DNA of 64,000 bases, from IMG/VR virus record IMGVR_UViG_3300036795_000133, positions 60,996 through 124,995 of that record. The stretch is one strand, 5' to 3'. The notes below the pieces were generated by a model. That model saw only the letters and a program-made list of their open reading frames with translations, ran no database searches and was not told where the DNA came from. Shown here one piece after another: positions 1 to 64,000 of the stretch; position 1 is the stretch's first letter, and each line of letters starts with the position of its first letter. This stretch comes from a virus. The position numbers were made by a program, and so were the translations under genes.

Positions 1-629
1 TGCGCTCCGCCGTTGCGGTGCTGGAGTACTGCTGTACCGTCACTGCCGCGCTTGACGAGGACGTCCATGGGGCCGTGGATGGGACGGCGGACCGTTCCGG
101 TGGCGAGTTCGACTGCTCCGCGTGTGCCGTTGGCGAGGGCGTGGGCGGCACCGCCCTTGACCGTCAGGGGGACGCCCTTGCGGACTCCCCCGGTACCGGG
201 TGCGGGGGTGCGGAGGTCTTCCGGCTTCGCCTGCAGGGCCGTGCCGGAGGCACCGAAGCGGCCAGCAGCGGCTACGTGGCCGCACTCCGGGCAGGTGAGC
301 ATGCGGCCCTGGTCGTCCTTCGCCCGCATGGCGAGGGAGACGGCGTCACCGGCGTTCGCGTGCTGGGAGCCGCCGGGGGCAGCCCATGAGTCCTTGAGCG
401 CCTGCTGCTTGCCGAACTGCGGCGCGGTCTTGCGGAGCAGCTTCGCGACCTGGGCGCGCTTGGCGGGGTCCTTGACGCGGCCGATCGCGCGGCGGGCCTT
501 GTCCCAGTACTCGCCGTCCGGGACGGGAAAGCTGCCGTCGGCGAGAGCGTGACCCTGCTTGGCTAGCGCTCGCCGCCCTGCGGCCCGCATAGGCGCTGGC
601 GTGGCAGTCAGATCCAGGGACGCCGACAC
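1..629 (-). CDS. Phage head-region protein, C-terminus off the window edge
   Basis: Minus-strand frame open to the window edge, so the protein is cut. I chose the GTG at 629 because GGGAAAGG lies 4 nt upstream; an ATG at 590 is a weaker alternative. The N-terminal part contains GHALADGSFPVPD followed by AIGRVKDPAK, resembling a small helical domain often found in actinophage head proteins (DUF6582-like, from memory), then a zinc-knuckle fragment CPECG and a Gly/Ala-rich stretch. Function unknown; location downstream of portal and Mu-F genes suggests a structural role. Confidence 0.6.
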   Translation of the reverse strand, partial: MSASLDLTATPAPMRAAGRRALAKQGHALADGSFPVPDGEYWDKARRAIGRVKDPAKRAQVAKLLRKTAPQFGKQQALKDSWAAPGGSQHANAGDAVSLAMRAKDDQGRMLTCPECGHVAAAGRFGASGTALQAKPEDLRTPAPGTGGVRKGVPLTVKGGAAHALANGTRGAVELATGTVRRPIHGPMDVLVKRGSDGTAVLQHRNGGA

Positions 630-668
630 GAGACCTTTCCCGGACGGCGCGCCTGCTGTCTTGACGGC

Positions 669-704
669 AGCATACAGGCAGGCAGCGGCTAAATGCACGT
701 GCAT
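669..704 (-). promoter_or_regulatory. Promoter with palindromic operator, sites A1/A2
   Basis: Leftward promoter for the gene starting at 629: -35 TGCATT (697-692), 17-nt spacer, -10 TATGCT (674-669). The -35 overlaps the perfect palindrome ATGCACGTGCAT (693-704). A second TGCACGTGCA lies at 719-728, with a TAGAAT box at 733-738 on the other strand. Same 10-mer as the other intergenic sites in this window. Confidence 0.55.
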
Positions 705-797
705 CCGGCGCTTGCATCTGCACGTGCACGACTAGAATGCTGGGACAGGGCCGGGCACGGTCGGCGCGCCGCTTATCGGTGCCCGGCCCCGCCCTTC

Positions 798-1568
798 TCA
801 GAACAGCGTCAACGGCGGCTCGGTCGTAACATCGGCGGGGACGAGTTCGTAGACCGCATCGAGAACCTTGACGACTTCTTCGTCCGCATGACCGAAGATC
901 CGGAACCACTCGGATATCCGGCTGTCTCGCTGCTCAAAGGCGGCCGCCCACCGGAACGCGAGCGTGGCCTGCATCCATGCCTCAGTGCGCAGGTCACCCG
1001 GCTGCCGCCAGATGCAGCGGCATCCGCCAGTGTCCCATCCGCGGCGCGCGGCCCTACGCCGCGCCATGCGCACGAAGATCGAGTCGATTGTCTCGGTGGT
1101 GAATCCGACCTTCAGTCCCTGTGCGACCGGGAACCAGATGGCGTACACGGACGGCTCGCCCTTCTGCGCGCGGCGGCGGGTTCGCGCCGCTTCCGCCCGG
1201 CGGTCCCGATCCCGGTATGCTGCTTCCGCCCGGCGGTCCCGGTACGTTTCGGCTTGCAGGCGCTGGTACTCGGTCCGACACCTTCCGGGACGGTTGCACA
1301 CTGGGAACTGGGATGCAGTTGGCTGACCGCATAGCGCGCAGCCATGAGCGGGACGGTCCCGAAATGCGCCTACCTGCCCGTCTCCTGCTAGACGCCTGCT
1401 TTCTTTCCGGCACTTCCCCGGCCGGTTGCACATAGGGAACTTGGACCTAGTTGGGAGGCCACAGATGGAGCAGGGATGCTCTGGACCGGCCCTATAACCT
1501 CTTAGCAAGGGGATCCTTCCGGTGAGATCGGAATGGGGTTCTCTAGGCCCGGTTCGGTGGTAGGACAC
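798..1568 (-). CDS. Double zinc-knuckle protein with GIY-YIG/T5orf172-like domain
   Basis: 256 aa with GTG start. The N-terminal third holds two near-identical cysteine units, CSICGLPTRSKFPMC and CALCGQPTASQFPVC, each followed by NRPG(K/R)C. An Arg-rich linker with a repeated YRDR-RAEAA unit follows, then VYAIWFPVAQGLKVGFT, which resembles the core of GIY-YIG or T5orf172 (Mug113) nuclease-like domains. Likely DNA-binding, perhaps homing or nicking, but I cannot confirm the catalytic Arg and Glu. It lies between two plus/minus junctions and ends just before site A2. Confidence 0.6.
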   Translation of the reverse strand: MSYHRTGPREPHSDLTGRIPLLRGYRAGPEHPCSICGLPTRSKFPMCNRPGKCRKESRRLAGDGQVGAFRDRPAHGCALCGQPTASQFPVCNRPGRCRTEYQRLQAETYRDRRAEAAYRDRDRRAEAARTRRRAQKGEPSVYAIWFPVAQGLKVGFTTETIDSIFVRMARRRAARRGWDTGGCRCIWRQPGDLRTEAWMQATLAFRWAAAFEQRDSRISEWFRIFGHADEEVVKVLDAVYELVPADVTTEPPLTLF

Positions 1569-1677
1569 CGGCCGGGCCGCTATCGAATATCTTAGCGGTT
1601 GCAGCTGACATTCTCAGTTGGAGCCGCGCTAGACATGTGCCCGGCCTCTCACATGCCCGTGCGGGATAATGGGGGGC

Positions 1678-2184
1678 ATGGATAACGGCGCGCAAACTAC
1701 CTGTCACACTCGCGGCGAGACCCGCGTCCGCTGGCGCAAACGGGAAGACGGCCTGGAGGAGTGCGTCCAGTTCGTCCCCGGCTACAACTGCCCCGAGCCC
1801 GGCGGGCACGGCCACGGCGTGCACAGCATGGAGGTCCGCTGGTTCCTGCGCGGCCCGGACGGCGCGGTCGTGCTCTCAATGGCCACGGACTTCGTCCCCG
1901 GCGAGCGCAGGCCCGGTCACGGCCTGTCTCCGAGCGGCCTGAACGAGAACTGGGCACACTACCCGAGTGGTTTCGGGCTCCAGTACCACTCCCGCGCCCC
2001 GCGCTACGAGGGACATGACGCTGAGGACGGCTGCGATCTTCTCGGCGGCCCGTGCTACTGCGACATGTGGCTTAGCGGCGCGGATGAGCCCGTGAAGCGC
2101 TTCACCGGCGAGGGTGAGCAGGTCATCTGGGACGCGCTGGAAGAGGCGTACGCAAGCCTTGCGGCGGAGACCTCGCGCTCCTAG
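1678..2184 (+). CDS. Conserved hypothetical protein, leaderless
   Basis: 168 aa. The start is ATG 1678, 7 nt after a GATAAT box (665-670), so the mRNA is probably leaderless, although the G run could also act as an RBS. The C-terminal half contains a cysteine motif, GCDLLGGPCYCDMW, seen in hypothetical actinophage proteins (from memory). It is a single plus-strand gene facing the minus-strand head genes and overlaps the stop of the 2H-domain gene by 4 nt, so the two converge. Function unknown. Confidence 0.7.
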   Translation: MDNGAQTTCHTRGETRVRWRKREDGLEECVQFVPGYNCPEPGGHGHGVHSMEVRWFLRGPDGAVVLSMATDFVPGERRPGHGLSPSGLNENWAHYPSGFGLQYHSRAPRYEGHDAEDGCDLLGGPCYCDMWLSGADEPVKRFTGEGEQVIWDALEEAYASLAAETSRS

Positions 2185-3413
2185 AGCATCTGCCCGGTGA
2201 TCGTGCCCTCGTTAGCCATCTGCGCGCTGACCGTGCCCTTCGAGTACCGCGCGTGCTGCTTCCCGCCGTCCCCGGCGTCCGCGGTGACCTCGTCCAGCCC
2301 GTTGAGCCACTTCGCCTCGGCCGGGTAGTTGTCGCGGAGGTGCTGCCTGAGCTTCCCCGCGTGCTCCACCGCCCCGCCGAGGTGCTTCTCCGCGTGATCG
2401 GCGTTAAAGCTCCACTCGGTGGTCCCGGTACCCTCCGTCAAGGCCTGGGCGTGCCGGCCGGCGTGGGCGAGCTCGTGCAGCGTCGTTTCGAGCAGGTGCG
2501 CTGTCGTGGCCGCCTTGGCGTCCTCGCTGACCGCCTTCGCCAGCCCGAGCACCTGCGCGCTGACTGTGCCGACGTTGGCCAGCCCTGCCGCATTGCCCCC
2601 GAGAGGGAACCGCACAGCCTCGTCATCGCCCCGGTGCACCGTCAGGTGAGTGAACGTGACCGGCGTTGCGGGCACCGGGGCGGGAAGGGCCTCACCGGGC
2701 TCCACGTACGACATGGTGACGTGCGGCTTCCAGTCTTTATGCTCGCTGGCGGACAGGTCTTCCAGGCTGCTGCGGAGCCGCTCCGCGCCGGGCAGCACGA
2801 CGCCGGCCCACGCGGGCACCTTCCCGTCGCTGCCGTCTGACGGCGGGAAGGTGCCGATGCCGCCGACGGTTCCCGAGAGCGGGCCGGGCATCGCCGCCGC
2901 TGCGGCCTTCGCCCGGTCGCACGCCTGCGCGAATGCCTTGTCGTCCACGTCCGGGCCGAGGTAGACAACCGTGACGTGGTGATCCTGTACGCCACCCGGC
3001 ACCGGGGTTACAGTCCCCTGCGGAAGGTCAAGGGAGATCATGCCCGACCGGGCGTTCAGCTCGTAGCCGCGCGCCAGCCCGACCGTCTCCGCTACCGCGT
3101 CAAGCTCGGCAGCCTCAGCCGGGTAATGGGCGCGGATGTTCGCGGCGAGGTCATGCCCGGCGCCGAGGGCGGACTTCAGGTGCCCGGCGAGCCGTTCCGC
3201 ATGGTACTTCCGCAGGTCCCCGGAAGCGGAACGGGCAGCCTCCATCCGCTGGGATGCGTGGGAGAGCTTGTGGAGGATCTCGTCCAGGCGGTGCGCGGTG
3301 AAGATGGAGATCGCCGCGGGGTCGTCCGGGACGGGAAGGCCGGGGGCCTGCATCGCCTCCGGGTCGACCTTCACGCCTGCCGCGAGGTCAAGGGCCTGCT
3401 CTGTGATGGTCAC
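2181..3413 (-). CDS. Phage protein with 2H-phosphoesterase domain between duplicated helical domains
   Basis: 410 aa; GTG start at 3413 in a GTGA overlap with the upstream gene. The middle carries two HxT motifs about 85 residues apart (HHVTVVYLG near residue 146, PHVTMSYVE near 231), the signature of 2H phosphoesterases (LigT, 2',5'-RNA ligase, CPDase, Acb1). The regions before and after are related to each other: AHRLDEILHKLSHA versus AHLLETTLHELAHA, and NIRAHYPAEAAELDAV versus HLRDNYPAEAKWLNGL. A short unit GTVSAQ recurs twice near the C-terminus. The HELAH string is therefore probably not a metalloprotease site, since its twin reads HKLSH. Position in the head module suggests a virion-associated protein; enzymatic target unknown. 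Confidence 0.75.
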   Translation of the reverse strand: MTITEQALDLAAGVKVDPEAMQAPGLPVPDDPAAISIFTAHRLDEILHKLSHASQRMEAARSASGDLRKYHAERLAGHLKSALGAGHDLAANIRAHYPAEAAELDAVAETVGLARGYELNARSGMISLDLPQGTVTPVPGGVQDHHVTVVYLGPDVDDKAFAQACDRAKAAAAAMPGPLSGTVGGIGTFPPSDGSDGKVPAWAGVVLPGAERLRSSLEDLSASEHKDWKPHVTMSYVEPGEALPAPVPATPVTFTHLTVHRGDDEAVRFPLGGNAAGLANVGTVSAQVLGLAKAVSEDAKAATTAHLLETTLHELAHAGRHAQALTEGTGTTEWSFNADHAEKHLGGAVEHAGKLRQHLRDNYPAEAKWLNGLDEVTADAGDGGKQHARYSKGTVSAQMANEGTITGQML

Positions 3414-3703
3414 GTTCTGGCCTCCGCCTCGGTAACCGGCTCCCACTCCGGGTCAGAGACAAGCTTCTCAAGCCTGACGTTGCGGATGAACTCCTTATCG
3501 GCGGCATCCCATGCCCGGAGCTGGTTGTACTGCTGCCACGGGTTGTCTGTCTCGTGGCCGGTGACCTCATGCCAGTCCTCGTCCGGTATCTGCGAGTTCG
3601 GCACGGTCTGGGTGACGTTCTTGTACATCACCGGGTCCGCGTTGCAGTACTTGCGCAGCGCGCCCTGGCCTACGGTCTCGAACCGCACCCGGTAGATGTT
3701 CAC
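3410..3703 (-). CDS. Hypothetical protein in head module
   Basis: 97 aa, acidic C-terminus, GTG start overlapping the upstream stop as GTGA. Begins NIYRVRFETVGQGALRKY and contains the aromatic stretch NPWQQYNQLRAWDA. No family recognised. Coupled between the 139-aa gene and the 2H-domain gene, so probably co-translated with them. Confidence 0.7.
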   Translation of the reverse strand: MNIYRVRFETVGQGALRKYCNADPVMYKNVTQTVPNSQIPDEDWHEVTGHETDNPWQQYNQLRAWDAADKEFIRNVRLEKLVSDPEWEPVTEAEART

Positions 3704-4119
3704 CGCAGCGCCTTCCCGTTGCCCGTGCGGGCGGCAGGCAGTTCCCGTCCCGCGTTGTCCCAGTTGCGCCAGATGGTCATCAGCTCAGCCAGGCACTCCG
3801 CGTAGGTCGGCTTGGTGATGACCAGCATCCGCTGCATCGTCGTGGTGAGGTGCCAGCCGTCCGCCGTGTAACTGTGCTCGGCTGCGGCCACCGCGAACGC
3901 CGATCCCTTCAGGTCCCTGCTCGCGTACAGCCGCTTCCCGGCCGGAACGTCAACGCGTAGCATGACCCACTCGGGGTCAAGCTCTCCGGCCTTGCGGGAG
4001 GTGGAGTTACCGCGCCTCTCGTCCCGCCGTCGCTCGGCGCGCTCAGACGCCTGCGCCCAGACCTCACGGACCTCCGGCAGGAGCGTGCTGTCGTCATACT
4101 GCTCGATCTCGCCGCTCAT
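3700..4119 (-). CDS. Hypothetical protein in head module
   Basis: 139 aa, start MSGEIEQYDD. Arg-rich segment around residues 25-45, then a mixed alpha/beta part containing VPAGKRLYASRDLKGSAF. An ATG three codons further upstream is possible. No family recognised; tightly linked to its downstream neighbour by a 4-nt overlap. Confidence 0.7.
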   Translation of the reverse strand: MSGEIEQYDDSTLLPEVREVWAQASERAERRRDERRGNSTSRKAGELDPEWVMLRVDVPAGKRLYASRDLKGSAFAVAAAEHSYTADGWHLTTTMQRMLVITKPTYAECLAELMTIWRNWDNAGRELPAARTGNGKALR

Positions 4120-4135
4120 GACGGGCACTCTACCG

Positions 4136-6778
4136 TCACGGCAGTTTCGCGGCCTGCGCCGTCAGCGCCGAGGCTTGCGAGTTGTACCAGGTGATCCGCG
4201 TCTGCAGCTGCCCGATGGCGGTACGGAGCTGCGGGGCGCTCATCCCCGCCGCGGCCTTGGTCGCCTGAGCCTGAGCTTGCGTCACCTGGGCCTGCGTTGC
4301 GCCTGCTGAGAGCGCTGCGGTCGAGGCCTGCTGCGCGGCGGACGGTGCCGGGGCTGCCGCCTTGGTGGTTGACCCTGCCGTCGCCGCGGTCGTCGACCCG
4401 GTTTGCGCGGCCGTAGTCGCACCGGCCTGAGCCGCTGTCGTGCCCGTGCTGGCGGGCGCCGTGCTGGTCGCCGGGGTAGTGCTGGCGCCCACGGTGGCGG
4501 TCGTCCCCGCAGCCTGCACGGTGGTGGCCGCGGCGGTCGTCGCCGTCGTCGTGGAGCCCTTTTGCGCGGCGGTGGTCGACCCCGCTTGCGCTGCCGTCGT
4601 TGACCCGGCCTGCGACTTCGTCGTGTTCGACCCGTACAGGGCGTTGTACAGGGCCGAGTTCAGCGCGGCCACCTCAACGCCGAGCAGGGCCGCTCGCTGC
4701 CGGTAGGACCGCGCTGTGGCCAGGAGCCGTGCCTTCTCCGCCGCCTTCGACGGGGGCTGCGTGTACGGGGCCTTCCCGTTCTGCTGCCCCTGCTGAGGGC
4801 CCCCGGAAGAACCGCCGCCGCCTGCGGGCTGCCCCATCCCGGCCTTGTAGTTCTGGTCGTGGGTGACAACCGTCTGCCGGACCGGGCCGTTCTTCGTGTT
4901 GACCGTGCGCTGGTACGTCTTGACGTCGACCACGGCAAGGTCGACGACCGCCCCGAGGTCGTCCCAGGTGACGGAATGGCCGTGCGCTGCCCTTGCCCTC
5001 GCTGCCGCCTGCGCTTCCTGCCCCAGCGCCCCTGAGGCTGCCGCGCGGACCTCGGGGTGCACGTTGCCCTTGCCGCTTTCCCACCTGCGGAGCGCGCCCC
5101 AGGCGACCCGCGACGCGTCGGCCTTGCTCATGCCGCGCTTGTGCATGAGCGCCTGAACGATCTGCTCGAAGTAATCCGAGTGCTTGTTGTCCTTCACGTC
5201 GTAGAGCCCCGGTCCGCCGGGGACTCCGTACGGCGCGGGAGTCGCCTCCAGCATCGGGGTGCGGGCGGACAGTTCGGCGACGGCAGCGACATCCTCCCAC
5301 GTGACCGACGCGTAGAAGTCGCGGCGCCCAGCGCCCGCTTTCTTGCCCATCAGGTTCGCCTGGAAGTCCGCGGCAGTAGGACGCCCATTCTGATCCCACC
5401 ATTCCTTCAGCTCGGAACTCGCGTACTTCCGCGCCCTGGACTCCGGGCCGGTGAACAGGGTCCACGGGTCGATGCCGGCCTTCTTCCCCTCGGGACTCAG
5501 CAGGTACCCGTTGGTGGCGGCCTCCGCGCTGACAATCCGCCGGCGGACCTCGTCCTTGAATGCGTCACGGGTGAGGGCGTCGAACCCGCCTCCCTTGTGG
5601 CCCTTGGCGCGCAGGTCCGCGATAACGGCCTGCTTCTGCATCGCCTCGGGGTTGGTGCCGTGAGCGTGCGCCCACGCGTCCTCAGGGTTCTCGCCCTCGT
5701 TCACGAGCCCCTGGTAGACGCGGTTGCGGTCCGCCTCGGACTTGGGGGTCTCCGCGTACAGGGCACGCAGCCGGGCGCTCTTGTCCTCTTCGTCGCGGCG
5801 GTCGAGCTCGTCTACAACGTTCTGGCTCCGCCGCGGGTTGTCGGCGTGCCGCCGCAGAGCCTTCGCAAGTTGCTCGTCAGTCATGCGCCGCCGCGCTTCC
5901 TCGCCGCGGGCGATCCACTCTTTCTGCCCCTGGATCCACTTCTCCTGCGGTATCCAGCCCCGCGGCTGCGAGACGGTCGGCACGTCCTCTTCCTCTTCGT
6001 CCGCAGCGGCCTTCGCGGCAGTCTGCCTGGCGGACGCCCCGACTACCTCGACTCGCGGTCCGTTCCTCGTCTGCACCGTACGCTTGTACTGACGCACGTT
6101 CACCGTCGCCAGGTCGAGCACCGCGCAGATCTCGTCCCACGACCGGGCGAACTGCTTGCTTCCCCTCGGCTGCGGCGAGTCCGGGGATGCGACGTTCGGG
6201 TCCGGCTTGCCCGCGCTCGTTCTCGCCGGGGCGTTGAGCGCCTGGTCCCCCGGTGGCTGCCGGGCGGTCGGCTTCTGCGCGTTCGCCCCCGGCCCGTATC
6301 CCGCGTTCGGGTCACGCCGTGCCGGGGCGGTTGAGTCGTCACCGTAGGAGTCCCGGTTGATCGCCGCGTAGTTCCTCGCCGCCACGTCCGCGATGTCCTT
6401 GACCAGCAGCAGGTGCCGGTTGACGCCGTCCATCGCCTGCCGTGCGCCGATGTGCCCCTCGTCGTCGTGGATGCCGTGGCGCGTCACCTGCTGGGGCGTC
6501 AGGGCGAACATGGCGGCGCGCAGGTGCCTTTGCGCGCCTTCCTCGTTCCCGGCTTCCAGGGTCTTGGCAGCGTCCCTCAGATGCACGTGGACCGGCATGT
6601 CCGGGTGGCTTTGCTGTACCTGGACGGCGAGGGCGCGCATCGACCGTGCGGTTTCCTTGCGCATCGGGGCGAGCGGGACCGGGCGTGTGCGCGCCGGGGG
6701 CTTGGCTGCCTGCGTGACTGCTGCCTTCACCGGGACCGGGCCAGTCTTTGCCTGCGCCTTGACCGCTGTAGCCGTCAT
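4136..6778 (-). CDS. 880-aa repeat-rich structural-module protein
   Basis: Starts at ATG 6778 in an ATGA overlap. Three related modules are visible: a (S/T)W(D/E)(E/D)(I/V/L)-x-AV-x-(D/E)L core at about residues 220, 500 and 620, the first and third followed by a (Y)(K/Q)RTVxT(R/K)NGP segment. The region near residues 690-830 is low-complexity, with tandem GSTTAAQ-type units and runs of Ala/Thr/Ser. The N-terminal 100 residues are Lys/Pro/Ala-rich. No enzyme motif recognised. Its size, place after the Mu-F gene and repeat structure suggest a virion or injected protein. The low-complexity DNA at about 4300-4620 is a coding repeat, not an array. Confidence 0.7.
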   Translation of the reverse strand: MTATAVKAQAKTGPVPVKAAVTQAAKPPARTRPVPLAPMRKETARSMRALAVQVQQSHPDMPVHVHLRDAAKTLEAGNEEGAQRHLRAAMFALTPQQVTRHGIHDDEGHIGARQAMDGVNRHLLLVKDIADVAARNYAAINRDSYGDDSTAPARRDPNAGYGPGANAQKPTARQPPGDQALNAPARTSAGKPDPNVASPDSPQPRGSKQFARSWDEICAVLDLATVNVRQYKRTVQTRNGPRVEVVGASARQTAAKAAADEEEEDVPTVSQPRGWIPQEKWIQGQKEWIARGEEARRRMTDEQLAKALRRHADNPRRSQNVVDELDRRDEEDKSARLRALYAETPKSEADRNRVYQGLVNEGENPEDAWAHAHGTNPEAMQKQAVIADLRAKGHKGGGFDALTRDAFKDEVRRRIVSAEAATNGYLLSPEGKKAGIDPWTLFTGPESRARKYASSELKEWWDQNGRPTAADFQANLMGKKAGAGRRDFYASVTWEDVAAVAELSARTPMLEATPAPYGVPGGPGLYDVKDNKHSDYFEQIVQALMHKRGMSKADASRVAWGALRRWESGKGNVHPEVRAAASGALGQEAQAAARARAAHGHSVTWDDLGAVVDLAVVDVKTYQRTVNTKNGPVRQTVVTHDQNYKAGMGQPAGGGGSSGGPQQGQQNGKAPYTQPPSKAAEKARLLATARSYRQRAALLGVEVAALNSALYNALYGSNTTKSQAGSTTAAQAGSTTAAQKGSTTTATTAAATTVQAAGTTATVGASTTPATSTAPASTGTTAAQAGATTAAQTGSTTAATAGSTTKAAAPAPSAAQQASTAALSAGATQAQVTQAQAQATKAAAGMSAPQLRTAIGQLQTRITWYNSQASALTAQAAKLP

Positions 6779-6930
6779 GCGAACCACACCTTCACCGTCA
6801 GCCAGAGGGACAGCATGTTGTCGTGCGCCCGGCATGCCAGGGTCGAGCCTTCCGGGCCGTCGCCGCGCCGGACATGGCCCCGGTTGTCGAACCAGCAGAG
6901 CACGGCCAGAGGCCATGGCATGCACGTCAT
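6775..6930 (-). CDS. Small hypothetical protein (51 aa)
   Basis: Starts MTCMPWPLAVLCWFDNRGH and ends VKVWFA, with ATGA overlap into the 880-aa gene and a 2-nt gap after the gene upstream. Residues suggest a short beta-rich protein with two cysteines. No family known. Supported by tight spacing on both sides rather than by similarity. Confidence 0.55.
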   Translation of the reverse strand: MTCMPWPLAVLCWFDNRGHVRRGDGPEGSTLACRAHDNMLSLWLTVKVWFA

Positions 6931-6932
6931 GG

Positions 6933-7157
6933 CTACTCCCAGCCGATTCCGGTCGGCGGCAGGTTCCCGGCGGAGACGGGGGCCATGCTGTCGTCTGCCA
7001 GGACGGGCTCAACGTGCTCCAGCGCCCCGCAATGCACTGGGACGCTCAGGCCGACCGGGTCTGAGCGGTAGACCTCCACGAGTGCCGTGCCCTCGTGAAT
7101 GGCGAGGATCTTGCCGCTCAGCTTGACGAAGTCGCCCGGCTCGGGGTCTTTGATCAC
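6933..7157 (-). CDS. Hypothetical small beta protein (74 aa)
   Basis: GTG start at 7157 overlapping the upstream stop (GTGA). Sequence VIKDPEPGDFVKLSGKILAIHEG followed by hydrophobic beta-like segments, reminiscent of a small barrel. No family assigned. Part of the co-translated chain from 8942 down to 2181. Confidence 0.65.
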   Translation of the reverse strand: MIKDPEPGDFVKLSGKILAIHEGTALVEVYRSDPVGLSVPVHCGALEHVEPVLADDSMAPVSAGNLPPTGIGWE

Positions 7158-7345
7158 GGTCGCGCCTCCGTCTCGTAACCTTCGGCTTCGTCTGCCAGCT
7201 TGCGGAATTCGTTGGCCAGCCATAGCAGTTCCTCGCCGCCCGGCGCGGTACTGCCGCTGCGAACGCTCCGCTCAACGTGCTGCTTGTACTCGTCCTCGAG
7301 CGCGCGGGACCGCCTGCGCAGCGCGGCGATGACCTGAGCGCTCAC
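7154..7345 (-). CDS. Hypothetical helical protein (63 aa)
   Basis: GTG start at 7345 overlapping the exoribonuclease stop. Entirely helical in appearance (RRRSRALEDEYKQHVER, then WLANEFRKLADEAEGYETEA). May be a chaperone or scaffold-like accessory; no family recognised. Confidence 0.65.
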   Translation of the reverse strand: MSAQVIAALRRRSRALEDEYKQHVERSVRSGSTAPGGEELLWLANEFRKLADEAEGYETEARP

Positions 7346-7953
7346 GGCAGATTCCCCGACATTGTCGGCGGCTCGCCGTCGCACACGGCCGCAGCAGCGC
7401 GGCTGAGCCCGGTCACCGTCTTCTGGCCGGCAAGCCACTCGTAGCGGTACTTCACCTCGCGCGCGTCATCCAGCGCGTTGTGACTGCGGGTGCCGGGCAT
7501 CGACGGCACCTGCTTCTCCCTGCCGGAACGCTCAAGTTCCTGCCGCAGGTCGTGCGTCCACATCGGGATGCCCTCGGGAAGGTCGATCATGCGGCCCCAT
7601 AGCTGGCAGAGGACGACATGGTCGTAAGCGCCCCAGTCGGCCCAGAGCTGCGGGTCCGGCGCGGCGAGGATGAACGCGCCGACCTCGGCCGCGATCTGGG
7701 CGCGCGGCTTCACGCACGCATCGGCGTAGTTGAACAGCCAGCGCTTCGGCATGTCGAAGATCCACGGGCCGTGCGCCTTCGGCAGTGACGGGACGACGTT
7801 CTCCATCAGCCACGGGTTCTTGCGGATCCGCCGGATCGGCATGTCGCGGTTGACCGCGTAATACTCGCGGCCATCGTCCGCAACCAACCCGATCGAGATC
7901 AGCGCGATCGTGGACCCGTCCTCAAGGAATTCCGTGTCGTAATAGCATCGCAT
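7342..7953 (-). CDS. DEDDh 3'-5' exoribonuclease (Rv2179c-like)
   Basis: 203 aa. The N-terminus MRCYYDTEF gives the first acidic pair (DxE), WADWGAYDHVVL the second region, and HNALDDAREVKYRYEWL the final H-x4-D, so all catalytic positions of a DEDDh exonuclease are visible. Length and layout match the Rv2179c/DUF5051 family of 3'-5' exoribonucleases. The ATG directly follows the stop of the Mu-F gene. In phages such enzymes may trim or degrade RNA; placement inside a head operon is unusual for that role. Confidence 0.85.
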   Translation of the reverse strand: MRCYYDTEFLEDGSTIALISIGLVADDGREYYAVNRDMPIRRIRKNPWLMENVVPSLPKAHGPWIFDMPKRWLFNYADACVKPRAQIAAEVGAFILAAPDPQLWADWGAYDHVVLCQLWGRMIDLPEGIPMWTHDLRQELERSGREKQVPSMPGTRSHNALDDAREVKYRYEWLAGQKTVTGLSRAAAAVCDGEPPTMSGNLP

Positions 7954-8685
7954 TCAGGCAGCCCTCGCATATCTCGCGCCGATGCTCGGCAATAGCTTTC
8001 CCCCAGGCCAGGGCGCTACCGCTCTACATCTGCACGCCAAATGCACGGAACCTGGGAACCCGATATCCGGCATCGCGGTAGCGTAGAAATTCCGGCCATT
8101 TGCGTTTTTACATTCCGGGCTCGTGCGGTTATCGAGAACCGCTTTCCACCCAAGGAGCGGCCCGTATTCCAGTGCTGCCATGTCGGTACTCATCGCCGCC
8201 TGTGCCCGGCTCCACATCGCCTGCCGGTGCAGGAAGTAGAACCGCTGCTCCCGGGTGACCTGAGCATCCATCGCGGCCGTCACCGGCTCGCCCTTCGACC
8301 GCGCCTCCTGCGCCGCGTCCGCCACCCGCTTGCTCGCCGCCACCACGTACTGCGCCCGCCGTGCCGCGTTCATCCGCGACACCTCCTCCGACGCCGCCCC
8401 GATAGTCCCGGTGACGGGGGGCGGGTTCGGCATGACGATCCTGGACAGGACCATCAGCATCCCCAGCCAGAACAGCGCCGACAGGACGCCGAGCTTGAAC
8501 CGGAGTTTCAGGGTGGCCACCACGGCAGCGGCGGACGCAGCGGTAAGCAACAGCCCGGCAAGGGGAAGCGCCATCGCGGCGAGGGCAGCGGGCACAGTCG
8601 CCGGGGGAACCGTCTTCGGCGGCGGAGGCCGGCGGGGCGGAGGCTGCTGCCTGGGCTGCTGCTGAGGCGGGAGCGGAGTCGTCAC
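7954..8685 (-). CDS. Mu F-like head morphogenesis (minor capsid) protein
   Basis: 243 aa, GTG start at 8685. Pro-rich N-terminus, one or two hydrophobic segments (about residues 33-85), a helical middle, then the characteristic C-terminal motif: WKAVLDNRTSPEC, GFPGSVHLACRCR and a final AVAPWPGG. This is the Phage_Mu_F signature (conserved D-R-T, Cys, H-x-x-C-R-C). The protein is usually attached to the portal and works in head assembly or as an injected toxin scaffold. The hydrophobic N-terminal part is unusual for the family. Confidence 0.85.
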   Translation of the reverse strand: MTTPLPPQQQPRQQPPPRRPPPPKTVPPATVPAALAAMALPLAGLLLTAASAAAVVATLKLRFKLGVLSALFWLGMLMVLSRIVMPNPPPVTGTIGAASEEVSRMNAARRAQYVVAASKRVADAAQEARSKGEPVTAAMDAQVTREQRFYFLHRQAMWSRAQAAMSTDMAALEYGPLLGWKAVLDNRTSPECKNANGRNFYATAMPDIGFPGSVHLACRCRAVAPWPGGKLLPSIGARYARAA

Positions 8686-8942
8686 AAGTCAGTCACCGAC
8701 CCGATTACCCAGACGTTCGTGAGCGCGATCACCGCGTTCTCGGGTAGCGCCGGGACGCGCGTCTCCCCGGCCTGCCCGATGCCGCGGCCGTCTTCCCCGA
8801 AGATCGTCACCGGGGACGCGGCACCCTCGTACGGTCCCTCGACCTCCCAGGTGATGTTAACCGCGCCGCCGGACAGGCGTACGCCGGTCACCGGGAAGCG
8901 CTCGCCGCCGAACACGACGTGGCCGATGCCGGTCGCGGTCAC
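8682..8942 (-). CDS. Hypothetical beta-rich protein (86 aa)
   Basis: GTG start at 8942, overlapping the upstream TAG by one base. Beta-strand pattern (GHVVFGGERFPVTGVRLSGG, then NITWEVEGPYEGAA) suggests a small virion accessory or decoration-like protein. No family assigned. Confidence 0.65.
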   Translation of the reverse strand: MTATGIGHVVFGGERFPVTGVRLSGGAVNITWEVEGPYEGAASPVTIFGEDGRGIGQAGETRVPALPENAVIALTNVWVIGSVTDL

Positions 8943-9508
8943 TACGCCGCCACGTCCAGCGGTCCGCAGGTCCCGCAGGAGGCCGAGGCGACGTTGCCCA
9001 CCGAGAGGTGCGGGCAGGAGAAGGTATGCGGGCGGCCGAGGGATGACCGGAGTGCCCGCGGCTCGCCTGCGCGGCCACTTCCCTCGATGACGCCCTCGGG
9101 TCGCTGCACAGCAACCGGCAGGCTGCTGACGACTGCACTGCCTTCGCGCCGCCACGCGGGCGACCCGATACGCAGGCTGAGCACGCCGTGCCGCAAGAGC
9201 GCGGGCATCAGCGCCGCCGTCAGGCGCTCAAGGGCCTCAGCGGGGACCGGAACCGGCTCGTCCTCGCCCTCAACGGCGAGCTCGAAGACCCGAGGCTCCG
9301 CGATCTCCCGGTCAACCAGACGCCTGATCCACGATCCCACGGTGACGCCCTCCCTGAACGCGCGCTCCTTGACGGCCTCGACGACCTCCGGCGCGAAGCG
9401 GACGCTCGTCATGCTGGCGAGGTTCTGCCCGGTGCGCTTGCGGCCGGGCCTAGCGGGCACCCGGTTCGTGGGGTCGGCGTAGAACTCGTACGCCTCGCGG
9501 TCATCCAC
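8942..9508 (-). CDS. Ribbon-helix-helix protein with C-terminal cysteine tail
   Basis: 188 aa, GTG start. Residues 33-70 (SVRFAPEVVEAVKERAFREG, then TVGSWIRRLVDREI) read as a CopG/MetJ-type RHH DNA-binding motif. The last 30 residues contain CPHL and CGTCG, a possible zinc site. Could regulate the head operon or act as an antitoxin-like protein; no partner toxin is adjacent. Function otherwise unknown. Confidence 0.6.
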   Translation of the reverse strand: MDDREAYEFYADPTNRVPARPGRKRTGQNLASMTSVRFAPEVVEAVKERAFREGVTVGSWIRRLVDREIAEPRVFELAVEGEDEPVPVPAEALERLTAALMPALLRHGVLSLRIGSPAWRREGSAVVSSLPVAVQRPEGVIEGSGRAGEPRALRSSLGRPHTFSCPHLSVGNVASASCGTCGPLDVAA

Positions 9509-9511
9509 GGG

Positions 9512-9676
9512 CTATGCCGCCTTGGCTGCTTCCACAGGCGCCTCGCCCGGCAGCCGTCCCGCCTCCGCCGGGTCAATGCCCGCCTTCTCGCACAGCCGGG
9601 CAAGCATCTGGTTCCCCCGCTGGACCTGGTCCATCAGGTCATGGACCACGTCGAAGGTGGCGGTGTCAGTGATCAC
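9512..9676 (-). CDS. Small helical protein (54 aa)
   Basis: GTG start at 9676 with a GGTGAAG stretch just upstream; ends AKAA-TAG. Sequence is one amphipathic helix (VVHDLMDQVQRGNQMLARLCEKAG) plus a Pro/Ala tail. Likely a small accessory to the following RHH gene. Beyond it, 9677-9808 holds no gene that I can support. Confidence 0.55.
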   Translation of the reverse strand: MITDTATFDVVHDLMDQVQRGNQMLARLCEKAGIDPAEAGRLPGEAPVEAAKAA

Positions 9677-9808
9677 GGCTTCACCAGCTTTCCGTTAAGC
9701 AACCGGCCGTATCAGCACTATTGTGACGCCCCTGCGGTGTGCCGTGACCCAGGCGCGCCCGGACGGCGGCGTCAGGAGTGACCGCCGCCCGGGCTGCCCA
9801 GGTGCGGC

Positions 9809-10351
9809 TCAGGCTGCCGGGGCCGCGGGCGCCTGGTCCTCGGGAGTGCCCTCACCGATCACGAGGCTGGTCGCCGCCGAGGAAACGACCGTGATCACGT
9901 CCGTCGCAGTCAGCGGCGGAGTGACGCTGTTGTCCGCCACGGTCACGGTCGCGGTGCCGTCGGTCCCCGCGACGCACAGGCACGAGTAGGAGTCAGCCGA
10001 CGGGGTGAGGGCGAGGACGCCCGGGTTGTCGACGGACCAGGCGAGGGCGTCGGCCGTAACCGGCTGCGCCTTCGAATCGACCTCGGCGACGGAAAGCGTG
10101 ACCTGCTGGGTATCGGTGAGCTGCACTGTGTTTCCCTTCTTGTCTGTCGGCGTCCCCGGGCCTTCCGGGGCCGCCTGCTGGTAGGTGAGCGAATCAAAGG
10201 CGAGGACCATGACGGCGGGGCCCTCCAGCCACGCGTAGAAGACGTTCGCCATGGCCGTCACGTCCCCGGCCGCCGCGGCGGACAGGTTCCCGTCCACCGC
10301 CATCGCGTCGATAGCGAACCGCAGCGCGGTAACGCGGTTGTCAGCGGTCAC
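9809..10351 (-). CDS. Ig-like (Big-type) virion protein
   Basis: 180 aa, GTG start in a GTGA overlap. N-terminal 55 residues are a separate helical/beta part (ALRFAIDAMAVDGNLSAA), then a typical bacterial Ig-like fold: TVQLTDTQQVTLSVAEVD, ALAWSVDNPGVLAL and GTATVTVAD. Such domains decorate capsids or tails of actinophages. Ends in an Ala/Pro tail. Confidence 0.7.
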   Translation of the reverse strand: MTADNRVTALRFAIDAMAVDGNLSAAAAGDVTAMANVFYAWLEGPAVMVLAFDSLTYQQAAPEGPGTPTDKKGNTVQLTDTQQVTLSVAEVDSKAQPVTADALAWSVDNPGVLALTPSADSYSCLCVAGTDGTATVTVADNSVTPPLTATDVITVVSSAATSLVIGEGTPEDQAPAAPAA

Positions 10352-10419
10352 GGGACGCTCCCAGGCCCGCCCGCCCTGCCACAGTGCCCGGAGTCAAAGG
10401 TCATCGGGAACTGGTTCAC
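10348..10419 (-). CDS. Possible 23-aa coupling peptide
   Basis: Reads MNQFPMTFDSGHCGRAGG and ends SVP. It exactly fills the space between two neighbours with GTGA overlaps at both ends. It is too short to judge by similarity; the two coupled junctions are the only support. Confidence 0.4.
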   Translation of the reverse strand: MNQFPMTFDSGHCGRAGGPGSVP

Positions 10420-10673
10420 TGGGCATCACCTCCCTCTTTTTGTGCGCCTTCCGGCGACAGCTCGCCCGGCTTCGCGTCCACGTCGTCCACGAGCTCGACC
10501 CGCCACGCGGCGATCGTGACGGTAACGCCGGGCATCTCGCCCCGTCTCGGGTGGACTGTGTACCCGTCGACCGTCGCGAAGTCGAACGGCTCGCCGTCGA
10601 TGTAGAGGCGGGATGCGGCGCCGGCGCCTTCCCGCACGACCCGGAGCGTCTTCGCGATCTTGTACGGGGTCAC
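10416..10673 (-). CDS. Hypothetical head-module protein (85 aa)
   Basis: GTG start at 10673 (GTGA overlap). Beta-rich: VTPYKIAKTLRVVREG, RLYIDGEPFDFATVDG and VTVTIAAWRVELVDD. The layout resembles small phage proteins carrying a conserved field of view such as tail-tube or neck accessory proteins, but no family is recognised. Confidence 0.65.
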   Translation of the reverse strand: MTPYKIAKTLRVVREGAGAASRLYIDGEPFDFATVDGYTVHPRRGEMPGVTVTIAAWRVELVDDVDAKPGELSPEGAQKEGGDAQ

Positions 10674-11053
10674 TGCGCGGCCCCCGTGCCCCGCCGCGCC
10701 CTGGCCCGGTGGGAGGGTGACGGCGCCGCGGCGGCCTTCGGGGCAGGCAACGGCCGCCATTCCGCCGCGACCGCCTCAAGGTAAGCGGCACCTAGCGCCG
10801 CGGTAAGCTGCGCGTCCCTGCCCGCGAGGCCGCCCGCAGTCGCCGGGACAGGCTTCCCGTCCTCGTCCGTGACGTTCCACGAGATCAGCGAACGGCCGAG
10901 CGCCTCAGTCACGGACGCGGCATCCCGCATCATCCCCATCGGCGTGCGCCGCGCCGTGACCTCAAGGCCTGCGTACCTCGTGCCGGAGAAGTCCAGCTTG
11001 AGCGGTTCCCGGCCCGAGAGGAACGAGCCCGGCGCGAAAATGCTTGTGCTCAC
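10670..11053 (-). CDS. Hypothetical phage protein, possibly tail-assembly-like
   Basis: 127 aa, GTG start. The middle (LKLDFSGTRYAGLEV, then LISWNVTDEDGKPVPAT) resembles short actinophage proteins placed before tape-measure genes (tail assembly chaperone-like, from memory). The C-terminus is an Arg/Ala-rich tail. Role inferred weakly from pattern only. Confidence 0.55.
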   Translation of the reverse strand: MSTSIFAPGSFLSGREPLKLDFSGTRYAGLEVTARRTPMGMMRDAASVTEALGRSLISWNVTDEDGKPVPATAGGLAGRDAQLTAALGAAYLEAVAAEWRPLPAPKAAAAPSPSHRARARRGTGAAQ

Positions 11054-11253
11054 CGTCCTCCCGTCCTCTCGTCTCGCTCGGACTTGGCGAGCCTCCGCAG
11101 AAGCTCGTCGTTCTGGTCCATGAAAGCGGCCAGCTGTGCACGGAACCGAGGGTCAACCTCCCCGGCGAAGTCGTGACCGGCGTCGAACCGGGCGAAGACC
11201 GCGGCCGGGTCCTCGTCGTCCTCGTAGAAGCCCGCAGCTTCCTCCGGGGTCAC
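11050..11253 (-). CDS. Hypothetical acidic/helical protein (67 aa)
   Basis: GTG at 11253 chosen because it overlaps the upstream stop as GTGA, like its neighbours; a GTG at 11292 would add 13 residues. Sequence TPEEAAGFYEDDEDPAAVFARFDAG then a helix FRAQLAAFMDQNDELLRRLAKSE. No family known. Confidence 0.6.
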   Translation of the reverse strand: MTPEEAAGFYEDDEDPAAVFARFDAGHDFAGEVDPRFRAQLAAFMDQNDELLRRLAKSERDERTGGR

Positions 11254-11576
11254 CGTGAACTCTTCTCGCCCAGCATCCCGGACGCGTGCCACAGCCGCTC
11301 CGCCGCGCGGAACCGCTTGCGGTCAACCAGCCAGATAGCGGCGCCGTCGGCAGCGCGCGTCACGGCCAGCCGGGCGCGGACGCGGCGGGGCAGCGGAGTG
11401 CGCAGGCGCGGTTGCCTGTCCGCGACAGCACCGAGGGCCTCCGCGAACTGCTCAAGCTGGCGCTCCGGCAGGCGACCCGGCGGTATCAACTGGTCGCCGG
11501 GGCTCAGGAAGGCGGGAACTGCGTCACTATCCCGGGTGCCTCGCAGGATCATCCCGCCGCGCGCGAAACGGGTCAC
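11250..11576 (-). CDS. Hypothetical protein downstream of portal (108 aa)
   Basis: GTG start overlapping the portal stop. Arg-rich helical protein containing LSPGDQLIPPGRLPERQL and a central RVRARLAVTRAADGAAIW. Directly following portal, it may be a head-completion accessory, but no family is recognised. Confidence 0.6.
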   Translation of the reverse strand: MTRFARGGMILRGTRDSDAVPAFLSPGDQLIPPGRLPERQLEQFAEALGAVADRQPRLRTPLPRRVRARLAVTRAADGAAIWLVDRKRFRAAERLWHASGMLGEKSSR

Positions 11577-12943
11577 TTCCCCAGCCTCCCGTTCAGCCCG
11601 AGGGACGACGGTACCGGCGGAGGAGACGGTGCCCCGGTCGGCGGCGGGGGGATGTTCACGCCGCCCCGCGCCGCTGCCTGCTGCGCGATCGCCGTCCCCG
11701 CCGACGCGAGACCCGACATGGCGCCCAGCGACCCCGCCACGTCCGGCGGCATCCCCGGCGGCGGGTTAGCCGTCATCTGCTCCGTCCGCTGCGAGATGGT
11801 GTCCTTCAGCGCCTTGTGGACCTGGTCGACGTCGAGCTGCAGGACGCTCGCCATCCGCTCCGTCAAAAGGTCTACGACGCCGATCGGGATGTGAAGTGCG
11901 GGGGCCGCCACAATCTGCCCGAACAGGGTCATCAGGAGCTGCACCTGCTCGTCCTGGAGCGGGCCGAAGACCGCCTTCGGGAATGCGGCGCTGGCGCCGA
12001 AGTTGAGCATCACCAGGGGGCGGAGTACGTCATACGAGAGGGACTCGGCTATCTCCTTCGCCACCGCCTGGCGGGACTTGAGGAAGAAGTCGCTCTGGTC
12101 CTGAGACAACGCATAGGAACCCTTGCCTCCGGTGGCGACACCCGTCAGGCCGAGGAAGCCGGCGAGGACGGACATGATCTGCCAGTTCTCGAGGAAGTTC
12201 AGGCAGTCGGTGAAGAACGCGCCGGCGTCGGGGCTCTGGATCGACTCGAACATCTTCTGGCCCTCGATGGGGTGCGGGAGTCCCACGATCCCGGACGCCT
12301 TGAGCTGAGAGATGTCGTCAGCGTTGCGAGTTGCCTCGGGCTGATCATTTCCGTACACAATCAAACGGGGCATTGACTGTGATTCCAAGAAATTCAACCA
12401 CAAGTACAAGATTTTCAACTTCGTTTCGTACACCCAGTAAGCCGTTGACATCTCGCTGAGACCAGTCAGCGGCTCGCGGTGCTTGCCGTGGGTGTACACG
12501 TAGCTGCGGATCTTCGGAACATCTACGTAGCCGGGAACCTTCTGCTTGCTGCTCAGCATCAGGTTCCCGCCGAACAGCCACACCTGCTGGCGGAAGCCGT
12601 TCGGCTCCGCGGTCCGGTCGTTGTACCTCGCCTGGCAGGTGGCGGGCGGGCGGTAAGCGATCTTCCGGTAGATGACCTTGCCGTCTGCCTCGCGGATTCC
12701 CCAGACTTTCTCGAAGAAGGCTCTCTTAAAGATTTGCCCGGTACAAACCTGGCCGATCAGCTCAGTGACCGGCGTGGCCATGCCGCCGTCCGTATCGGGG
12801 GTCATCAAAACCGAGCGGCAGAACTCGGCCTCCCCGTTGTCGCCGAGCGACTTCTCGATGCTGAAGTCCGCCTGGCGGATAGGGAGGGTGAGGACGTTCT
12901 CAAGCGACGCGCAGACGCCGTCGCGAGACAACATCGTCGCCAT
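11573..12943 (-). CDS. Phage portal protein (DUF935/Mu gp29-like), main reading frame
   Basis: 456 aa from the only ATG available in this frame (12943). The frame is already open from about 13026 and reads VNGAGDVFDYGEWSSRD directly before the ATG, so the true protein probably extends upstream. Conserved portal features include the early LENVLTLPIRQADFSIE segment, the YWVYETKLKILYLWLNFLE helix, and the SVLAGFLGLTGVATGG region before a long helical C-terminus with a Pro-rich tail. Forms the dodecameric DNA channel at the head vertex. See the N-terminal fragment entry for the probable frameshift. Confidence 0.85.
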   Translation of the reverse strand: MATMLSRDGVCASLENVLTLPIRQADFSIEKSLGDNGEAEFCRSVLMTPDTDGGMATPVTELIGQVCTGQIFKRAFFEKVWGIREADGKVIYRKIAYRPPATCQARYNDRTAEPNGFRQQVWLFGGNLMLSSKQKVPGYVDVPKIRSYVYTHGKHREPLTGLSEMSTAYWVYETKLKILYLWLNFLESQSMPRLIVYGNDQPEATRNADDISQLKASGIVGLPHPIEGQKMFESIQSPDAGAFFTDCLNFLENWQIMSVLAGFLGLTGVATGGKGSYALSQDQSDFFLKSRQAVAKEIAESLSYDVLRPLVMLNFGASAAFPKAVFGPLQDEQVQLLMTLFGQIVAAPALHIPIGVVDLLTERMASVLQLDVDQVHKALKDTISQRTEQMTANPPPGMPPDVAGSLGAMSGLASAGTAIAQQAAARGGVNIPPPPTGAPSPPPVPSSLGLNGRLGK

Positions 12944-12993
12944 GTCACGAGACGACCACTCTCCGTAGTCAAAGACATCCCCGGCGCCGTTGA

Positions 12994-13140
12994 CTAGTAG
13001 TAGGCGAACAAACGCTGTCCGTAATCAAATTGCGTACCGATCTCGGCGCCCAGAAGCGCACTCCTGCCGCCAGGGCCCTTGGAGCCCTTCGGGGGGAGGT
13101 CGGGGAAGTCGATGATCTTCGCGGAGCGAGTGTCGACCAT
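12994..13140 (-). CDS. Portal N-terminal segment in a shifted frame
   Basis: 48 codons: MVDTRSAKIIDFPDLPPKG, then GAEIGTQFDYGQRLFAYY and TAG at 12994-12996. A GGAGGTG ribosome site lies 10 nt before the ATG (5 nt before a TTG at 13146). The downstream frame, offset by -1, continues in open reading over the junction CTACTACTAG and looks like the rest of a portal N-terminus. So this is either a real translational frameshift, a decay mutation or a sequencing error in the TAG repeat. Confidence 0.6.
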   Translation of the reverse strand: MVDTRSAKIIDFPDLPPKGSKGPGGRSALLGAEIGTQFDYGQRLFAYY

Positions 13141-13170
13141 ACCCAAGCATCACCTCCCGCCCGCCGCTAG

Positions 13171-13216
13171 CTCGTGCATCTGCACGCGCGTCCGCAAGAG
13201 CTGGATGCACGTGCAG
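13171..13216. promoter_or_regulatory. Palindromic operator pair, site B
   Basis: Contains GTGCATCTGCACG (13174-13186) and the exact 10-mer TGCACGTGCA (13206-13215), 19 nt apart, immediately upstream of the portal segment that starts at 13140. Same element as sites A, C, D and E, in the expected promoter position for the leftward head operon. Confidence 0.5.
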
Positions 13217-13258
13217 CTGATGAGCCAACGATACAGGCGAGACGGGTGAGGGCATAGC

Positions 13259-13290
13259 GAAGGGCCAGGGACGCGCGTCCGTGGCCCTTC
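13259..13290. terminator. Probable terminator after the HNH gene
   Basis: Near-perfect inverted repeat built from AAGGGCCA, GGACGCGCGTCC and TGGCCCTT, lying between the HNH stop (13308) and site B. It would end leftward transcripts of the HNH gene before the portal promoter. No T-run follows. Confidence 0.5.
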
Positions 13291-13307
13291 GCGCCGAAGC
13301 TGGGCGG

Positions 13308-13802
13308 TCAGGCTTCCCTGGCCTCCCTCTCCGCCCGCTCGCGCTCGCGCCGGCGCTGCTGCCCGGCCCTCATGTTCTCCAGCGCCTGCTCGTTACGCCA
13401 GCCAGTGCCCGCGGCATTCGTGTTGCCCTTCAGGCTGTCGCCGATCTGCTCGCGCTGCTCGGCAGGCATGGGGCCACGCGCCTCCGCTGCGGCCTTCTTC
13501 TGCTCGGACATCTTGGCGCGCGACTCCGGCGTGTGCCTGCGCCCGGTAGAGGCCGCCCGGATCTTCTCGATAGCTTCCGGCGTGTGCTTGTCATATCCGC
13601 CGTGGCACTTCTTGCACAGCGGGACGTAGTTCATGACGTCATCAGGGTCGGTGTCGTGAACGTGCGCCCAGTCATGGGCTTGCTTGTCGATGCCGGCCCG
13701 GGTGCACTGGATGCACTTCCGGAGCTTCGCCTCGCCGCGCTCGGCGACGTTCCGCCGGTGGCGGCGCTGGTACTCCCTCTCCTCGTCTGGTGTCCTGGCC
13801 AT
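13308..13802 (-). CDS. HNH endonuclease (recombination endonuclease VII-like)
   Basis: 164 aa. Zinc-finger HNH layout: KCIQC near residue 30, then HDWAHVHDTDPDDVMNYVPLC and KKCHGGYDKHT, giving two CxxC pairs and a central His. The C-terminal half is a long basic helix. HNH enzymes of this size beside terminase and portal genes commonly help packaging by nicking or cutting DNA; others are free-standing homing enzymes. Start ATG overlaps nothing; the terminator-like repeat follows. Confidence 0.75.
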   Translation of the reverse strand: MARTPDEEREYQRRHRRNVAERGEAKLRKCIQCTRAGIDKQAHDWAHVHDTDPDDVMNYVPLCKKCHGGYDKHTPEAIEKIRAASTGRRHTPESRAKMSEQKKAAAEARGPMPAEQREQIGDSLKGNTNAAGTGWRNEQALENMRAGQQRRRERERAEREAREA

Positions 13803-14017
13803 CAGGCGTCATCCTCGAGGAGGGCGGTCGGGGTCAGGCTGACCGCCAACACTTTGCCGTCGTCCGGGCCGCCGAGGACGCTGACGAACAGGGTCATGCA
13901 GTCGCGGAAGCTGCCTACGGCGCCTTCCCGGTTGAACCGCCCGTCCGCCTCGATCGCGTCCTCGATCAGGCCGAGCAGGTCGGCCATCGCCTGGACGTGC
14001 GCGGTACTGTCTTGCAT
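13802..14017 (-). CDS. Hypothetical acidic protein (71 aa)
   Basis: ATG 14017 with AGGAGA 6 nt upstream; stop shares a base with the HNH start. Sequence QDSTAHVQAMADLLGLIED then VGSFRDCMTLFVSVLGGPDDG. Small two-part alpha/beta protein, function unknown. It is the first minus gene left of the plus-strand island at 14.2-16.7 kb. Intergenic 14018-14175 has only the leaderless promoter of the next plus gene. Confidence 0.65.
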   Translation of the reverse strand: MQDSTAHVQAMADLLGLIEDAIEADGRFNREGAVGSFRDCMTLFVSVLGGPDDGKVLAVSLTPTALLEDDA

Positions 14018-14175
14018 GGTTCGTCTCCTAGTGCTCATAGGCGGCGGGCAAGTCCCTCGGGCGGTGCATCATCACCGTTCCGGGGGGCGTGAAAACCTTG
14101 CCCCTCGAACGCCAATTCTATCAGACTGTCACGTCTTAGCGCGTGCGGACACCGGACATCCGCTATCATTCGGTC

Positions 14176-14352
14176 ATGGATCGATGTCCGACATGCCACG
14201 GGCCGGTGCCGCCGCTGAAGACGTGCCCCGGCTGCGGGAATGAGTTCTACCGCACCGAGGCGGGCCGGTCGGATACCGAGTGCTGCTCGCAGCGGTGCGC
14301 GGCGCGGGTCCGCAAGCGCAGGCAGCGAAAGAGGGAGGCGGCGGCGGGATGA
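14176..14352 (+). CDS. Zinc-ribbon protein (58 aa), leaderless
   Basis: ATG lies 6 nt after a TATCAT box (14164-14169), so leaderless translation is likely. Three cysteine pairs: CPTCHG, CPGCGNEF and CCSQRC, ending in a basic RVRKRRQRKR tail. Probably a nucleic-acid-binding zinc protein. First gene of a nine-gene coupled plus-strand island. Confidence 0.65.
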   Translation: MDRCPTCHGPVPPLKTCPGCGNEFYRTEAGRSDTECCSQRCAARVRKRRQRKREAAAG

Positions 14353-14561
14353 CATGGGACATGAGCAGGCGAGACGGCCCGTTCTGCGAGGGATGCGAGG
14401 CTGTCCACGTAGCCGGCCGCGCCTGCCCCGGGTGCGGGACCAAGACGTGCCGCCGGTGCGGGTGGTGCTGCGAGCACGCGGACTGGACGGTGACGCCCGA
14501 CCCGAGCGAGGACGCGCCCGTGGTGACCAGCAACCGGCGGAAGCAGCGGGAGGAGCGGTAA
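14349..14561 (+). CDS. Cysteine-rich zinc protein (70 aa)
   Basis: ATGA overlap with the previous gene. Contains CEGCEAVHVAGRACPGCGTK and CRRCGWCCEHA, several CxxC knuckles. Likely binds zinc and nucleic acid or protein; no family assigned. Confidence 0.65.
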   Translation: MTWDMSRRDGPFCEGCEAVHVAGRACPGCGTKTCRRCGWCCEHADWTVTPDPSEDAPVVTSNRRKQREER

Positions 14562-14944
14562 TGCCGCAGCACGAGCTAACGAAGGACGGCGCCACCTGGT
14601 TCTGGTTCCCTGGCAAGGCGGAAGGGGACGAGCCGTTCGCCGGCTTCTGGGTGCCGAATATCCAGTGCGACGGCTACATCCCGGCCATTGACGGGATCGG
14701 CTTCAGCACCGAGGCGCAGTGCCAGGCGTGGATCGACGAGGCCGTGAAGGCAGCACCAGGCCAGCTGGCGGCAGTTGCCGCCCGTCCCGGCTACGGGCGC
14801 GGCGGGCAGACGCAGTCGCGGGCGGTGCACACGGCGGTGCAGGAGATCCTCGACCTGACCAGCCACGGCACGGACCTCGTCAAGAGCCATGAGTTCTTCC
14901 GGGTGCTGCGCGACCTGTACCTGGCGGGAAAGGCGGCGGGATGA
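14561..14944 (+). CDS. Hypothetical protein (127 aa)
   Basis: Stop/start overlap TAATG. Begins with an aromatic-rich part (DGATWFWFPGKAEGDEPFAG) and ends with a helical half containing AVQEILDLTSHGTDLVKSHEFF. No family recognised. Confidence 0.65.
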   Translation: MPQHELTKDGATWFWFPGKAEGDEPFAGFWVPNIQCDGYIPAIDGIGFSTEAQCQAWIDEAVKAAPGQLAAVAARPGYGRGGQTQSRAVHTAVQEILDLTSHGTDLVKSHEFFRVLRDLYLAGKAAG

Positions 14945-15198
14945 CGGCGCGCGAGAACTGGGAGCGCGAGATAGCGCGGCTCTGGCCTGAGATCCTGCGC
15001 AGTCCTGCCGCCTACGCGGCAGTCGGCCTGGCAGAGCAGGTGTTCGCCGAGTACGACGCCGACCTGAAGGGAACGCGGGAGACGGTGACAGACCTGGCGG
15101 AGAAGTGCCCTCTGCTCGCCAGCTCCGGGTCTAAGGTCAGCGTGCACGCGGGAACACGGGTCGACTGCCCTGTCTGCGGTTACGGTGACACGCCATGA
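14941..15198 (+). CDS. Hypothetical protein with C-terminal CxxC (85 aa)
   Basis: ATGA overlap. Helical body (ENWEREIARLWPEILRSPAAY) and a cysteine pair near the end, DCPVCGYGD. Function unknown. Confidence 0.6.
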   Translation: MTARENWEREIARLWPEILRSPAAYAAVGLAEQVFAEYDADLKGTRETVTDLAEKCPLLASSGSKVSVHAGTRVDCPVCGYGDTP

Positions 15199-15530
15199 CA
15201 AGTCACGAGGAACCACTGCCGCCCATGCCGCCAGGATGGATGCCCGCTACCGAGGAGCAGGTGGCCGCCCTCCGCGAGGGCATCAACAGGGAGATGCTGC
15301 CGGTTGGCCTTGACCTTGCCTGGCTGGCCGTGAACGGTGCGCTCGCGGGGGTCGCGGAGATCATCGCCGAGCGGAGGCGGCAGGTTGAGCAGCAGGACGA
15401 GGTGCTCGGCAAGCCCAGTCTGCCTGACGCCGCCGAGGCGGAACTGTACTTCGGGGACTACGCCAAGGCCGCCGCGCTGCTCGCCGCCGAGATCGACAGG
15501 ATGACGGCGGCCGAGGAGGAACAGCGATGA
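15195..15530 (+). CDS. Hypothetical helical protein (111 aa)
   Basis: ATGA overlap. Pro-rich start (PLPPMPPGWMPATEEQV), then helices including LAWLAVNGALAGVAEIIAER. No motif recognised. Confidence 0.65.
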   Translation: MTSHEEPLPPMPPGWMPATEEQVAALREGINREMLPVGLDLAWLAVNGALAGVAEIIAERRRQVEQQDEVLGKPSLPDAAEAELYFGDYAKAAALLAAEIDRMTAAEEEQR

Positions 15531-15862
15531 CGTGGAGCCTGGACTTCGCCCGCGACCCGGCGCGCGTAGCCGCCCTGTCGGAGCCGTCGGCACTGCCCCG
15601 CTGGGACGGCATCGGGTCATCCGAGGGCATGGGAACCGAACCGCGCCTGGTGCGCGCAGGTGCCCGGTTCACCGGCGGGCCGGGCCGGGAACGGGAAGCG
15701 GCCGAGGCGTGGGCGTTCGAGATGAAGGCGTACTTCAAGCGGGGCGTCGGGGAGCAGCCCCAGGTCACCTACGCGAACGGCACCTACACGGTTATCGGCC
15801 TGATCCAGACGACGCATCCCGGCGACCGTCCCCGCGCGGACGGGATCGTGTGGTTCACATGA
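15527..15862 (+). CDS. Hypothetical protein (111 aa)
   Basis: ATGA overlap. Contains FARDPARVAALSEPSALPRW and a C-terminal beta segment VTYANGTYTVIGLIQTTHPG. No family recognised; part of the coupled island. Confidence 0.65.
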   Translation: MTWSLDFARDPARVAALSEPSALPRWDGIGSSEGMGTEPRLVRAGARFTGGPGREREAAEAWAFEMKAYFKRGVGEQPQVTYANGTYTVIGLIQTTHPGDRPRADGIVWFT

Positions 15863-15875
15863 CCCGTGGGCAACC

Positions 15876-16247
15876 GTGAAGGCCGGGCGTGATTCCCAGG
15901 CCGGGCGCTGGCTCTGGCGCCACCTGCCGCACCGCCACCGCGGCGGAACCGGAGGTGCCAGCGTAACCCACCCGTTCTTCGAGCGGTTCCCTGATCCCCA
16001 GGCCTCGGTTCCCCGTTCCGTGAGCGGGCACCTTGCCTGGACGGCAGGAGACGCCGTAGCCGAGTGCGGTTCGGAAGCCGTAGTGACCGCGGACGGCGAC
16101 CTTCACGCACTGCGCCCGGTTCACCTTGTCGCCGTGGACGACATGGCCTCGTTCGCGGTGGCCCTGGAACTGTCTCCGGAAGCGGCGGAGGCACTGGCCG
16201 CGCGCCTCGCGGACGCGGCCCGGGCGGTGCGGGAGCGCCTGTCGTGA
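15876..16247 (+). CDS. Hypothetical protein (123 aa)
   Basis: GTG start 13 nt after the previous stop; a later GTG near 16020 is also possible. The C-terminal 60 residues are conserved-looking (AVALELSPEAAEALAARLAD), similar to tails of small immunity-type or regulator proteins. The N-terminal 30 residues are basic and may not be translated. Confidence 0.55.
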   Translation: MKAGRDSQAGRWLWRHLPHRHRGGTGGASVTHPFFERFPDPQASVPRSVSGHLAWTAGDAVAECGSEAVVTADGDLHALRPVHLVAVDDMASFAVALELSPEAAEALAARLADAARAVRERLS

Positions 16248-16444
16248 CCGCCGGCAGGGAATGCTGCGGCCTGCCGATGAGCACCCTGGACATATTCGGC
16301 ATCCGGCTTTACCGGTGCATGTACCGCGGTCATCACCCGCTGGTCTTCCGGAACCTGGGCACGGGCGAGGAACTCACCGAGAGCTACGACGACGGCAGAG
16401 ACGGCGGGCTGGAGTGGACGTCGCACTACGGCAGTGACAAGTGA
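16244..16444 (+). CDS. Small protein with CCG and beta core (66 aa)
   Basis: GTGA overlap. ECCGLPMSTLDIFGIRLYRC then GHHPLVFRNLGTGEEL. Two cysteine sites may bind a metal. Function unknown. Confidence 0.6.
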   Translation: MTAGRECCGLPMSTLDIFGIRLYRCMYRGHHPLVFRNLGTGEELTESYDDGRDGGLEWTSHYGSDK

Positions 16445-16456
16445 GGGGGATTGGCG

Positions 16457-16666
16457 ATGAGACTGGGCAAAGCGCGCCGGCGACCGCTGGAAGCACACGC
16501 GTGCCGCAGGTGCGGGGCAGAAGCAGGGCAGCCGTGCGTGACAGCATCCGGAAGGGCTGCGGACTGGCCGCATGCCGAGCGGTACAACGACGCCGATAAG
16601 GCGGCCGGGCGGGTGCGCGCTCCGCTCATGGAGGGCGCGAGACTACCCTCTACCGCCAGCTCCTGA
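16457..16666 (+). CDS. Zinc-knuckle protein (69 aa)
   Basis: ATG 16457 with GAGGGGG upstream. Carries ACRRCGAEAGQPCVTASGR followed by HAERY, the CxxC...GxPC...Cys/His layout common in small actinobacterial zinc-finger proteins. Last gene of the plus island; converges with the large terminase, overlapping its end by 17 nt. Confidence 0.65.
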   Translation: MRLGKARRRPLEAHACRRCGAEAGQPCVTASGRAADWPHAERYNDADKAAGRVRAPLMEGARLPSTASS

Positions 16667-18341
16667 CATTTCCCCGCACCGGCAGGTCCCGGTCATCGGC
16701 AGGAGCGAAGCCGTCGAGCCCGTCCAGTCCCCACGGGGCGTCCTCGGGGACATCGGCCGCGCGGCCCTGGATTTCGCGCATGCGGCGGTGGGCTTTCGTT
16801 TCCTCGGCCACGCCCATGTCGGCGAGGTCGGCTGAGCCGGCCCACTTCCGCACGCTGCCCGGTGAGGCGTCGCCGAGGTGCGGGACGAAGCTTTGCACCA
16901 CGGCATCGCCGTCGTCCGTTGACCTGCCCAAACGCTTGTAAATGTCCTCTTTGCGCTCAACCTGGATCTTGCCGCCGGAGGTGACCTTCCACTGCGGTGC
17001 CGAAAGGTCGCCTAGGAGCATCTCGTCGTCCGGGAAGCAGATGTCCGGGTCGCTAGACGGGTCAAGCGCCTGCCTCATCGTCCACCACGCCTCACTCCGG
17101 CGGTTCGCGAAGCCGAACTCCCTTGTGCTGTCTTTTGCCTTGGACCCGCGGGAGGCGTTGAACGCCAGCACCTTCATGTGCAACTCCCGCAGCCGGTCAA
17201 CCACGCCCGCACCGATACCGATCACGTCGACTACCGCGGTGTAGGAGTCGTCGGCCTCGAGGATGCCCTTCACGCGCCCGGTGGTCTGCATCGTGTCTTC
17301 CTTCACCGACCGGCGCAGCTCGGTGATGACGGGGCCGTTGCGGAGGGCGAGGACGGTGCGGTCCTGGCCGGTGCGGGCCACATCCACCCCGACGACACGG
17401 GGCCTGCCCGCGTTCGGCCGCCCGGCCTCGTCCCAGGCGTGCCAGCGGGCTACCGCCGCCTCCGCCCACGCGAGCGGGATGACCGAGTCCTCGTCGCTGG
17501 CGTAGAACTCGCCCAGGACGCGGTTCTGGTAGATCGCCGACGCGGTACCCCACTGCCGGGCGCGCTGCTCCGCCCACTCTTCGGTGATGCGGCCCGCGTC
17601 CATGGCGTCGTCGAGCGTGACGTGGACCGGGTGCCAGTCCTCGTAGCCGGGGCGGCGGGTGCAGATGTCGTAGAAGCGGCCCTGCGGCTGGCCAGGCGTG
17701 GACAGCGCCAGGGCGAACGCCTCGGTGCCGCCCTCGCCGGAACTGGAGAACGCGCCCTCGCATGCGTCGAACGTGCCCGAGGGGATGGCCTTGGCCTCGT
17801 CGTATACGAACATCAGCGAGTCGGCGTGAGCGCCCTCGATCAGGGCCGCGTTAGCCGACGCGGCAGCGAAGGCGGCACCGTGGGCAAGCTTGAGGTTGAT
17901 GTTCTGCAGCTCGTTGGCCCGGGAGAACGGGCGGCCGTCGCGGACCTTGTCCCAGCGGAGCTTCCCGGCCCACTTGTGGATCTCAGGCCAGGTGTATGCA
18001 GTCAACTGGTGCCATGACCCGGCGGTCGTGACGACTTTCCAGTCCACCCCGGCCGCGTCCCGCGTCAGGGCGAACCACAGGACGGCTATCGCAGCCTGAG
18101 AACTTTTCCCCAATCCATGGGGGCCCCGGACGGCCTCGCGCTTGCGCTCCGGGAGCGAGCCGAGGATCTCTTCCTGGTAGACCGTCAGGCCGTCGCCGCT
18201 ACCCCAGTCGATGCAGTCATGCGCGAATCCGACCGGGTCGTCGTAGTACCGGGTGATCCCGTGCTTGATCTTCGCAGCGCGGCGCTGGAGCTCCAGCAGG
18301 TACCGCAGGCGGTCAGGGGGTGCCTGAACCAGCGGGGTCAT
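16650..18341 (-). CDS. terL: Terminase large subunit
   Basis: 563 aa from ATG 18341; it overlaps the small terminase end by 29 nt, and the ten extra upstream codons are less likely. Walker A RGPHGLGKSSQ near residues 72-81, Walker B LMFVYDEAKAI near 160, then a C-terminal nuclease with VVGVDVARTGQDRTV and VVDVIGIGAGVVDRL, and the late acidic DDGDAVVQSF. Packages DNA into proheads using ATP and cuts it. Read leftward toward portal, although a plus-strand island separates the two. Confidence 0.9.
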   Translation of the reverse strand: MTPLVQAPPDRLRYLLELQRRAAKIKHGITRYYDDPVGFAHDCIDWGSGDGLTVYQEEILGSLPERKREAVRGPHGLGKSSQAAIAVLWFALTRDAAGVDWKVVTTAGSWHQLTAYTWPEIHKWAGKLRWDKVRDGRPFSRANELQNINLKLAHGAAFAAASANAALIEGAHADSLMFVYDEAKAIPSGTFDACEGAFSSSGEGGTEAFALALSTPGQPQGRFYDICTRRPGYEDWHPVHVTLDDAMDAGRITEEWAEQRARQWGTASAIYQNRVLGEFYASDEDSVIPLAWAEAAVARWHAWDEAGRPNAGRPRVVGVDVARTGQDRTVLALRNGPVITELRRSVKEDTMQTTGRVKGILEADDSYTAVVDVIGIGAGVVDRLRELHMKVLAFNASRGSKAKDSTREFGFANRRSEAWWTMRQALDPSSDPDICFPDDEMLLGDLSAPQWKVTSGGKIQVERKEDIYKRLGRSTDDGDAVVQSFVPHLGDASPGSVRKWAGSADLADMGVAEETKAHRRMREIQGRAADVPEDAPWGLDGLDGFAPADDRDLPVRGNVRSWR

Positions 18342-18897
18342 TGCGGGCCAGCTGGGACTCAAGGTCAGCAATCTGAGACTCGACCATGTCGGCCGTGATC
18401 ACCTCGACGCGGGACTTGGCGGGGGCGTCGTAGCCGTGCATCCTGGCCCGCCGCTCGATCAGCCGCAGGATCGTGACGCTGTGCACCGCGATCGGCCCGT
18501 CGTCGAGGACGTCCTCGAACACCGGGATCGGGTTGCCGTCCGCGTCCAGCTTCTCGATGCCGTCCTCGTGGCGCTCCACCCCGGTGAACCGGCGGACTAC
18601 CCGGCCGTTGGAGACGGCGACGTGCTGCCGTTCCAGGGCTTCCCAGTTCTTCTCGATCAGCCGGTCGAGGCGCTCGAAGTCAATGCGCTTGGCCTGCTCC
18701 GCGCCGGGGGTGACGATCATCTCGTAGGCGCGGTCGATGGCCTCGCTGACCTTGCCGCGTGACGCGAACCCGAGCTCGGCGGCGATCCGCTCGTGGGTCC
18801 AGCCCTGCCCGTGGAGCTCAGCGGCGCGCATATCGCGGGCCGCCGATGCCGGGGTGCGGCGGAACTGGCCGTTGGCGCCGCGTGTTCCCCCGGTCAT
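18313..18897 (-). CDS. terS: Terminase small subunit (DNA-binding)
   Basis: 194 aa. Helix-turn-helix-like segment WTHERIAAELGFASRGKVSEAI near residues 35-55, helical middle, and a C-terminal stretch MVESQIADLESQLARND. Overlaps the large terminase start. Its assignment rests on the N-terminal HTH plus position directly before terL. It would recognise the packaging site and recruit the large subunit. Confidence 0.75.
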   Translation of the reverse strand: MTGGTRGANGQFRRTPASAARDMRAAELHGQGWTHERIAAELGFASRGKVSEAIDRAYEMIVTPGAEQAKRIDFERLDRLIEKNWEALERQHVAVSNGRVVRRFTGVERHEDGIEKLDADGNPIPVFEDVLDDGPIAVHSVTILRLIERRARMHGYDAPAKSRVEVITADMVESQIADLESQLARNDPAGSGTP

Positions 18898-18932
18898 GGT
18901 GTTCCCCCGGTTAGGCTCGAACCCCGGGCCAT

Positions 18933-19253
18933 CTACATCTTCTCCCGCTTCAGCGTCTTGGGGGCACGGCGGACGGCAGCAGCAGGCTCCCCTTCTGCGC
19001 TGCCGTCCGCCGCTGGCTGCACCTCAGGGGGCGGTGCGGGTGCAGCCGGGGGGATGGACCTGGATGCGGCCAGCATGTCCGCGAGGGCGTCAAGGCCGGC
19101 ATGCGTTGCCTCGGCCGAGGTTCTTGCGTCCCTGACGTCGATGCGGGTCGCCGCGGCCTGCTCGCGGAGGTGCGTGGCGTGCCCGGCGAGGGCTTCCTCA
19201 AGGCGGGCTACGGATGCCTCGATCTGGTTGAGCTGGTCGGTTCTGCGGCTCAC
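18933..19253 (-). CDS. Coiled-coil protein (106 aa)
   Basis: Heptad-like N-terminal half (QLNQIEASVARLEEALAGH, then AATRIDVRDARTSAEAT), followed by a Pro/Ala-rich linker and a Lys/Arg tail. ATG overlaps the stop of the membrane protein upstream. Possible partner of that membrane protein; function unknown. Confidence 0.65.
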   Translation of the reverse strand: MSRRTDQLNQIEASVARLEEALAGHATHLREQAAATRIDVRDARTSAEATHAGLDALADMLAASRSIPPAAPAPPPEVQPAADGSAEGEPAAAVRRAPKTLKREKM

Positions 19254-19672
19254 TTGCTGTCCCCTTCAGGCGACGGAGTGACGGCCTGGCGGATGGCGGC
19301 GAGCTCGGCAAGCATCGTCATCTGCTGCTTCTGGAGGGTGAGGAGCTCCTCGCCCTGCTGCTTCAGGGCGTCGGTGTTGCCCTCGGTGTGCAGGGCGACT
19401 TCCCCGGCTATCCGGTCCCCGCGGTTCGCGGCGATCTGGAGGATGACGCCCTGGACGCTGGCGAGGAACGACAGGCCGAGGTTGAGGCGGAGCTCGCCGG
19501 GGTCGGTGACCAGGGTGATCCACAAGATGATGCCGATGATGATGGCGAACAGGAGCGTCCAGGTGCCGAAGATTGCTTTGAGGCCGTCCGCCGCGCGCTC
19601 GCCGAGGGTGAGGGCGCTGCCGCTGCGCACCGCAGGGTGCCTTGCCCACAGGTGGCCGCCTGGCTTCACCAT
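19250..19672 (-). CDS. DUF1003-like membrane protein
   Basis: 140 aa. One strong TM pair around residues 35-75 (FGTWTLLFAIIIGIILWI and LGLSFLASVQGVILQIA), then ANRGDR and a coiled C-terminus. The order, two TMs followed by LNLGLSxxAxxQxxxxxxxxxRxxxxD, is like the DUF1003 family found in bacteria and some phages. Role unknown; adjacent to terminase genes it may act in lysis or superinfection. Confidence 0.65.
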   Translation of the reverse strand: MVKPGGHLWARHPAVRSGSALTLGERAADGLKAIFGTWTLLFAIIIGIILWITLVTDPGELRLNLGLSFLASVQGVILQIAANRGDRIAGEVALHTEGNTDALKQQGEELLTLQKQQMTMLAELAAIRQAVTPSPEGDSK

Positions 19673-19685
19673 CGCCGCCGCCTTC

Positions 19686-20135
19686 TCACAGCCACAACCC
19701 GGCTAGTCCGCACGCCGCGCCCGTGACGAGCAGCAGCCCGAACGTCTCCACGACGGCCAGAGCGCCCTTCTCCGGCCTCAGCCAGGAGATAACCGCGGCC
19801 ACGGCGGCGCAGAGCGCCAGGGCGGCAGTGAGGGCCGCTGATCCGCTGCTGAAGCTGTACGGGACGGCCGGGAGCGCGCAACCGGCTAGGCTCGCGATGC
19901 CGATGGCGACCGCCGGGAGCCAGCCTGAGCTTGAGTCGCTGATCCTCTGTCCGTTCGCCATGCTGAACAACTCGGCGATTCCACCGGAGAGCGCTGCGGC
20001 CCAGACGGCGTGCGCGGGCTGGTGACTGACGATCATGCCGGCGATGACGCCGAGAACGATCCCCAGGCCGTCGGCCGCGCCGAACGTGGCCACGCGCTTT
20101 AGGTCAGCGCGGGCAGTGACGGCGGCGGCGTTCAT
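19686..20135 (-). CDS. Small membrane protein, possible VIT1/CCC1-like
   Basis: 149 aa, start ATG 20135 preceded by GGGG; a poorer start lies at 20180. Four or five hydrophobic segments (ADGLGIVLGVIAGMIVSH, AVWAAALSGGIAELFSMANG, VAIGIASLAGCALPAVPY, and two more). The DGLGxxxGxxxG plus GGxxE layout is reminiscent of VIT1/CCC1 transporters, and holins remain another possibility. Its promoter region contains palindrome site C. Confidence 0.6.
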   Translation of the reverse strand: MNAAAVTARADLKRVATFGAADGLGIVLGVIAGMIVSHQPAHAVWAAALSGGIAELFSMANGQRISDSSSGWLPAVAIGIASLAGCALPAVPYSFSSGSAALTAALALCAAVAAVISWLRPEKGALAVVETFGLLLVTGAACGLAGLWL

Positions 20136-20152
20136 GTCCCCTATGATGCCGC

Positions 20153-20169
20153 ATGCACGTGCATCTGCA
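20153..20169. promoter_or_regulatory. Palindromic operator, site C
   Basis: Perfect 12-mer ATGCACGTGCAT (20153-20164) followed by CTGCA, in the divergent intergenic space between the membrane gene (start 20135, leftward) and the Acb2-like gene (start 20204, rightward). On the minus strand it reads TGCAGA then TGCACGTGCAT as in site D. A TATGAT box is at 20142-20147 on the plus strand. Confidence 0.55.
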
Positions 20170-20203
20170 CACGCACGCACCGCGCAGGTCAGGAGAGGAA
20201 GCG

Positions 20204-20413
20204 ATGACGCCGCACGAGATCGAGAACGCGTTCACCTACCACCCGCCGAAGGGCGACCAGGCACAGCGGTACGAGAAGATCAGGTACCACGGCAAGACCT
20301 TCGCCCAGGTCATCGACGAGGAAGTACCAGACGGGCCGGAGAAGGACACTGCAGTCCTGCGGCTGCGCGAGGCGGTCATGTGGGCTAACGCGGCTATCGC
20401 GTGCGGCGAGTGA
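20204..20413 (+). CDS. acb2: Acb2-like anti-CBASS cyclic-nucleotide sponge
   Basis: 69 aa, AGGAGAGG 6 nt before the ATG. Reads IENAFTYHPPKGDQAQRYE in the first third and LREAVMWANAAIACGE at the end, with a helical middle containing VIDEEVPDGPEKDTAV. This matches the Acb2 pattern as I remember it (FTYHPPKGDQ, R/Y helix, P-x-S/G-x-E-K, A-V-x-W-A-N-A-A-I-A). Acb2 proteins form hexamers that sequester cyclic di- and trinucleotides and so block CBASS defence. It is a lone plus-strand gene under palindrome site C, between the terminase-linked membrane genes and the minus-strand accessory chain. Confidence 0.8.
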   Translation: MTPHEIENAFTYHPPKGDQAQRYEKIRYHGKTFAQVIDEEVPDGPEKDTAVLRLREAVMWANAAIACGE

Positions 20414-20420
20414 CGCCCCG

Positions 20421-20762
20421 CTACTCGTCCTCGAGCGCCTCGCGGGCGCGGGTGATCCGGTCCTCAAGCCGCGCAAGCCTCGCCGACGCCTGCCCGTCCA
20501 GCTCCCCGGCTGTCATACCCGGCACCGCGGCGAGCAGGTCAGCGAGCGTCACGCCGAAGAGGCAGGCGAAGGCTGCGGCCTCGTTAAGGCGGAGCGGTCG
20601 CTGGCCTGCCTCGGTTTTCGCGATCGACGTCTGGTGGAAGTCGTACCCGTAGGCGTCCATGCGGCGTGCGGTTTCCTCCTGGGACCAGCGGCGGGCCTCC
20701 CGCAGCCTGCGCAGTTCCCGGCCCGCGGCCTCTTCCGGCGAGCACTGGTCAGTCGCCAGCAT
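20421..20762 (-). CDS. XRE-type helix-turn-helix regulator
   Basis: 113 aa; ATG 20762 with GGAGCAG upstream. HTH at residues 20-70: RRLREARRWSQEETARRM, then HQTSIAKTEAGQRPLRLNE and FGVTLADLL. The C-terminal third is a coiled helix. It is the last gene of the long minus-strand chain and could regulate it or the nearby Acb2 gene. Confidence 0.8.
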   Translation of the reverse strand: MLATDQCSPEEAAGRELRRLREARRWSQEETARRMDAYGYDFHQTSIAKTEAGQRPLRLNEAAAFACLFGVTLADLLAAVPGMTAGELDGQASARLARLEDRITRAREALEDE

Positions 20763-21288
20763 GGCTGCTCCAGTCGATCGGGCCGGGCGGCGTGATGCTG
20801 GCCTCGTCGTAAAGCTCCTGCGCGCGCAGCGGGTCAAGGACCGGCTCGCCGTTCAGCGCGGCCTCGCGCCTGTAGCAGTGCCAGCCGGTTACCCTCGGCA
20901 GCGGGTCGTTGACCTTGACCGCCGTGTAGTAGCTGGTGACCTGGAGGACGCCGTCGGGGAGAACGCGCGTCTCCACTTCGGTGAAGCTGCCGGGGGTTGA
21001 GAGCGTCCTGACGGTGCCCTCGATCTCCGCCTTCGCCTTCACTACCTCGCCTGCCGCTACCGGCCGGTAGTCCTCCCCGCCAGTGTCGTGCACCGCCCGG
21101 ACGGACAGGCTGACCTCGGCTAGCGCGGCGTCGGCTGATGCCTGGTCGGCGAACGGGATACGGATCTCGGTGACCTTCTGAAACCTGTCCTCCTCGCCGA
21201 TCCACAGGCGCGGCGGCTTCTTGAACTCGTCATCGATCAGCACGTCGAATACGCGGCCAAGGCGGATGACGATCTCGTGCGGTGCCAT
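20749..21288 (-). CDS. Hypothetical protein (179 aa)
   Basis: ATG 21288, GAGGTC upstream. Begins APHEIVIRLGRVFDVLID, then a beta-rich region and a conserved-looking tail with WHCYRREAALNGEPVLD. No enzyme motif. Overlaps the gene before and after. Confidence 0.7.
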   Translation of the reverse strand: MAPHEIVIRLGRVFDVLIDDEFKKPPRLWIGEEDRFQKVTEIRIPFADQASADAALAEVSLSVRAVHDTGGEDYRPVAAGEVVKAKAEIEGTVRTLSTPGSFTEVETRVLPDGVLQVTSYYTAVKVNDPLPRVTGWHCYRREAALNGEPVLDPLRAQELYDEASITPPGPIDWSSHAGD

Positions 21289-21479
21289 AACGAGACCTCG
21301 ATCGGCTCGGAGTAGGAAACTGGGTACTGCGCCGGGTAGCACTCCGGGTGCCCGCAGACACGTCGTTCCCCGTTCACCGGGGGCACTACGTTCGGCGGTC
21401 TCGTCTCAGTCCAGGAATGCCCGCACGCGGACTGCACCCCGATCCGTATCTTCCGGCCTAGCGGCTCAGGCGCGGTCAC
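21237..21479 (-). CDS. Small cysteine protein (80 aa)
   Basis: GVQSACGHSWTETRP and RRVCGHPECYPAQYPVSYS give a C-H...C-x-x-x-x-C zinc-like set. ORF runs 50 nt into the next gene; long for an overlap here, so the C-terminus may be unimportant. Confidence 0.55.
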   Translation of the reverse strand: MTAPEPLGRKIRIGVQSACGHSWTETRPPNVVPPVNGERRVCGHPECYPAQYPVSYSEPIEVSLWHRTRSSSALAAYSTC

Positions 21480-21750
21480 GGGCGCCTACTCCGCTGTCAG
21501 AGGTGCCGCCGTGAGTTTCCTGGCCCAGGCAGCCCTCTACGTGCACGGAGCACTCCCCGAAGTCCGCGTCGGGGAACGACGTGTTCCAGCCGAACGGCTC
21601 AAGGCCTGCGGCCGAGCGCATCTCGCTCACGATCCCCTGGAGCCTGCCGCCGAGGCCGATGGTCATTCTGTTGTGCTGTGAGACGTGCAAGATGTGGCGC
21701 GTCCAGCGGTCGACGTCGTTCTCCCAGTCGGGAGGCATCCGGTCAGCCAT
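21466..21750 (-). CDS. Hypothetical protein (94 aa)
   Basis: ADRMPPDWENDVDRWTRHIL then MTIGLGGRLQGIVSEMRSAAG; helical front, acidic Cys-containing tail. No family recognised. Coupled to the preceding gene by a shared base. Confidence 0.6.
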   Translation of the reverse strand: MADRMPPDWENDVDRWTRHILHVSQHNRMTIGLGGRLQGIVSEMRSAAGLEPFGWNTSFPDADFGECSVHVEGCLGQETHGGTSDSGVGARDRA

Positions 21751-22037
21751 CAGTAGCCGCCCGCTTCCTGGTCGTACCGGATGACTGCGGGCCGGTCAGT
21801 ACGCTGCGGCAGCCATGCCGTCGCGCTGGCGTCAACCGGCCCGGCCTCATCGTGGGCGCGCTCGTAGTCGGCGTCCCCCAGGTACCACAGGCGGCACCCC
21901 CGGTTGTCCTGGCGGAACACGATGCCGACGCGTTCCTCGAAGGTGAACCGGACACTCATGGCCCTGGGTGCGCCGCGGGGGTCGATGCGGTCAGCGGCGT
22001 ACCGCAGCCTGCGGGCGATGAAGGCGCGGAGGCTCAC
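21750..22037 (-). CDS. Hypothetical protein (95 aa)
   Basis: Begins SLRAFIARRLRYAADRIDP, a motif often seen at the start of small actinophage proteins, then a beta region FTFEERVGIVFRQDNRG. ATGA-type overlap. Function unknown. Confidence 0.6.
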   Translation of the reverse strand: MSLRAFIARRLRYAADRIDPRGAPRAMSVRFTFEERVGIVFRQDNRGCRLWYLGDADYERAHDEAGPVDASATAWLPQRTDRPAVIRYDQEAGGY

Positions 22038-22339
22038 CGTGGCCTCCTCAGCCCGCGGAACGGGCGCACGACTCTGCTGCCGTCAGCCCGCTCAACCAGC
22101 ACGTTACGGGGGCCGCCGCCCGGCCCCCAGCGGGTGATCACCCGGACAGGCTCGCCGCGCTCAAGGTAGATGGTGCCGGTGATCAGGTCCGGCCGCCTGC
22201 CGTACATCCGCCGCTGCACGTCCTCGATCACGTCGTCGCCGGTCCTCTCACGGAGCCGCTTAGCGGCCGGGGTACCCAGGGACGAGGCTTCGATCAGGTC
22301 CCTGATGCGCTGCAGTCCCGGGTCGCTGTCGTCAGCCAT
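22034..22339 (-). CDS. Hypothetical protein (101 aa)
   Basis: ATG 22339. Helical start (DPGLQRIRDLIEASSLG), then RPDLITGTIYLERGEPVRV, a beta unit, and a basic tail. Co-translated with neighbours. No family. Confidence 0.6.
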   Translation of the reverse strand: MADDSDPGLQRIRDLIEASSLGTPAAKRLRERTGDDVIEDVQRRMYGRRPDLITGTIYLERGEPVRVITRWGPGGGPRNVLVERADGSRVVRPFRGLRRPR

Positions 22340-22721
22340 CGCGCACCTCGGTTTCATGCCAGTACATGCGCTCATGGTCGGCCATCCCGTCCTGGAACGG
22401 CGCGGACTTCGGGCAGTCCGGCGCGTGGGGGCCTAGCTGGCGGGTACCGCAGCACTTGCGCGAGCCGTTGTCCTCTTCGCAGGCCTCGCGGGCACCGACC
22501 ACGCCGGCCCACGTGCGGCCGGGCTCCACGTCCGGGCCCTGGGCATAGCCGTACGCACCCCCGCCCCCGGCGAAGCCCCCGCCGCCGCCAGGAGGCCACT
22601 CCCACCTGGTGATCGCGGCGCAGTCGGCGGGAATCACCCAGTGACCGTTCGGCTCGATCTCCGCCGACGCCTCGGTGCCATCCTTGCGCCGGTAGTGGAT
22701 GATGCCCGCTGTAGTGCTCAC
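22332..22721 (-). CDS. Gly-rich hypothetical protein (129 aa)
   Basis: Beta start (TTAGIIHYRRKDGTEASAE), Gly/Ala-rich middle with GGGGGFAGGGGAYGY, then two Cys groups (ACEEDNGSRKCCGTRQLG and APDCPKS). Possible zinc site. Function unknown. Confidence 0.6.
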   Translation of the reverse strand: MSTTAGIIHYRRKDGTEASAEIEPNGHWVIPADCAAITRWEWPPGGGGGFAGGGGAYGYAQGPDVEPGRTWAGVVGAREACEEDNGSRKCCGTRQLGPHAPDCPKSAPFQDGMADHERMYWHETEVRDG

Positions 22722-23056
22722 CGTCTCCGTTCCTCTCTTGACGTCCGTCTCGGCTGGTTCCTCATGAGGCGCTCGAAGTGCACGGCGGGCTCGTACTGCC
22801 AGTCCTGCGGCAGCCTCGTCCCGCCGGAGCGCACGATGCAGTTGTCGAGTTGCGTGAACAGCCTGACCACCTCGTTCGCGTTGTCCTCGCTGCCTGCCAG
22901 CTCCCGCATCTTCTCAAGCGCGTCGTCTGGGTTGAAAGCCGCTAGCGGGTCGTCGTCAGCAGGCGGCCGACGTTCGAGTTGGATGAAGTCTCCGCGCTCC
23001 GCCGCCTCGCCGAAGGTGATCATGCGCCCGGTTTCCCCTGCCTGGTCCTCAGTCAT
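22718..23056 (-). CDS. Hypothetical helical protein (112 aa)
   Basis: Acidic helical protein with FGEAAERGDFIQLERRP and ALEKMRELAGSEDNANEVV; basic tail. No family recognised; ATGA overlap. Confidence 0.6.
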   Translation of the reverse strand: MTEDQAGETGRMITFGEAAERGDFIQLERRPPADDDPLAAFNPDDALEKMRELAGSEDNANEVVRLFTQLDNCIVRSGGTRLPQDWQYEPAVHFERLMRNQPRRTSREERRR

Positions 23057-23453
23057 CGCGCACGGTTCCCTCCGCTATCGGCCCGTCATCGGCGGTGATC
23101 CGCCACTGCCCGCGTTCCATCCCTGGCACGACCACGACCGGGATCTGCGGCTTCGCAACGTCCTCGCCTGTCACTACCGCGAGGTGCGGCGTGAACTCGT
23201 CGCGCTCCGGCACGTACAGGTCGCGTAGCGGGGTCACCACCGAGGGATGGCACTCCAGGCGCATGCCGGCAGGCAAGGCCAGCGGCCACAAGGAATCGCG
23301 GGCCGCCTGGTCGAGGCGCTCGGCCAGCGCGGTCGCGTCGGCGTCGCGCTGGCACCAGCCGGGGCACACCATCAGGAACGTCTTGCCGGGCACCGGGGAG
23401 CCGTGCGGGGCGTGCGCCTCGGGGTTGCCGCACAGGGGCTCACGCCTTCCCAT
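23049..23453 (-). CDS. Hypothetical protein (134 aa)
   Basis: ATG 23453. N-terminal cysteine part (REPLCGNPEAHAPHGS, VCPGWCQRDADA) then a beta-rich half with PVVVVPGMERGQWRI. May bind zinc at its N-terminus. Function unknown. Confidence 0.6.
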   Translation of the reverse strand: MGRREPLCGNPEAHAPHGSPVPGKTFLMVCPGWCQRDADATALAERLDQAARDSLWPLALPAGMRLECHPSVVTPLRDLYVPERDEFTPHLAVVTGEDVAKPQIPVVVVPGMERGQWRITADDGPIAEGTVRDD

Positions 23454-23637
23454 CGGTGCCGCCCTCTCCCGGAAACCGGACCACCCCGGCGTCAAGCAGG
23501 TTGTCATCGAGGGAGAGCGAGGGGTCCCAGCAGATCAGGGTGCAGCCGTTCCTGTTCCCGCAGAACGCCTGGTCGCCGAAGGAGAATAGGGGCGGCTGGC
23601 CGCACAGGGGACAGCCGGGGGTCAGGGGCTCATCCAT
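23440..23637 (-). CDS. Zinc-ribbon protein (65 aa)
   Basis: Contains CPLCGQPPLFSFGDQAFCG followed by RNGCTLICW. A compact CxxC-x15-C-x4-C zinc ribbon. Typical of nucleic-acid-contacting accessory proteins; partner unknown. Confidence 0.65.
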   Translation of the reverse strand: MDEPLTPGCPLCGQPPLFSFGDQAFCGNRNGCTLICWDPSLSLDDNLLDAGVVRFPGEGGTDGKA

Positions 23638-23926
23638 CAAGCTCACCGGGTCTGTCGACAATCCATGTGCAGTTCGGGTACATGCCGATCGCCGACTCTT
23701 CCCAGCCGGTTGACTTACCGTCCGCGTCCACGTTCTCCAGCCGGGCCATCAGCGAGCCGTCGCAGTCCTGGTCGTATCCGGTCACCCGGAACACCATGGC
23801 CACGTAGGTGCCGACGGGGACGGGCTCTACCGGGTCGCGCCGGGGCGTCATGGCGCGGAGGCCGGGTACGGGCTCAAGCCGGAAGTTTTCCCTGGTGGAG
23901 ACGTCAGGGACGCGCCGTATCGCCAT
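23630..23926 (-). CDS. Hypothetical protein (98 aa)
   Basis: AIRRVPDVSTRENFRLEPV then a beta unit GTYVAMVFRVTGYDQDCDG. The last 10 residues read WIVDRPGELDG. No family recognised. Confidence 0.6.
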   Translation of the reverse strand: MAIRRVPDVSTRENFRLEPVPGLRAMTPRRDPVEPVPVGTYVAMVFRVTGYDQDCDGSLMARLENVDADGKSTGWEESAIGMYPNCTWIVDRPGELDG

Positions 23927-24191
23927 GATCTGCCCCCTTGCCGCTCAGGTCTTCCCCGCCGTGCTCCACGCTCTCGGCGTTAGCTTCCTCGAACGTGTAC
24001 CCGGCGTAGACCAGGCCCGCGTCGAGGTCGTCGAGCAGCCTGGCGGCATCCGCCCGCGCCTCCTGTACGGCCCACTTCACCCACCACTCGATGTACTGGT
24101 CGCGGGTCATGTCGGTGGCGATCCAGCGGTCAGTGCCCGTGCTAAACACGGCGTACAGGCCGTCAGGCTGCTTTATGACCGAGCGGCCCAT
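23904..24191 (-). CDS. Hypothetical protein (95 aa)
   Basis: ATG 24191 overlaps the upstream TGA by one base. Begins GRSVIKQPDGLYAVFSTGTD, then DQYIEWWVKWAVQEARADA, an aromatic helix. Acidic tail. Function unknown. Confidence 0.65.
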   Translation of the reverse strand: MGRSVIKQPDGLYAVFSTGTDRWIATDMTRDQYIEWWVKWAVQEARADAARLLDDLDAGLVYAGYTFEEANAESVEHGGEDLSGKGADHGDTARP

Positions 24192-24517
24192 CAGTGCCCT
24201 GCCTCCTCTGCTTGCGTCTCCGTGACCCGCAGGAACTCGTCCCGCCTCATGAGCCGGAACCCGAACGTCACGGTGAACTGGAGCGGCGGGGGCGGCTCGA
24301 TCACGCGCGGGTCGGGCGTAATCGGGAAGCCGCCGTAATTGATGTCGTCGCTGCCCGGCCAGTGCCCCTGCGGGTAGTCGCACAGCAGGCGGGCCGCGTC
24401 GGGCTCGCTGACCGTGTACTCGACCTTGCGGCCGTCCTTCAGGTGCAGCACCAGGGAAGCACTCTCTACCGGGCACTCCTCGCGGGGCCAGGTGAAAGGA
24501 TCACGTCGCACTGGCAT
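24191..24517 (-). CDS. Hypothetical protein (108 aa)
   Basis: Beta-rich: LVLHLKDGRKVEYTVSEPD, LQFTVTFGFRLMRRDEFLRV. The first part may be a small sheet domain; acidic tail. Overlaps the P-loop gene end by 17 nt. No family. Confidence 0.6.
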   Translation of the reverse strand: MPVRRDPFTWPREECPVESASLVLHLKDGRKVEYTVSEPDAARLLCDYPQGHWPGSDDINYGGFPITPDPRVIEPPPPLQFTVTFGFRLMRRDEFLRVTETQAEEAGH

Positions 24518-24971
24518 CTCCTGTCGCGGGCTCGGCGTCTTCCGTCCACGTCACAGCCAGCACCGGGACGGGAGACAGGAGCTGGACGATCCGGTCAAGG
24601 TCGTCAAACATCAGGCCGCGCGTGCCCGGCGGGTAGTAGGCGCGCTCCTGCCACTCGCCGACTGTCAGCGGCATCGGGATAGTCAGCCCCAGTTCCCTCG
24701 CCAGCCGCATGACCTGCCCGGCCCGGCGCGTGTCCGTGCAGACGATATAGGCACCCGCCTCGGCCGCGCGGCGGATAAGCTCCGTGGTCTTGCCGCCCGC
24801 CTGCCCGCGGACGATGATCTCCGTCATGCGGCCTCCCTCCATCGTCGTAGCGCTAACCGGCACTGTCCGGATAGCTTCCCCCATCGTCAGTGACGGGCCG
24901 GCTCGCATGGCGGCCTCTAGGCAGTCAAGGACGGAGGGGCCGTTCCGGGTCACCTGCTCGCCGCTCACCAT
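24501..24971 (-). CDS. P-loop NTPase-like protein
   Basis: 156 aa from ATG 24971; an ATG at 24827 behind a strong GGGAGG would give 108 aa starting TEIIVRGQAGGKTTELIRRA. That segment is a Walker A (GQAGGKT) after a short beta strand, and a Walker B-like RGLMFDDLDRI follows. Probably a small ATP-binding helper; the substrate is unknown. The longer ORF N-terminus has no recognisable domain. Confidence 0.65.
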   Translation of the reverse strand: MVSGEQVTRNGPSVLDCLEAAMRAGPSLTMGEAIRTVPVSATTMEGGRMTEIIVRGQAGGKTTELIRRAAEAGAYIVCTDTRRAGQVMRLARELGLTIPMPLTVGEWQERAYYPPGTRGLMFDDLDRIVQLLSPVPVLAVTWTEDAEPATGDASAT

Positions 24972-25396
24972 GCCGAGATCTCGATCTTGCCGGACACCCT
25001 GTCGCCTGGGCTCACAGGGTGACCGCCCACTACCCTCACGCCGTCGGGCACAAGGTAAAGCCACTCGGTGCCGTCCTCGCTGACGCCCGGCACCACCCTG
25101 TCCTCCGTTCCGTCGTCGCGCACGATGACGAGGTGAAGTCCTGTTCTCATGATGGCCCCGACGGCAAGCCTGTGCTGCATCTGCTTCTGCCGGATCGCCT
25201 CGTGGACCTTAGCCAGCTTCTCCTGCCATGCCTCGTGCTCGGCCTGCACGCGGCGGAAGTCGGCTACCTCGTCGTCGGTTAGCTCGGCGTTCGGCTCGAA
25301 GTCGTCGTCGTCTTCCCACTCCCGCAGGTCCTCGCGGAACATGACGGAGTAGAACGGGTACTTCTCGTACTCGCTGACGTTCACCTTCACGGTCAT
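24965..25396 (-). CDS. Hypothetical acidic protein (143 aa)
   Basis: ATG 25396 (ATGA overlap). TVKVNVSEYEKYPFYSVMF, acidic loop, a coiled helix with HEAWQEKLAKVHEAIRQKQM, then a beta domain VGAIMRTGLHLVIVRDDGT. No known family. Confidence 0.65.
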   Translation of the reverse strand: MTVKVNVSEYEKYPFYSVMFREDLREWEDDDDFEPNAELTDDEVADFRRVQAEHEAWQEKLAKVHEAIRQKQMQHRLAVGAIMRTGLHLVIVRDDGTEDRVVPGVSEDGTEWLYLVPDGVRVVGGHPVSPGDRVSGKIEISAW

Positions 25397-25878
25397 GCGT
25401 CCTCCCACTCTCCCGCGATGATGCCGAGCATCCGGACTACCTTGGCGTCGCGCCCGCAGTCGCACGGCTTGCCCGCCCGCTCAGGGTCAGAGCAGCCCGA
25501 GCCGGGCGGACCTGTCGGGCCGCCGATCAGGCCCGCACCCTCCCGCGCCTGGGAGCAGGCGAAGAAGTATCCGTCGCCGTCCAGGTGCTCCTCGGCGAGG
25601 ATCTCGGCTACGAGGTCACGGGTGGCCCTGGCAGCCTGAAGGCGGCGCTTGGGGTCGTTGCGGGCGATGTGATCGGCTACGGCAGTGCCGGGCGTGTCCG
25701 CGACTGCCAGGTCCGGCCCCCTGTTGCCGTGGACGACGGCCCGGAGGTCGTCACCGAGAACGCGCCACGGTCCGCGGCGCTTGCGGGCCGCCCGTTCGGC
25801 GACTGCCAGGTCCTCGGCTACGTGCTCGCCGATGACAGTGGCCAGCTCAGCTACGCGGGCAGTCAGGTCCGTGGTCAC
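25393..25878 (-). CDS. DUF6221-like protein
   Basis: 161 aa. AELATVIGEHVAEDLAVAE, a conserved ADHIARNDPKRRLQAARA centre, and a C-terminal cysteine region PCDCGRDAKVVRMLG. This resembles DUF6221 proteins frequent in actinobacteria and their phages (from memory). Function unknown. Confidence 0.6.
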   Translation of the reverse strand: MTTDLTARVAELATVIGEHVAEDLAVAERAARKRRGPWRVLGDDLRAVVHGNRGPDLAVADTPGTAVADHIARNDPKRRLQAARATRDLVAEILAEEHLDGDGYFFACSQAREGAGLIGGPTGPPGSGCSDPERAGKPCDCGRDAKVVRMLGIIAGEWEDA

Positions 25879-26264
25879 CAGAACCGCTTCCCTCCGCTGG
25901 CGACGAACGCCTCACCCCAGCAGCTATCGCACAGCCGCTGATCCGCTCTCCGCGTCCCGACGGTAGCCTCGTACGGCTTCCCGCACTCGCCGCAGGTGAC
26001 CTGAACACGGGGCAGCCGGGCTTCCCTGCGTGCCCGTGCCCGTGCCTTCCGCGTCTCGTTCCGCTCCACCCACGGGCCGCCGGGTGACATCCGGGCAGCA
26101 CCGCACGGGCAGCGCTCCACGTAGTCCGGCCCGAACCGTCCCCGTGTCCGGGTGCGGCAGCGGTGCCACGGCAGCGGCAGGCGCGCGTCGTTCCACATGA
26201 CGCCGCCCAGGGACTCGATGTAGTCGCCGTCGTTCTCGAAGGTGCGGACCCATTCCGCGCTCAC
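25875..26264 (-). CDS. Zinc-ribbon protein (129 aa)
   Basis: Cysteine sets ERCPCGAARM and VTCGECGKPYEATVG followed by RLCDSCWGEAF. Basic middle helix. Likely a nucleic-acid-binding protein. ATGA overlap on both sides. Confidence 0.65.
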   Translation of the reverse strand: MSAEWVRTFENDGDYIESLGGVMWNDARLPLPWHRCRTRTRGRFGPDYVERCPCGAARMSPGGPWVERNETRKARARARREARLPRVQVTCGECGKPYEATVGTRRADQRLCDSCWGEAFVASGGKRFW

Positions 26265-26659
26265 GAGATCCCTTCCTTCCTGGCGAGGTACTGCGCCCGC
26301 TGCTCCCCGTAGACCTTCTTCACCAGGGCGAGGTCCCAGCCTTCCACGGTCAGGTGCGCCTCTCCGGGGACCTCCTGCTGGTACGCCCGTCCCCAGCGGT
26401 GCTCAACGTGCTTCTCGTTCCCGTCGAAGTCGCGCAGGTCGCCGGCTTCGACGTACGGGTTCGCCTCCCGGTCGCTTTCGGGCTGGTCGCCGCGCCACAT
26501 CAGCCGGTACCACGTCCGCACCTCAACAGGGCCGTCGTGAAGCTCAAGCTCCGTCACGTCCTCGCCGAGCTTGTATGATTCCGCGTCCTCTTCGCGGGCG
26601 AACGCGTGCAGGATCCGGAAGGACGAGTACTCGCCTGCCGTAGCCAGGTAGACCTTCAC
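26261..26659 (-). CDS. DUF7336-like hypothetical protein (132 aa)
   Basis: Begins KVYLATAGEYSSFRILHAFA, consistent with small proteins that carry V-Y-L-x-x-x-G-E-Y. Also WYRLMWRGDQPESDREA. The family name is a guess from the N-terminal pattern. Function unknown. Confidence 0.55.
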   Translation of the reverse strand: MKVYLATAGEYSSFRILHAFAREEDAESYKLGEDVTELELHDGPVEVRTWYRLMWRGDQPESDREANPYVEAGDLRDFDGNEKHVEHRWGRAYQQEVPGEAHLTVEGWDLALVKKVYGEQRAQYLARKEGIS

Positions 26660-26997
26660 CGCTCGCCCCGTTCCGCGTTAGTGTCCCGGCCCTCGCACCG
26701 CTCGTGACCTGATCCGGTATGGATAAGGACGGTCACCGGGCGCTGGCCGCCGCCGAATACGAACTCGAACAGGTGCGACTCGTTGACCGGCAGGCCGCAG
26801 TGAACGCAGTCGCCTGCCGGAAAGAGCGTGAGCCCCCCGCGCCCGTTGCCCAGGACTTCGCGGATGAATGCCCGCTCGTCCTCGGTGCCGCCTTCAAGGT
26901 CGAACCCGCCGCTACTAGCGATGCGCTCAATGTCCGGGGTGGGGTCAAAGCCCCACTTCCGGCGGAACGCCTCAGCCGCCTGCTCAAATTCGCTCAC
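26656..26997 (-). CDS. Hypothetical protein (113 aa)
   Basis: GTG 26997 chosen by GTGA overlap. SEFEQAAEAFRRKWGFDPTP; a cysteine pair HCGLPVNESH; ends with a GHERCEGRD. Possible zinc protein. Function unknown. Confidence 0.6.
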   Translation of the reverse strand: MSEFEQAAEAFRRKWGFDPTPDIERIASSGGFDLEGGTEDERAFIREVLGNGRGGLTLFPAGDCVHCGLPVNESHLFEFVFGGGQRPVTVLIHTGSGHERCEGRDTNAERGER

Positions 26998-27272
26998 TGC
27001 TGATCGCTCTCTCCGGGGATAGTGACGCTGACGGACCCTGCACCCGTGCGGGTGCAGGCGGGGCAGATGCCGTGGAACCTGCCCGGCACTTCCGGATCGG
27101 GAACCGAGGAAGGCTTCCCGTCGATGTCCCGCCACTCGTGGCCGCCGCTCATAGTCCCGCACAGCGGGCACGGCAGCCAGAAGAACCCTGCGAGCGAGGC
27201 GTAGGCCCGGTGCACCTGCCGCCAGCGTTCAGGTATGAGCAGGCCGATCCGGATCAGCGCGGTCGTGCTCAT
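26994..27272 (-). CDS. Cysteine-pair protein (92 aa)
   Basis: Basic helical start (LIRIGLLIPERWRQVHRAY), then LPCPLCGTMSGGHEWRD and HGICPACTRTGAG, two CxxC pairs of a zinc ribbon. Function unknown. Confidence 0.65.
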   Translation of the reverse strand: MSTTALIRIGLLIPERWRQVHRAYASLAGFFWLPCPLCGTMSGGHEWRDIDGKPSSVPDPEVPGRFHGICPACTRTGAGSVSVTIPGESDQQ

Positions 27273-27670
27273 GCCAGCCTCAGCTCAAGGTCGGCGCGCT
27301 CGCAGAACTCCTCAAGGGAGATCACGCCGCCGTCTTGCTCGTCCGTCTCGAACTCGGCGACTCTCTCCGGGTTGCTGTCGAGCCATTCGCCGTCAGCTGT
27401 GCGCCTGATCTCAGCGGAGCCGAAGCTGTGACGGTAGCGGAGGTAGTACTGGGTGCCGTCCGCGCCCCACGCGTCCCACTGTGCCGGGCAGGCGAAGCAG
27501 GTCTGCTCTGCGCGGACGATTACCGGGCGGGCACTGGCCGGCCCTGCCTCCCCGATGATCTGCTCGAATTTCAGCCGCTCCAGCCGGGTGACGATAGCGT
27601 CCGTGCCGAAGCCGTCAGCGGTGATGTAGTTCACGAACTGCCGGATCTTCCGGCGGTCGGCGTCGTTCAC
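27269..27670 (-). CDS. Hypothetical protein (133 aa)
   Basis: Helical N-terminus NDADRRKIRQFVNYITADG, then TCFACPAQWDAWGADGTQYYL and an acidic tail. The CFACPAQW motif suggests a metal or disulfide. Function unknown. Confidence 0.65.
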   Translation of the reverse strand: MNDADRRKIRQFVNYITADGFGTDAIVTRLERLKFEQIIGEAGPASARPVIVRAEQTCFACPAQWDAWGADGTQYYLRYRHSFGSAEIRRTADGEWLDSNPERVAEFETDEQDGGVISLEEFCERADLELRLA

Positions 27671-28017
27671 GCACTCGGCTCCCTGTCTGCAAGGTGGGTG
27701 ACGATAAGCGCGGGCGGCAACCCGGCAAGTGGCACGGTGACGGGCTCTGCAACGGCAAACCCGCCGGCCGCCGGGTCCCGGTGCCAGCGGCCCTCCCCGT
27801 TGCGCTCGTGCGCGTGCACGACAGCAAACGGGCCGTCGAGCACGTAGACCTCGAAGCGGCAGGCGTCGCGGTAGCAGGTGCCGAAGTTCTCCCGCATCCA
27901 GTCGTCCAGGGCCGTCAACTCGCCGGGGGTCCAGTCGCGCGACCAGTCCCGGGTGCAGCCGTCCCAGACGGCGAAGGGCTCAAGGTCCCCGTTGACAGCC
28001 AGGCCGGTGTCAGGCAT
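27667..28017 (-). CDS. Hypothetical protein with THL tail (116 aa)
   Basis: WTPGELTALDDWMRENFG, then CYRDACRFEVYVLDGPFAV and a tail PPALIVTHLADREPS. Its ALIVTHL string recurs in the proteins at 28018 and 28509. No family recognised. Confidence 0.6.
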   Translation of the reverse strand: MPDTGLAVNGDLEPFAVWDGCTRDWSRDWTPGELTALDDWMRENFGTCYRDACRFEVYVLDGPFAVVHAHERNGEGRWHRDPAAGGFAVAEPVTVPLAGLPPALIVTHLADREPSA

Positions 28018-28512
28018 TTACGTCTCCTCGTCGTCCAGGTGGGTGACGCCGGATATGATCCACCTCTGCATCTCGGCCCCGGTGATGGTCTTCCCGCTGG
28101 GCAGGGTGACCACGGCGTCAGGAGCGAAGTGCGCGCCTGCCATCATGCGGATCATCGCCGCGTCGTCCGGGGTGATCTCGTGAGCGTGCAGAGGTTCGGC
28201 TGCCTGCTCCCTTGGCCGCCCGCCGCATGTCGGTCGGCTGCAGCGCACGGCGGCATGGCCGCCCGTCTGTTCTGCGCACATCGGGCAGCAGGTGACGCAG
28301 AACTCCCGGCCCGGTTCGTTCAGCCGCGTGGCATGCTCGGGATGACCTGTCGGCCAGTCGGGTGCCTCGCGCCGCTTCCTACCACGCTCGACCTCATCCA
28401 GAAGCGCCATGGCTCCCGGTGACGTGACATGCGTGCGGGCATAGGCGATCAGGTCGTCTTCGCGGGGCGCTTCGGGCGGCGTTACCGGACGCCGCGACGG
28501 CCAGAATCTCAC
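28018..28512 (-). CDS. Zinc-binding hypothetical protein (164 aa)
   Basis: Helical N-terminus, a zinc-like region FCVTCCPMCAEQTGGHAAV with RCSRPTCGGRP, then a C-terminal domain with VTLPSGKTITGAEMQRW and tail SGVTHLDDEE. The last string resembles the THL tail of its neighbours. Adjacent to but not overlapping the 27667 gene. Confidence 0.6.
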   Translation of the reverse strand: MRFWPSRRPVTPPEAPREDDLIAYARTHVTSPGAMALLDEVERGRKRREAPDWPTGHPEHATRLNEPGREFCVTCCPMCAEQTGGHAAVRCSRPTCGGRPREQAAEPLHAHEITPDDAAMIRMMAGAHFAPDAVVTLPSGKTITGAEMQRWIISGVTHLDDEET

Positions 28513-29003
28513 CGAGACCTCCCCTCAAAGCGCTGCCGCACCTCGGCCAGTACGTCAGCGCCGTCACGGTTTCCGGCGGTGATGACGGACAGATCCCGTT
28601 CAACTTTGTCCCAGGCGCTAGGGGCAGGAGCGGAAGCCTGGTCCTCAGACAGATGAGTGACGATCAGGGCATACCCGTCACGGCCTCCGGGCCTGCCGCC
28701 CTTGCCGACCGTGACCTCGACCGTGTCGGGCAGGTCGGCAGCCGCGTAGGACATTACGCTGAGCGTGCCGGGGTCGCCGGCGGATTCCGAACTACGGACA
28801 CCAGTGAAGGACGCGGAGGCGTTCGGGTTGGGCACGTAGCCGATGTTCGAGTTTCCGCCGCCTTCGCCCCCGAAGGACTCGCCGCCGAACTCCATGGCAT
28901 TCCCGCCGTCGCCGCCTGCGAGCACGATGTCGACGCGAACGGCGTTCGGGGGCTTGACCCATGTGCCGCTGCTGGCGAAGTATTGAAGGTCGGGGTTGCT
29001 CAC
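28509..29003 (-). CDS. Glycine-rich tail-fibre-like protein
   Basis: 164 aa, GTG 29003 (GTGA overlap). FASSGTWVKPPNAVRVDIV, then a Gly-rich loop (GGESFGGEGGG) and TVEVTVGKGGRPGGRDG ending ALIVTHL, the outline of a phage glycine-rich receptor-binding domain. It continues into a helical tail. Unusual inside a chain of non-structural genes. Confidence 0.6.
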   Translation of the reverse strand: MSNPDLQYFASSGTWVKPPNAVRVDIVLAGGDGGNAMEFGGESFGGEGGGNSNIGYVPNPNASASFTGVRSSESAGDPGTLSVMSYAAADLPDTVEVTVGKGGRPGGRDGYALIVTHLSEDQASAPAPSAWDKVERDLSVITAGNRDGADVLAEVRQRFEGRSR

Positions 29004-29188
29004 CGGGCTGCCGCCTCTCGTTCCGGCTCGTACTTGGTGACGTCCTCGACTGTCACGCGGGCCTTGTGCCCTGTCTGGCGGACGTGAGCGCGGACCTGCC
29101 CGCGCGTTGAGTCGGGATCGAACTCGGGGCACCTTTCGCACTCTGCGATACCCCGCATGCGGAGCCGGGATATGCGGACGCTATTCAC
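29000..29188 (-). CDS. Small protein with CxxC (62 aa)
   Basis: GTG 29188 in a GTGA overlap with the endonuclease stop. IAECERCPEFDPDS then VRAHVRQTGHKARVTVED: CxxC-x(n)-H-x-x-x-x-x-H zinc-finger outline, common in small actinobacterial proteins. Function unknown. Confidence 0.6.
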   Translation of the reverse strand: MNSVRISRLRMRGIAECERCPEFDPDSTRGQVRAHVRQTGHKARVTVEDVTKYEPEREAAAR

Positions 29189-30390
29189 TTCGCCGCTTCC
29201 TCTCCCGTGATCCTCGCCAGCCACCCGGCGACAGCTTGCTCAAGCTCGTCCCTCGCGCCGCGACGAGCAGCCCGGCAGGGATTGCAGAATAGGAGCTTCC
29301 CGCCGTTCCGCAAGCGGTGGACGACCGGCGCTCCGCACTTCACGCACTGCGTTCCCGCCTCTATTTCGTCTGCCCAGCCGCATTCCATGCCCGTGGGTCG
29401 CGCCGCGCCCAGGCAGGCGGGACACAGAAACGCCCATGTCCAGGTGGAGGTGCCTGCGCGCCGGATCATGGCCGGCTTGGCACCTGCCCCTTGGCAGTAC
29501 TGGCAATGCTGGGCGGCTAGAGCCAGTTTGTATGCGGCACCCGGTACAGGCGTCCGCTTCCCGCTCCTCCTGGCGTACTCGCGGGCACGGGCGGCTTTAT
29601 AGCGGCATGATGCCGAGCAGTAACTAGCGGGAGGAGGGCAATCAAGAGGTAGTTCGCCTTCGCAGTGCCCGCAGCGAGGGCCGGTTAGTCCGGTTTCCCG
29701 GCCGGACGCGGCATGCGGCAGCCAGCATTCGCCAGGAGCATTCTTGCCCTTGCTCTTGCTCATCCGGCATGAGATGCACAGCGTCTCGAACCCGGCCGGG
29801 AAACCGTTCCTGATCAGCCACCCGTAGACGCCGTTCCTTGGGGGATCGATCACACCTAGGCTTCTAATCTGGAGTTTCTCCCAGCCTCCGCAGCAGGCGC
29901 ACGTCTCGCCGTAATGCGCAAGCACCTTGGCTCTCTGCGTAGTCCGGCTTGCGAGGTCATTTACACGCGCCCTTGCGCGAATCTCATCGCCGTGTTTCTC
30001 GCGGTGCCGTTGCCTCTGGACACGCGGGCCTGGCCCTACGTATCGGCCCGTCAGGGGCCGGTCGCCCCACTCCCGGCGGGCGCGCTGTGCCTGCTCTCGC
30101 TTGACGATGCCCAGCCATGGCCAGAGGATATCCAGGGCGGCGTTGACGCGGTCGATGCCCAATACCCGCAACTCGTAGATGTTATTCCGGCCGTCCTGAT
30201 ACACGTAAGGACCGTAGATCGGGGCCTCGTAACCAATAGCCTCACGGAACCGGTAGAGCGGCTCGCGGTGGTTCTGCGAGATCGAGAGGATAACGTAGTT
30301 GCCCATGAAGCAGGTTGACCCCTCGCCGTCGAAGAACCCGGCGGCCCAGGCCAGGGCCTCGCTCCTGGTGACGTGCTCGTAGCCGTTCAC
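29185..30390 (-). CDS. LAGLIDADG-type homing endonuclease with zinc fingers
   Basis: 401 aa, GTG start. Near the N-terminus LAWAAGFFDGEGSTCF is the LAGLIDADG helix with its acidic catalytic residue, followed by a beta/alpha unit YELRVLGIDRVNAALDIL. A later segment has HNH-like or zinc clusters: CACCGGW, LCISCRMSK, CGHCEGE, CQYCQGAG, CPACLG and CVKCGA. Fusion of a LAGLIDADG domain with several zinc fingers suggests a sequence-specific homing enzyme. It sits second in the minus-strand chain. Confidence 0.75.
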   Translation of the reverse strand: MNGYEHVTRSEALAWAAGFFDGEGSTCFMGNYVILSISQNHREPLYRFREAIGYEAPIYGPYVYQDGRNNIYELRVLGIDRVNAALDILWPWLGIVKREQAQRARREWGDRPLTGRYVGPGPRVQRQRHREKHGDEIRARARVNDLASRTTQRAKVLAHYGETCACCGGWEKLQIRSLGVIDPPRNGVYGWLIRNGFPAGFETLCISCRMSKSKGKNAPGECWLPHAASGRETGLTGPRCGHCEGELPLDCPPPASYCSASCRYKAARAREYARRSGKRTPVPGAAYKLALAAQHCQYCQGAGAKPAMIRRAGTSTWTWAFLCPACLGAARPTGMECGWADEIEAGTQCVKCGAPVVHRLRNGGKLLFCNPCRAARRGARDELEQAVAGWLARITGEEAAK

Positions 30391-30392
30391 GG

Positions 30393-30575
30393 TTAGTTGT
30401 TCTTCCTGGGCGCGTCGCTTCCAAGCCGCATGCGGGCACTATCGAGCGCCGCCACGAGTATGTCGTTCATGTTCGTACCCCGTTCGGCGGCGGCGACCTT
30501 GAGCCAGCGGTGCAGTTCCGGCGGGAGTCTCGCGAGGAACTTGACTCGCTTATCTTGCTCAGCGTGCTTAGCCAT
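30393..30575 (-). CDS. Arc-like ribbon-helix-helix protein, leaderless
   Basis: 60 aa. ATG 30575 follows a TATCAT box (30587-30582) by 6 nt, so translation is probably leaderless. RVKFLARLPPELHRWLKVAA then GTNMNDILVAALDSAR is a clear RHH repressor motif. First gene of the minus chain and a candidate autoregulator of it. Confidence 0.75.
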   Translation of the reverse strand: MAKHAEQDKRVKFLARLPPELHRWLKVAAAERGTNMNDILVAALDSARMRLGSDAPRKNN

Positions 30576-30682
30576 ATAAGCATGATACACACCGGGGCGA
30601 TAAGTGGCGAACCGAGTTCGCGTTCGGCGCGGGCGACGCGGCCTGTGGGCTAAAAGCGGCCTAGCGAGGCTAGGCTTACACT

Positions 30683-30946
30683 GTGGGATCTCCCGTGCCG
30701 CCGGCACCCAACCGCCTGATGATCGCGCTGGTCGACGGCCTCAACCGCTCCGCCTGGAGCGGGCGGCTGCCAAACGTGAACACGGGCGAAGCGTTCTGGG
30801 CCCCCGCTCGTAACGCCGTCTCCCTTGTTGCCGCAGGACAGGCCGAGTACGCCCCGGACGGTACCGTCGCACCGCCTCCTGAGCCGCCGAACACGGTGCA
30901 CGGGACTCCTGGCTTTGCGGCAGGGACTAGCAACAGCTCGCACTGA
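30683..30946 (+). CDS. Hypothetical protein (87 aa), leaderless GTG
   Basis: GTG sits 6 nt after TAGGCT (30671-30676). NRLMIALVDGLNRSAWSGRL then GEAFWAPARNAVSLVAA; a Pro-rich tail. Opposite-strand ORFs here look like shadows. Function unknown. Confidence 0.55.
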   Translation: MGSPVPPAPNRLMIALVDGLNRSAWSGRLPNVNTGEAFWAPARNAVSLVAAGQAEYAPDGTVAPPPEPPNTVHGTPGFAAGTSNSSH

Positions 30947-30971
30947 GGCACGCAGCCCTGCAGTGACCCCG

Positions 30972-31166
30972 TCAGGTGAAGTGCGCCACTAGTGCGATGA
31001 CCGCCCAGACGACGACGCCGAGCAGGCCAAGGCCGAGCAGGGCGCAGAACACGAACCAGGCCGCGAAGCCCTTCCCCCAGCGGCGCAGGTCCGGGCCGCC
31101 GTTACCGAGCTCATGCGCCGGAATCCTACTTGATCCCAGGGATGGCGACCGAGGCAGACACGGCAC
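30972..31166 (-). CDS. Single-pass membrane protein (64 aa)
   Basis: GTG start with AGGA upstream. C-terminal half is one long hydrophobic helix, FAAWFVFCALLGLGLLGVVV. Its start lies close to promoter site D but on the other strand. Function unknown. Confidence 0.6.
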   Translation of the reverse strand: MPCLPRSPSLGSSRIPAHELGNGGPDLRRWGKGFAAWFVFCALLGLGLLGVVVWAVIALVAHFT

Positions 31167-31190
31167 CGGAATTCCTGTGCATACGCCTCG

Positions 31191-31219
31191 TGCAGATGCA
31201 CGTGCATCGGGCCTATGCT
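31191..31219 (+). promoter_or_regulatory. Promoter with palindromic operator, site D
   Basis: -35 TGCAGA (31191-31196), 17-nt spacer and -10 TATGCT (31214-31219). The spacer contains TGCACGTGCA (31197-31206), so a protein bound there would cover the promoter. Drives the rightward lysis cassette beginning at 31267. Confidence 0.65.
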
Positions 31220-31266
31220 GTGCTCATCGACGTGCTGTTCCCCCGCGCCTCACAAGGAGCCCAGCC

Positions 31267-31611
31267 ATGGCGGATGTAACCGCGACGCCCGACGGAGGCG
31301 CGTCAATCACGATCAGCGCGCAGGAGACAGCGGGACTGAAGGCACTCGCCGCGGTGCACCTGCCCATCCTGGCCAAGATCCGGGCGTGGTTCAGCGCCGA
31401 CATTGCCCCCGAGCTAGGCGAGGCGGAGGCCTTCCTCAAGTCCCTGGCATCCAACCCGCCCGAGGGCTCGACCCTGACCGTGAGCGCAGGCCAGGTGCAG
31501 GCGCTGCGGGGGCTGCTCGCCGCGCACATCCCGGACTTCAACGCGGTGCTCGCCGTCGTCGAGTCCCCGGTTGTCAGGGATCTCCTGACGTTCGCGAAGG
31601 CTCTCCTTTGA
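31267..31611 (+). CDS. Hypothetical protein, lysis-cassette first gene
   Basis: 114 aa, AAGGAG before the ATG. Hydrophobic helices with repeated SAQETAGLKALAAVHLPILA and SAGQVQALRGLLAAHIPDFN units, so the protein is a tandem duplication of one helical unit. Role unknown; first gene downstream of promoter D. Confidence 0.7.
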   Translation: MADVTATPDGGASITISAQETAGLKALAAVHLPILAKIRAWFSADIAPELGEAEAFLKSLASNPPEGSTLTVSAGQVQALRGLLAAHIPDFNAVLAVVESPVVRDLLTFAKALL

Positions 31612-31874
31612 TCCGCACCCGCCGCCGCAGTGCCCTGCCGGAGGACCCGCGGGCAGGCGAGAGGCTAGACCGGGCTGTCGCGGTACTGCGGAGGTACCAG
31701 CGGGCCGGGGCCGTCGAGGTACCCGTCGCAGACGTGCTGGAGATGCTCGGCGCCGGTCCGGGAGCGGCTCCTGCGGCAGAGGCGCCGGCCCGTGACCCGC
31801 GCGCCGACCCGCTGACAGGCACCATGTGGGCAGGGCCGCCGGGAAGCGCGCCGCCGGGAAGCGAGGCGGGATGA
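31608..31874 (+). CDS. Hypothetical basic protein (88 aa)
   Basis: TTG start in a TTGA overlap. IRTRRRSALPEDPRAGERLD, helix with AVAVLRRYQRAG, Pro/Gly tail. Function unknown; coupled to the membrane gene that follows. Confidence 0.6.
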   Translation: MIRTRRRSALPEDPRAGERLDRAVAVLRRYQRAGAVEVPVADVLEMLGAGPGAAPAAEAPARDPRADPLTGTMWAGPPGSAPPGSEAG

Positions 31875-32317
31875 AGTTCCCCGGCATCTTCAGCCGGCTC
31901 GGCGCGAGCCGGGGCAACATGCTCGTCATCGGCACCGGGTACGGCATCTACGCGCTTTCCCTGCTGCTCCAGGGCGAGCGGTGGTCCCGGACCCCGGCGT
32001 ACCACAACCTTCTCGCGATCATGCCCGCGTGGGGCTGGGGCGCGGCCTTCGGCGCCGTGGCGGCCCTCCTGCTCGCCGCCCTCGGCTTCTACGGGAACCG
32101 CGCGCTGTCCGTCGCCGCCCTCACCGCCGCGGCGGCCATCACCGTCCCCTGGACCCTGGCGTTCCTCGTCCGGTGGCTGACCAACAACTCCACCACCCCG
32201 GAAACCTGGGTGTCGTGGGCCGTCAACGCCTACCTGCTGGCCAGATCCGCTGTCCTGCTCGACTACCGGGAGGTGCTGGTCCCGTCCCGCCGCCGCCAGG
32301 ACGGCGACGGTGCCTGA
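31871..32317 (+). CDS. Membrane protein, possible holin or accessory (148 aa)
   Basis: ATGA overlap. Four predicted TMs: MLVIGTGYGIYALSLLL, WGWGAAFGAVAALLLAALG, ALTAAAAITVPWTLAFLV and VSWAVNAYLLARSAVLL. Position before the endolysin suggests a role in lysis, but topology is not diagnostic. Confidence 0.7.
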   Translation: MKFPGIFSRLGASRGNMLVIGTGYGIYALSLLLQGERWSRTPAYHNLLAIMPAWGWGAAFGAVAALLLAALGFYGNRALSVAALTAAAAITVPWTLAFLVRWLTNNSTTPETWVSWAVNAYLLARSAVLLDYREVLVPSRRRQDGDGA

Positions 32318-32642
32318 CGCGGTTTCCCTCACCGAGCTTGTCTCCGTCCTGGGCGGCATCGCGGCCACCTGCGTTGTCCCCTTCGCCCTCGCCAGGCGCC
32401 GGTCGGCCGACAACCAGGCCGCGACCGCGGTCCGCAACTGGGCCGAGCTCAACGAGGCGCTGCAGGCGGAAATCCGCCGGGTCACCAGGGAGCTTGAGCG
32501 GCAGCGCACCGACTACCAGTCCCAGCTCAACGACCTGCGGGGAGATTACCAGTCTCAGCTCGACGGGGCCCGCCGGAGGATCACCGAGCTGGAAGCCGAG
32601 GTCGCCGCCCTGCAGCGGGCACTGCGGGGGGCGGGACCTTGA
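32310..32642 (+). CDS. TM plus coiled-coil protein, holin/spanin-like
   Basis: 110 aa with GTG start. One TM near the start (LVSVLGGIAATCVVPFALA), then a long coiled coil containing two copies of DYQSQL. Typical one-TM phage lysis accessory architecture. Actinobacteria lack an outer membrane, so it is not an Rz pair. Confidence 0.65.
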   Translation: MPDAVSLTELVSVLGGIAATCVVPFALARRRSADNQAATAVRNWAELNEALQAEIRRVTRELERQRTDYQSQLNDLRGDYQSQLDGARRRITELEAEVAALQRALRGAGP

Positions 32643-32986
32643 CCGGCGGCGGGCTGCTGCTGCTGATGCTGCTCGTCTCCTGGACGTCGCTGGTGCTCCA
32701 GGCGGCGGCGGCACTCCACCTGTGGCTACAGCGGGCCTCCAGTACCGCCGAGAGGCTCGCCGGGCACGGCTACGTCCGCACCGCCGCCTGCCGGGTCCTG
32801 GCCGCCGCCGTCTACTCTGCCGTGGCGCTGCTGGCCGTGGCCGGCGTCCGCATACCGGGTGCGGGGACGCTCGGCCCGGAGGCCCTTGTCGTATTCACGG
32901 CGGTCCAGGGGATCTGGCTCGCCAACTCGGCGCTGGACATCAGGGTCCGGAGCAGGCTCGCACAGGAGGAGGAAAGCGAGAAATGA
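32639..32986 (+). CDS. Membrane protein in lysis cassette (115 aa)
   Basis: TTG start in an overlap. Hydrophobic segments LLLLMLLVSWTSLVLQAAAA, AAVYSAVALLAVAGV and ALVVFTAVQGIWLANS, basic C-terminus. Three TMs; holin candidate. Confidence 0.65.
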   Translation: MTGGGLLLLMLLVSWTSLVLQAAAALHLWLQRASSTAERLAGHGYVRTAACRVLAAAVYSAVALLAVAGVRIPGAGTLGPEALVVFTAVQGIWLANSALDIRVRSRLAQEEESEK

Positions 32987-33005
32987 TCACCTTCGGGAGG
33001 TGCAC

Positions 33006-33758
33006 GTGACACTCAGCATGCCGGACTCTATTTACCCGGCGAACATGCCGAAGGGATACGGCCAGTACCTCGCCTACGTTGACGGTGAGCGATCCAAGGA
33101 CGCCGATGCCGTCCGGTCCATGTTCGCCGGGGCGCGCATCCTCACCCTTACCGTGCTCGGCGGGAACGCCGTCGCCGACGGGTGCGACATGGAACCCGGC
33201 GACCTCTCGCCCGCGTCGGCCGCGGCGTGGCTGCACGGGCGGATCCGGGCAGGGCAGGTGCGGCCGGTACTGTACGCGAGCCGCGACAACGTGCCCGGGG
33301 TACTCAGCGCCATGGCCGGGCTCGGCGTCTCACGGCAGCAGGTACGGATCCTGTCGGCCCACTACGACGGCGAGCATGTCTGCTCGCCCCGGGCGTGCGG
33401 CTGGATGCTGACCGCGGACGGCACGCAATGGAGTGACAGTTTCCCAGGCGTCGGCGGGTCCAGGATTGACATGTCCCTGCTCGCCGACGACTTCTTCTCT
33501 ACCGGCTCTACCAGTCCTACCCAACTCAACTGGACGGAGACGATTGTGCAGCAGCTACCTGAGCTCAGGCAGGGCGCGACCGGGACGGCCGTGCGCACCG
33601 TCCAGGGCCTGTGCGCGGCGCGAGGCCATGCGGTGACCGTGGACGGCTCGTTCGGCCCGGCGACTCTAGCCGCGGTCAAGGCCGCTCAGGCAGCGGGGCG
33701 GGTGACCCAGGACGGCGTAGTCGGCCCTGTGACCTGGGGTGTCCTGCTCGGCGTCTAG
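33006..33758 (+). CDS. Endolysin: DUF1906-like glycosidase plus peptidoglycan-binding domain
   Basis: 250 aa, GTG 33006 behind GGGAGG. Residues 1-165 resemble a TIM-barrel DUF1906/GH25-type fold (YLAYVDGERSKDADAV, CDMEPGDLSPASAAAW, VRPVLYASRD, CSPRACGW, DGTQWSDSF). Residues 178-250 are a PG_binding_1 domain (LRQGATGTAVRTVQG, VDGSFGPATLAAVKAAQ, GVVGPVTWGVLLG). No signal peptide, so it needs a holin for export. Hydrolyses host peptidoglycan at the end of infection. Confidence 0.85.
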   Translation: MTLSMPDSIYPANMPKGYGQYLAYVDGERSKDADAVRSMFAGARILTLTVLGGNAVADGCDMEPGDLSPASAAAWLHGRIRAGQVRPVLYASRDNVPGVLSAMAGLGVSRQQVRILSAHYDGEHVCSPRACGWMLTADGTQWSDSFPGVGGSRIDMSLLADDFFSTGSTSPTQLNWTETIVQQLPELRQGATGTAVRTVQGLCAARGHAVTVDGSFGPATLAAVKAAQAAGRVTQDGVVGPVTWGVLLGV

Positions 33759-33779
33759 GGAAGAGAAAGAAGACCAGTC

Positions 33780-34943
33780 ATGGGCGTAAGCCTTTCGCTC
33801 AGCCTCAGCCCGGCCTCAGGCGTCTTGCCGGGGCAGGTGGTAACGGCGGTCTACACGGTCTCGGGAGACAACCCGGTCCCCGCCGCGACCGTCGCCACGA
33901 CTAGCGGCGAGGTCACGGTCGGCGGGACTGAGTACGAGGAGGTCACCACGATCTCGTCGCTCTCCGTCCCTGCTGCGCCGGTGACTTACTCGACTCCAGT
34001 GTGCAGCGGGCTCAGATTCGCCCAGACAGGCCAGCCGAACACCTTCACTGCCGTGGCCGGGGCCAGTTTCGGGAGCGTGGTGTCGGGATCCGTCATCGTC
34101 AAGGGAACAACCTACTCCGCGACCGCCACCCTCTCGGCGGGGACGCCTGTAACGCCTCCGCCGTCCGGAACGGTCCCGTACCCGGCTGCCCTGGCGACGG
34201 GACACACGCTGCTTAACCAGTACCTGCCCGCCGACCTGTACTCGTGGCGCTTCATGCCGGGCACGGCTAGCACTCCAGTCACCAACGGATCTGGCGTGAC
34301 CGAGAACCCGAATAGCCCCCGCAACGTCTCCGTCACCACCGACGGCGGCCTCAGCGTCCTGAAGCTCGCGGTCACCAGCACCGCCGATTGCGGTGTCATC
34401 CAGTCGCCGGGCACGTACCCGACCTCGAGCGGCGTTATCGAGGCCCTGGTCAAGTTCTCCGGGTTCACGAACGCGAGCGGTCACTTCTTCAGTGCGTGGA
34501 GCTCATTCTGGTTGTACGGGGCCGATTGGCCGGCTGGGGGTGAGGTTGACGCCGTGGAAACCCAGTACGGCAACAGCTTCGTCTCCTACCACTACGGGTC
34601 CGGGAGCAGCAGCGAAGCCACGACCGATCCGTGGATCTACCCGGCCAAGACGGTTCAGCTTCAGCCGAAGAACAGCACGACCGCCCCGGCTGCGCCGAAC
34701 ATCGTTCCTGACCAGTGGACTCACGTCACGCTCGCGTTCGGCAAGGACGCAGCGGGCGACTTCAAGTGCGACGTGTACTACGAGGGCACGCTGTACTGCA
34801 CGATCGCCGGCCCGTTCGTCACAGGGCAGCCGATGCTCGTGACGGCGGGCACCAGCTTCGGGGGTGCCGTACTCGGATCCGCTCAGACGCCTTACGACCA
34901 GCCTGGCAACGTCGCGATCCAGTACATCCGGGTGTTCAGTTAG
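33780..34943 (+). CDS. GH16-like glycosidase with Ig-like N-terminal domain
   Basis: 387 aa. Residues 1-120 are a beta-sandwich (SLSPASGVLPGQVVTAVYTV, SVIVKGTTYSATATLS). The rest is a concanavalin-like domain with the GH16 active-site run E-x-D-x-x-E (GGEVDAVETQYG, near residue 255), and DQWTHVTLAFGKD toward the end. Known GH16 enzymes cut beta-1,3/1,4-glucans, agar or chitin-linked sugars. It could strip a host surface polymer during adsorption or lysis. No signal peptide. Confidence 0.75.
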   Translation: MGVSLSLSLSPASGVLPGQVVTAVYTVSGDNPVPAATVATTSGEVTVGGTEYEEVTTISSLSVPAAPVTYSTPVCSGLRFAQTGQPNTFTAVAGASFGSVVSGSVIVKGTTYSATATLSAGTPVTPPPSGTVPYPAALATGHTLLNQYLPADLYSWRFMPGTASTPVTNGSGVTENPNSPRNVSVTTDGGLSVLKLAVTSTADCGVIQSPGTYPTSSGVIEALVKFSGFTNASGHFFSAWSSFWLYGADWPAGGEVDAVETQYGNSFVSYHYGSGSSSEATTDPWIYPAKTVQLQPKNSTTAPAAPNIVPDQWTHVTLAFGKDAAGDFKCDVYYEGTLYCTIAGPFVTGQPMLVTAGTSFGGAVLGSAQTPYDQPGNVAIQYIRVFS

Positions 34944-34958
34944 CACGGCAGGCGCTTA

Positions 34959-35008
34959 GCAACGCGAGAGCCCGGCTCCCCTCCTTCGGGGCCGGGCTCT
35001 CGCGTTGC
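34959..35008 (+). terminator. Strong intrinsic terminator of the lysis cassette
   Basis: 18-bp perfect inverted repeat (34959-34976 and 34991-35008, arm GCAACGCGAGAGCCCGGC) with a TCCCCTCCTTCGGG loop, 15 nt after the GH16 stop. No clear U-tract. It also faces the end of the transfer operon at 35017, so it may act in both directions. Confidence 0.85.
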
Positions 35009-35016
35009 GCGGGGTT

Positions 35017-35169
35017 TCAGGGCCGGCGCGACCGGGGCGCGGAAGTCTCCGCGTGCCAGCGGCGGCGGAGGTCCTTCGGGGGGACGGTAAGGCTCGCCTG
35101 GAAGCACAGGTAGGCCGAGCCCGCGATGAGCGCGGCGACGATGGCGCCTCCGATGATGGCGAACAGCAT
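35017..35169 (-). CDS. Small membrane protein (50 aa)
   Basis: ATG 35169 with GAAGGAA upstream. MLFAIIGGAIVAALIAGSAY is a TM/signal segment, then SLTVPPKDLRRRWHAE. Last gene of the leftward transfer operon. Function unknown. Confidence 0.6.
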   Translation of the reverse strand: MLFAIIGGAIVAALIAGSAYLCFQASLTVPPKDLRRRWHAETSAPRSRRP

Positions 35170-35220
35170 CCGGGATTCCTTCCGTAAACGATCTTGATGT
35201 TCCGCCCCGGTCCGCGTCGC

Positions 35221-36168
35221 TCAGGAGCGGTCTTCGCCCCGGTCCCCGCTGGCGGTCCCGGTCCGGTCCTCAGGGCGGTCCGCCTCATCCTCGGCGGGGC
35301 GGTCCGGACCCAGGCGGCGGCGCAGCTTGCGGCCGTAGCCCTCGCTGACGCCCAGTTGGCGCGCGAGTTCCGCGCCGCTCATTGTCAGGTCCGTGGCCAG
35401 CAGCTTCAGTGCGCGCGCCTCAAGTTCAACGTCGTCCTCGGGAGCAGTCTCGGTGCTGGACCGGGGGGCGGTCCCGGGCCGCGCAGGAGCGGTCCTGGAC
35501 CGCCGCGCGGGACCGCCCAGCTTCCGCTCTAGGACCGCCGTCTTCGCGGCTGCCTTCTCCGCATCGGACCGGGCAATGGCGAGGGCCTCCGCAGCGTCCG
35601 CGAGAGCCTGGTCGCGCGCCTCAATCTCGGTGCCTGCCCGCGCCCGCAGGTCGCTCATCGCGGCCTGGTGCGCGGCGTTATCACGTTCCCGCGAGGACCG
35701 CTCCGCGTCCGCCGCGGCGAGCAGTTCCGCCTCCCTCCGCGCGACCGCGGCAACGGCCTGCGCGGCGGACGGCCCGTTCATGATGAAGTACGCGGCAAGC
35801 AGTTCCGCCCCGTCGAGGAGCGCGCCGAACAGCAGCGAGAAGTGCGGCGGGGCGGCAGCCAGGACCACGTCCCCGGTGGCGCTCGCTGACAGGAACATCG
35901 CGGCGCCCATGATCAGGTACGCCCCGGCCTTCGCGGGCCAGGGCGCGTCCCGCCACTCGGCGACGATCTCCAGGACGAGTACCGCGATCAGGAGCGGCGC
36001 GACCCCGTACAGCACGGCCAGTTCCCAGGGCATGTGGCCGAACTTGACCGAGTGGTAAACCTGGAACGCCATGGTGGTGCTGCCCATGACGACGGTGACG
36101 ATCCACGCTGAGGTCCGGGCACGGCGCAGCGGGGCGCCTGCGGCTTCATCTGATCCCATGTCGGACAT
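35221..36168 (-). CDS. DUF2637/SpdB-like membrane protein with C-terminal HTH
   Basis: 315 aa, ATG 36168. Four TMs between residues 20 and 135 (TSAWIVTVVMGSTTMAFQV, WELAVLYGVAPLLIAVLV, AGAYLIMGAAMFLSASA, LLFGALLDGAELLAAYFI) match the DUF2637 topology of actinomycete plasmid-spread proteins. A coiled-coil stretch of about 100 residues, a Pro/Thr linker and a terminal HTH (LTMSGAELARQLGVSEGYG) follow. SpdB-like proteins help DNA move between cells of the mycelium. The added HTH suggests DNA binding. Confidence 0.7.
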   Translation of the reverse strand: MSDMGSDEAAGAPLRRARTSAWIVTVVMGSTTMAFQVYHSVKFGHMPWELAVLYGVAPLLIAVLVLEIVAEWRDAPWPAKAGAYLIMGAAMFLSASATGDVVLAAAPPHFSLLFGALLDGAELLAAYFIMNGPSAAQAVAAVARREAELLAAADAERSSRERDNAAHQAAMSDLRARAGTEIEARDQALADAAEALAIARSDAEKAAAKTAVLERKLGGPARRSRTAPARPGTAPRSSTETAPEDDVELEARALKLLATDLTMSGAELARQLGVSEGYGRKLRRRLGPDRPAEDEADRPEDRTGTASGDRGEDRS

Positions 36169-36204
36169 CGTGACGCCTTCCTTGATCGTTCTCAGGGATT
36201 CGGG

Positions 36205-36238
36205 GCGACCGCCCGGCCCGGGGTAGCCGGGCGGTCGC
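36205..36238 (-). terminator. Hairpin between mIHF and the SpdB-like gene
   Basis: 12-bp perfect arms GCGACCGCCCGG (36205-36216) and CCGGGCGGTCGC (36227-36238) around a 10-nt loop. Lies 13 nt after the mIHF stop on the minus strand; it could end or attenuate the operon. Confidence 0.7.
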
Positions 36239-36250
36239 GTTCTGGGGGGT

Positions 36251-36577
36251 TCAGGCGGCGGCAGGGTCGGAGAACTCCGCCTCGAGCGCGGCCCGCTGGT
36301 TGGCACCGAGGCCGCGCAGCCTGCGCGCCTGGTCGATGCCGAGGCGGGCCATGATCTGCCTCGCGCGGACCTTGCCGACACCGGGCATCGCCTCGAGGAC
36401 CGCGGTGACCTTCATCTTTCCGATGGTGTCGTTCCCGCCCGCCTGGGCGAGGACCGCGGGCAGGGTTGTCGTGCCGTTCTTCAGGCAGGCCTTCGTGCCT
36501 GCGCGGGCAGAACGGGCCGCCTTCGCCTTCTCGAGGGAGGCGGCCCGCTGCTCGGGGGTCATGGGTGGTAGTGGCAT
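36251..36577 (-). CDS. ihf: Actinobacterial integration host factor (mIHF)
   Basis: 108 aa; ATG 36577 with AGGAGGAACC directly before it. PMTPEQRAASLEKAKAARSA, IGKMKVTAVLEAMPGVGKV and RARQIMARLGIDQARRLRGLG match mIHF, which binds DNA by the helix-two-turn-helix (GVGKVRARQIM). mIHF is needed for phage L5 integration and bends DNA. A copy on an element beside a translocase may help assemble DNA complexes at transfer or recombination sites. Length and motifs are complete. Confidence 0.9.
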   Translation of the reverse strand: MPLPPMTPEQRAASLEKAKAARSARAGTKACLKNGTTTLPAVLAQAGGNDTIGKMKVTAVLEAMPGVGKVRARQIMARLGIDQARRLRGLGANQRAALEAEFSDPAAA

Positions 36578-36625
36578 TGGTTCCTCCTGTTTGAACTGCG
36601 ATTCATCACTGTGAGTAGTTGTTTT

Positions 36626-36759
36626 CTTGAGCGGGAAGGGGCGCTCAAGCTTGAGTGGGGTCTTGAGCGTGGCTTGAGCGGATCCTTTGAGTGCCGCTTA
36701 AGCTTCGTCGCCCCTACGCGCGGGCGGGCGCGCGCGGGCGCGCGCGAGGCCCGCTCAAG
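36626..36759. repeat. 8-bp iteron cluster, candidate clt/TRS site
   Basis: Copies of CTTGAGCG at 36626, 36662 and 36673; CGCTCAAG at 36642 and 36752; variants CTTGAGTG at 36650, TTTGAGTG at 36686 and CGCTTAAG at 36695. They lie in both orientations within 134 bp, immediately after the translocase stop. A GC-alternating tract spans about 36717-36748. Streptomyces TraB proteins recognise 8-bp repeats at a clt locus near tra, so this is a good candidate. Confidence 0.65.
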
Positions 36760-36770
36760 GATGGCACTCG

Positions 36771-38870
36771 TCACTGAGTGTCGCCTTCCCCCGGGGGAGG
36801 GGTCAGCATCCAGCGAGCGGCGGCCCGTTCGCCGACGACGTAGGCGGCGCCCTTGCCGCGCAGGTTCTCCAGCCAGGTCCGGGCCGTCCACTTCTTCACG
36901 TCGAACCTCGTCGCGACCGCGCTGATCGTCGTGCCCCCCTCGAGCATCTCCAGCAGCGGGCCGAGAGCCTCGCCGGGCACCTGCGCCGCCTCGCCGACCT
37001 GCCGCCACCCCTCAGCCGTGAGCGCCGCCAGTGCCTCCGGGTCCGCCTGAGGGGGAGCGGGCCTCGCCCGGCCCTCCTCGATCGTCCTGCGCGCGGTGCC
37101 GAGCTTCGCGGCGAGGGCGTCGAGCCGCCCCCGTTCCCTGTCGTCCATTTCCGTCTCCCACCTCTGGAGGGGGTCTTCGCCCTCGAGCACGGTTCCCTTC
37201 GCCGCGGGGACAGCCGTCTCCGTGCCGTCACCCGGTTCCTGCGCCGGCACGGCGGACGGGCCCGCGGTCATACCCGGCCCGCCGTCCGTCTCCGCCGGGT
37301 TCTCGCCTTGGCCGCGCGCCCACCTGGCGAACACCTCGTCCTTCAGCAGAGCCTCGTAAGCCTCGCCGAGGTACTCCGCGCAGGCACCGGAAATCTCCGG
37401 CTGGGCGAAGGCGCGCTCCTGGGCGAGCTGCTCCACGAAGGCACCGTGCCCGGCCGCGTTCGGGTGGAAGACCCATGTCCGGCCGACCTGCAGGCCGCCG
37501 CCGAGTCGCTCGACCTTCCACACGCCCGGCTTGCCCTCGCCGTAAGTGGACATGTCAGGGCCGGCGAGGCTGCCCGCGTGGCGGGCCTCGTTCGAGTTCT
37601 GAACCAGGCCGGTGCAGCGCACGTTGTCCTGGGACCGGGCCTTGGGGTCGGTGTACTCGCGGGTGTTCCGCTGGCCGAGGTGCACGTAGCCGACGCCGTG
37701 CGAGCGGCCCTTGGTGACGATCGTGGCGATGTCCTCCCGCAGGGGCCCCAGCGCGCTGTCGCTCTCGTCGTTGAAGATGATGATCGCCGGGTGCGCGGGC
37801 GAGGGGGCGTACTGGCCGCGCTTGAAGTTCTTCGTCCGCCACTCGATGACAGCGGCGATAACCTTCAGGACAGCCGCGGCGCGAGACTTCTGAGCCGGGC
37901 CGTAGGCGGTCAGCCAGCAGGCCGGACCCCAGCTCTCCACGTCCTCATGGCCCTTGACGGACAGGTTGAGGTGCACCGCCAGGGCGTCGTCGCAGGCGGT
38001 CACGTGCTCGAAGAGGTCGTCCTCCAGAACGCCTTTGCCTCCCCCGGAATTCGCGGTGACGCTGACGCGCCTGGCGCCGTTCTCGTCGTACAGGGGGACG
38101 GTCAGCGGGTCGCCGGTCTCCGGGTCCTGGCCGATAACCGCCTCGTCGAGGATGCTACGGGCCTCCGGCAGCCGGATCTCCGGCTCCTCGCACACGAGCG
38201 GGTGCAGGAGCACGCCGGCCCACGGGTCGATGCGGCGGACGGAGATCCGGATCCGCCCGGCGAGGTGGTGGCCCATCACCCGGACACGGGACAGGGGAAG
38301 GTTCTCCGCCTCCGCGATTACCTCCTCGAGGGCACGGCCGACAAAATGGGACGCGCGCTTGCCGGTGCCCTTGGTGCTGACCGTGTAAAGCTCGCCGAGG
38401 CGCGTCTGCCGGAACTCGAGCAGGTGACTGCCGCCGAGGTGCCAGTTACGGGAGCGGCCGAGCCAGTCCGCGCGGGCGTCGCGCCACTCGCGGGCGGCGG
38501 TGACGGCGTCGTGCCTGTGCGCGGCCCTGGACGCGGCGAAGGCGAAGACAACCCAGGCGGCGGTCAGGGGAACAGCGGGCCACCAGGCAAGCGGGCCGAA
38601 GCGGTCAGCGGCGGTCAGCCAGGCGCCGCCGATCAGGACCCACCACGGCAGCGAGTCTGCGACGCCGTCCCGCCGTCCCGCGGTACCCCACGCGAGGGCG
38701 ACGGCCAGGGCGGTGGCGCCCCCGAGGGGGAGCACCGCGTGGACGCCGGCGAGCCGCATGACCTCAGCGGCCGTCCACGTCACCGCGGCGGCGGGCAGCA
38801 CGGCGGATGCCAGGCGCTCCGCCGGGGCACGGCGCAGGTCCGGCACCTCCGTGCCCCAGTCGCCGTTCAC
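36771..38870 (-). CDS. FtsK/SpoIIIE/TraB-type DNA translocase
   Basis: 699 aa. Four or so N-terminal TMs (two blocks, about residues 20-70 and 75-115), then an ATPase with Walker A NSGGGKGVLEDDLF, Walker B HPAIIIFNDESD, and the KAR/arginine region DPKARSQDNVRCTG. The last 90 residues form a winged-helix domain (MLEGGTTISAVATRFDVKKW), the position of the DNA-recognition gamma domain in FtsK and TraB. A predicted inner-membrane pump for double-stranded DNA, as used in Streptomyces conjugation. Overlaps the upstream gene by 4 nt. Confidence 0.85.
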   Translation of the reverse strand: MNGDWGTEVPDLRRAPAERLASAVLPAAAVTWTAAEVMRLAGVHAVLPLGGATALAVALAWGTAGRRDGVADSLPWWVLIGGAWLTAADRFGPLAWWPAVPLTAAWVVFAFAASRAAHRHDAVTAAREWRDARADWLGRSRNWHLGGSHLLEFRQTRLGELYTVSTKGTGKRASHFVGRALEEVIAEAENLPLSRVRVMGHHLAGRIRISVRRIDPWAGVLLHPLVCEEPEIRLPEARSILDEAVIGQDPETGDPLTVPLYDENGARRVSVTANSGGGKGVLEDDLFEHVTACDDALAVHLNLSVKGHEDVESWGPACWLTAYGPAQKSRAAAVLKVIAAVIEWRTKNFKRGQYAPSPAHPAIIIFNDESDSALGPLREDIATIVTKGRSHGVGYVHLGQRNTREYTDPKARSQDNVRCTGLVQNSNEARHAGSLAGPDMSTYGEGKPGVWKVERLGGGLQVGRTWVFHPNAAGHGAFVEQLAQERAFAQPEISGACAEYLGEAYEALLKDEVFARWARGQGENPAETDGGPGMTAGPSAVPAQEPGDGTETAVPAAKGTVLEGEDPLQRWETEMDDRERGRLDALAAKLGTARRTIEEGRARPAPPQADPEALAALTAEGWRQVGEAAQVPGEALGPLLEMLEGGTTISAVATRFDVKKWTARTWLENLRGKGAAYVVGERAAARWMLTPPPGEGDTQ

Positions 38871-39790
38871 GCCGCCTGCCCGCCCTGCGGCGCGCCGCCG
38901 TCGCCGAACCAGAAGCGGTTGGCGGGCAGGGGGGCGCCGTCGGCCGCCTCGCGGAGGTCGTCGTGGATCAGGTGGTACCGCTTGCTGACCTGCGCCGCAT
39001 GGGAGGCCAGCTCGGCGATGTCGTCGGCGAACTCGTAGTGGGCGGCGACGTAGGCCGGGTGGAGGCCCGCGCCGCCCTCGCCCAGGTTCTCCGTGCGGGC
39101 CATGACCGCCTCAGCCCAGGTGAGGATCCCGGCGGCCTCCCCGTCCATGTGCTCGCACAGGTCGTCTTCGTTCTCCGGGTCGAACTCCGCCGCCTCGCCC
39201 GCCACGGCCGCCCACGTCCGGGGAACGATGACCCCAGCCGCCTCGAGAGCCACCGCCACGTCGGCGGGGGCGGGGGCGTCGCCGAGCGCCGGGTCAGCGT
39301 GGATGGACGGAACGCCGGGGACCGAGCGGCGCCACGGGGGGACGCCGGGGGTGGCGCGAACGGGCCGGGGGGCGGTGCCCGGTGCGGCGGGCGGCAGGGG
39401 CTCGCGGCGCATGAGGCCTGCGAGCTCGCGCACGCCTTCGCGGGCATTCCGCAGGGCGTCCCGCACCTGGTCGCATAGCAGCGAAAGGATCAGGCGCGTC
39501 GCCCCGGCCTTCCCGAACTTAGGGTTCCTGGCAGCATGCCGCCACACAGACCAGCACCGCACGCCCACAACCGCCAGCGGTCCCGCCAGCAGAGACGCGT
39601 CAACCAGTACCGGCAGAACGCCGAGCACGGTCAGCGGGACCATCGCAGCGGAGATAAGGATCAGCAGGCCAGTCCAGCTGCGCGCGTCCCGCCACCCGCC
39701 CGTCCGGGCCATCTGGGCGATACCCAGGATGATGACGCCCGAGAAGAAGGCGAAGGCCCCCCACATGGCAAGGGTGAGAATCGTTCCCAT
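38867..39790 (-). CDS. Membrane protein of the transfer operon (307 aa)
   Basis: Two or three TMs at the start (ILTLAMWGAFAFFSGVIIL, WTGLLILISAAMVPLTVLG, DASLLAGPLAVVGVRCW), a basic linker, then a soluble C-terminal half with NEDDLCEHMDGEAAG. Precedes the translocase with a 4-nt overlap and may anchor or dock it. No family recognised. Confidence 0.7.
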   Translation of the reverse strand: MGTILTLAMWGAFAFFSGVIILGIAQMARTGGWRDARSWTGLLILISAAMVPLTVLGVLPVLVDASLLAGPLAVVGVRCWSVWRHAARNPKFGKAGATRLILSLLCDQVRDALRNAREGVRELAGLMRREPLPPAAPGTAPRPVRATPGVPPWRRSVPGVPSIHADPALGDAPAPADVAVALEAAGVIVPRTWAAVAGEAAEFDPENEDDLCEHMDGEAAGILTWAEAVMARTENLGEGGAGLHPAYVAAHYEFADDIAELASHAAQVSKRYHLIHDDLREAADGAPLPANRFWFGDGGAPQGGQAA

Positions 39791-39791
39791 G

Positions 39792-40319
39792 TCAGCACAC
39801 CTCTCCGTAACCGTTGCCGCTCCACGTCAGCAACTCGCCTGTGAAGCTAGAACCGCAGATACCCGCGCCGGAGCGGAGCGCCGCAACGATGAGCGGGTAG
39901 CCGCCGAGCAGCGTCGCGACGGTCGCCTGCACTCCCTCGGCGGCTGACGGGTAACTCCGGACCCCGGCACCGTTGAACACCGATGCGCCGGGCGCAGGCT
40001 CAGTGGTGTCGAGGGGGTTGTTCGCCGCGACGGGCGGCCACGGGGTCTCGTGCCGCACCCATGCCTCCGCTGATCCGACGTTCGCTGCCGTGACGGGGGC
40101 ACCGAGGCCGGCGAAGACCGCAGACATGAACGCCGTCTCGCTTCCCCCGGTCACGGCTGTAACGTGCGCGGGCCGCGCCTTCGCGTGCGCGGAGGTGACG
40201 GCGTGCGCCCCGGCCGAAACTGCCAGGACCGTGCCCAGGGCGAGGCCGGCAACTGCGCCCGCGTCGCTGCGGCGCCTGTACGGGGAGCGGTAGCGGCGGG
40301 TGCCGCGGAACGCGGTCAT
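39792..40319 (-). CDS. Lysozyme-like/transglycosylase-like secreted protein
   Basis: 175 aa. Basic start, TM anchor VAGLALGTVLAVSAGAHAV, then a compact domain AAEGVQATVATLLGGYPLIV preceded by NNPLDTTEPAPG and VRSYPSAAEG. This pattern (N-P-L-x-T-T, R-x-Y-P, G-V-x-A-T-x-x-T-L) is found in small actinobacterial phage lysozyme-like proteins, from memory. Likely cuts peptidoglycan near the transfer pore. Confidence in the enzymatic class is moderate. Confidence 0.65.
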   Translation of the reverse strand: MTAFRGTRRYRSPYRRRSDAGAVAGLALGTVLAVSAGAHAVTSAHAKARPAHVTAVTGGSETAFMSAVFAGLGAPVTAANVGSAEAWVRHETPWPPVAANNPLDTTEPAPGASVFNGAGVRSYPSAAEGVQATVATLLGGYPLIVAALRSGAGICGSSFTGELLTWSGNGYGEVC

Positions 40320-40528
40320 CAGCGCCACCTGTTCCTGCCGAATATGCCGATGATCAGGTAGGCGGCGGGTATGCCGATGATCGTGACGGCGAACGCGGTG
40401 ACGGGGCTGGCCGGCAGGATCCGGTGGCCGCCGGAGATGAGGCCTGTGGTGACGCCGGCGACGCTGATGCGCCACATGACGATCCCGAGGGCGACCGCGA
40501 GGACGGTGACGGTAGTCCGCTCTTTCAC
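40319..40528 (-). CDS. Two-TM membrane protein (69 aa)
   Basis: ERTTVTVLAVALGIVMWRI and VTAFAVTIIGIPAAYLIIG; GRNRWR tail. ATG overlaps the next start. Probably a small scaffold for the transfer machinery. Confidence 0.65.
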   Translation of the reverse strand: MKERTTVTVLAVALGIVMWRISVAGVTTGLISGGHRILPASPVTAFAVTIIGIPAAYLIIGIFGRNRWR

Positions 40529-40533
40529 GAGGC

Positions 40534-41130
40534 TTACGCCCCCTTCCGGCTAGGTGCAGGGTCGGTGAAGCCGACGACAGCATTCAGCCCGGTGCGGGGG
40601 GAGGCTGCAGGTCCGTAGCCTTCCTGCCGGACGTACGTGCCCGCACCGAAGGCGTCGATCATCGTGTGCCTTGCCGGGTCGGCGACGATCCCCACGTGCC
40701 CCGGTGCCGTGGGGGTGCCGTCGGACCCGGCGAAGAACACAAGGTCGCCCGCGACCGGGCTGGTGACGTGCCGCTCGCTGGCCCACTGCTGCTGCGAGGT
40801 CCGCTCGATCGAGATGCCGTCCGCCGCGTACGCCTCCATCGCCAGGCCCGAGCAGTCCATGCCCGCGTCGCTCGTCCCGCCCCAGAGGTAGGGCACCTTG
40901 CCGACCTTGGAGCGGGCGAAGGCGACCACGGCGGAGGCGGCGGCGTTTGCTGTAGCCGGGGCAGTGCCGTGGTGAGCGTGGTGGGTGACTGCCTTCGTCC
41001 CGGCGCCCGCCCCGGCAAGCAGGACCGCACCCGCGATCACGACCGGGAGCACACCGCTGCCGTCCTTGCGGAACTTGTACGGATAACGGATCCGGTAGCG
41101 GCGCGGGAGCGGGTAGCGGTAGGCGGTCAT
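40534..41130 (-). CDS. NlpC/P60 peptidoglycan endopeptidase
   Basis: 198 aa. N-terminal TM anchor (GVLPVVIAGAVLLAGAGAG), then the NlpC/P60 core: GKVPYLWGGTSDAGMDCSGLAM (catalytic Cys), GDLVFFAGSDGTPTAPGHVGI (catalytic His) and a later ARHTMIDAFGAG. Cuts peptide stems of peptidoglycan. In a transfer operon such enzymes open the wall for the translocation channel. Confidence 0.9.
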   Translation of the reverse strand: MTAYRYPLPRRYRIRYPYKFRKDGSGVLPVVIAGAVLLAGAGAGTKAVTHHAHHGTAPATANAAASAVVAFARSKVGKVPYLWGGTSDAGMDCSGLAMEAYAADGISIERTSQQQWASERHVTSPVAGDLVFFAGSDGTPTAPGHVGIVADPARHTMIDAFGAGTYVRQEGYGPAASPRTGLNAVVGFTDPAPSRKGA

Positions 41131-41360
41131 CGGCGGTACCTCCGGCCTTTCCGGCTCACCGCGCGCCGCTCCGGCCCGCTCGTCAGGTGCCACGTCCCGC
41201 AGGCGCACGGGTACGACCTGAGCCCCGTAGCCGCTGTCGCGCCCGCCTCCTGCTCCGTGCTGAACCCCCGCTTCCACGGGGTAAGGCATTCGGACCTCCC
41301 CGCCGTCCGGGGATCCCGGTTCTGCTGCCGCAGCCTCTGGTGACGCCCCCGCGCGGTCAT
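41127..41360 (-). CDS. Cysteine-containing basic protein (77 aa)
   Basis: ATG 41360. RHQRLRQQNRDPRTAGRSEC then a Cys-His set SYPCACGTWHLTSGPER, a motif like small zinc proteins of actinomycete elements. Overlaps the next gene by 4 nt. Confidence 0.6.
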   Translation of the reverse strand: MTARGRHQRLRQQNRDPRTAGRSECLTPWKRGFSTEQEAGATAATGLRSYPCACGTWHLTSGPERRAVSRKGRRYRR

Positions 41361-41617
41361 CACGCGTTCCTCTCGTTGCGCATCCGCCGCCAGCCGGAAA
41401 CGAGTAGGCAGAGGGTGTAGATAGCGGCGACGACGGTGAACAGCGCGACCGCGTTGCCCGTGGGCGCTGCGGCGACCTGCGCGTAGTCGCCGGGCAGGTC
41501 GCGGGTCAGGTGCAGCGGCGTAGCCGGGCCGATCGACAGGGTCGCCGTCCACGACCACACGGCGGTCACGGCCAGAGACAGGACTGTGCCTGCGGTCAGG
41601 GCGGCCCGGGTAGTCAT
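41360..41617 (-). CDS. Membrane protein (85 aa)
   Basis: Two TMs, LTAGTVLSLAVTAVWSWTA and AVALFTVVAAIYTLCLLVSG, with a basic tail. Function unknown. Start shares one base with its neighbour stop. Confidence 0.65.
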   Translation of the reverse strand: MTTRAALTAGTVLSLAVTAVWSWTATLSIGPATPLHLTRDLPGDYAQVAAAPTGNAVALFTVVAAIYTLCLLVSGWRRMRNERNA

Positions 41618-41856
41618 CAGGACCTCCGTCGTGCGTGCGCTGGACGCAGGGCGTCGGCAATCAGTTCTCCCGGGTAGCCGATGGCGGCGAGGCGGCGCGA
41701 CTCGGCGTCCTGCGCCTGCATTGCGCGGATCAGGGCGCGCTCGGCTTTCGGGTCGGGGTGCCCGGTGCGCTCGATGATGGCGTGCGCCCTGGCCCCGAGG
41801 CGCCAGTAGGCGTCAGCCAGTCCGCGCAGCTTCTTGTACGGATCCCGGGCGGTCAT
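41617..41856 (-). CDS. Hypothetical helical protein (79 aa)
   Basis: Start MTARDPYKKLRGLADAYWRL, helices including AERALIRAMQAQDAESRRLA. No family. Shares a base with its neighbours. Confidence 0.65.
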   Translation of the reverse strand: MTARDPYKKLRGLADAYWRLGARAHAIIERTGHPDPKAERALIRAMQAQDAESRRLAAIGYPGELIADALRPAHARRRS

Positions 41857-42128
41857 CAGGACCGCCCCTGCCGTTCGCGCCAAGCGCGCTCGGTACGGTC
41901 GAGGCGGTAGCTGTACGTCCCGGTGGCACGCTTGCGCTCAACCCGGCACCAGATCTCGCAGGCGGCGATGAACGCCAGGAAGGCAACGCCAGTGGCGCCG
42001 AGGCCCGCCCAGTTCCGCGTGTCCGCGAAGTGCAGGCCGAACGCGAGGACCATGATGCCCGTCACTACGCCGAGCGGGAGGCCGACGACTGCCGGGTGCC
42101 GCGAGGCGAGCCCGGGGGCGCGCTTCAC
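41856..42128 (-). CDS. Two-TM membrane protein (90 aa)
   Basis: GTG 42128 (GTGA overlap). AVVGLPLGVVTGIMVLAFGL and GLGATGVAFLAFIAACEIW, Arg-rich tail. Function unknown. Confidence 0.65.
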   Translation of the reverse strand: MKRAPGLASRHPAVVGLPLGVVTGIMVLAFGLHFADTRNWAGLGATGVAFLAFIAACEIWCRVERKRATGTYSYRLDRTERAWRERQGRS

Positions 42129-42658
42129 CGCCCGCTCCCGAACGGGTAGCCGCTGGCGCGCGGCGCTGGCTTCGGCTTGCTTGCGCCCCAGGTGCGCAGC
42201 AGCAGCACGACGGTCAGCAGGGTCAGCACGGCAAGGGCGCCGTACAGCTCCATCGTGCTGTGCTGGTGCGCCCGCGTCTCGCGGTGCCAGGTCCTGATGA
42301 TCCCCGGGAGGCGCTTCCCGAAGTAGATGTCGGCCGCGACGACTGCCGTGACGAAGAGGTGCTTCACGTGCTTCAAGGTTTTCCTCCGGTGATGACGGGG
42401 CGCGGTCGGGTGACCTGGCCCGCTGGTGCGGCTCCCGGGGGGCGCCGCCGTTGCAGTTGAACGGCCGCCCTGCATCTGCCTGCGGATCCTCGCGGCCTCC
42501 CGCGTGACGTGCGCCAGCTCCCTCTCGACCCCGGCCCGGTCGTAGTGGGCGGTGTAGCGGTCGGGGCGCATCACGCCGCTTGGGTAGCTGAGCGCTTCCC
42601 GCATCAGCCCGGCGCGCTCCTCCAGGCCTGCCAGCCGGTGCTCCTCTGCGCGGCTCAT
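42125..42658 (-). CDS. Membrane protein with coiled N-terminus (177 aa)
   Basis: Helical/basic N-terminal 95 residues (AGVERELAHVTREAARIRRQ), then two TMs (KHLFVTAVVAADIYFGK and LYGALAVLTLLTVVLLLRT). Overlaps both neighbours by 4 nt. Function unknown. Confidence 0.65.
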   Translation of the reverse strand: MSRAEEHRLAGLEERAGLMREALSYPSGVMRPDRYTAHYDRAGVERELAHVTREAARIRRQMQGGRSTATAAPPGSRTSGPGHPTAPRHHRRKTLKHVKHLFVTAVVAADIYFGKRLPGIIRTWHRETRAHQHSTMELYGALAVLTLLTVVLLLRTWGASKPKPAPRASGYPFGSGR

Positions 42659-43092
42659 GCGACTCGCTCCGCCAGGGCGGCGCGCACTCTCTCGCCGCGT
42701 TTGCGCAGCAGTACAAGGTGGCGTTCGTGCGCCCGCTGCTTCCGGTCCTGGCGCCGGAAGTACAACTCGGCCGCCTCGGCGAGGATCACGGCAACCGGGC
42801 GCACGGGGACGCGCTCGCGCTCCTCGCCCAGTTCCCTCTCCGAGAGCCCCGCCCAGGTGCCGTGCAGTTCCGGCTCGGCGAGAGCGTGCCGCAGGCAGTC
42901 GGCTCTCACAGGGCAGCCCAGGCAGACGCGGCGCGCCTGGTCGGTCGCCTCAGCGGCACCGTCGCCCTCGGCGAAGAACAGCTCAGGGTCCGTGTACTGG
43001 CAGTCGGCGAGCCGCGTCCAGTCCCAGGGCGTCTCCGGTTCCAGCAGGGGGACGGCCGCGCCGGGGCTCCAGGCGACAGCGCGGGCGCTCAT
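42655..43092 (-). CDS. WhiB-family regulator (second copy)
   Basis: 145 aa. WTRLADCQYTDPELFF, then ARRVCLGCPVRADCLRHAL gives the four cysteines (C..CxxC..C) that hold a 4Fe-4S cluster, and HGTWAGLSERELG replaces the usual G(V/I)WGG turn. The C-terminal 60 residues are basic and helical, a DNA/sigma-binding extension. WhiB proteins regulate with sigma factor. ATG overlaps the upstream WhiB stop. Confidence 0.9.
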   Translation of the reverse strand: MSARAVAWSPGAAVPLLEPETPWDWTRLADCQYTDPELFFAEGDGAAEATDQARRVCLGCPVRADCLRHALAEPELHGTWAGLSERELGEERERVPVRPVAVILAEAAELYFRRQDRKQRAHERHLVLLRKRGERVRAALAERVA

Positions 43093-43358
43093 GCCGCACC
43101 GCTCGTCAGGCTCGGGAGCGCGGCGTTCCGCTCGTCGGGGGTCGTCCCGCCCCAGACACCCCACGCCTGGCGGGTGGAGACGGCGTAGTCGCGGCACGGG
43201 CGGCGGACCGGGCAGGTGCCACAGGTCGCTATCGCGGTGGCGGCCTGCGCCTCGTACGCGTCGGTACCGGGCGCGGCGAGCGGGAAGAAGTCGTCGCCCG
43301 GCAGGTCAAGGCAGGCGGCGCGGTCCTGCCACCCGAGTGCGGTCGCTGAGGCGCTCAC
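43089..43358 (-). CDS. WhiB-family regulator (first copy)
   Basis: 89 aa, GTG 43358. WQDRAACLDLPGDDFFPLA, then ATCGTCPVRRPCRDYAV and WGVWGGTTPDERNA. All four cysteines and the canonical GVWGG motif are present. Adjacent to a divergent second WhiB; tandem WhiB pairs occur on actinomycete plasmids and phages. Candidate regulators of the transfer operon. Confidence 0.92.
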   Translation of the reverse strand: MSASATALGWQDRAACLDLPGDDFFPLAAPGTDAYEAQAATAIATCGTCPVRRPCRDYAVSTRQAWGVWGGTTPDERNAALPSLTSGAA

Positions 43359-43552
43359 GACACACCCACCAGGGCGCGCCACTTGCGGTTCGCCTTCTGC
43401 ATGGCACCGCGCCCGCTGAAGGTCTCGACGAACTTCCCTGTGACACAGTCGTAGACCCCGTAGGACCCGCCGCCGAGGGGCGACACCGCGTACCGCGCCA
43501 TCAGCCGGTCTTGTTCCGACCCGCGCCGCGCATCGCCCTTGCGTCCGGTCAT
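43355..43552 (-). CDS. Hypothetical small protein (65 aa)
   Basis: TGRKGDARRGSEQDRLMARY then YGVYDCVTGKFVETFSGRG, a beta hairpin pattern. ATGA overlap. Function unknown. Confidence 0.65.
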   Translation of the reverse strand: MTGRKGDARRGSEQDRLMARYAVSPLGGGSYGVYDCVTGKFVETFSGRGAMQKANRKWRALVGVS

Positions 43553-43707
43553 GGCTGAACCTCCGGCGGGTACATCTGGTGGGAGCGCTGGTCAACCGGG
43601 CAGGTGCCCCGAGCCCCTCCGCCGGGAAACGGCACCAGGATCGCGTCAGAGTGTTCCGGGCAGTAACAGGCAGGGGCCGGGCGGACCGGGGTCAGGAGGG
43701 CGGTCAT
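43549..43707 (-). CDS. Small cysteine protein (52 aa)
   Basis: ALLTPVRPAPACYCPEHSDA and GARGTCPVDQRSH: CxCPEH and C-P-V-D with H, a zinc-knuckle outline. Start overlaps neighbour by 4 nt. Function unknown. Confidence 0.55.
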   Translation of the reverse strand: MTALLTPVRPAPACYCPEHSDAILVPFPGGGARGTCPVDQRSHQMYPPEVQP

Positions 43708-43922
43708 GGCGTGGCCTCCGCACAGTCGGGCCTCCCGCGCAGGGGCGCAGGGCTGAGCGTCGCGACCGGGCAGGGCGCGGAGGGCGACGGGCTGAACATC
43801 GTGGGCACGTAGACCGCGGGCTGCGAGTGCCCGTGGCGGACCACGAGGATGACGGCTGCGATCACGAGGCCGATGGCGAGCCCTATCGCGGCACCGCGGA
43901 TCAGGTCGGCGGCGGCGGTCAT
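43704..43922 (-). CDS. Single-pass membrane protein (72 aa)
   Basis: TM GAAIGLAIGLVIAAVILVVRH near the N-terminus; Ser/Pro-rich tail. Function unknown; ATGA overlap. Confidence 0.65.
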   Translation of the reverse strand: MTAAADLIRGAAIGLAIGLVIAAVILVVRHGHSQPAVYVPTMFSPSPSAPCPVATLSPAPLRGRPDCAEATP

Positions 43923-44260
43923 GACGAGATCTCCGCGTAGTTGAGGCAGTGGACGTAGACGCGCGCGATGGGCCGGCTACTGCCGGTTCCGCTTACGGTC
44001 CCGGTCCCGGTGATCTCAAGCTGGGCGTCCGGACCGTAGAACTCCGCCGCCTTCAGCAGGGCAGCGGACCGCATCTCGCTGATGCTGTCGCCGCGGACTG
44101 TGGCGTCGAAGAAGTCCGGGCCCTCGGTGCGGCGCGCGCCGATCTCGTCCAGCGCGGCGTGAAGGCCGGCGGCGAACGAGGTGGAGCGCCTGTCCTGCCC
44201 CCAGCCGTTGGCGAGGTCACGGAGCACCCGGTAGTCGGACTGGGCGAGGGAGGAGGTCAT
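43919..44260 (-). CDS. Hypothetical protein (113 aa)
   Basis: Helical first half (DYRVLRDLANGWGQDRRST), then beta strands LEITGTGTVSGTGSSRPIAR and VYVHCLNYAEI. No family. Coupled on both sides. Confidence 0.65.
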   Translation of the reverse strand: MTSSLAQSDYRVLRDLANGWGQDRRSTSFAAGLHAALDEIGARRTEGPDFFDATVRGDSISEMRSAALLKAAEFYGPDAQLEITGTGTVSGTGSSRPIARVYVHCLNYAEISS

Positions 44261-44463
44261 GCCGTCACCTCGGATACCCGGCTCGCGGCGGCGAGGATGA
44301 CGCCGAGCGCCTCAGCCTCCGGGCTGCCGATGGGGAACGCCTCGGATGTGGCGAGGGACGCCTCAAGCAGCGTCGTCTCGGCGCGGTCCGCGTCACCCGA
44401 CTCGGCGAGCAGGACGGCCAGCGAGGTGAGGTTGAGGGCGTCGTACAGGGCCGGGGGATTCAC
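44257..44463 (-). CDS. Helical hypothetical protein (68 aa)
   Basis: GTG 44463 (GTGA overlap). NPPALYDALNLTSLAVLLAE, then ADRAETTLLEASLATSEAFP. Helix-rich; function unknown. Confidence 0.65.
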   Translation of the reverse strand: MNPPALYDALNLTSLAVLLAESGDADRAETTLLEASLATSEAFPIGSPEAEALGVILAAASRVSEVTA

Positions 44464-44750
44464 GACCGCTCCCCGGCGGTGCGCTGGGCGGGGACGGGAG
44501 CCCCGTCGAGGTCGAGGAGGAAACGGCACTTCGCCTGCGTCAGCCCCTTGTCCTCAAGGTCGGCCATCGCCCCGGCTAGCTCGGTGAGGAGCATGTCCCC
44601 TTCGACCGCGTCGGCGCGGATGTCGGCGGAGGTGATGCCCTCCGCGATGCAGTGCATGGCGAACTTCCGCGCCGACCCGGGGAGCTTGAAGCCGGCACGG
44701 ACATGGGACTGGTAAGTGGCTGCGGCTGGGAGGTCGGCTACTGTGGTCAC
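44460..44750 (-). CDS. Hypothetical protein (96 aa)
   Basis: GTG start overlapping the zinc gene stop. TTVADLPAAATYQSHVRAGF, then EGDMLLTELAGAMADLEDKG. Function unknown. Confidence 0.65.
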   Translation of the reverse strand: MTTVADLPAAATYQSHVRAGFKLPGSARKFAMHCIAEGITSADIRADAVEGDMLLTELAGAMADLEDKGLTQAKCRFLLDLDGAPVPAQRTAGERS

Positions 44751-44908
44751 GGACTTTCTCCAATTCCGGTTGGGATGGTCCGGGCCGTCGCGGCGTGAGA
44801 TGTCGCGGCGGCCATTTGCGTTCTCGGGGACCGGCGGCGGGAGCAGTCACAGGACTGCCCGGCCCAGAGGACCTTCCCGCAGTTGGTGCAGACCCTGGTC
44901 TGGTTCAT
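44747..44908 (-). CDS. Zinc-knuckle protein (53 aa)
   Basis: RVCTNCGKVLWAGQSCDCSR gives CxxC...C-x-C. ATG overlaps the RHH stop (ATGA). Function unknown. Confidence 0.6.
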   Translation of the reverse strand: MNQTRVCTNCGKVLWAGQSCDCSRRRSPRTQMAAATSHAATARTIPTGIGESP

Positions 44909-45111
44909 GCCGCTGCTTCTGCCTCAAGCGCTTCGCCGGCGGCCTGTCCGTTCCCGAGACGGGAGGCCAGTTCGTCGGCGGGCGGTAGCGCCTGGTCGAG
45001 GAGACCGTCAAGCACATGGCTCAGCGGCTGGCCCTTGAGCAGGGCCAGCATGCGCAACCGGAGGTCAACCGGACGTGTGATCCGGCTGGACAGCGGCACG
45101 TCACACGCCAT
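44905..45111 (-). CDS. RHH-like regulator, first gene of transfer operon
   Basis: 68 aa; ATG 45111 with GGAAGGACC upstream. SSRITRPVDLRLRMLALLKG followed by PLSHVLDGLLDQALPPADEL fits an Arc/ParG-type ribbon-helix-helix. First gene after the TTGACA promoter, so it may autoregulate the operon. Confidence 0.65.
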   Translation of the reverse strand: MACDVPLSSRITRPVDLRLRMLALLKGQPLSHVLDGLLDQALPPADELASRLGNGQAAGEALEAEAAA

Positions 45112-45154
45112 GAATTCGGTCCTTCCAGCGGTCTTGATTACTGCATTGCAGACA

Positions 45155-45184
45155 ACATAAGCACAACTCATGTATATATGTCAA
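45155..45184 (-). promoter_or_regulatory. Promoter of the transfer operon
   Basis: -35 TTGACA (45184-45179), 18-nt spacer, -10 TTATGT (45160-45155). About 44 nt upstream of the RHH gene start. The best consensus -35 noticed in the window and the start of an about 10-kb leftward operon. Confidence 0.7.
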
Positions 45185-45274
45185 GGCACGCGGAACCCCT
45201 GGTGAGGGACACGCCGGACCGGTCTAGTTGACCTGTACTTACCTAGATCACTTGCCGCCCTCTAGGCTGTGTAC

Positions 45275-45616
45275 ATGGCAGGTGAGGACTCCTGGAAGTA
45301 CGAGCGCATAGCAGGCGACTTGCGCGGCGGCATCAGGAGCGGCAAGTACGCGCCGGGCTCGCGCCTGCCGTCCAAGAGCAAACTCGCAGCGCGGTACGAC
45401 GTATCCGACGGCCCTGTAAACGAGGCGCTGAAGGTGTTGCGCGGCGAAGGGCTGATCGAGACCCGGCAGGGCAGCGGGATCTTCGTCTGCGACCCGCTGC
45501 CGGAAGTGGCGCTGTCGGAGTACGAGACTGTGATGGGGCGTATCGACGGCCTGGCCGAGGAGGTCAGGCAGCTACGCGGGGAAGTGGCAGCGCTGAGGCA
45601 GGCGAGGGGGGCGTGA
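45275..45616 (+). CDS. GntR-family (YtrA-like) regulator, leaderless
   Basis: 113 aa. ATG 45275 lies 6 nt after TAGGCT (45263-45268); a GTG at 45269 is the alternative. Winged helix: YERIAGDLRGGIRSGKYAPG, SRLPSKSKLAARYDVSDG and LRGEGLIETRQGSGIFV. No effector domain; the C-terminus is a coiled helix (LAEEVRQLRGEVAALRQA) for dimerisation. Divergent from the transfer operon, so it probably controls that promoter. Confidence 0.85.
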   Translation: MAGEDSWKYERIAGDLRGGIRSGKYAPGSRLPSKSKLAARYDVSDGPVNEALKVLRGEGLIETRQGSGIFVCDPLPEVALSEYETVMGRIDGLAEEVRQLRGEVAALRQARGA

Positions 45617-45728
45617 GCATGGCGACCTCTCGCGCCAGCTCCCGGATCTCGGCCGCCAGGCTGTCCAGCCGAATACGGACTTCTGCCCGCTGCACGGCGG
45701 TCATGGGAATCATCGAGCGCGCTGCCAT
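45564..45728 (-). CDS. Possible small helical protein (54 aa)
   Basis: ATG 45728. AVQRAEVRIRLDSLAAEIRE then LAREVAMLTPPSP. Overlaps the GntR tail on the other strand by about 50 nt. Composition is plausible but evidence is weak. Confidence 0.35.
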   Translation of the reverse strand: MAARSMIPMTAVQRAEVRIRLDSLAAEIRELAREVAMLTPPSPASALPLPRVAA

Positions 45729-45843
45729 GAGGGCAGCGTAGGCGCGAGGACCGCGCTCTGCCGGCATCAGACCGGCGGCACTGCTGGCGTCATTAGGGCG
45801 TCACGAGGCATCATTCCGGTACCCGTGCTGTTACGGTTAGCCC

Positions 45844-46566
45844 ATGGCCGTGAACACTGCTTTGCGCACGGCGCGCGTGCGCGCCCACATGAGCCAGATG
45901 GACCTCGCCCGGCGGATACAGGAAGTTGGCTTCATGACGGGAGACCCGAACGGCTGCAGCCGCGAGATGGTGCAGCGCTGGGAATCTGGCCGGACGATCC
46001 GGCCGCAGCCCCGGTACCTGCTCGCGCTGGAGAACGTCTTCGGGCAGCCCGCCGCAAGCCTGGGCTTCGCCGACGTCGACCTCGGCGTCGACCGCGGGCA
46101 GGCCGTTGCTGACGCGGGACTGGACAGGGCACTCCCACTTCCCGACCCCGCCGCCCAGTACGGCGAACTGACCGGCGTCTGGCTGTCTGCCTACGACTAC
46201 TACAGCAGCAGCCGTGACCAGACATTCTCGGGCAAGCACCACGTTATGCTCCTGCAGCGCGGCGCTCGGCTAATGGTGCGTTCCCTTCCGGCGTCCTCGT
46301 CGCGAATGTCAATGGACCTGTCCGTCAACGGTCAGGTTGTCACGGGGACCTGGACGGAGGAGACGCGAACCGACGGGTACTACCGCGGCGCGCTTTACTA
46401 CGGGGCAATCCAGATGCTCGTAGAGCCCACCGGCCGCAGGATCGCCGGCAAGTGGGTCGGCTTCGGCCGGGACATGACCGTCAACACCGAGGCGTGGCGG
46501 CTGACCCTCGTCGATTCAGAGGTAGACGAGGCCGCTGTCGAGCGGTGGAACCGGGAGCCGGAGTGA
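45844..46566 (+). CDS. XRE-family regulator with C-terminal sensing domain
   Basis: 240 aa; ATG 6 nt after TACGGT (45832-45837), so probably leaderless. HTH at residues 8-70 (LRTARVRAHMSQMDLARRIQ, SREMVQRWESGRTIRPQPRY). The C-terminal half, from ELTGVWLSAYDYYSSSRDQT onward, is a beta domain seen in actinobacterial XRE proteins with possible ligand sensing. Heads a four-gene rightward operon. Confidence 0.8.
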   Translation: MAVNTALRTARVRAHMSQMDLARRIQEVGFMTGDPNGCSREMVQRWESGRTIRPQPRYLLALENVFGQPAASLGFADVDLGVDRGQAVADAGLDRALPLPDPAAQYGELTGVWLSAYDYYSSSRDQTFSGKHHVMLLQRGARLMVRSLPASSSRMSMDLSVNGQVVTGTWTEETRTDGYYRGALYYGAIQMLVEPTGRRIAGKWVGFGRDMTVNTEAWRLTLVDSEVDEAAVERWNREPE

Positions 46567-46608
46567 CGGGCTCGCCGAACTCAAGGTGGCAGAAACAGGA
46601 GATCAGTC

Positions 46609-46863
46609 ATGAGCGACGCCAGCCAAGAGTGCCGGGCACCGGGTGCGGTGGCGCCCGAGCCGCTGACGCCGGCAGCAGCGGCGCATGCCTATCAGGCCGT
46701 GTTCGCCGCCATCGCGTACGGAAAGAACCGGGTAGCCGCGCTAGTTCTGCGCGACCTTGAGCCTGAGCACCTCACTGAACTAGCCGTAATCTGCGGGGAC
46801 GTTCAGATTATGGTGGAGGCCGAGCAGCGGCGGCGAGCGGAACTGGAGGGGTCAGGATCATGA
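46609..46863 (+). CDS. Hypothetical helical protein (84 aa)
   Basis: AGGAGA 6 nt before ATG. AHAYQAVFAAIAYGKNRVAA then LEPEHLTELAVICGDVQIMV. Coupled to the next gene by ATGA. Function unknown. Confidence 0.7.
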   Translation: MSDASQECRAPGAVAPEPLTPAAAAHAYQAVFAAIAYGKNRVAALVLRDLEPEHLTELAVICGDVQIMVEAEQRRRAELEGSGS

Positions 46864-47222
46864 GCGATGTCCGCGCATTCGCGCGCCAGCCAGACGGAAC
46901 CGAAACCGACATCACCGAGGGCATGCAGGCGCTCTACGACCTGGTACTCAACAGCATGGACTGGGGCAGCGGCTTCCTGACCGCAGAGGACGCTCGCCCG
47001 GTCGCCCTGCTCGCCCGCACGCTGGGCTTCGAGCAGGCCGAGGAAGCCGAGCGGTACCTGCGCGACCAGGAGCACAGCAAGCAGCAGCAGGAGTTTCTCA
47101 GCGCCCGCCTCGAGGCGCGCCAGCACATTAACGGCCGCGTACCGCACGACCACGTGTTCTCGACAGCCGGCCGCTGCATGTGGTCCGGCTGCCGGGAACT
47201 CGGCGAGATGGACCCGCTGTGA
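46860..47222 (+). CDS. Hypothetical protein (120 aa)
   Basis: DVRAFARQPDGTETDITEGM, then EDARPVALLARTLGFEQAEE; a C-terminal HDHVFSTAGRCMWSGCREL with two Cys. ATGA on both sides. Function unknown. Confidence 0.7.
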   Translation: MSDVRAFARQPDGTETDITEGMQALYDLVLNSMDWGSGFLTAEDARPVALLARTLGFEQAEEAERYLRDQEHSKQQQEFLSARLEARQHINGRVPHDHVFSTAGRCMWSGCRELGEMDPL

Positions 47223-47656
47223 GCGACTTCTACGACCGCCACGGCCGGCCGATTGAGATGCTGGAATGGGCGGCGAAAATCGAGGACCGCGAATACAGCG
47301 TCGTGGCGCACCACTGGGTACGCGGGTGGATGGTCTCCACGGTGTGGCTCGGCCTTGATCACGGTTTCGGCATGTCCCATGCGCCGCTGATCTTCGAGAC
47401 GATGATCTTCGCGCCGAAGGACGTCACCATCGGCCGGGAAGACTGGGAAGACGGCGACGACGCCGCGGGCACGATGGCCAGCCTGCATGAGTACCAGGAG
47501 CGCTACGCCACCGAGGACGCCGCGCAGGCCGGGCATGACCGGGCGCTCGCTGCCATGGTGAACCAGCTCGGCGGGGAAGCCGCCATGGATGTCATTTCCG
47601 CCGCGCAGTTCAGCGACCCGGCCGAGGTGCCCGACGACGCCTCCGGGATTGGGTAG
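47219..47656 (+). CDS. Hypothetical protein (145 aa)
   Basis: GTG start in a GTGA overlap. DFYDRHGRPIEMLEWAAKIE, MVSTVWLGLDHGFGMSHAPL and FETMIFAPKD. Consistent with a conserved actinophage/plasmid protein of unknown role (the WLGLDHGFG box is familiar). No catalytic motif. Confidence 0.7.
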   Translation: MSDFYDRHGRPIEMLEWAAKIEDREYSVVAHHWVRGWMVSTVWLGLDHGFGMSHAPLIFETMIFAPKDVTIGREDWEDGDDAAGTMASLHEYQERYATEDAAQAGHDRALAAMVNQLGGEAAMDVISAAQFSDPAEVPDDASGIG

Positions 47657-47676
47657 CGGCGAGGCCCTGCAGCGTC

Positions 47677-47952
47677 TTAGATCGCGCTGAACAGGCTGCT
47701 GAACGCGCTTATATCCACGGACACCCCTGATGCCGCCCCGGAAGCGATCCTCCCCGCCTGCCCCGGGTCATGGACCGCGAGCAGGAGCCAGAACATAAGC
47801 GGGAGCAGCACCCACGCGATCAGCCGGAGTGCCGCCCCGCCTTTCCCGTGAGTCGATATCCACCAGATGCCGATGACGGCGATCGCAACGCCGACGCCGT
47901 CAGCTGTGTGGCCGGGTACAGCGCTAGCCGCGGCAAGAGCGATCGGGTGCAC
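47677..47952 (-). CDS. Two-TM membrane protein (91 aa)
   Basis: GTG 47952. GVGVAIAVIGIWWISTHGKG and RLIAWVLLPLMFWLLLAVH. Downstream of the lipoprotein and possibly its membrane partner. Function unknown. Confidence 0.6.
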   Translation of the reverse strand: MHPIALAAASAVPGHTADGVGVAIAVIGIWWISTHGKGGAALRLIAWVLLPLMFWLLLAVHDPGQAGRIASGAASGVSVDISAFSSLFSAI

Positions 47953-47983
47953 TTCTCTGATGCTCCCCGAAGCGCCGGGGAAG

Positions 47984-48364
47984 TCAAGCGTTATCGGACT
48001 TGTAAGCGCTCGCCGCCTGCCCGCACTCGGCATTCAGCTGCTGAAGGTCCGCGCTTACCTTCGCGAGGTCCGCCGGGGCGGCACCGAGCGCGCTGAATCC
48101 CGCTGTCCCGCTTGCGGGGTCGTTCGCGGACTGCTCGTCTGCTGCGTAAGCCGTCTCGTCCTTCACCAGGCTCCCGACTGGGGCACCGGAGTTTTCGAGG
48201 TCGAGGAGCGCGGCCACGTACGCGGCCCGGGTCACGTGCGCGTGGAATGCGGTCACCAGCGGCGAGCACCACGCGTGCGGGTAGCTTGGCGCGGAACTGC
48301 ACGCGGCGAGGCACGCGACAGCAAGGGCGGCGGCGCCGGTGACGGCAAGCAGGCGTTTGCGCAT
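47984..48364 (-). CDS. Lipoprotein
   Basis: 126 aa, ATG 48364 with GAGAGG upstream. Signal peptide RKRLLAVTGAAALAVAC with lipobox LAAC; mature part has SPLVTAFHAHVTRAAYVAA and helical DLAKVSADLQQLNAECG. Membrane-anchored on the outside. It may act in superinfection exclusion or be a surface marker; function unknown. Nothing gene-like is seen at 48365-48561. Confidence 0.8.
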   Translation of the reverse strand: MRKRLLAVTGAAALAVACLAACSSAPSYPHAWCSPLVTAFHAHVTRAAYVAALLDLENSGAPVGSLVKDETAYAADEQSANDPASGTAGFSALGAAPADLAKVSADLQQLNAECGQAASAYKSDNA

Positions 48365-48564
48365 GTCCCGGTCCTCTCCGGTGCGGTTGACAAAGCCTAG
48401 ACGCGGGAAGCGGCCCGCTGGTTTACAAGAGGGCGTCCAGAAACGCTCGCGTGCGCAATTTCGCGCATCCGCGGCCATGTTCGTGCAGCCGCGGCTTAGT
48501 TCGCGCACGACTGTCCAGCCGCTAGCCTTTCCCTGTCACTGCTGCCGCGCGAGAGGATCCCGTG

Positions 48565-48819
48565 ATGCCTGAGCTGAGAGCGCGCACGATCCCCGTTGAG
48601 GGTCCTGCCGCGGTGTGGGATCCGGCGAACCCGGGGAAGTTCGCCGCCCTGGCCGGCTCCCAGCTCGTCGCGGTCAGGGGCGACATTGCCGTGATCCGGA
48701 CGCAGGGCGGGGACGAGGTGACCGTTCACCCGGGGTGGGTGGTTATCGTCCCTGACGGCAGCGGGCCCGGGGAGGCGGTTTTCACCACCCCGGAGCGCGT
48801 CGAGATCCTGCCCGCATGA
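48565..48819 (+). CDS. Small beta protein (84 aa)
   Basis: GAGAGGA upstream; GTG at 48562 is an alternative start. RARTIPVEGPAAVWDPANPG then QLVAVRGDIAVIRTQGGDEV: a small barrel pattern. Function unknown. Confidence 0.65.
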   Translation: MPELRARTIPVEGPAAVWDPANPGKFAALAGSQLVAVRGDIAVIRTQGGDEVTVHPGWVVIVPDGSGPGEAVFTTPERVEILPA

Positions 48820-48861
48820 CATAAAGGGCGGAATGTCGGTGCCCGCGCGTAGCGTGGCCGC

Positions 48862-49125
48862 ATGAGCTACCTGCCGCTCACGCGATCCGGGGCGTTCGAG
48901 GACTTCCCGTTCGCCGAGGGCACTGACACGCTGTTCCCTGAGCTTCCGCCTGCCGGGTCGAGGCCGGTCGAGGTGACGGTCACTGTTCCGGACGGAGACT
49001 CGCGGCGCTGCGTGATGGATATCGTCGCGGCTGAGGACGATGCGCCGCAGGCCTTCGCCACCGCGTTCGGGGCATGCCGGGGCGTTAAGGACTTCGAGAT
49101 AACCGCACGGTGGTTCACGGGCTGA
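48862..49125 (+). CDS. Hypothetical protein (87 aa), leaderless
   Basis: ATG 6 nt after TAGCGT (48850-48855). SYLPLTRSGAFEDFPFAEG then PVEVTVTVPDGDSRRCVMD and DFEITARWFTG. A small alpha/beta protein, function unknown. Confidence 0.65.
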   Translation: MSYLPLTRSGAFEDFPFAEGTDTLFPELPPAGSRPVEVTVTVPDGDSRRCVMDIVAAEDDAPQAFATAFGACRGVKDFEITARWFTG

Positions 49126-49140
49126 AGCGGGCGCGCTGCC

Positions 49141-49410
49141 CTACAGGGCGGGCGAGCGTGTCACGACGGTACTCGCGCCGGGGGGAAGCGCTGTCGCCTC
49201 GCCCGCCCTGTCTCCGTCCCTCTCTGCCGGCCTGCCTGCCGGCGGAGGGGGTGCTGCCGCGTCTACGAGCGCGAACACGGCGAGGATTTTCTGGTCGAGT
49301 CGCAGGTCGGGGTGGACCAGGACGTGGCGGATGTCCCTGATGAGGCCGGTGAGCGCCTTGGCGAGGGCGTCCGGCGTCTGGGTCTCAAACCACGTGTACG
49401 ACTCAAGCAT
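49141..49410 (-). CDS. Hypothetical protein (89 aa)
   Basis: ATG 7 nt after TACGGT (49423-49418). LESYTWFETQTPDALAKALT then IRDIRHVLVHPDLRLDQKIL; Pro/Ala-rich tail. Function unknown. Confidence 0.6.
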   Translation of the reverse strand: MLESYTWFETQTPDALAKALTGLIRDIRHVLVHPDLRLDQKILAVFALVDAAAPPPPAGRPAERDGDRAGEATALPPGASTVVTRSPAL

Positions 49411-49595
49411 GTTTCATACCGTAACCGAATGACTACAGAGTGCGCTATAGGGCAGACGGGGTGATTCGGGCAGCGCAAAGCTCACTGCAGTTTGCGGTGG
49501 CGATGCCGAGGCCCCGAAAAAGACTCAGCGCGGCCCACCGGATATCCGTCCGGCTGCCGCGCTGTTCAGGCCCAGAGAGCCTTAGCCTGTTGTCC

Positions 49596-49682
49596 GTGCA
49601 GGGGTGTCGGTGTCCAGCCTGTACCGGGGAGTACCGCCCCGGATGTCGAGCGCCCTGCCTTACCGCTGATCTGACGGACTAG
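49596..49682 (+). CDS. Possible 28-aa cysteine-rich peptide, leaderless
   Basis: GTG 7 nt after TAGCCT (49583-49588). MQGCRCPACTGEYRPGCRAP then CLTADLTD. A CxCxxC group suggests metal binding. The longer frame starting at 49440 is less likely. Weakly supported. Confidence 0.35.
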   Translation: MQGCRCPACTGEYRPGCRAPCLTADLTD

Positions 49683-49689
49683 CCGAAGT

Positions 49690-49878
49690 CTATCGCGGCA
49701 CGAGTAGCCGCGCGAGCGTGTCGAGCTCGGCCCCCAGCGCCTTCGCATCCGCCTCGCCGAGCTTCCCCGCCTGAGCCAGCCGCAAGCGCTCCCGGATATC
49801 TGCCGTTCCCATGACAGCCACCGCCGCCGCGCCGACCCGGGCAAGCGGGTACAGCAACGCTGCGGGCACGGAATCCAC
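49690..49878 (-). CDS. Small protein with hydrophobic segment (62 aa)
   Basis: GTG 49878, GGAGCCCC upstream. DSVPAALLYPLARVGAAAVA then a helical AQAGKLGEADAKALGAELDT. Function unknown. Intergenic 49879-50131 holds site E. Confidence 0.6.
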   Translation of the reverse strand: MDSVPAALLYPLARVGAAAVAVMGTADIRERLRLAQAGKLGEADAKALGAELDTLARLLVPR

Positions 49879-49988
49879 GGGAGGGGGCTCCTGGCGGGCG
49901 GGACGGGGAGTACGCGAGTGCGTCAGTAACAGCCTATCGGGCGGCTAGCTCGTCCGCCGCGTGCTGCATAGCGGCGCTCGGGTGCGTA

Positions 49989-50012
49989 ATTGCACGTGCA
50001 ATCGCACAGAAT
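49989..50012. promoter_or_regulatory. Palindromic operator, site E
   Basis: Perfect 14-mer ATTGCACGTGCAAT (49989-50002), the longest palindrome of the set. A CAGAAT box (50007-50012) follows on the plus strand. It lies between the genes at 49878 (leftward) and 50132 (rightward XRE). Confidence 0.55.
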
Positions 50013-50131
50013 GGCGCGCTTGCGGACATTGCCGCCGGTCACGGGCCATTACGCCTGACAACGACTAGACCCCGCAGCGTAATGTGGAAGGTGCTGACGC
50101 TTTCACTACTACGAAGCGGGGTCGTCTTGTC

Positions 50132-51337
50132 ATGCACGATATCACCATAGGCAGCCGTCTCAGAGCCGCCAGGCGCGAGCGGGGACTAACCCAGGAACGG
50201 CTCGCCGAGCGGTCCGGGGTCAGCGTCGAGCTCGTCAGCGCACTGGAGCGGGGCAAGCGGGAGACCGCCCGCATCACCAGCCTCACCGACCTGGCGAACG
50301 CCCTGGGAGTAACCGTTTCCGACCTGCTTGGCCGCCGCGAGCGATTGCAGCAGGACAACGCCGAGGGTGTTCTCGCGGTCCGCGACACGCTCTTGTCCGT
50401 CGCCGACCTGCCCGGCATCGACCTGGCGGACGACAGCGGGGAGCCGACGCCGCTGCCCGCCCTGGAGTTCGCCATCCGCCGCGGCTGGGACCTGTACTGG
50501 GACGGGCGGCTAGCGGGGCTCGCGTCGATGCTGCCGGGCCTGATCGGGGAGGCCAGGATCACCCGCAGGGAAGGCGGCCCGCGGGCATCCGGGCCGCTCG
50601 CCCAGGCGTACCAGCTCGCCGCGGACCTGATGATCCACGCCGGGCACGACGACCTCGCCATGCTGGCCGCCGAGCGGGCGCTGACGGCGGCGGCGAACGG
50701 CGGTGACGAGCTCCAGCACGCGACCCTCGCGGGGACCGTGTCGTGGGTGCTGCTGCACCAGGGGCGCACCGCCGACGCGGAACGGGTCGCCGCTGCTGCT
50801 GCGGGACTGGCCGAGCCGCGCACGCGGGACATCTCCCCGGAGCACGTGACGGTGTACGGGTCGCTGCTGCTGTCGGCCGCCGCGCCCGCCGCCACTGCGA
50901 GCCGGGGGTCCGACGTGGAGACGTACATCGGGCTGGCCCGGTCGGCTGCGGCGCGGTGGGAGAAGGACCGGCACGACTACTGGACGAGCTTCGGCCCGAC
51001 CCAGGTCGCCATGCAGGACACCTACACGTCCGCCGTCCTCGGGCGCCCCGGGCGGGCGCTGCGGGCCGCGCGGGAGGTGCGGCGGGAGAACCTGCTCCCG
51101 ATCTCGTGGGGCGCCCACCACCTCGACCGGGCGCAGGCGCTGGCGATGAACGGGAAACCCGGCAGCGACGGGAAGGCGGCGCAGGCGCTGGCAGTCGCGC
51201 ACGGGGTGAGCCCAGAGTGGTTCAGGCACCAGGGTCTCGCTCGGAGCCTGACGCGCGAGCTCGCCAGCCGCAAGGCCCGGCTCGGGGAGCCGCTGAACAC
51301 CCTGATGGCGAGTCTCGGGGTGCCGGATGAGGCGTGA
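50132..51337 (+). CDS. XRE-family regulator with TPR-like C-terminus
   Basis: 401 aa from ATG 50132 (GTG 50084 also open; RBS weak). HTH IGSRLRAARRERGLTQERLA, SVELVSALERGKRETARI and LGVTVSDLLG. The rest is helical, with QAYQLAADLMIHAGHDDLAM and TLAGTVSWVLLHQGRTADAE reminiscent of TPR-like repeats in actinobacterial XRE/phage-type regulators. A GACCCCGC...GCGGGGTC inverted repeat flanks the start region. Candidate regulator for palindrome E. Confidence 0.8.
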   Translation: MHDITIGSRLRAARRERGLTQERLAERSGVSVELVSALERGKRETARITSLTDLANALGVTVSDLLGRRERLQQDNAEGVLAVRDTLLSVADLPGIDLADDSGEPTPLPALEFAIRRGWDLYWDGRLAGLASMLPGLIGEARITRREGGPRASGPLAQAYQLAADLMIHAGHDDLAMLAAERALTAAANGGDELQHATLAGTVSWVLLHQGRTADAERVAAAAAGLAEPRTRDISPEHVTVYGSLLLSAAAPAATASRGSDVETYIGLARSAAARWEKDRHDYWTSFGPTQVAMQDTYTSAVLGRPGRALRAAREVRRENLLPISWGAHHLDRAQALAMNGKPGSDGKAAQALAVAHGVSPEWFRHQGLARSLTRELASRKARLGEPLNTLMASLGVPDEA

Positions 51338-51493
51338 CGCCAGTCCGTACGCCGCGTACGAGATTAGGTCCGGCCCGCGCAATCTGCCCGCATCGCCTGA
51401 GCCTCAGACAGGCGGCAGTGACCTGCCTGAACTCCCCGAACTCGTACGCCCTGTACCTGGTAAGGCGGTATTCAGGTGGATAGCGTCGCGCAC

Positions 51494-51724
51494 ATGGGAG
51501 GCGACACTGAGGCAGCGCTGCAGCCTGACGCAACCGGTACAGCCGTGAAGCAGGCACTAGAGGCGCTCCGGCTGGAGTGGGGCAACTTCTACCTCGTCGG
51601 CCACGACGACGAGCACGGGTGGTTCGCCTCGCGTCACGGCCGGGTCGGCGGCCTCCTCGAGGGGACCGGCCCGGACGAGCTCCGGGCGGCGATCGCCGCG
51701 GACTACGGCCCGGCGCGGTCATGA
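51494..51724 (+). CDS. Hypothetical protein (76 aa), leaderless
   Basis: ATG 7 nt after TAGCGT (51481-51486). KQALEALRLEWGNFYLVGHD, then ELRAAIAADYGPARS. Similar to small actinobacterial proteins paired with XRE regulators. Function unknown. Confidence 0.7.
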   Translation: MGGDTEAALQPDATGTAVKQALEALRLEWGNFYLVGHDDEHGWFASRHGRVGGLLEGTGPDELRAAIAADYGPARS

Positions 51725-51795
51725 GCGGGAGCGGCGAGAGACAGGCGGTCGCCGGGACGCGGCCGGAGCGTGCGGCGCGGGAGGCCGCGGGATGA
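51721..51795 (+). CDS. Possible 24-aa linker peptide
   Basis: SGSGERQAVAGTRPERAARE and EAAG; ATGA overlap on both ends. Support is coupling only. Confidence 0.4.
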   Translation: MSGSGERQAVAGTRPERAAREAAG

Positions 51796-52034
51796 TCGCC
51801 TGGGAGTGGAAGGCCGGGGCATCGTCCGGGCTCACCGCCGAGCGCCGTCACGCCCGCCGTCACGCGGCGGCGCGGATCCGGTCCGGCGAGGCTGACGGCG
51901 CGGTCCTGCAGAAGATCATCGTCATTACCGGGGTCGCGTCGGTCCTCGGGGACTACATGCCTGTCACCGGGACGCGGTCCGAAGGGCGCCGGGACGGTCA
52001 CGGAATCGTGTGGGACGAGGGGGCGCAGAGATGA
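51792..52034 (+). CDS. Hypothetical protein (80 aa)
   Basis: IAWEWKAGASSGLTAERRHA, then VLQKIIVITGVASVLGDYMP. Coupled by ATGA at its start. Function unknown. Confidence 0.6.
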   Translation: MIAWEWKAGASSGLTAERRHARRHAAARIRSGEADGAVLQKIIVITGVASVLGDYMPVTGTRSEGRRDGHGIVWDEGAQR

Positions 52035-52270
52035 CACCGGGTGACGCGCTCCGCCGCCGGCGCCGCGCCCTGGCCCTGACCGGGGAGCAGCTCGCCGCCG
52101 CCCTCGGCTGCTCCAGGGCTGCCCTCAGCCACGCGGAGACCGGGCGCCGCAGCCCGCCCCGCCCGTGGTGGTCGCTCGCTGACGGGATGCTCGGCGCAGG
52201 CGGAAGGCTGCTGCGCCTTTACGACGCCGGGCCGGAACCTGGCCCGGTATGGCCAGCGTGGGGAGAATGA
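52031..52270 (+). CDS. XRE-type HTH protein (79 aa)
   Basis: LRRRRRALALTGEQLAAALG and SRAALSHAETGRRSPPRPWW are a clear HTH. Very short; no other domain. May control the peptide and methyltransferase downstream. Confidence 0.75.
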   Translation: MTPGDALRRRRRALALTGEQLAAALGCSRAALSHAETGRRSPPRPWWSLADGMLGAGGRLLRLYDAGPEPGPVWPAWGE

Positions 52271-52274
52271 GATC

Positions 52275-52415
52275 ATGAGTGACTGCAAGAGTTTCGCCAA
52301 CGGCAACGGGAACAGTCACGCGAACGGGAACGTGCTGCCTGCCTGGCTGAGGCTGAACCGGGAGTTCCGCGAGGTGTACGAGGCACGGTACTGCTTCTGG
52401 ACGGTCCAGGCCTGA
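52275..52415 (+). CDS. Asn/Gly-rich small peptide (46 aa)
   Basis: Start SDCKSFANGNGNSHANGN, then a W-rich tail LPAWLRLNREFREVYEARY ending CFWTVQA. Between an HTH gene and a methyltransferase. Repeated NGN units and two cysteines make it unusual. No known family. Confidence 0.5.
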   Translation: MSDCKSFANGNGNSHANGNVLPAWLRLNREFREVYEARYCFWTVQA

Positions 52416-52432
52416 ACGGCGTCATCCCCCCG

Positions 52433-53242
52433 ATGCCCCCCCCGGACCCGCTCCCGTTCAGGCCCCGCCGCACCGCCCGGGTGTTGTGCGCCCTCGCCGG
52501 CGGGATCCACGTCACGCCGGCGGACAAGGCGGACGCCGCGGCGATAGAAGCCGCCTACCCGGGCACCGGGGACCAGGTCCGTGCCCTCCGCACGCTGCAC
52601 GCCCGCGCCGTGACGTGGGCCGTGTGCGGGCAGGGGGTGCGCGGGGTCGTCATCGCGGCGGCGGGGTTCCCGTGCGACCCCGACCCGCACGAGCAGGCGC
52701 TTACCATGCTGCCGGGTACCCGGGTCGTTCTCGCCGACCCGGACGACGAGGCGGCGCTCATCAACGAGGCGGTCCTGGGCCGGGACCCGCGGGTCACCGC
52801 CGTCCGGGCACGGACGCTGGACGTGTCCGGGCTCCTGCGCTGCCCTGCCGTCCAGGCGCTGCCCCGGCCCCTGCTGCTGCTCCTGCCGTTCGTTCCCTCC
52901 CTGTGGCCGCCGGATACCGCCGCGGCGGCCCTCGCGGAGTACGCCCGGCTGCTGCCTTCCGGGTCGCTGCTGGCCCTGTCCCTGTGGGTGCCGGACGGGG
53001 GGCCTGCCGGGGAGGAGTTCACGGCGCTGTGGCGGCAGCACGCCGGGCCGCTCTGCGGGCACACGCCGGCGGACGTGGCCGGGTGGCTGGAGGGCGCCGG
53101 GCTGAAGGGGATCGGTCTCGGCGTTGACGTCCCGCGGGTCGAGGACGTCCGGGTGGTCACTGAGAACATGCGGTGGATGGAGCGGCGGTACCAGCTGACT
53201 CACCCCGGGCGGATGGTGAAAGCCGTGGCCCGGGTGCCGTGA
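52433..53242 (+). CDS. SAM-dependent methyltransferase (PF04672-like)
   Basis: 269 aa. RVLCALAGGIHVTPADKADA, GTRVVLADPDDEAALINEAV and SGSLLALSLWVPD match the order of the actinobacterial PF04672 S-adenosylmethionine-dependent family often clustered with XRE proteins. The N-terminus lacks the usual full glycine motif region, so substrate is unclear. Last gene of the rightward HTH-peptide-methyltransferase set. Confidence 0.7.
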   Translation: MPPPDPLPFRPRRTARVLCALAGGIHVTPADKADAAAIEAAYPGTGDQVRALRTLHARAVTWAVCGQGVRGVVIAAAGFPCDPDPHEQALTMLPGTRVVLADPDDEAALINEAVLGRDPRVTAVRARTLDVSGLLRCPAVQALPRPLLLLLPFVPSLWPPDTAAAALAEYARLLPSGSLLALSLWVPDGGPAGEEFTALWRQHAGPLCGHTPADVAGWLEGAGLKGIGLGVDVPRVEDVRVVTENMRWMERRYQLTHPGRMVKAVARVP

Positions 53243-53248
53243 CGGCGG

Positions 53249-53611
53249 CTAGGCACCGCGGTAGGCCGGCTGCGGCCCGGTTCCGGGGTGCGTCCGCGGC
53301 CTGATCACGCGCAGGCGAACCGGCGCGGGCGGGTCCTCCGCGGCCTGCTCGGCGGACAGTGCCGCCCGGCCGATGGCGATCCCGGCGGCTACCCCTGCCG
53401 CGTGCGCCTCGTCCCAGATGACGGCTACCGCCTGGGAGGCGAGGTGCAGCCGGTCGAGCTCGGCGAGCAGGCCCCGCAGGACCGTTGCGGCGAGGGCTAC
53501 CTCGGTTGCGGGGGCGCGGGAGCAGACGAGGGCCAGCATCTTCGCGGCCTGGGCCATCGCGGACGTGATGAGATCGCCGGCATCGCAAAGGCCGGCGAAC
53601 GATTCGGGCAT
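53249..53611 (-). CDS. Hypothetical helical protein (120 aa)
   Basis: PESFAGLCDAGDLITSAMAQ and AATVLRGLLAELDRLHLASQ. Helical; function unknown. Converges with the methyltransferase. The interval 53612-53812 has no gene; it holds near-site F TTGCACGTGC (53787-53796). Confidence 0.65.
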   Translation of the reverse strand: MPESFAGLCDAGDLITSAMAQAAKMLALVCSRAPATEVALAATVLRGLLAELDRLHLASQAVAVIWDEAHAAGVAAGIAIGRAALSAEQAAEDPPAPVRLRVIRPRTHPGTGPQPAYRGA

Positions 53612-53843
53612 GGGGCATCCCCTTCGGAGCCGTCAGGACCCGGGTCTAGGGGTCCAAAAGGTGGGTTCGCTGACGGGTTCGGCGAGGTGGGGTGCCGCCG
53701 ACATGCGTGACTAGTGACGCACGACCAGTAACCGAAAGTTTACCGAATCTGCATGTTGTGACTTACTCGTGACCTTGCAGATGAAATTGCACGTGCGGCG
53801 GCCTGTCCGCACTTTTACATGATCATGCTGTATCATGTTAAAC

Positions 53844-54959
53844 GTGACTAAGACCGTGAAGCGGGCATACAGGTACCGCTTCTACCCGACTCCGGAGCAA
53901 GCGGATCTTCTGAACCGCACGTTCGGGAGCGTCCGGCTAGTCTGGAACAAAGCGCTCGCGGAGCGGACGCGCCGATACAAGGACGAAGGCACGTCGGCGA
54001 CCTACGTGGACACCACGCACTGGCTGACGGAATGGAAGCAGGACCCGGAGCTAGCGTTCCTGCGAGACGTGTCCATCACGTCACTCCAGCAGACGCTCCG
54101 GCACCAGCAGAGCGCGTTCACCGCGTTCTTCGCCAAGCGGTCTCGCTACCCGCAGTTCAAGTCCAAGCGCAAGTCGCGGGCGTCGGCGACGTTCACGACT
54201 AACGCGTTCCGGTGCCGAGACGGCCGGATCACGCTCGCGAAGATGACAGATCCTCTGGACATCCGTTGGTCGCGCCTCCTGCCGGATGGCGCGGCGCCGT
54301 CGAGTGTGACGGTTAGCAGGGATGCAGCCGGACGCTGGCATATTTCGATCCTGGTCGAGGAAGTGATCGAGCAGCATCCGGCTACAGATGCGGCGGTCGG
54401 CATTGACGCGGGCCTGACGTCGCTGTTGACCCTCTCGACCGGCGAGAAGGTCGTCAACCCGAGGCACGAGCGGCGGGACCGGCGCAGGCTTGCGAAGGCT
54501 CAGCGGGCACTGTCTCGCAAGCAGAAAGGCTCGGCGAACCGGGAGAAGGCGCGGCGGAAAGTCGCCCGCGTCCACGCCCGGATCACCGACCGCAGGGCCG
54601 ATCACCTGCATAAGGTCACGACGAGGCTGGTCCGCGAAAATCAAGCGCTAGCCATTGAAGACCTCACCGTTATGAACTTGGTGAAAAACCGCACTCTGGC
54701 GCGGGCGATCTCCGATGCGTCATGGGCCGAGTTCCGGGCAATGCTGGAGTACAAGGCGGCCTGGCACGGCAGGGACCTGCTTCTGGTGGACCGCTGGTTT
54801 CCCAGTTCTAAACTGTGCTCTACGCGCGGCTGCGGGCACGCGTCTGGGAACATGCCGCTGAACATCCGTGAATGGACCTGTCCGTCCTGCGGCATAGTCC
54901 ACGACCGGGACGTGAACGCCGCAAAGAACATCCTCGCCGCCGGGCTGGCGGAGAGGTAA
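53844..54959 (+). CDS. tnpB: TnpB RNA-guided endonuclease (IS605 OrfB)
   Basis: 371 aa from GTG 53844, which lies 7 nt after TATCAT (53831-53836); the ATG at 53835 overlaps that box. RuvC triad visible: VGIDAGLTSL (Asp), LAIEDLTVMNL (Glu), HDRDVNAAKNIL (Asp). Zinc ribbon C-x4-C then C-x2-C (LCSTRGCGHASG, WTCPSCGIV). N-terminal RYRFYPTPEQADLLNRTFG is the usual HTH-like start. All active residues are present, so it looks intact. Confidence 0.9.
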   Translation: MTKTVKRAYRYRFYPTPEQADLLNRTFGSVRLVWNKALAERTRRYKDEGTSATYVDTTHWLTEWKQDPELAFLRDVSITSLQQTLRHQQSAFTAFFAKRSRYPQFKSKRKSRASATFTTNAFRCRDGRITLAKMTDPLDIRWSRLLPDGAAPSSVTVSRDAAGRWHISILVEEVIEQHPATDAAVGIDAGLTSLLTLSTGEKVVNPRHERRDRRRLAKAQRALSRKQKGSANREKARRKVARVHARITDRRADHLHKVTTRLVRENQALAIEDLTVMNLVKNRTLARAISDASWAEFRAMLEYKAAWHGRDLLLVDRWFPSSKLCSTRGCGHASGNMPLNIREWTCPSCGIVHDRDVNAAKNILAAGLAER

Positions 54960-55080
54960 AACGCCTGTGGAGGGCTGGTAAGACCAGATCCCGAGTTCTC
55001 GGGGGAGGCGCGGCCCGGTGAAACAGGAAAGCTCGCAGGTGACTGCGAGAGTCCCCTTCCTTCAGGGCGGGGAGGATGTC
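54900..55080 (+). ncRNA. Probable omega-RNA / right end of the TnpB element
   Basis: Overlaps the TnpB stop region and continues to GGAGGATGTC. It has GC-rich hairpins: CCCGAG...CTCGGG near 54992-55010, CGCAGG...CTGCGA near 55034-55048 and CCTTCC...GGGCGGGG at the end. By analogy with IS605-family omega-RNAs the guide would begin just after the end, with CCGCCGCCGATTCATCG. Boundaries are approximate. Confidence 0.6.
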
Positions 55081-55552
55081 AACCCGCCGCCGATTCATCG
55101 TTTTTCGCCGGCGGCGCCGCCCCGCGCTTGCGGTCGATCAGCGCGATGATCTCCAGCTTGACCTCACGGGGCTCGCGCGTGGCCCAGATCGCCTGCTTGG
55201 TCCGGTCGCCGGGGAACAGGATCTCCGCCTCCCTCGCGACCGCCTCGTCATCGGCGGACACGGTGAGCGTGCCGGAGCCTGACAGGGGCACTGCGGCAGG
55301 AGCGGAAAGCGGGGCGGGTTCCGGGTCGGCCCCGCCGTGGACGCGCTCCATGGAGCCGGGCTGCCAGCGAAGGGCGTCCTCGATCTTCCGCCGGGTGCGT
55401 GGCGCGGGGAGTGGCGCGCTAGGCAGGCGCGCGTTGTAGAGGGTCTTGCTGGAGACGCCTGCGCGCGAGGCTACGTCCTGCCAGTCCAGTCCGAGATCAA
55501 GGCGCCGTTCGTCCATGAGACGGCCGAGTCTCGACTCTTCCATGTCGGGCAT
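55079..55552 (-). CDS. XRE-type repressor, 3' end fused to the TnpB element
   Basis: 157 aa; ATG 55552 with AGGAGG 10 nt upstream. HTH GLDWQDVASRAGVSSKTLYN, then a Pro/Ala linker and a C-terminal AREAEILFPGDRTKQAIWAT helix domain. Stop TGA at 55081-55079 includes bases of the IS end, so the natural C-terminus may be lost. Divergent from the Cro-like gene at 55703, in the position of an immunity repressor. Confidence 0.75.
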   Translation of the reverse strand: MPDMEESRLGRLMDERRLDLGLDWQDVASRAGVSSKTLYNARLPSAPLPAPRTRRKIEDALRWQPGSMERVHGGADPEPAPLSAPAAVPLSGSGTLTVSADDEAVAREAEILFPGDRTKQAIWATREPREVKLEIIALIDRKRGAAPPAKNDESAAG

Positions 55553-55702
55553 CGGGAGTGCCTCCTGCTGTCCGGGCGCTGATTTTACACGAAGATACAC
55601 GACGTTACCACCGCTGCTCTTACCCGGTCCCCTTTGCCGACAGGTACATGTAACCATCGGAATCTGCTTGCGTCTACCGGTAATCGCGTGTAACTTTTCC
55701 TC
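55553..55702. promoter_or_regulatory. Divergent switch region
   Basis: 150 bp between two divergent HTH genes. Rightward promoter: -35 TTGCGT (55668-55673), 17-nt spacer, -10 TAACTT (55691-55696), ATG 55703. Leftward -10 TAAAAT (55587-55582). The hexamer CGTGTA occurs as CGTGTA near 55601 and 55593 (minus strand) and at 55687 (plus), possible operators. Layout resembles a lysogeny switch. Confidence 0.65.
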
Positions 55703-55933
55703 ATGCGAACCAAGCGACCACCCGTAAACGGTGAGGTGATCCAGGCGGCGCGCATCCGCAAGGGCATGACCCTGGAGGAAGTCCAGCAGGAATGCGCTAA
55801 GCGCGGGACGCCCGTCTGGAACCTCTCCCGCATGGAGAACGGCGGGCTCAAGTGGCCGCACCCCAAGGTCATCGCAGTCCTCACCGACGTGCTTGACCTT
55901 GAGCCCGGCCAGATGCTCGCGGTGGCGGCATGA
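55703..55933 (+). CDS. Cro-like XRE regulator, leaderless
   Basis: 76 aa, ATG 6 nt after TAACTT. VIQAARIRKGMTLEEVQQEC, WNLSRMENGGLKWPHPKVIA: HTH in full. Starts the early operon. Overlaps the HNH gene by ATGA. Candidate antirepressor or Cro counterpart. Confidence 0.75.
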   Translation: MRTKRPPVNGEVIQAARIRKGMTLEEVQQECAKRGTPVWNLSRMENGGLKWPHPKVIAVLTDVLDLEPGQMLAVAA

Positions 55934-56556
55934 GCGAGTTCAGTCTCCGCGCACTGGCCCGTGAAGTCCGGAGTGATCTGGGTGATTGCGAGTATCAAGT
56001 TCTCGCTAAGGAGATCCGGCGGCGCATTGCGGCTGGGGATGTCGATGCGGCGCTTGCCGAACTGCTTTCGGGGTTTAGTCGCCGTTTCATCACCGCACGG
56101 CGGCCGGAATCACTCCGCGAGCGGCTGGAACGGCACTCCGAGCGCGTAGGCGACTGCCTGATCTGGCGAGCCCACGCCAGAGGTGGCTACGGCTGTATCG
56201 ATATCAGGAATGGCTCCGGCGGGAAATCCAACAGGCAGGTCCATCGGGTCAGCTACGAGGAGTTTGTGGGACCGATTCCCGAGGGCCTTCAGGTTGACCA
56301 CTGGTGCCATAGCCGGGACCCGTATGCCTGCATCCGTCCGTGCATCCACACTCTCTGCTGGAATCCGGAACACTTGCGCCTCCTTACGCCCGCAGAACAC
56401 AGGGCGCTCCGCAACTCCCCTGGCCGTCCGCGCCTGACTCACTGCAAGCGCGGCCACGAGTTCACGCCCGAGAACACCTACATCTACCCGAGAGGCAGCC
56501 GGAACATGCGCACCTGCATCGCCTGCCGAGAGGCTCGTCGGCAAGAAGCTGCCTAG
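55930..56556 (+). CDS. HNH endonuclease
   Basis: 208 aa. Helical start, then a core LQVDHWCHSRDPYACIRPC, CWNPEHLRLLTPAEHRALR and CKRGHEFTPENTYIYPRG, with HNH-type residues and several Cys ligands (zinc). Likely a free-standing nuclease. Followed by a hairpin terminator. Confidence 0.75.
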   Translation: MSEFSLRALAREVRSDLGDCEYQVLAKEIRRRIAAGDVDAALAELLSGFSRRFITARRPESLRERLERHSERVGDCLIWRAHARGGYGCIDIRNGSGGKSNRQVHRVSYEEFVGPIPEGLQVDHWCHSRDPYACIRPCIHTLCWNPEHLRLLTPAEHRALRNSPGRPRLTHCKRGHEFTPENTYIYPRGSRNMRTCIACREARRQEAA

Positions 56557-56565
56557 AAAGACAAA

Positions 56566-56593
56566 GCCCCCAGACGCCGACACGCCTGGGGGG
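56566..56593 (+). terminator. Hairpin after the HNH gene
   Basis: CCCCCAG (56567-56573) pairs with CTGGGGG (56586-56592) with two further C-G pairs inside. 10 nt after the HNH stop; could attenuate the operon before the gene at 56643. Confidence 0.6.
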
Positions 56594-56642
56594 CCGGAGC
56601 AACCGGCACAACCAGGGTAACCGACAACGAAGGAGCAACCGG

Positions 56643-56687
56643 GTGACTACCACCGCTATCTACTCCGGCACCGGGGCAACAGCATGA
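56643..56687 (+). CDS. Possible 14-aa leader peptide
   Basis: GTG with AAGGAG 8 nt upstream; reads MTTTAIYSGTGATA and ends in an ATGA overlap with the next gene. Probably a translational coupler. Too short for proof. Confidence 0.4.
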   Translation: MTTTAIYSGTGATA

Positions 56688-57250
56688 GGGGCGTCGCGGG
56701 GCTGTCAGTCGTCCGCCGCCGCCGCAGGAGCGCGAACCCCTACCAGGCGCAGTCGATCACGGACGCGCTCGCCGCCCTGCCGTACGAGCCTCCGCAGCCG
56801 AGCTTCACCCCGGCCGCTTTGCTGAGGCAGACGCGCCCGGCCGCCGTGCTCCGCGAGCAGCCGCCCGGCGCTGACGCCGACTACGGCCGCGCGATGCTGA
56901 GGCGGCTTGAGTCGGGACTCCGCACTCTCGACTGGGAGGCCCTCGACGAGGCCCAGCGCCAGGGAACGACCTACGCGCAGGCGCACGCCGCCCGGGGGCG
57001 CACGCCGCTCGGCGACGCGGTGGAACGGAACCTGCGGCCGGAAGTCAGGCCAGTCCGCCGTCACGGCGAGGCAGCCTGGCGCCGGGTCAGTTCCCTCGCC
57101 TACCCCAAGCCCGACGTTACCGCCCCGGTCTCCGTTATCGCTGCCGCCTACGACGCCGTGATGCGCCACGCGGACGCCATCACCGGGACCAGGGGCATCG
57201 GCCCCGGAACCGCGCCGCTTCCCGCGATCACCGCCGGCGGCGCGCTGTGA
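56684..57250 (+). CDS. Hypothetical Arg/Ala-rich protein (188 aa)
   Basis: RGVAGLSVVRRRRRSANPYQ, then ADYGRAMLRRLESGLRTLDW; C-terminus PVSVIAAAYDAVMRHADAIT. No family. ATGA overlap with the short ORF; GTGA with the next. Confidence 0.65.
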   Translation: MRGVAGLSVVRRRRRSANPYQAQSITDALAALPYEPPQPSFTPAALLRQTRPAAVLREQPPGADADYGRAMLRRLESGLRTLDWEALDEAQRQGTTYAQAHAARGRTPLGDAVERNLRPEVRPVRRHGEAAWRRVSSLAYPKPDVTAPVSVIAAAYDAVMRHADAITGTRGIGPGTAPLPAITAGGAL

Positions 57251-57687
57251 CCGCCGCGACGCCAGGGCAGGCGGCCGGGTTGCTTGACCCGTTGCACGCG
57301 CTCGCCGCGAAGTGGGACGCGAACGCCGCCCGCAACCAGCGCAACGGGCAGTCGCTGATCGACCAGGGCGACGAGTACGGCAGCGAAGGACTTGCCGTAG
57401 CCGAAGCACTCGGCGCGTGCGTCGTCGACCTGCGGGCGGTACTCGCCGACGCGGCACCCGAGCCGCACGCGGCGATCGAGCAGGCCGCTTACGAGGCCGA
57501 CATCGCGAGCCTCACCGGCCAGCGCAACCGCGTGAGCGAAACGGCCGACCAGCTCCGCGCACAGGTCAGCAACCTCCGCGACGCCCTAGAGCGTTGCCGT
57601 GACGCGGCAGGCCAGTCGCCTGCCGCGGTGCACACCATCGCATCGCAGGCTCTCGCGAGCAGCCCGCTGCCCGGAGGCGACCTGTGA
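57247..57687 (+). CDS. Coiled-coil hypothetical protein (146 aa)
   Basis: GTG start. AAGLLDPLHALAAKWDANAA and ETADQLRAQVSNLRDALERC. Helical throughout; function unknown. Confidence 0.65.
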   Translation: MTAATPGQAAGLLDPLHALAAKWDANAARNQRNGQSLIDQGDEYGSEGLAVAEALGACVVDLRAVLADAAPEPHAAIEQAAYEADIASLTGQRNRVSETADQLRAQVSNLRDALERCRDAAGQSPAAVHTIASQALASSPLPGGDL

Positions 57688-57995
57688 ACGCCGTGACGGT
57701 CACCCTCAAGCGCCGCGACCCCGCCGTCATCGCCGCGAGGGCGCACGCCGTCCTCGACGCCGTCGCGCGGATGCACGCGCAGTGGCCGAGGGCAGGGCGC
57801 AAGGCGATCGGCGAGTCCGCTGTCGCCCTGGACGGAGCGCTTGAGGAGTACCGCGCGGCCGGGGACGGGGAGCGGGAGCAGGCGGCGGAGATAGCTTCCT
57901 GCGCCATGGCGCTCCTCCTGATCGCAGTCGAGTTGTTCCTCGGTCCGGCCGTGGCGCGCCAGATGGCGGAGAACGCGGCGGAGGTGGCCCCGTGA
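57684..57995 (+). CDS. Hypothetical helical protein (103 aa)
   Basis: GTG start. VIAARAHAVLDAVARMHAQW then CAMALLLIAVELFLGPAVAR, which may be a hydrophobic helix. Function unknown. Confidence 0.65.
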   Translation: MNAVTVTLKRRDPAVIAARAHAVLDAVARMHAQWPRAGRKAIGESAVALDGALEEYRAAGDGEREQAAEIASCAMALLLIAVELFLGPAVARQMAENAAEVAP

Positions 57996-59143
57996 GCAAC
58001 CCCGTAGCGTCGGACACCAAGAAGGACGGCTCCCGTACCTACCTGTACCCGCCGACCGGGGAAGCCTTCCCGTCGGTCACCACGGTCCTCGGGGCAACGG
58101 ACGCCAAGCCGTACCTGACCGCCTGGTCCGCCGGGCTGGCGGCCGAGTACGCGGTTGACAACCTTAAGGCCCTGGCCGGGGTCAGGCAGGTACTCGGCCG
58201 CGACGAGGCGGTCAAGCTCGCGAAGAAGCAGTCGGAACTGATCCGGGACCGCAAGCGGGACACCGGCGGCTACGTGCACGACATGGCCGAGGCCCTGATC
58301 TTGTGGCAGGCGTCCCCGGAGGGGCGCGGCACGGACCTTTCCCTGCCGCTGCTGCCGGACCACCTGCAGGGCACGGACTACGACGGCGAGACCGTCGAGG
58401 ACGTTGCAGAGTGGATGGTCGAGGGCTACCTGAACTGGGTGTCGGACTTCAACCCGGAGTTCCTCGCCGCCGAGATGACCGTCTACAACGCTCCGCTGAA
58501 GGTGGCAGGGACGCTGGACGAGATCGTGCGCCTGCACGGCCTCACGGTCGGCAGGGCGGGGCGGTTCGTCCCCGGGCCCGGCCTGGACTGCTGCGTCGAC
58601 GTGAAGACCGGCAAGCACCTGGACGCCACGGTGCCGGAGCAGATCGCGCTGTACCGGCGGATGCGGGAGGCGCGGATGCCGCTCGGCGACCTGGTGCCGA
58701 TGCCGCCGACGCACTGCGGCGCGGTCCTGCACCTGCGGCCCCCGTACGAGCCCGGCTACGAGCGCGGCTACCGCTTCATGCTGATCTCGGGGGCGGCTGA
58801 CGCCGCGGCATGGGACCGGGCGCAGCGGGCGATCGACCTGTTCGAGGGCCGCAAGGCGGCGAAGGCGAAGCCCGGCAAGGTCTGCTACCCGCTGCGCGCG
58901 GACGGCACGATTCAGCAGCCGCGCATCGCCGACCTCGACGGCGAGGGGTACGGCCGCGCGGTCAGCGCGTTCGTCAAGGCGGGACTCGGGGGCACTGACC
59001 TCGACCAGCTCGCCGCGATGTCTGCCGGGCAGCTCCTCAAGGCGAAGCACATCGGCGGAGCGACTGTCGCGGGGGCGCGGGTCATGCTCGCCGACCACGG
59101 CCTGCACCTCGCAGGCGAGGGCGTTTCGGCGGTGGCGGCATGA
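57992..59143 (+). CDS. RecB/Cas4-like PD-(D/E)XK exonuclease
   Basis: 383 aa. EMTVYNAPLKVAGTLDEIVR (Glu and Asp of the core), then CCVDVKTGKHLDATVPEQIA, the D-V-K-T-G-K motif plus Q and Y of the RecB motif. The C-terminal third holds helical AMSAGQLLKAKHIGGA. Phages use such enzymes with annealases for recombination. The next gene may be its partner, but no annealase is obvious. Confidence 0.75.
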   Translation: MSNPVASDTKKDGSRTYLYPPTGEAFPSVTTVLGATDAKPYLTAWSAGLAAEYAVDNLKALAGVRQVLGRDEAVKLAKKQSELIRDRKRDTGGYVHDMAEALILWQASPEGRGTDLSLPLLPDHLQGTDYDGETVEDVAEWMVEGYLNWVSDFNPEFLAAEMTVYNAPLKVAGTLDEIVRLHGLTVGRAGRFVPGPGLDCCVDVKTGKHLDATVPEQIALYRRMREARMPLGDLVPMPPTHCGAVLHLRPPYEPGYERGYRFMLISGAADAAAWDRAQRAIDLFEGRKAAKAKPGKVCYPLRADGTIQQPRIADLDGEGYGRAVSAFVKAGLGGTDLDQLAAMSAGQLLKAKHIGGATVAGARVMLADHGLHLAGEGVSAVAA

Positions 59144-60153
59144 GCGTTCTCGACCTCCAGCGCAAGGGCCAGCAAATAGGCCGGATCCGGATCGGCCAGC
59201 AGGTCACCTACGTGAAGGACGGCAGGGAGAAGCAGCGCCCCGCCAGGCTGGACACCTTCCGGATCACCACGGCATCCCGCCACACCGCCGATGCCGTCGC
59301 CGAGCTGCTCGGCGGCGAGGTCCGCGAGTGGAACGGGCAGCTCGAGGTGATCACGAAGCGTTCGGAGATCTCCGTCATGGTCCCGCCCCGCGACGCGGTG
59401 ATTTCCCAGTGGTACGAGCAGTGGAATGCCGGGGGCGCGATCCGCAGGTGCGACAGCCAGTTCGACCAGATCTCCAATGGCCCGTGCCAGTGCCCGCACG
59501 CCGGAGACCCGTCCGACGCCGAAGAGGCGAACCGGGCGGCGCTGCGGCGCGCGGAACTGGCGAAGCTGAACCCGCCGCAGGCGTGCCACCTGATCACCCG
59601 CGTCAACGTCATGATCCCGGACCTCCCTGGCCTGGGTGTCTTCCGCCTGGACACGGGGTCGTTCTACGCGGCGGCCGAAATCGGCGACACCGCCTACATC
59701 CTGCAGAAGGCACGCGACGCGGGTGTTTTCCTGCCTGCGATCCTGCGAATCGAGCAGCGGCAGCGGGTCGCGGGCGGCCAGACGAAGAAGTACCCGGTGC
59801 CGGTGCTGGAGATCCTGTCCACGTTCCGGCAGATCGCCTCGGGCGAGCTCGCCGCGGGAGGCGTGGTGGCGCAGCTCCCGCCCGCGCCCGGCGGGCAGCC
59901 CAGGGCCATCGCCGCCGCCAGGCCGGCCCCCGCGCCGTCCGGCGAAGAGGCGACAGACGTCCGCCGCCTAGCTGCGCAGCAGATCGCGAAGGAAGCCGGT
60001 TCGGCCCTCGCGCGCAACGCGGTCCGGGGGCTGATCCAGGCGGCGAGGACGGAGCAGCTTGAGGCAGAGATGGTCTGCGTCGGCGACGTGTGGATGACCC
60101 TCAGGGAAGCCCTGACGGACGCCTGGAATCTCACATCGGATGGTGAGTCGTGA
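59140..60153 (+). CDS. phiC31 gp3-like recombination directionality factor
   Basis: 337 aa. LDTFRITTASRHTADAVAEL, LGGEVREWNGQLEVITKRSE, SQWYEQWNAGGAIRRCDSQF, GPCQCP and PDLPGLGVFRLDTGSFYAAA resemble the Gp3-like family (PF18897, from memory). phiC31 gp3 binds the serine integrase and drives excision. Longer than gp3 (about 244 aa), with a C-terminal Pro/Ala helix extension. A serine integrase is expected elsewhere on the element. Confidence 0.65.
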   Translation: MSVLDLQRKGQQIGRIRIGQQVTYVKDGREKQRPARLDTFRITTASRHTADAVAELLGGEVREWNGQLEVITKRSEISVMVPPRDAVISQWYEQWNAGGAIRRCDSQFDQISNGPCQCPHAGDPSDAEEANRAALRRAELAKLNPPQACHLITRVNVMIPDLPGLGVFRLDTGSFYAAAEIGDTAYILQKARDAGVFLPAILRIEQRQRVAGGQTKKYPVPVLEILSTFRQIASGELAAGGVVAQLPPAPGGQPRAIAAARPAPAPSGEEATDVRRLAAQQIAKEAGSALARNAVRGLIQAARTEQLEAEMVCVGDVWMTLREALTDAWNLTSDGES

Positions 60154-60452
60154 CCGAGCAGCCGTTCGACCTCCGCATCGTCGTCTCCCGCTACGCCGAG
60201 CGCTCAGCGGATGTCCTCGCCCGGGTCAAGCAGGACCCCGGCACCCTCCCGGTTCACCTCATGGTCGGCCAGGCGACCCGGGTCGACGGTGACGGGGCGC
60301 CGGAGGAGGAGTGGAAGGCGTGGCTGTGGCCGAAGGGCGGCTTCTACCCGAGCCCTGACCAGCACACGGATGCGGTCACCCGCCCGTCCTGCGGTGACCT
60401 CGAAACGCTGCTGAACAAGAGGCTCAAGGGCCACGGGCGGTGGTGGCGGTGA
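60150..60452 (+). CDS. Hypothetical protein (100 aa)
   Basis: GTG start. FDLRIVVSRYAERSADVLAR then PDQHTDAVTRPSCGDLETLL. Coupled on both ends. Function unknown. Confidence 0.65.
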   Translation: MTEQPFDLRIVVSRYAERSADVLARVKQDPGTLPVHLMVGQATRVDGDGAPEEEWKAWLWPKGGFYPSPDQHTDAVTRPSCGDLETLLNKRLKGHGRWWR

Positions 60453-60706
60453 CCTTCAATGCCGCCTGGCAGCAGGTCACCTGCCGTGCCTGCAAGCGCA
60501 CGTACACCTGCACACCGGAGGACGACTACTACGGGCCTCCCGATGGCGGCCTTCCGGAGAGCGCCACGGACGGGGTGTGCTTCAGGTGCTCGCTCCGCCG
60601 CGGCGGTCTCAACCCGGAGGTCACGCCGGTCCGGGTCATTGACCTGACCGGGGCCGGGACTGATCCTCGCGACCTGTCGCTGAAGCCTGCCGGGGGTGCG
60701 CCGTGA
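60449..60706 (+). CDS. Zinc-ribbon protein (85 aa)
   Basis: GTG 60449 by GTGA overlap. VTCRACKRTYTCTPEDDYYG and DGVCFRCSLRRGGL give two CxxC units. Nucleic-acid-binding accessory likely. Confidence 0.65.
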   Translation: MTFNAAWQQVTCRACKRTYTCTPEDDYYGPPDGGLPESATDGVCFRCSLRRGGLNPEVTPVRVIDLTGAGTDPRDLSLKPAGGAP

Positions 60707-60828
60707 AGCGGACTAAGCGCCTCGCCCGGACTTCGGGCCTGCCCCTTACCGCCCTGAAGCGGAAGACGGCGCAAGCCACCAGCCCGGCAAAGGCCCCGCG
60801 AGCCCGGGAGGAGGCGGTATCCCGGTGA
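60703..60828 (+). CDS. Basic small protein (41 aa)
   Basis: GTG start with GTGA overlap at both ends. KRTKRLARTSGLPLTALKRK; strongly basic. Perhaps a DNA-binding peptide. Confidence 0.5.
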   Translation: MKRTKRLARTSGLPLTALKRKTAQATSPAKAPRAREEAVSR

Positions 60829-61337
60829 ACCACAAGAAGGGGTACCTGACTGCCACACAGGCGATGAGGTCGAAGGCCGCGCAGGTTCCGGGCGCGACGA
60901 TCGACGAGAACTGCCGCTGCGGCATGGTCCACGTGAACGCGCCCGCTGAGCCCCCGGACCCGAACCGCAACAGCGGGCCCTCGGCGGCGGTTCGCGCCCT
61001 GTGCCTGGCCAGGGATGGCTGGGCTTGCGTTTGCTGCGGAATCAGCATCGTCGGGCAGCGCTACAGCCTCGGTCACCGCCTACGGGCGGGTCAGCAGGGC
61101 AAGCCGGTCCCGTCCAACCTCATAACGCTCCTGGGCTGGGGCGGCGAATCCCATCACGGCCGGATCGACTCCCGGCGCGACCCGTCCGACGAGGCAAAGG
61201 GGTACTCGCTGCGTTCCGGGCAGAACCCGCTCCTCGTCCCGGTGACGGTCTTCAGCCCGAACGGGCCGGGGATGACGCTGTGGCTCGGGGATGACGGGAA
61301 GTACCTGACCGCAGCCCCGGATGGGATTGCCGCATGA
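60825..61337 (+). CDS. HNH-like endonuclease (second, rightward)
   Basis: 170 aa, GTG start. NSGPSAAVRALCLARDGWAC and VCCGISIVGQRYSLGHRLRA with CxxC, then NLITLLGWGGESHHGRIDS and a DEAKGYSLRSGQ tail, the order of an HNH-like fold with zinc. Close to small actinophage HNH proteins. Function inferred. Confidence 0.7.
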   Translation: MNHKKGYLTATQAMRSKAAQVPGATIDENCRCGMVHVNAPAEPPDPNRNSGPSAAVRALCLARDGWACVCCGISIVGQRYSLGHRLRAGQQGKPVPSNLITLLGWGGESHHGRIDSRRDPSDEAKGYSLRSGQNPLLVPVTVFSPNGPGMTLWLGDDGKYLTAAPDGIAA

Positions 61338-61573
61338 TGCCCGGCGGCGAGCGCCTCGGCTTCCACGAGGGAACACGGGCGGCCAGGGCGATACGGAGAC
61401 TACGGAACGAGCGCGGACTCTCCCAGGCGGACCTCGCGGCGAAGCTCGGGAAAACGGTCTCCTGGGTGGGGCACCGGGAAACAGGTGCCGTCCGGCTGCG
61501 GAAGGGCGACGCGGAGATGATCGCGGCGGAGCTGGGCACGGACCTGACGGGACTGACGGGCGGTGCCGCATGA
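61334..61573 (+). CDS. XRE-type regulator (79 aa)
   Basis: RAIRRLRNERGLSQADLAAK and KTVSWVGHRETGAVRLRKGD are a clear HTH. ATGA overlap. May regulate late genes of the operon. Confidence 0.75.
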   Translation: MMPGGERLGFHEGTRAARAIRRLRNERGLSQADLAAKLGKTVSWVGHRETGAVRLRKGDAEMIAAELGTDLTGLTGGAA

Positions 61574-61827
61574 ACGCGCCCGGCGTCCTGGACCTGCTCG
61601 GGCTCGACGAGGGCATGCTCACCGGCTTCGCCCCTGTCACCCCGCTCGCGGCACTCGCCGCGGCGATGTGCATCGGCAGGTACGCCCTGAGCCTCGAAGA
61701 CCAGAAGATGCTGACGGAGATGACCGGCTTGGACGCGCAGGCCCCAGTTCAGGCGACGGCTGACGACGGTCCGCAGCCGCGGGTCAAGCCGGACACCTAC
61801 CGGCGCGGCAAGAGGGGGCAGCACTGA
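61570..61827 (+). CDS. Hypothetical protein (85 aa)
   Basis: APGVLDLLGLDEGMLTGFAP then ALSLEDQKMLTEMTGLDAQA; basic tail. Function unknown; ATGA overlap. Confidence 0.6.
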   Translation: MNAPGVLDLLGLDEGMLTGFAPVTPLAALAAAMCIGRYALSLEDQKMLTEMTGLDAQAPVQATADDGPQPRVKPDTYRRGKRGQH

Positions 61828-62009
61828 TGGCGGCCATCCCGGCGCTGACGATGCGGGAGATCCGGATCGGGATACGCGACCAGGACAACGGGCGGCACTG
61901 GCACTGGCGCGAGTGCTGGTGCAAGAGAAGCCATGACGGCACGGAGACGGGGCTGACGATCGTCGCGCCGCCGTGGGACGTAACGAGGGACGGGGAGAAG
62001 ACGCGATGA
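61827..62009 (+). CDS. Small His/Cys-rich protein (60 aa)
   Basis: IPALTMREIRIGIRDQDNGR then HWHWRECWCKRSHDGTETG, a dense His/Cys cluster that could bind metal. Function unknown. Confidence 0.6.
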   Translation: MAAIPALTMREIRIGIRDQDNGRHWHWRECWCKRSHDGTETGLTIVAPPWDVTRDGEKTR

Positions 62010-62224
62010 GCGGCAATGACGGCAAGCGAAAGACGCCGGGCCGGGCAACGGAGTGCACGCTCCGCGTCCTCGACATCGTCACCCTGGCCGGCTACGGGGC
62101 GGTCGTGGTCGTTCTCGCGGGGTGGGACCGGCTGCGGTACGGGAGGCACCAGTGCGAGACGGAGGTGTACCCGGGAGTTCTGCCGGTGCGCCTCCCGGGT
62201 GAGTTCGGGCGGGAGGACTCCTGA
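62006..62224 (+). CDS. Single-TM protein (72 aa)
   Basis: VLDIVTLAGYGAVVVVLAGW is one membrane helix; short charged tail. ATGA overlap with the previous gene, shared base with the next. Function unknown. Confidence 0.6.
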   Translation: MSGNDGKRKTPGRATECTLRVLDIVTLAGYGAVVVVLAGWDRLRYGRHQCETEVYPGVLPVRLPGEFGREDS

Positions 62225-63234
62225 TGAGCGACAAGACGTCCATAGAGTGGACCGATCATTCTTTCAACGCCTGGTGGGGCTGCTCGCGTGTGTCGCCCGC
62301 CTGCCGGTTCTGCTACGCGGACCGCGACGCCCGGCGTTACGGCCACGAGGTCTGGCGTCGGCACGGTCCGCGGCGGATGCTGTCGGAGGGCAACTGGCAG
62401 CGGCCCCTGAAGTGGAACCGCGACGCCGAGCGCGCCGGAGTCCCGGCGAAGGTGTTCTGTGCGTCGATGTCGGATGTGTTCGAAGATCATCCCGATGTCG
62501 GCGACGCGCGCGCAAGGCTGTGGGGTGTCATCGAGGCCACGTCCTGGCTACGGTGGCAGATCCTCACCAAACGGCCGGAGAACGTCGCCCGCATGGCTCC
62601 GTGGGGCAAGCGGTGGCCGGATCACGTCTGGCTCGGCACGAGCGTCGAGAACCAGCGCTACGCGAACGAGCGCATCCCCCTGCTGCTGAAGTCCGGGGCG
62701 AAGACGCTGTTCCTGTCCTGTGAGCCGCTGCTGGGGCCGGTCGACCTGCGCGCCATTCCGTACCGAGGCGACGCCCCGTACTGGCTCGACGTCCTGGACG
62801 GGCGCTACCGGACCGGCGAGCGGTACCAGTGGGGGGTCGACTTCTCATTCGGGCTGGCCGGCCTCGGCCGCATCGGCTGGATAATCGCGGGGGGTGAGAG
62901 CGGGCCCAAGGCGCGGGCATCGCACCCCGGCTGGTTCCGCTCGCTACGCGACCAGTGCGCTGCCACGCAAGTTCCGTTCCTGTTCAAGCAGCACGGCGAG
63001 TGGTCGGAGCGCGGAAACCCGGACTGGCCGCTCGGCGATGCCTGGAAGAACCCGCAGCGCCACTGCTGGGTCAGCCCGGCCGACGGGAAGGTCAAGCCGT
63101 TCGGCAAGTTCACCGGGACCGATGACATGGACTGGGCGCACGTCAAACGCGTCGGCAAGAAGGCGGCCGGTCGGCTGCTGGACGGGCGCGAGTGGTCAGA
63201 GTTCCCGCGCGTTCCCGGTGCGGTGGCGGCATGA
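62224..63234 (+). CDS. DUF5131 / phage Gp37-Gp68 family protein
   Basis: 336 aa. SIEWTDHSFNAWWGCSRVSPAC is the family start, with CSRVSPACRFCYA (a three-Cys cluster like SPL/radical SAM proteins), then VFCASMSDVFEDHPDVGDAR, WQILTKRPENVARM and IAGGESGPKARASHPGW. Members are widespread in phages and prophages. A radical-SAM-like, Cys-cluster enzyme is suggested by the family, but its reaction is not known to me. Confidence 0.8.
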   Translation: MSDKTSIEWTDHSFNAWWGCSRVSPACRFCYADRDARRYGHEVWRRHGPRRMLSEGNWQRPLKWNRDAERAGVPAKVFCASMSDVFEDHPDVGDARARLWGVIEATSWLRWQILTKRPENVARMAPWGKRWPDHVWLGTSVENQRYANERIPLLLKSGAKTLFLSCEPLLGPVDLRAIPYRGDAPYWLDVLDGRYRTGERYQWGVDFSFGLAGLGRIGWIIAGGESGPKARASHPGWFRSLRDQCAATQVPFLFKQHGEWSERGNPDWPLGDAWKNPQRHCWVSPADGKVKPFGKFTGTDDMDWAHVKRVGKKAAGRLLDGREWSEFPRVPGAVAA

Positions 63235-63362
63235 ACCGCCACCAGATGACCGCCATCGACAGGCACTGCCGCCTGTCGGTCGAGACGATGCGGCCCGAGT
63301 TCGCCCGCCCCTTGCCTGGCCGCTTGTCGGTCGTACTGACGGTGAACAGCGGCTATGAATGA
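63231..63362 (+). CDS. Small protein (43 aa)
   Basis: NRHQMTAIDRHCRLSVETMR, then LPGRLSVVLTVNSGYE. ATGA overlap. Same frame as the next ORF, which follows its stop without a gap. Confidence 0.5.
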   Translation: MNRHQMTAIDRHCRLSVETMRPEFARPLPGRLSVVLTVNSGYE

Positions 63363-64000
63363 ATTGAGGCAAGATTCGGCGGGCCGGTCTGGCACGCGAG
63401 CATCGCGACACGAAGCCTTCCCATCCGCGCCATTCTCGAGCGGGAAGCCGAGCGGCAGCTTGCCGGAGTCGGCGACGCCTCGCTCGGCGAGTGGCGCGAG
63501 TCCGGAGGCCGGTTCTTCCACCTGCGCCGCAGGCTCAGCGAGGCCGAGGAGCGGCGCGTCGGCCCGGCGCTGGACATCCGCCGCACCCCGGAGGCACTCG
63601 CCCGCGCGATGCGACTCGGGCCGATGCTGCGGTTTGCGCCCCCGGAAGTTCTTGCCGCCGAGCTCGGGACGGTGTTACGCGCCATGACCACCTCCCCCCA
63701 TGACTCCCGGCCCGGTTCGACCCCCCAAGCCGGGCTGGGACTGAACGCGGCGGACGACGTAACCGCCTACAGACGCGCAGACGGGGCGGGCCACCCAGCC
63801 GTTCCGTCTGCGCTTCCCGCACCGGACCACTCCGGCGCGGAAGGCGGGCTGATCGAGTCCCCCCCGGCTCCAGTCCGCGCCCCGGCCGCCGTTCCCCCGT
63901 TCAGCGGCCTGGGCACTCCCTCGCGTCCAGCACAACGCGAGGGAACCGCCGGACCGGGCATCCCCGTGCCCGGTCCGGCTCAGACGTCCCCGCCGGTGCC
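63363..64000 (+). CDS. Conserved hypothetical protein, C-terminus off window; unusual start
   Basis: Open frame from the codon after a TGA to the window end. No ATG, GTG or TTG is available before the conserved part (ARFGGPVWHASIATRSLPIR, LAGVGDASLGEWRE, FFHLRRRLSEAEERRVGP), so ATT 63363 is the likely start, or the gene has lost its start. The body resembles actinobacterial hypothetical proteins with GVGDxxLGEWREW (from memory). The C-terminal part is Pro/Ala-rich low complexity. Confidence 0.55.
   Translation, partial: MEARFGGPVWHASIATRSLPIRAILEREAERQLAGVGDASLGEWRESGGRFFHLRRRLSEAEERRVGPALDIRRTPEALARAMRLGPMLRFAPPEVLAAELGTVLRAMTTSPHDSRPGSTPQAGLGLNAADDVTAYRRADGAGHPAVPSALPAPDHSGAEGGLIESPPAPVRAPAAVPPFSGLGTPSRPAQREGTAGPGIPVPGPAQTSPPV

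Follow-up and report, generated by a model that had tools for sequence, protein, structure and literature searches.

Among the closest described systems are the Acb2 proteins of phage T4 (Vs.4, PDB 7UQ2) and Pseudomonas phage PaMx33/PaP2 (p26, PDB 8H2J, 8IXZ), and Tad1 of a Clostridium botulinum prophage (PDB 7UAV, 7UAW). Vs.4, which ITC, a crystal structure and phage genetics have proven to be an Acb2, is a hexamer that binds cGAMP with a Kd of about 30 nM; its Y8 stacks on the ligand, its K23 makes hydrogen bonds and salt bridges, and mutants have been described (PMC10097602). The published Acb2 protomer consists of a short N-terminal helix followed by two long antiparallel helices (PMC12043709, PMC10419184).

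In a 64,000-nucleotide stretch of viral DNA (the window; bases 60996-124995 of a 124,995-base IMG/VR virus record), a plus-strand open reading frame that begins at an ATG at 20204 and ends with a stop codon at 20411-20413 encodes a 69-residue protein, MTPHEIENAFTYHPPKGDQAQRYEKIRYHGKTFAQVIDEEVPDGPEKDTAVLRLREAVMWANAAIACGE. The product of this acb2-like gene is very probably an Acb2-type phage sponge, which would soak up cyclic oligonucleotide alarm signals and thereby blind the CBASS defense of the host. Identification of the protein as Acb2-type is well supported by sequence comparison and structure prediction, whereas its hexameric state, ligand binding, the identity of its signal and its anti-CBASS effect are what we infer by analogy with the proven sponges. 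In the mechanism we propose, the protein would fold as one short helix followed by a hairpin of two helices, and protomers would probably assemble into a compact homohexamer with pockets between protomers. These pockets could bind cyclic oligonucleotide signals, cyclic dinucleotides (for example cGAMP) being the most likely; Y12 would stack on a base, and R27 would contact the phosphates. Because signals would be sequestered without being cut, the CBASS effector of the host would not be triggered and the phage could replicate.

Gene, family and predicted fold

The acb2-like open reading frame (20204-20413, plus strand) is a real gene, with similarity to its relatives that lies far beyond chance. 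It is short, and the DNA around it is 69% GC, in which open frames are common, as would suit a spurious reading frame or a coincidental match between short helices. The likelihood of such an artifact is negligible: the protein matches the Pfam family PF24729 (Acb2/Tad1, hairpin domain) with an E value of 1.1e-17, and relatives that align over nearly its whole length are encoded in 145 IMG/VR stretches, with about 46-61% identity among the best 80 of the 145. The GC content at its three codon positions (0.64/0.41/0.87) resembles that of neighboring genes, with the high third-position value of coding sequence, and a purine-rich candidate ribosome-binding site, GGAGAGGAAGCG, can be read at 20191-20202 (plus strand), where it would serve the ATG at 20204. 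An alternative start at 20153, which would give 86 residues, is less probable, since the position of the purine-rich site suits 20204, close to which relatives also start.

The PF24729 match scores 64.4 bits, far above the cut-off of 27 bits, and covers the whole profile, just as T4 Vs.4 matches the profile end to end (positions 1 to 58, 71.4 bits, 7e-20); a PF24729 search of 14 control genomes gave no match. Among phage families, the closest is PHROG 1454 (3.5e-23), which bears no function label and is distinct from PHROG 717, the family of T4 Vs.4 (PMC10097602). NCBIfam contained no model for the protein. A single-sequence phmmer search of the PDB found no Acb2, so that a profile of the family was needed for a sequence match there; this profile matched 9ptq, 'Acb2 homolog 43' (8.6e-6), and, through its C-terminal half (SRENACALTHVEEALMWMN aligned against SREKSLALTKLEEAVMWANA), also Tad1 chains (about 0.02).

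The match to Tad1, which places the family between Acb2 and Tad1 in sequence, bears on the question of target. Likeness to Tad1 lies in the C-terminal helical hairpin and its SRENACALTHVEEALMWMN block, and the ligand sets of sponges are reported to overlap (PMC12043709), so one could propose a hairpin-domain sponge aimed mainly at signals outside CBASS, either Thoeris signals of the gcADPR type, like Tad1, or the cA3 of type III CRISPR systems. We regard such a target as improbable. The Tad1 chains in the PDB comprise about 125-140 residues and carry an N-terminal antiparallel β-sheet, whereas our reading frame extends just 19 codons upstream of the ATG at 20204, to a maximum of 88 residues, which leaves no room for the sheet; the predicted structure is purely helical, and Vs.4 outranks Tad1 in a fold search. 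Tad1 identity was rejected on architectural grounds. Tad2 identity was rejected as well: the Tad2-like family PF11195 is not among the Pfam matches of the protein and was absent from the whole virus record. Family membership suggests CBASS, rather than Thoeris or type III CRISPR signals, as the probable target of the Acb2-type sponge.

The AF2 monomer model of the 69-residue protein, computed from 37 aligned relatives (rows from the window and from IMG/VR), has a mean pLDDT of 93, with helices at residues 3-10, 19-40 and 45-68 and no strands. With its short helix, its hairpin of two helices and no β-sheet, this predicted fold matches the published Acb2 layout, and predicted viral structures in BFVD that are named as Acb2/Tad1 hairpins superimpose on it with TM scores of up to 0.96. 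In the PDB, the best fold match is 7uq2, that is, T4 Vs.4 itself, with Tad1 ranking lower; this match is weak (E 0.85, TM 0.61) and carries limited weight, as a small helical hairpin holds little information. The founding Acb2s are longer, at 88-94 residues, and the loop between the two long helices is shorter in our protein.

The initial annotation had described an Acb2-like gene in an actinobacterial element and had named a profile search and a structural comparison as ways to check it. The profile search bears the reading out, and together with the helical model it indicates a hairpin-only architecture; the structural comparison agrees as far as the monomer prediction and the identity of the best PDB match are concerned, with the weakness of that match as the qualification. 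The annotation had also taken two strings in the protein, FTYHPPKGDQ and AVMWANAAIA, for conserved blocks of Acb2. Both strings are present, but they proved to be hallmarks of the PHROG 1454 subfamily and not of the founding Acb2s, in which the equivalent segments read GYKPHTEEK and SMWACRAVF (T4 Vs.4) or GYRDLSQEE and MMAIIRAIA (PaMx33-type p26).

Ligand pocket and probable signals

Our protein and T4 Vs.4 are about 25% identical. The gene, its family, its predicted monomer fold, the absence of the Tad1 β domain and the register of its pocket residues with those of the T4 and PaMx33 Acb2s are established directly. In the alignment, T4 Y8 corresponds to Y12 and T4 K23 to R27, a conservative Lys-to-Arg change, so that the protein has both the Tyr and the basic residue of the dinucleotide pocket; their spacing of 15 residues is kept and recurs in p26 (Y11 and K26). 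The small residues A50, A57 and A61 align with the hexamer-interface alanines of T4 (A66, A73 and A77). Across 75 unique relatives, Y12 and R27 are each conserved in 74 and A61 in all 75, and near-invariance of Y12, H13, P15, R27, N62 and A66 suggests that a binding site has been retained.

Other cGAMP contacts of Vs.4 have no counterpart, as H11 is replaced by P15, R79 by A63 and F82 by A66. The changes at R79 and F82, a proline (P45) where most relatives have Arg, and the label 'hypothetical protein' that is all many database relatives carry would fit loss of ligand binding in this homologue and a new role, for example structural or regulatory, as a small hairpin protein. Against such a loss, which we consider very unlikely, stand the near-invariant residues listed above and the proven sponge p26, which likewise has Ala at the position of T4 F82. 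Indeed, p26 lacks both the Phe and the His of T4, so the H11, R79 and F82 contacts cannot be strictly defining for an Acb2.

R67 of PaMx33 Acb2 is presumably a contact for the trinucleotide cA3. The residue aligned with it is P45 in our protein, Asp in Vs.4 and Arg in 57 of the 75 unique relatives. Given the retained Y12 and R27, the proline at the R67 position and a charge swap at residues 55 and 67, the sponge would be expected to bind dinucleotides, with trinucleotide binding unsure; comparison at these positions leaves dinucleotide binding the better supported of the two.

Relatives and a subfamily split

Hairpin-only sponges of the PHROG 1454 subfamily are widespread, although most still carry the label 'hypothetical protein'. 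A tblastn search of annotated phages returned relatives in 262 records at E<=0.01, mostly from Mycobacterium, Paenibacillus, Gordonia and Streptomyces phages, and 69 bacterial genome contigs spanning many phyla also encode relatives. Within actinophages, which infect the same kind of host as the phage studied here, this kind of sponge is already known, since the relative in Mycobacterium phage StellaBean (gp101) is annotated as a 'cyclic nucleotide sequestering protein' and a putative Acb2 has been reported in Microbacterium phage Statler (PMC13348362). Statler gp57 is likened to our protein by its published description, not by alignment. A third actinophage relative, ScoobyDoobyDoo gp210, is 56% identical to it over 62 residues and shares the subfamily motifs; this protein (2980-3426 of L083) and several others exceed the hairpin in length, gp210 by a C-terminal extension fused to the hairpin, whereas ours is hairpin only. 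Gene neighborhoods also differ between our gene and the hairpin-only relatives of actinophages and Paenibacillus phages. Our gene adds another actinophage carrier of sponge-type anti-CBASS proteins, and because pairwise similarity is marginal, family surveys seeded with T4 or PaMx33 Acb2 may undercount relatives of the PHROG 1454 type.

Four positions, 45, 52, 55 and 67, divide the family. Among 142 unique relatives, 109 pair an acidic residue 55 with a basic residue 67 (an acidic 55 occurs once with Phe). All 24 sequences with Arg55 have Cys, Ile or Leu at 67, 22 of these 24 lack Arg45, and Arg52 is frequent among them. In a tree, the Arg55 sequences form one clade with a few Gln55 sequences and one acidic sequence (support 99/85), although the tree is built on a short protein and its forks are weak. 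The swap at 55/67 requires one to three evolutionary changes on this tree, so the counts are not independent observations, and strong compensatory covariation was marked down as an explanation of the pairing, since the Arg55 sequences fall nearly into a single clade. We regard the split as a subfamily trait that may mark ligand choice. Our protein belongs to a minority clade, with Pro at 45 and the charge swap at 55/67. That the ligand spectrum of this clade is altered, making it a sponge subtype tuned to a different signal than the classical Acb2s, is a tentative and rather doubtful extension of this idea. The split offers concrete positions at which ligand choice could be tested.

Phage, host and locus

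The terminase encoded in the window is closest to those of Streptomyces phage TurkishDelight (58%) and Actinoplanes phage phiAsp2 (52%), and the same virus record contains a phage-integrase family gene outside the window (record G000, C1:23035-23544), which suggests a temperate phage. The source is therefore a tailed actinobacterial phage that is possibly temperate. That actinobacterial CBASS systems exist, as the initial annotation stated, is borne out in Streptomyces, the genus to which the Streptomyces natalensis contig L144 belongs: of 101 genomes sampled from it, at least 15 carry the CBASS synthase domain SMODS (PF18144), a lower bound because one genome (G001) matched in one search and not in another. 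A signal for the sponge to bind in Streptomyces-type hosts is thus plausible. PF24729 itself is present in 4 of the 101 genomes. Carrying a sponge also has a cost, as the Panoptes defense responds to Acb2 and is triggered by it (PMC12657218).

On the plus strand, the acb2-like gene forms a single-gene unit; its immediate neighbors on either side, as had been noted, lie on the minus strand. It diverges from a gene for a 149-residue VIT1-like membrane protein (19689-20135, minus strand) and converges, with few bases between, on a gene for an XRE-type HTH regulator (20424-20762, minus strand; HTH_31, 2.3e-10). The VIT1 (iron/manganese transporter family) match is weak, covering the N-terminal part of the protein at 28.0 bits, just below the cut-off, and no relative of this protein was found in 50,697 phage records. 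A scan of 20 neighboring reading frames revealed no recognized counter-defense gene.

Further away lie the structural and packaging genes, all on the minus strand: a Mu-like portal (11576-12943) with an adjoining NUMOD3/HNH homing-type endonuclease (13311-13802), the terminase large subunit (16653-18371) and, preceding it, the probable terminase small subunit (18316-18897), for which the label 'RNase E' of its best PHROG match (phrog_645, 3.3e-19) may mislead. Between portal and terminase, a run of small plus-strand reading frames (14240-16663), ending with a phage zinc-finger protein (PF24623; 16451-16663, plus strand), interrupts this otherwise minus-strand region. Because the terminase and portal genes are on the opposite strand, the acb2-like gene cannot be on their transcript, and the proposal that it is expressed with the structural promoters does not hold. 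A search for sigma-70-like promoters around the acb2-like gene gave none.

The palindrome described upstream of the divergent gene is present as a perfect 12-bp element, ATGCACGTGCAT, at 20153-20164, between the acb2-like and VIT1-like genes; the ATG of the less likely start lies within it. The window contains three exact copies (693-704, 20153-20164 and 31196-31207) and eight matches with up to two mismatches, where 1.6 would be expected. In two cases the palindrome precedes a plus-strand start codon, by 39 bp for the copy at 20153-20164 ahead of the acb2-like start and by 59 bp for the other. These copies are likely candidate operators of a phage regulator. Degenerate neighbors of ATGCACGTGCAT with GTGCATCTGCACG half-sites also occur, with near-matches at 718, 13205 and 49990.

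Follow-up and report, generated by a model that had tools for sequence, protein, structure and literature searches.

An integrative tailed actinobacterial phage with a candidate Streptomyces-type DNA transfer module and a clt-like repeat array

The virus record IMGVR_UViG_3300036795_000133 raises the question of whether genes for phage packaging and genes for conjugal DNA transfer can sit on one element, and what kind of element that would be. The window analyzed here is a stretch of 64,000 nucleotides (positions 60,996 to 124,995), the second half of this record (124,995 bp, hereafter G000). The terminase, portal, Mu-F and endolysin genes named in the initial annotation were all matched in the window by PHROG and Pfam profiles (Table 1), and the terminase, portal, major head protein and integrase identify a tailed temperate phage (Caudoviricetes). 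The record ends carry an exact repeat of 127 bp, so the record closes as a circle of 124,868 bp. The relative G002 (124,491 bp) closes in the same way via a 127-bp repeat and has its phage and transfer modules arranged in the order seen here, which bears out the claim that both modules lie on one element.

A single tyrosine integrase was found in the record, answering the suggestion to look for one outside the window, and it adjoins an attP containing the 3′ 58 nt of tRNA-Ser(GCT); G000 thus has the integrase with a tRNA attachment site that characterizes AICEs. Among 296 genomes from the class of G019, 183 have a match to the tRNA segment of attP, the best at 93%. No serine recombinase was found in G000, and the search for partition genes gave no ParA (PF13614) match in G000, while the relative G001 has one. 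With the integrase, the tRNA attP and the absence of ParA, the virus is an integrative tailed phage of (soil) actinobacteria and not a classical phage-plasmid; of the two classes proposed initially, the strict phage-plasmid was therefore set aside, and the anatomy agrees better with a transferable prophage. The case named as refuting a joint element, modules on separate integrated elements divided by attachment sites, was not found: G000 has one integrase, and a search at 15–20 nt gave no further copy of the att segment. The circular contig with an intact attP is explained equally well by free phage DNA and by an extrachromosomal prophage. As to an AICE-type replication protein (RepSA, RepAM, Prim-pol), G000 has a candidate replication gene with iterons, which gave no match in the Pfam search; it contains another strong repeat cluster of G000, an iteron-like one.

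Table 1. Features of the window and of the wider record (window coordinates unless marked otherwise).
Feature	Position	Strand	Evidence or remark
Head maturation protease / morphogenesis protein	4136–6778	−	phrog_1752, 2.9e-24
Mu-F-like head protein	7954–8595	−	PF04233, 6.9e-8
Portal	11573–12943	−	phrog_113, 2e-35; Portal_Mu PF06074, 4.6e-32
Terminase large subunit	16650–18341	−	phrog_2, 3.8e-34; 44 viral loci
Likely terminase small subunit	18313–18897	−	Position and conservation; inferred label
Endolysin with peptidoglycan-binding domain	33006–33758	+	phrog_2649, 2.7e-11; PF01471, 1.6e-9
Small membrane-like protein	35017–35169	−	Similar one at L088 12571–12723 (by eye)
SpdB-like protein, 315 aa	35221–36168	−	Layout only
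mIHF-type S13-like H2TH DNA-binding protein	36251–36562	−	PF22525, 5.6e-31
clt-like array	36626–36759		Directly 3′ of traB-like gene
TraB-type (FtsK-fold) DNA translocase, 699 aa	36771–38870	−	hhalign and fold
Conserved 307-aa protein	38867–39790	−	Directly upstream of traB-like gene
175-aa protein	39792–40319	−	Matches C-terminal part of NlpC fusion protein G002_52
NlpC/P60 peptidoglycan hydrolase	40534–41289	−	PF00877, 2.4e-16; hydrophobic N-terminal stretch; start uncertain (41130 or 41289)
Four small genes, mostly membrane-like	41360–42658	−	Two with G002 homologues (77%, 46%)
WhiB family regulator	42655–43092	−	PF02467, 1.2e-19
WhiB family regulator	43089–43358	−	PF02467, 1.1e-18
Five small operon genes	43355–44750	−	Gene calling
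RHH-like small protein, operon gene 1	44905–45111	−	79% to G001_80
TTGACA	45179–45184	−	
GntR-family regulator, divergent from operon	45275–45616	+	PF00392, 1.4e-19
Gp3-like protein, recombination directionality factor type	59140–60153	+	PF18897, 9.4e-39
Head protein	57654–58565 (record)		phrog_1650, 1e-67
Candidate replication gene	3054–3995 (contig)		Iterons

The leftward gene run from 45111 to 35017 was recovered by independent gene calling with 20 genes, rather than the roughly 23 counted before; the TTGACA assigned to its promoter is present, but the promoter scan found no −35/−10 pair there. The two WhiB proteins, the NlpC/P60 protein and the H2TH protein, which we take to be mIHF, all pass Pfam as annotated. 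The RHH gene has its close homologue in G001 but no Pfam match, and the supposed lysozyme-like protein, which gave no family match in Pfam, PHROG or NCBIfam, corresponds instead to part of the NlpC protein of G002. Homologues of the 307-aa protein were found in all contigs of the window TraB clade with the upstream side in view. The SpdB-like protein has a hydrophobic N-terminus, a long middle and a C-terminal HTH-like end, the usual SpdB layout from which the label is taken, and homologues in G002, L088 and G003; its profile comparison with DUF2637 proteins reached Prob 24.

The gene annotated as FtsK/TraB is supported by profile–profile comparison and fold; the window translocase alone has no Pfam, PHROG or NCBIfam match, NF041214 included. 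Compared with nine plasmid and phage translocases in hhalign, it gave Prob 99.0 and E 6.5e-18; the alignment of 443 columns starts in the N-terminal region and extends through the motor. The AlphaFold model used was built from nine sequences (pLDDT 69), an earlier five-sequence model with pLDDT 46 not being relied on, and it matches FtsK with Z 23.4 (332 residues, rmsd 3.9) and TcpA with Z 21.8; the modelled fold cannot separate TraB from FtsK, TcpA or EssC. The architecture comprises N-terminal helices (predicted within residues 15–118, with low to middling pLDDT), an FtsK-type motor with alpha and beta subdomains, and a C-terminal winged-helix-like domain, the last judged by the order of secondary structure in the model (helices 611–672, strands 676–689; pLDDT mostly 80–92 over residues 630–689). 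Searching plasmids, cultured phages and viral contigs directly with the window translocase gave no match, and its relatives were reached through synteny and alignments. In the tree, with five chromosomal FtsK/EccC-like rows outside the group, all ten phage translocases group with the nine plasmid ones (support 100/99).

Directly 3′ of this gene there are six exact CRCTCAAG sites, starting at 36626, 36642, 36650, 36662, 36673 and 36752, and two further sites with one mismatch each; three of 3109 other windows score as high. Judged from the repeats themselves, the array resembles Streptomyces clt and is a candidate cognate array of the translocase. The array, the degenerate P-loop described below and the circular record ends had all been missed in the initial annotation. 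With an array defined as one 8-mer occurring at least three times in the 220 bp 3′ of the gene (a 250-bp version was made as well), 9 of 12 phage TraB loci carry one, the L145 array being weak, and the 8-mer usually differs between loci. L142 and L143 encode the same protein and were counted once. The discovery set was G000, G002 and G003, with repeat scores (log scale) of 9.5, 8.9 and 7.0, respectively, against simulated-genome maxima of 5.4 for G000 and 4.9 for G003; the other nine loci, viewed by eye before ranking, yielded an array in six, one of these weak. The strict test found none at L088 or G005, and the G001 array appears only in a 450-bp stretch. Under the same test 4 of 9 plasmids have such an array, and the pJV1 scan yields CCCGCACA, matching the published clt repeat CCGCACA[C/G][C/G], while none was found 3′ of the FtsK-like gene in three cultured phages (ZL12, Hiyaa and P1312). 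No account of clt-like arrays or TraB specificity in phages was found in the open-licence literature.

In related phages the transfer module recurs at this position, its TraB proteins belonging to several lineages, and it lies together with a terminase in five of seven further viral records. At the matching locus, G001 has a TraB that matches NCBIfam plasmid_TraB at 2.9e-90, under the 800-bit equivalog cut-off of NF041214, and clusters with pJV1, pCQ3 and pRL1 (support 100/100); weak matches to NF041214 mean little, because it matches 13 of 14 control genomes at E ≤ 1. The profile of the window group against the single TraB of G001 was not significant, searches of cultured phages with the translocases of G003 and G001 returned none, and no TraB-type gene was seen in G004 (107,985 bp). 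Matching arrays go with higher identity in the winged helix than in the remaining protein: the three pairs sharing the CTCAA-type motif have winged-helix/rest identities of 0.71/0.52, 0.55/0.42 and 0.47/0.38, and pairs with different arrays have a diverged winged helix (G002–L088, 0.47/0.85; L140–L141, 0.67/0.91). Winged-helix identity also exceeds the rest in 2 of 18 other pairs, and G002–L140 shares a repeated hexamer without raised winged-helix identity. A 1074-aa frame of L146, considered as a TraB–terminase fusion, was rejected, the shared part being an intein in the TraB Walker A; a related intein lies in the terminase Walker A of G002.

Taken together, we consider it probable that the virus is an integrative phage carrying a Streptomyces-type double-stranded DNA transfer module. 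With virus genes and a plasmid-like transfer module that has a matching array, it may have two ways of spreading, as particles and through contact between cells. The C-terminal winged helix would bind the adjacent array, the translocase would assemble on circular phage DNA, and this DNA would be passed to a neighbouring cell or hyphal compartment with the help of the SpdB-like and peptidoglycan-hydrolase proteins; the module would be under GntR/WhiB control, and lytic growth would yield virions alongside transfer.

The claim of a full conjugal transfer operon holds for the anatomy, with a TraB-type translocase, clt-like array, SpdB-like protein and divergent GntR regulator, but the motor is altered. 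The window protein lacks an intact Walker A (GxxGxGK[ST]), the motif reading ANSGGGKG in the window, GIKGAGKD in G002 and GIKGAGKG in L088, with the Ser/Thr missing in all three members of this sub-clade; GK[ST] is kept in L140, L141, L143, L145, L146, G001, G003, G005 and G011. We therefore label the protein TraB-type or TraB-derived, not TraB, and the window copy may not power transfer alone; it could be weakened, depend on a partner motor or serve another role; relatives have intact motors. A possible though less likely account is that the motor of this sub-lineage is inactive: the protein would be in decay, or it would be retained as a membrane protein that binds DNA and interferes with transfer by blocking or poisoning competing TraB elements. 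It agrees with the degenerate Walker A, with the Walker B Asp replaced by Asn in G002, and with the raised dN/dS of the cassette genes (about 0.5–0.8 in the window sub-clade vs 0.19–0.29 for L140–L141), but the latter is common to neighbouring genes and so not specific to the translocase gene, the reading frames are full length, the P-loop lysine is retained, and in G000 and G002 the array is among the strongest and the winged helix is more conserved than the other parts of the protein. A combined picture, which we put forward tentatively, is that widespread soil actinophages disperse as virions and by TraB-type transfer and swap translocase/array cassettes among themselves and with plasmids, each winged helix matching its own clt, and that in a sub-branch including the window phage the motor is no longer catalytic, the DNA-binding shell being retained to block rival TraB elements or to make use of another motor.

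It is unlikely that the translocase acts inside the cell, for instance by segregating the prophage or plasmid state, by clearing the septum or by handling DNA ahead of packaging, with the array as its loading site. The usual annotation of FtsK-like phage proteins is segregation translocase, the P1312 authors likewise suggest DNA segregation, PHROGs places such proteins under moron/host takeover, and the FtsK and TraB folds are tied; however, the tree places the proteins with plasmid TraB rather than chromosomal FtsK, SpdB-like, GntR and WhiB genes are co-located as on plasmids, and the array lies 3′ of the gene as in pJV1 with its published clt. Even less probable is an ordinary phage accessory region whose array serves a transcription factor or replication and has nothing to do with the translocase, as the iteron-like cluster elsewhere in the genome might suggest, because the array tracks the translocase gene at most loci with differing motifs and motif sharing follows the winged-helix domain. 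That assembly produced a chimera, or that a prophage and a neighbouring AICE form two elements here, is scarcely credible: the record is metagenomic and known from assembled sequence, but two independent records share closed ends and gene order, module and terminase recur together, and there is one integrase and one att segment.

Combined phage/transfer elements are already known, with pZL12 and Phi1207.3 as precedents. The Streptomyces plasmid-phage pZL12/phage ZL12 (GQ919031, 90,435 bp) likewise has phage genes, an FtsK/TraB-type gene and a GntR-family regulator upstream of the gene run, and is said to transfer; it differs from the integrase-bearing, ParA-negative window phage in being described as a plasmid-phage with its own replication, and its TraB lies on a different (long, unsure) branch, with no array seen 3′ of the gene. 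The pZL12-like hybrid pSLE1 of Streptomyces leeuwenhoekii has two putative integrases but is 86.4 kb long, has ParA/ParB and, as far as described, belongs to a different phage family (PMC4487206). Streptomyces TraB/clt systems (pJV1, pIJ101, pSVH1) and AICEs are described with an FtsK-type translocase, 8-bp clt repeats, Spd proteins and GntR/Kor-type control, as here (PMC4170104, PMC3218068), but are without virion genes, and the window motor differs in its degenerate Walker A. Among cultured actinophages, Thermobifida phage P1312 and Streptomyces phages Hiyaa, Keanu and Galactica have FtsK-like translocases related to that of G005, labelled DNA segregation or translocase by annotators; P1312 and Hiyaa differ from the window in the missing array, and the available part of the P1312 description does not claim conjugation for the protein. 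The Streptococcus pyogenes prophage Phi1207.3 is described as moving in a manner that qualifies as conjugation, the mechanism of which its authors left unresolved; the available portion of that report does not mention FtsK (PMC4260502).

DNA movement by phages and by conjugative elements is generally regarded as following two distinct routes. The degenerate-motor branch raises the question of whether a dead translocase may still serve a phage as weapon or decoy, and the arrays with their winged-helix partners offer a direct, cheap handle on the evolution of transfer specificity. Should the module be functional, both routes would be open to an entire group of integrative phages of at least 100 kb, and spread through the mycelium of filamentous hosts without lysis would be possible.

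The first and last 127 bases of the full IMG/VR virus record (G000; 124,995 bp), of which the window forms bases 60,996-124,995, were found to be identical, an overlap that closes it to 124,868 bp; as assemblers commonly use a word length of 127, G000 appears to be circular or circularly permuted. The initial annotation had placed phage and transfer modules on one element, a sound observation that this closure through the identical ends bears out. Among related viral records, the ends of G002 (124,491 bp) overlap by the same 127 bp and those of G005 and G004 by 110 bp and 69 bp, respectively, and comparison of the ends of G001 and G003 revealed no overlap. Gene calling on G000 yielded 211 genes covering 87% of the sequence. 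The most fitting reading of G000 is that of an integrative phage carrying a transfer module of the TraB type, whose function we infer.

The terminase, portal, Mu-F and endolysin claimed for the window are all present, and a head maturation protease and a major head protein were also found. Gene calls on G000 further include a tape-measure-like gene (2,129 aa) and more tail-like genes, the latter labelled by position. A search of viral contigs gave 44 terminase relatives with identities of 47-89%; the closest from cultured phages are those of Streptomyces phage TurkishDelight (58%) and Actinoplanes phage phiAsp2 (52%). AALSGSGTLTA-type repeats are numerous in large tail-like proteins of G000, which have homologues in G001, G002 and G003. 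Elsewhere in G000, an RtcB RNA ligase gene (1.5e-108) is followed by genes that by eye are phosphoesterase-like and nucleotidyltransferase-like, a possible phage RNA repair cluster.

The coordinates of all features are listed in the table. Among 296 genomes of the class to which G019 belongs, 183 matched the attP tRNA segment (E ≤ 0.001; highest identity 93%), and ARAGORN called tRNA-Ser(gct) at five of six matching loci checked, the sixth, L126, giving no call. Searches of G000 revealed no serine recombinase, no ParA of family PF13614 and no second copy of the attP tRNA segment at 15-20 nt. The homologue of the candidate replication gene in G002 (around 120721-120811) also carries four iterons, spaced 22-35 bp in both records.

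Features of G000 and related loci
Feature	Coordinates	Detail
Tyrosine integrase	contig G000 22948-24420	the one integrase of G000
attP tRNA segment	contig G000 22788-22845	adjoins integrase; 3' 58 nt of tRNA-Ser(GCT)
Candidate replication initiator gene	contig G000 3054-3995	four exact GAAGGGTCCGG iterons inside coding region
RtcB cluster	contig G000 18282-20854	
Large tail-like proteins	contig G000 29579-37759	
Leftward operon	window 45111-35017	
GntR gene-operon gap	window 45112-45274	
TnpB-type protein	window 53844-54959	
DUF5131 protein	window 62224-63234	
clt-like array	window 36626-36759	six exact CRCTCAAG, directly 3' of translocase gene
Translocase, degenerate Walker A	window 36771-38870 (-)	frame otherwise full-length
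Translocase, degenerate Walker A	G002 26186-28258	frame otherwise full-length
Translocase, degenerate Walker A	L088:8064-10124	frame otherwise full-length
Two tiny genes	L088:10293-10655	
Translocase with intein	L146:5308-8532	
Terminase with intein	G002 contig 48050-50818	
Repeat cluster	G005 contig 95-255	
Array 8-mer, G000		CGCTCAAG
Array 8-mer, G002		CACTCAAG
Array 8-mer, L143		CGCTCAAA
Array 8-mer, L140		AATGCGTG
Array 8-mer, L141		AACGTGCG
Array 8-mer, L146		CTGTCACA
Array 8-mer, G003		CCGTGGAA
Array 8-mer, G011		AGGTGTGA
Array 8-mer, L145		CCGGTCAC; weak, equalled or beaten by 13/436 other windows
Winged-helix/rest identity, CTCAA-type pairs		G000-G002 0.71/0.52; G000-L143 0.55/0.42; G002-L143 0.47/0.38

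The leftward run of the transfer operon was recovered, with 20 genes by our own caller in place of the roughly 23 first proposed. The TTGACA hexamer described ahead of it lies in the gap that separates it from the GntR gene, where it is overlapped by ATGTATATATGT, a plausible operator for GntR. Family profile searches with the 699-aa translocase alone returned no family match; a three-member profile of it aligned with nine plasmid and phage translocases over 443 columns (Prob 99.0, E 6.5e-18), and a profile of five phage translocases matched the solved sequences of YukB (2.2e-7) and FtsK (8.2e-5). The nine-sequence structure model (pLDDT 69) resembles FtsK (Z 23.4 over 332 residues at 3.9 A) and also TcpA (Z 21.8); these subfamilies are too similar to be told apart by fold. 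In a 24-row tree, 10 phage and nine plasmid translocases stand apart from five chromosomal FtsK/EccC-like rows (100/99), with the phage proteins spread over several branches, those of G003 and ZL12 being long and uncertain.

Synteny and searches gathered 12 distinct phage translocase loci (G000, G002, L088, L140, L141, L143, L145, L146, G001, G003, G005 and G011), L142 and L143 being counted once as their proteins are the same. The window clade carries a recurrent set of WhiB, NlpC-type hydrolase, 307-aa protein and translocase, usually followed by an SpdB-like gene. The matching locus of G001 encodes instead a different protein of the plasmid_TraB family (2.9e-90), which clusters with pJV1, pCQ3 and pRL1 in the tree and found no match among cultured phages. 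A TraB-type gene was detected in six of 18 terminase-family records searched out of 44 loci found, five by the A9 search (G006 at just 1.1e-5) and G001 by NF041214; the negatives are mostly fragments <65 kb, with G004 (107,985 bp), which gave no TraB-type gene, a fair negative. A9 matches occurred in 13 of 26 records searched, seven of which had been found via TraB itself, and five of these seven carry a terminase (phrog_2). An mIHF-type gene is not general (0/18 relatives by PF22525), and one was recognised by sequence in L088, where two tiny genes with GNVTGGNLVQ-type repeats lie between it and the translocase gene. The window also encodes a TnpB-type protein (OrfB_IS605 and Cas12f1-like TNB domains) with no transposase partner noticed and weaker homologues in G002 and G003, and a DUF5131 protein (1.8e-79) with homologues in four of the five other large records.

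In Streptomyces plasmids, recognition of 8-bp clt repeats by TraB is established (PMC4170104), and the pJV1 clt is described as nine copies of CCGCACA[C/G][C/G] (PMC3583192). The arrays of G000 and G002 each hold six of the 19 CRCTCAAG copies of their contig, those of G002 within 64 bp. A blind scan of all 8-mers ranked the array as the second strongest cluster in both records, behind the iterons; observed cluster scores were 9.5 (G000), 8.9 (G002) and 7.0 (G003), and the best clusters in 25 simulated genomes each reached 5.4 for G000 and 4.9 for G003. Under a uniform test that asked for a single 8-mer to occur three or more times in the 220 bp 3' of the gene, arrays were found at nine of 12 phage loci, four of nine plasmids (pFQ12, pSQ10, pJV1 and pRL1) and none of three cultured phages; pJV1, the positive control, returned CCCGCACA. 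L088, G001 and G005 gave no array by this 220-bp test, and G001 has three copies of TGTCAGACA within 450 bp. Near its contig end, G005 carries six copies of TGTCACAA, the strongest repeat cluster in any record.

Winged-helix specificity was compared across seven window-clade proteins (21 pairs, a small sample of non-independent pairs). In all three pairs sharing CTCAA-type array hexamers, winged-helix identity exceeds that of the rest of the protein, as it also does in two of the remaining 18 (G000-L141 and L141-L143). In G002-L088 (0.47/0.85) and L140-L141 (0.67/0.91) the motors are almost identical, the winged helices have diverged and the arrays differ; in G002-L140, the GAGTGC hexamer is common to both arrays and winged-helix identity is not above the rest. 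Codon distances agree with this pattern, dS for G002-L088 rising from 0.19 over residues 0-620 to 0.73 beyond residue 620, as though the domain had been swapped along with its array.

Precedents make the general idea of a phage with conjugal transfer already known. The plasmid-phage pZL12, whose conjugal transfer reportedly depends on a tra gene together with its neighbours, has phage genes and an FtsK/TraB-type gene on one element, as G000 does; its relative pSLE1 is reported to carry integrase genes (PMC4487206), and Phi1207.3 is described as a conjugative prophage of unresolved mechanism (PMC4260502). The words Streptomyces and FtsK are absent from the text of a phage-plasmid survey (PMC10879196), and the open-licence literature searched yielded no description of an integrative actinophage group that combines modules of the TraB type with arrays and with winged-helix domains to match.

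The Walker A motif lacks its Ser/Thr in the window sub-clade, reading GGGKG in G000, GAGKD in G002 and GAGKG in L088, and in G002 the Asp of Walker B is replaced by Asn. The L146 translocase carries an intein exactly at this Ser/Thr point, the residue lost from the window's degenerate P-loop, and a related intein (36% identity) occupies the Walker A of another DNA motor, the G002 terminase. The remaining phage members all retain GK[ST]; dN/dS of the sub-clade cassette genes, neighbours included, is 0.5-0.8, compared with 0.19-0.29 for L140-L141. On these grounds the transfer module as a kind looks functional, whereas the window copy may be unable to power transfer by itself.
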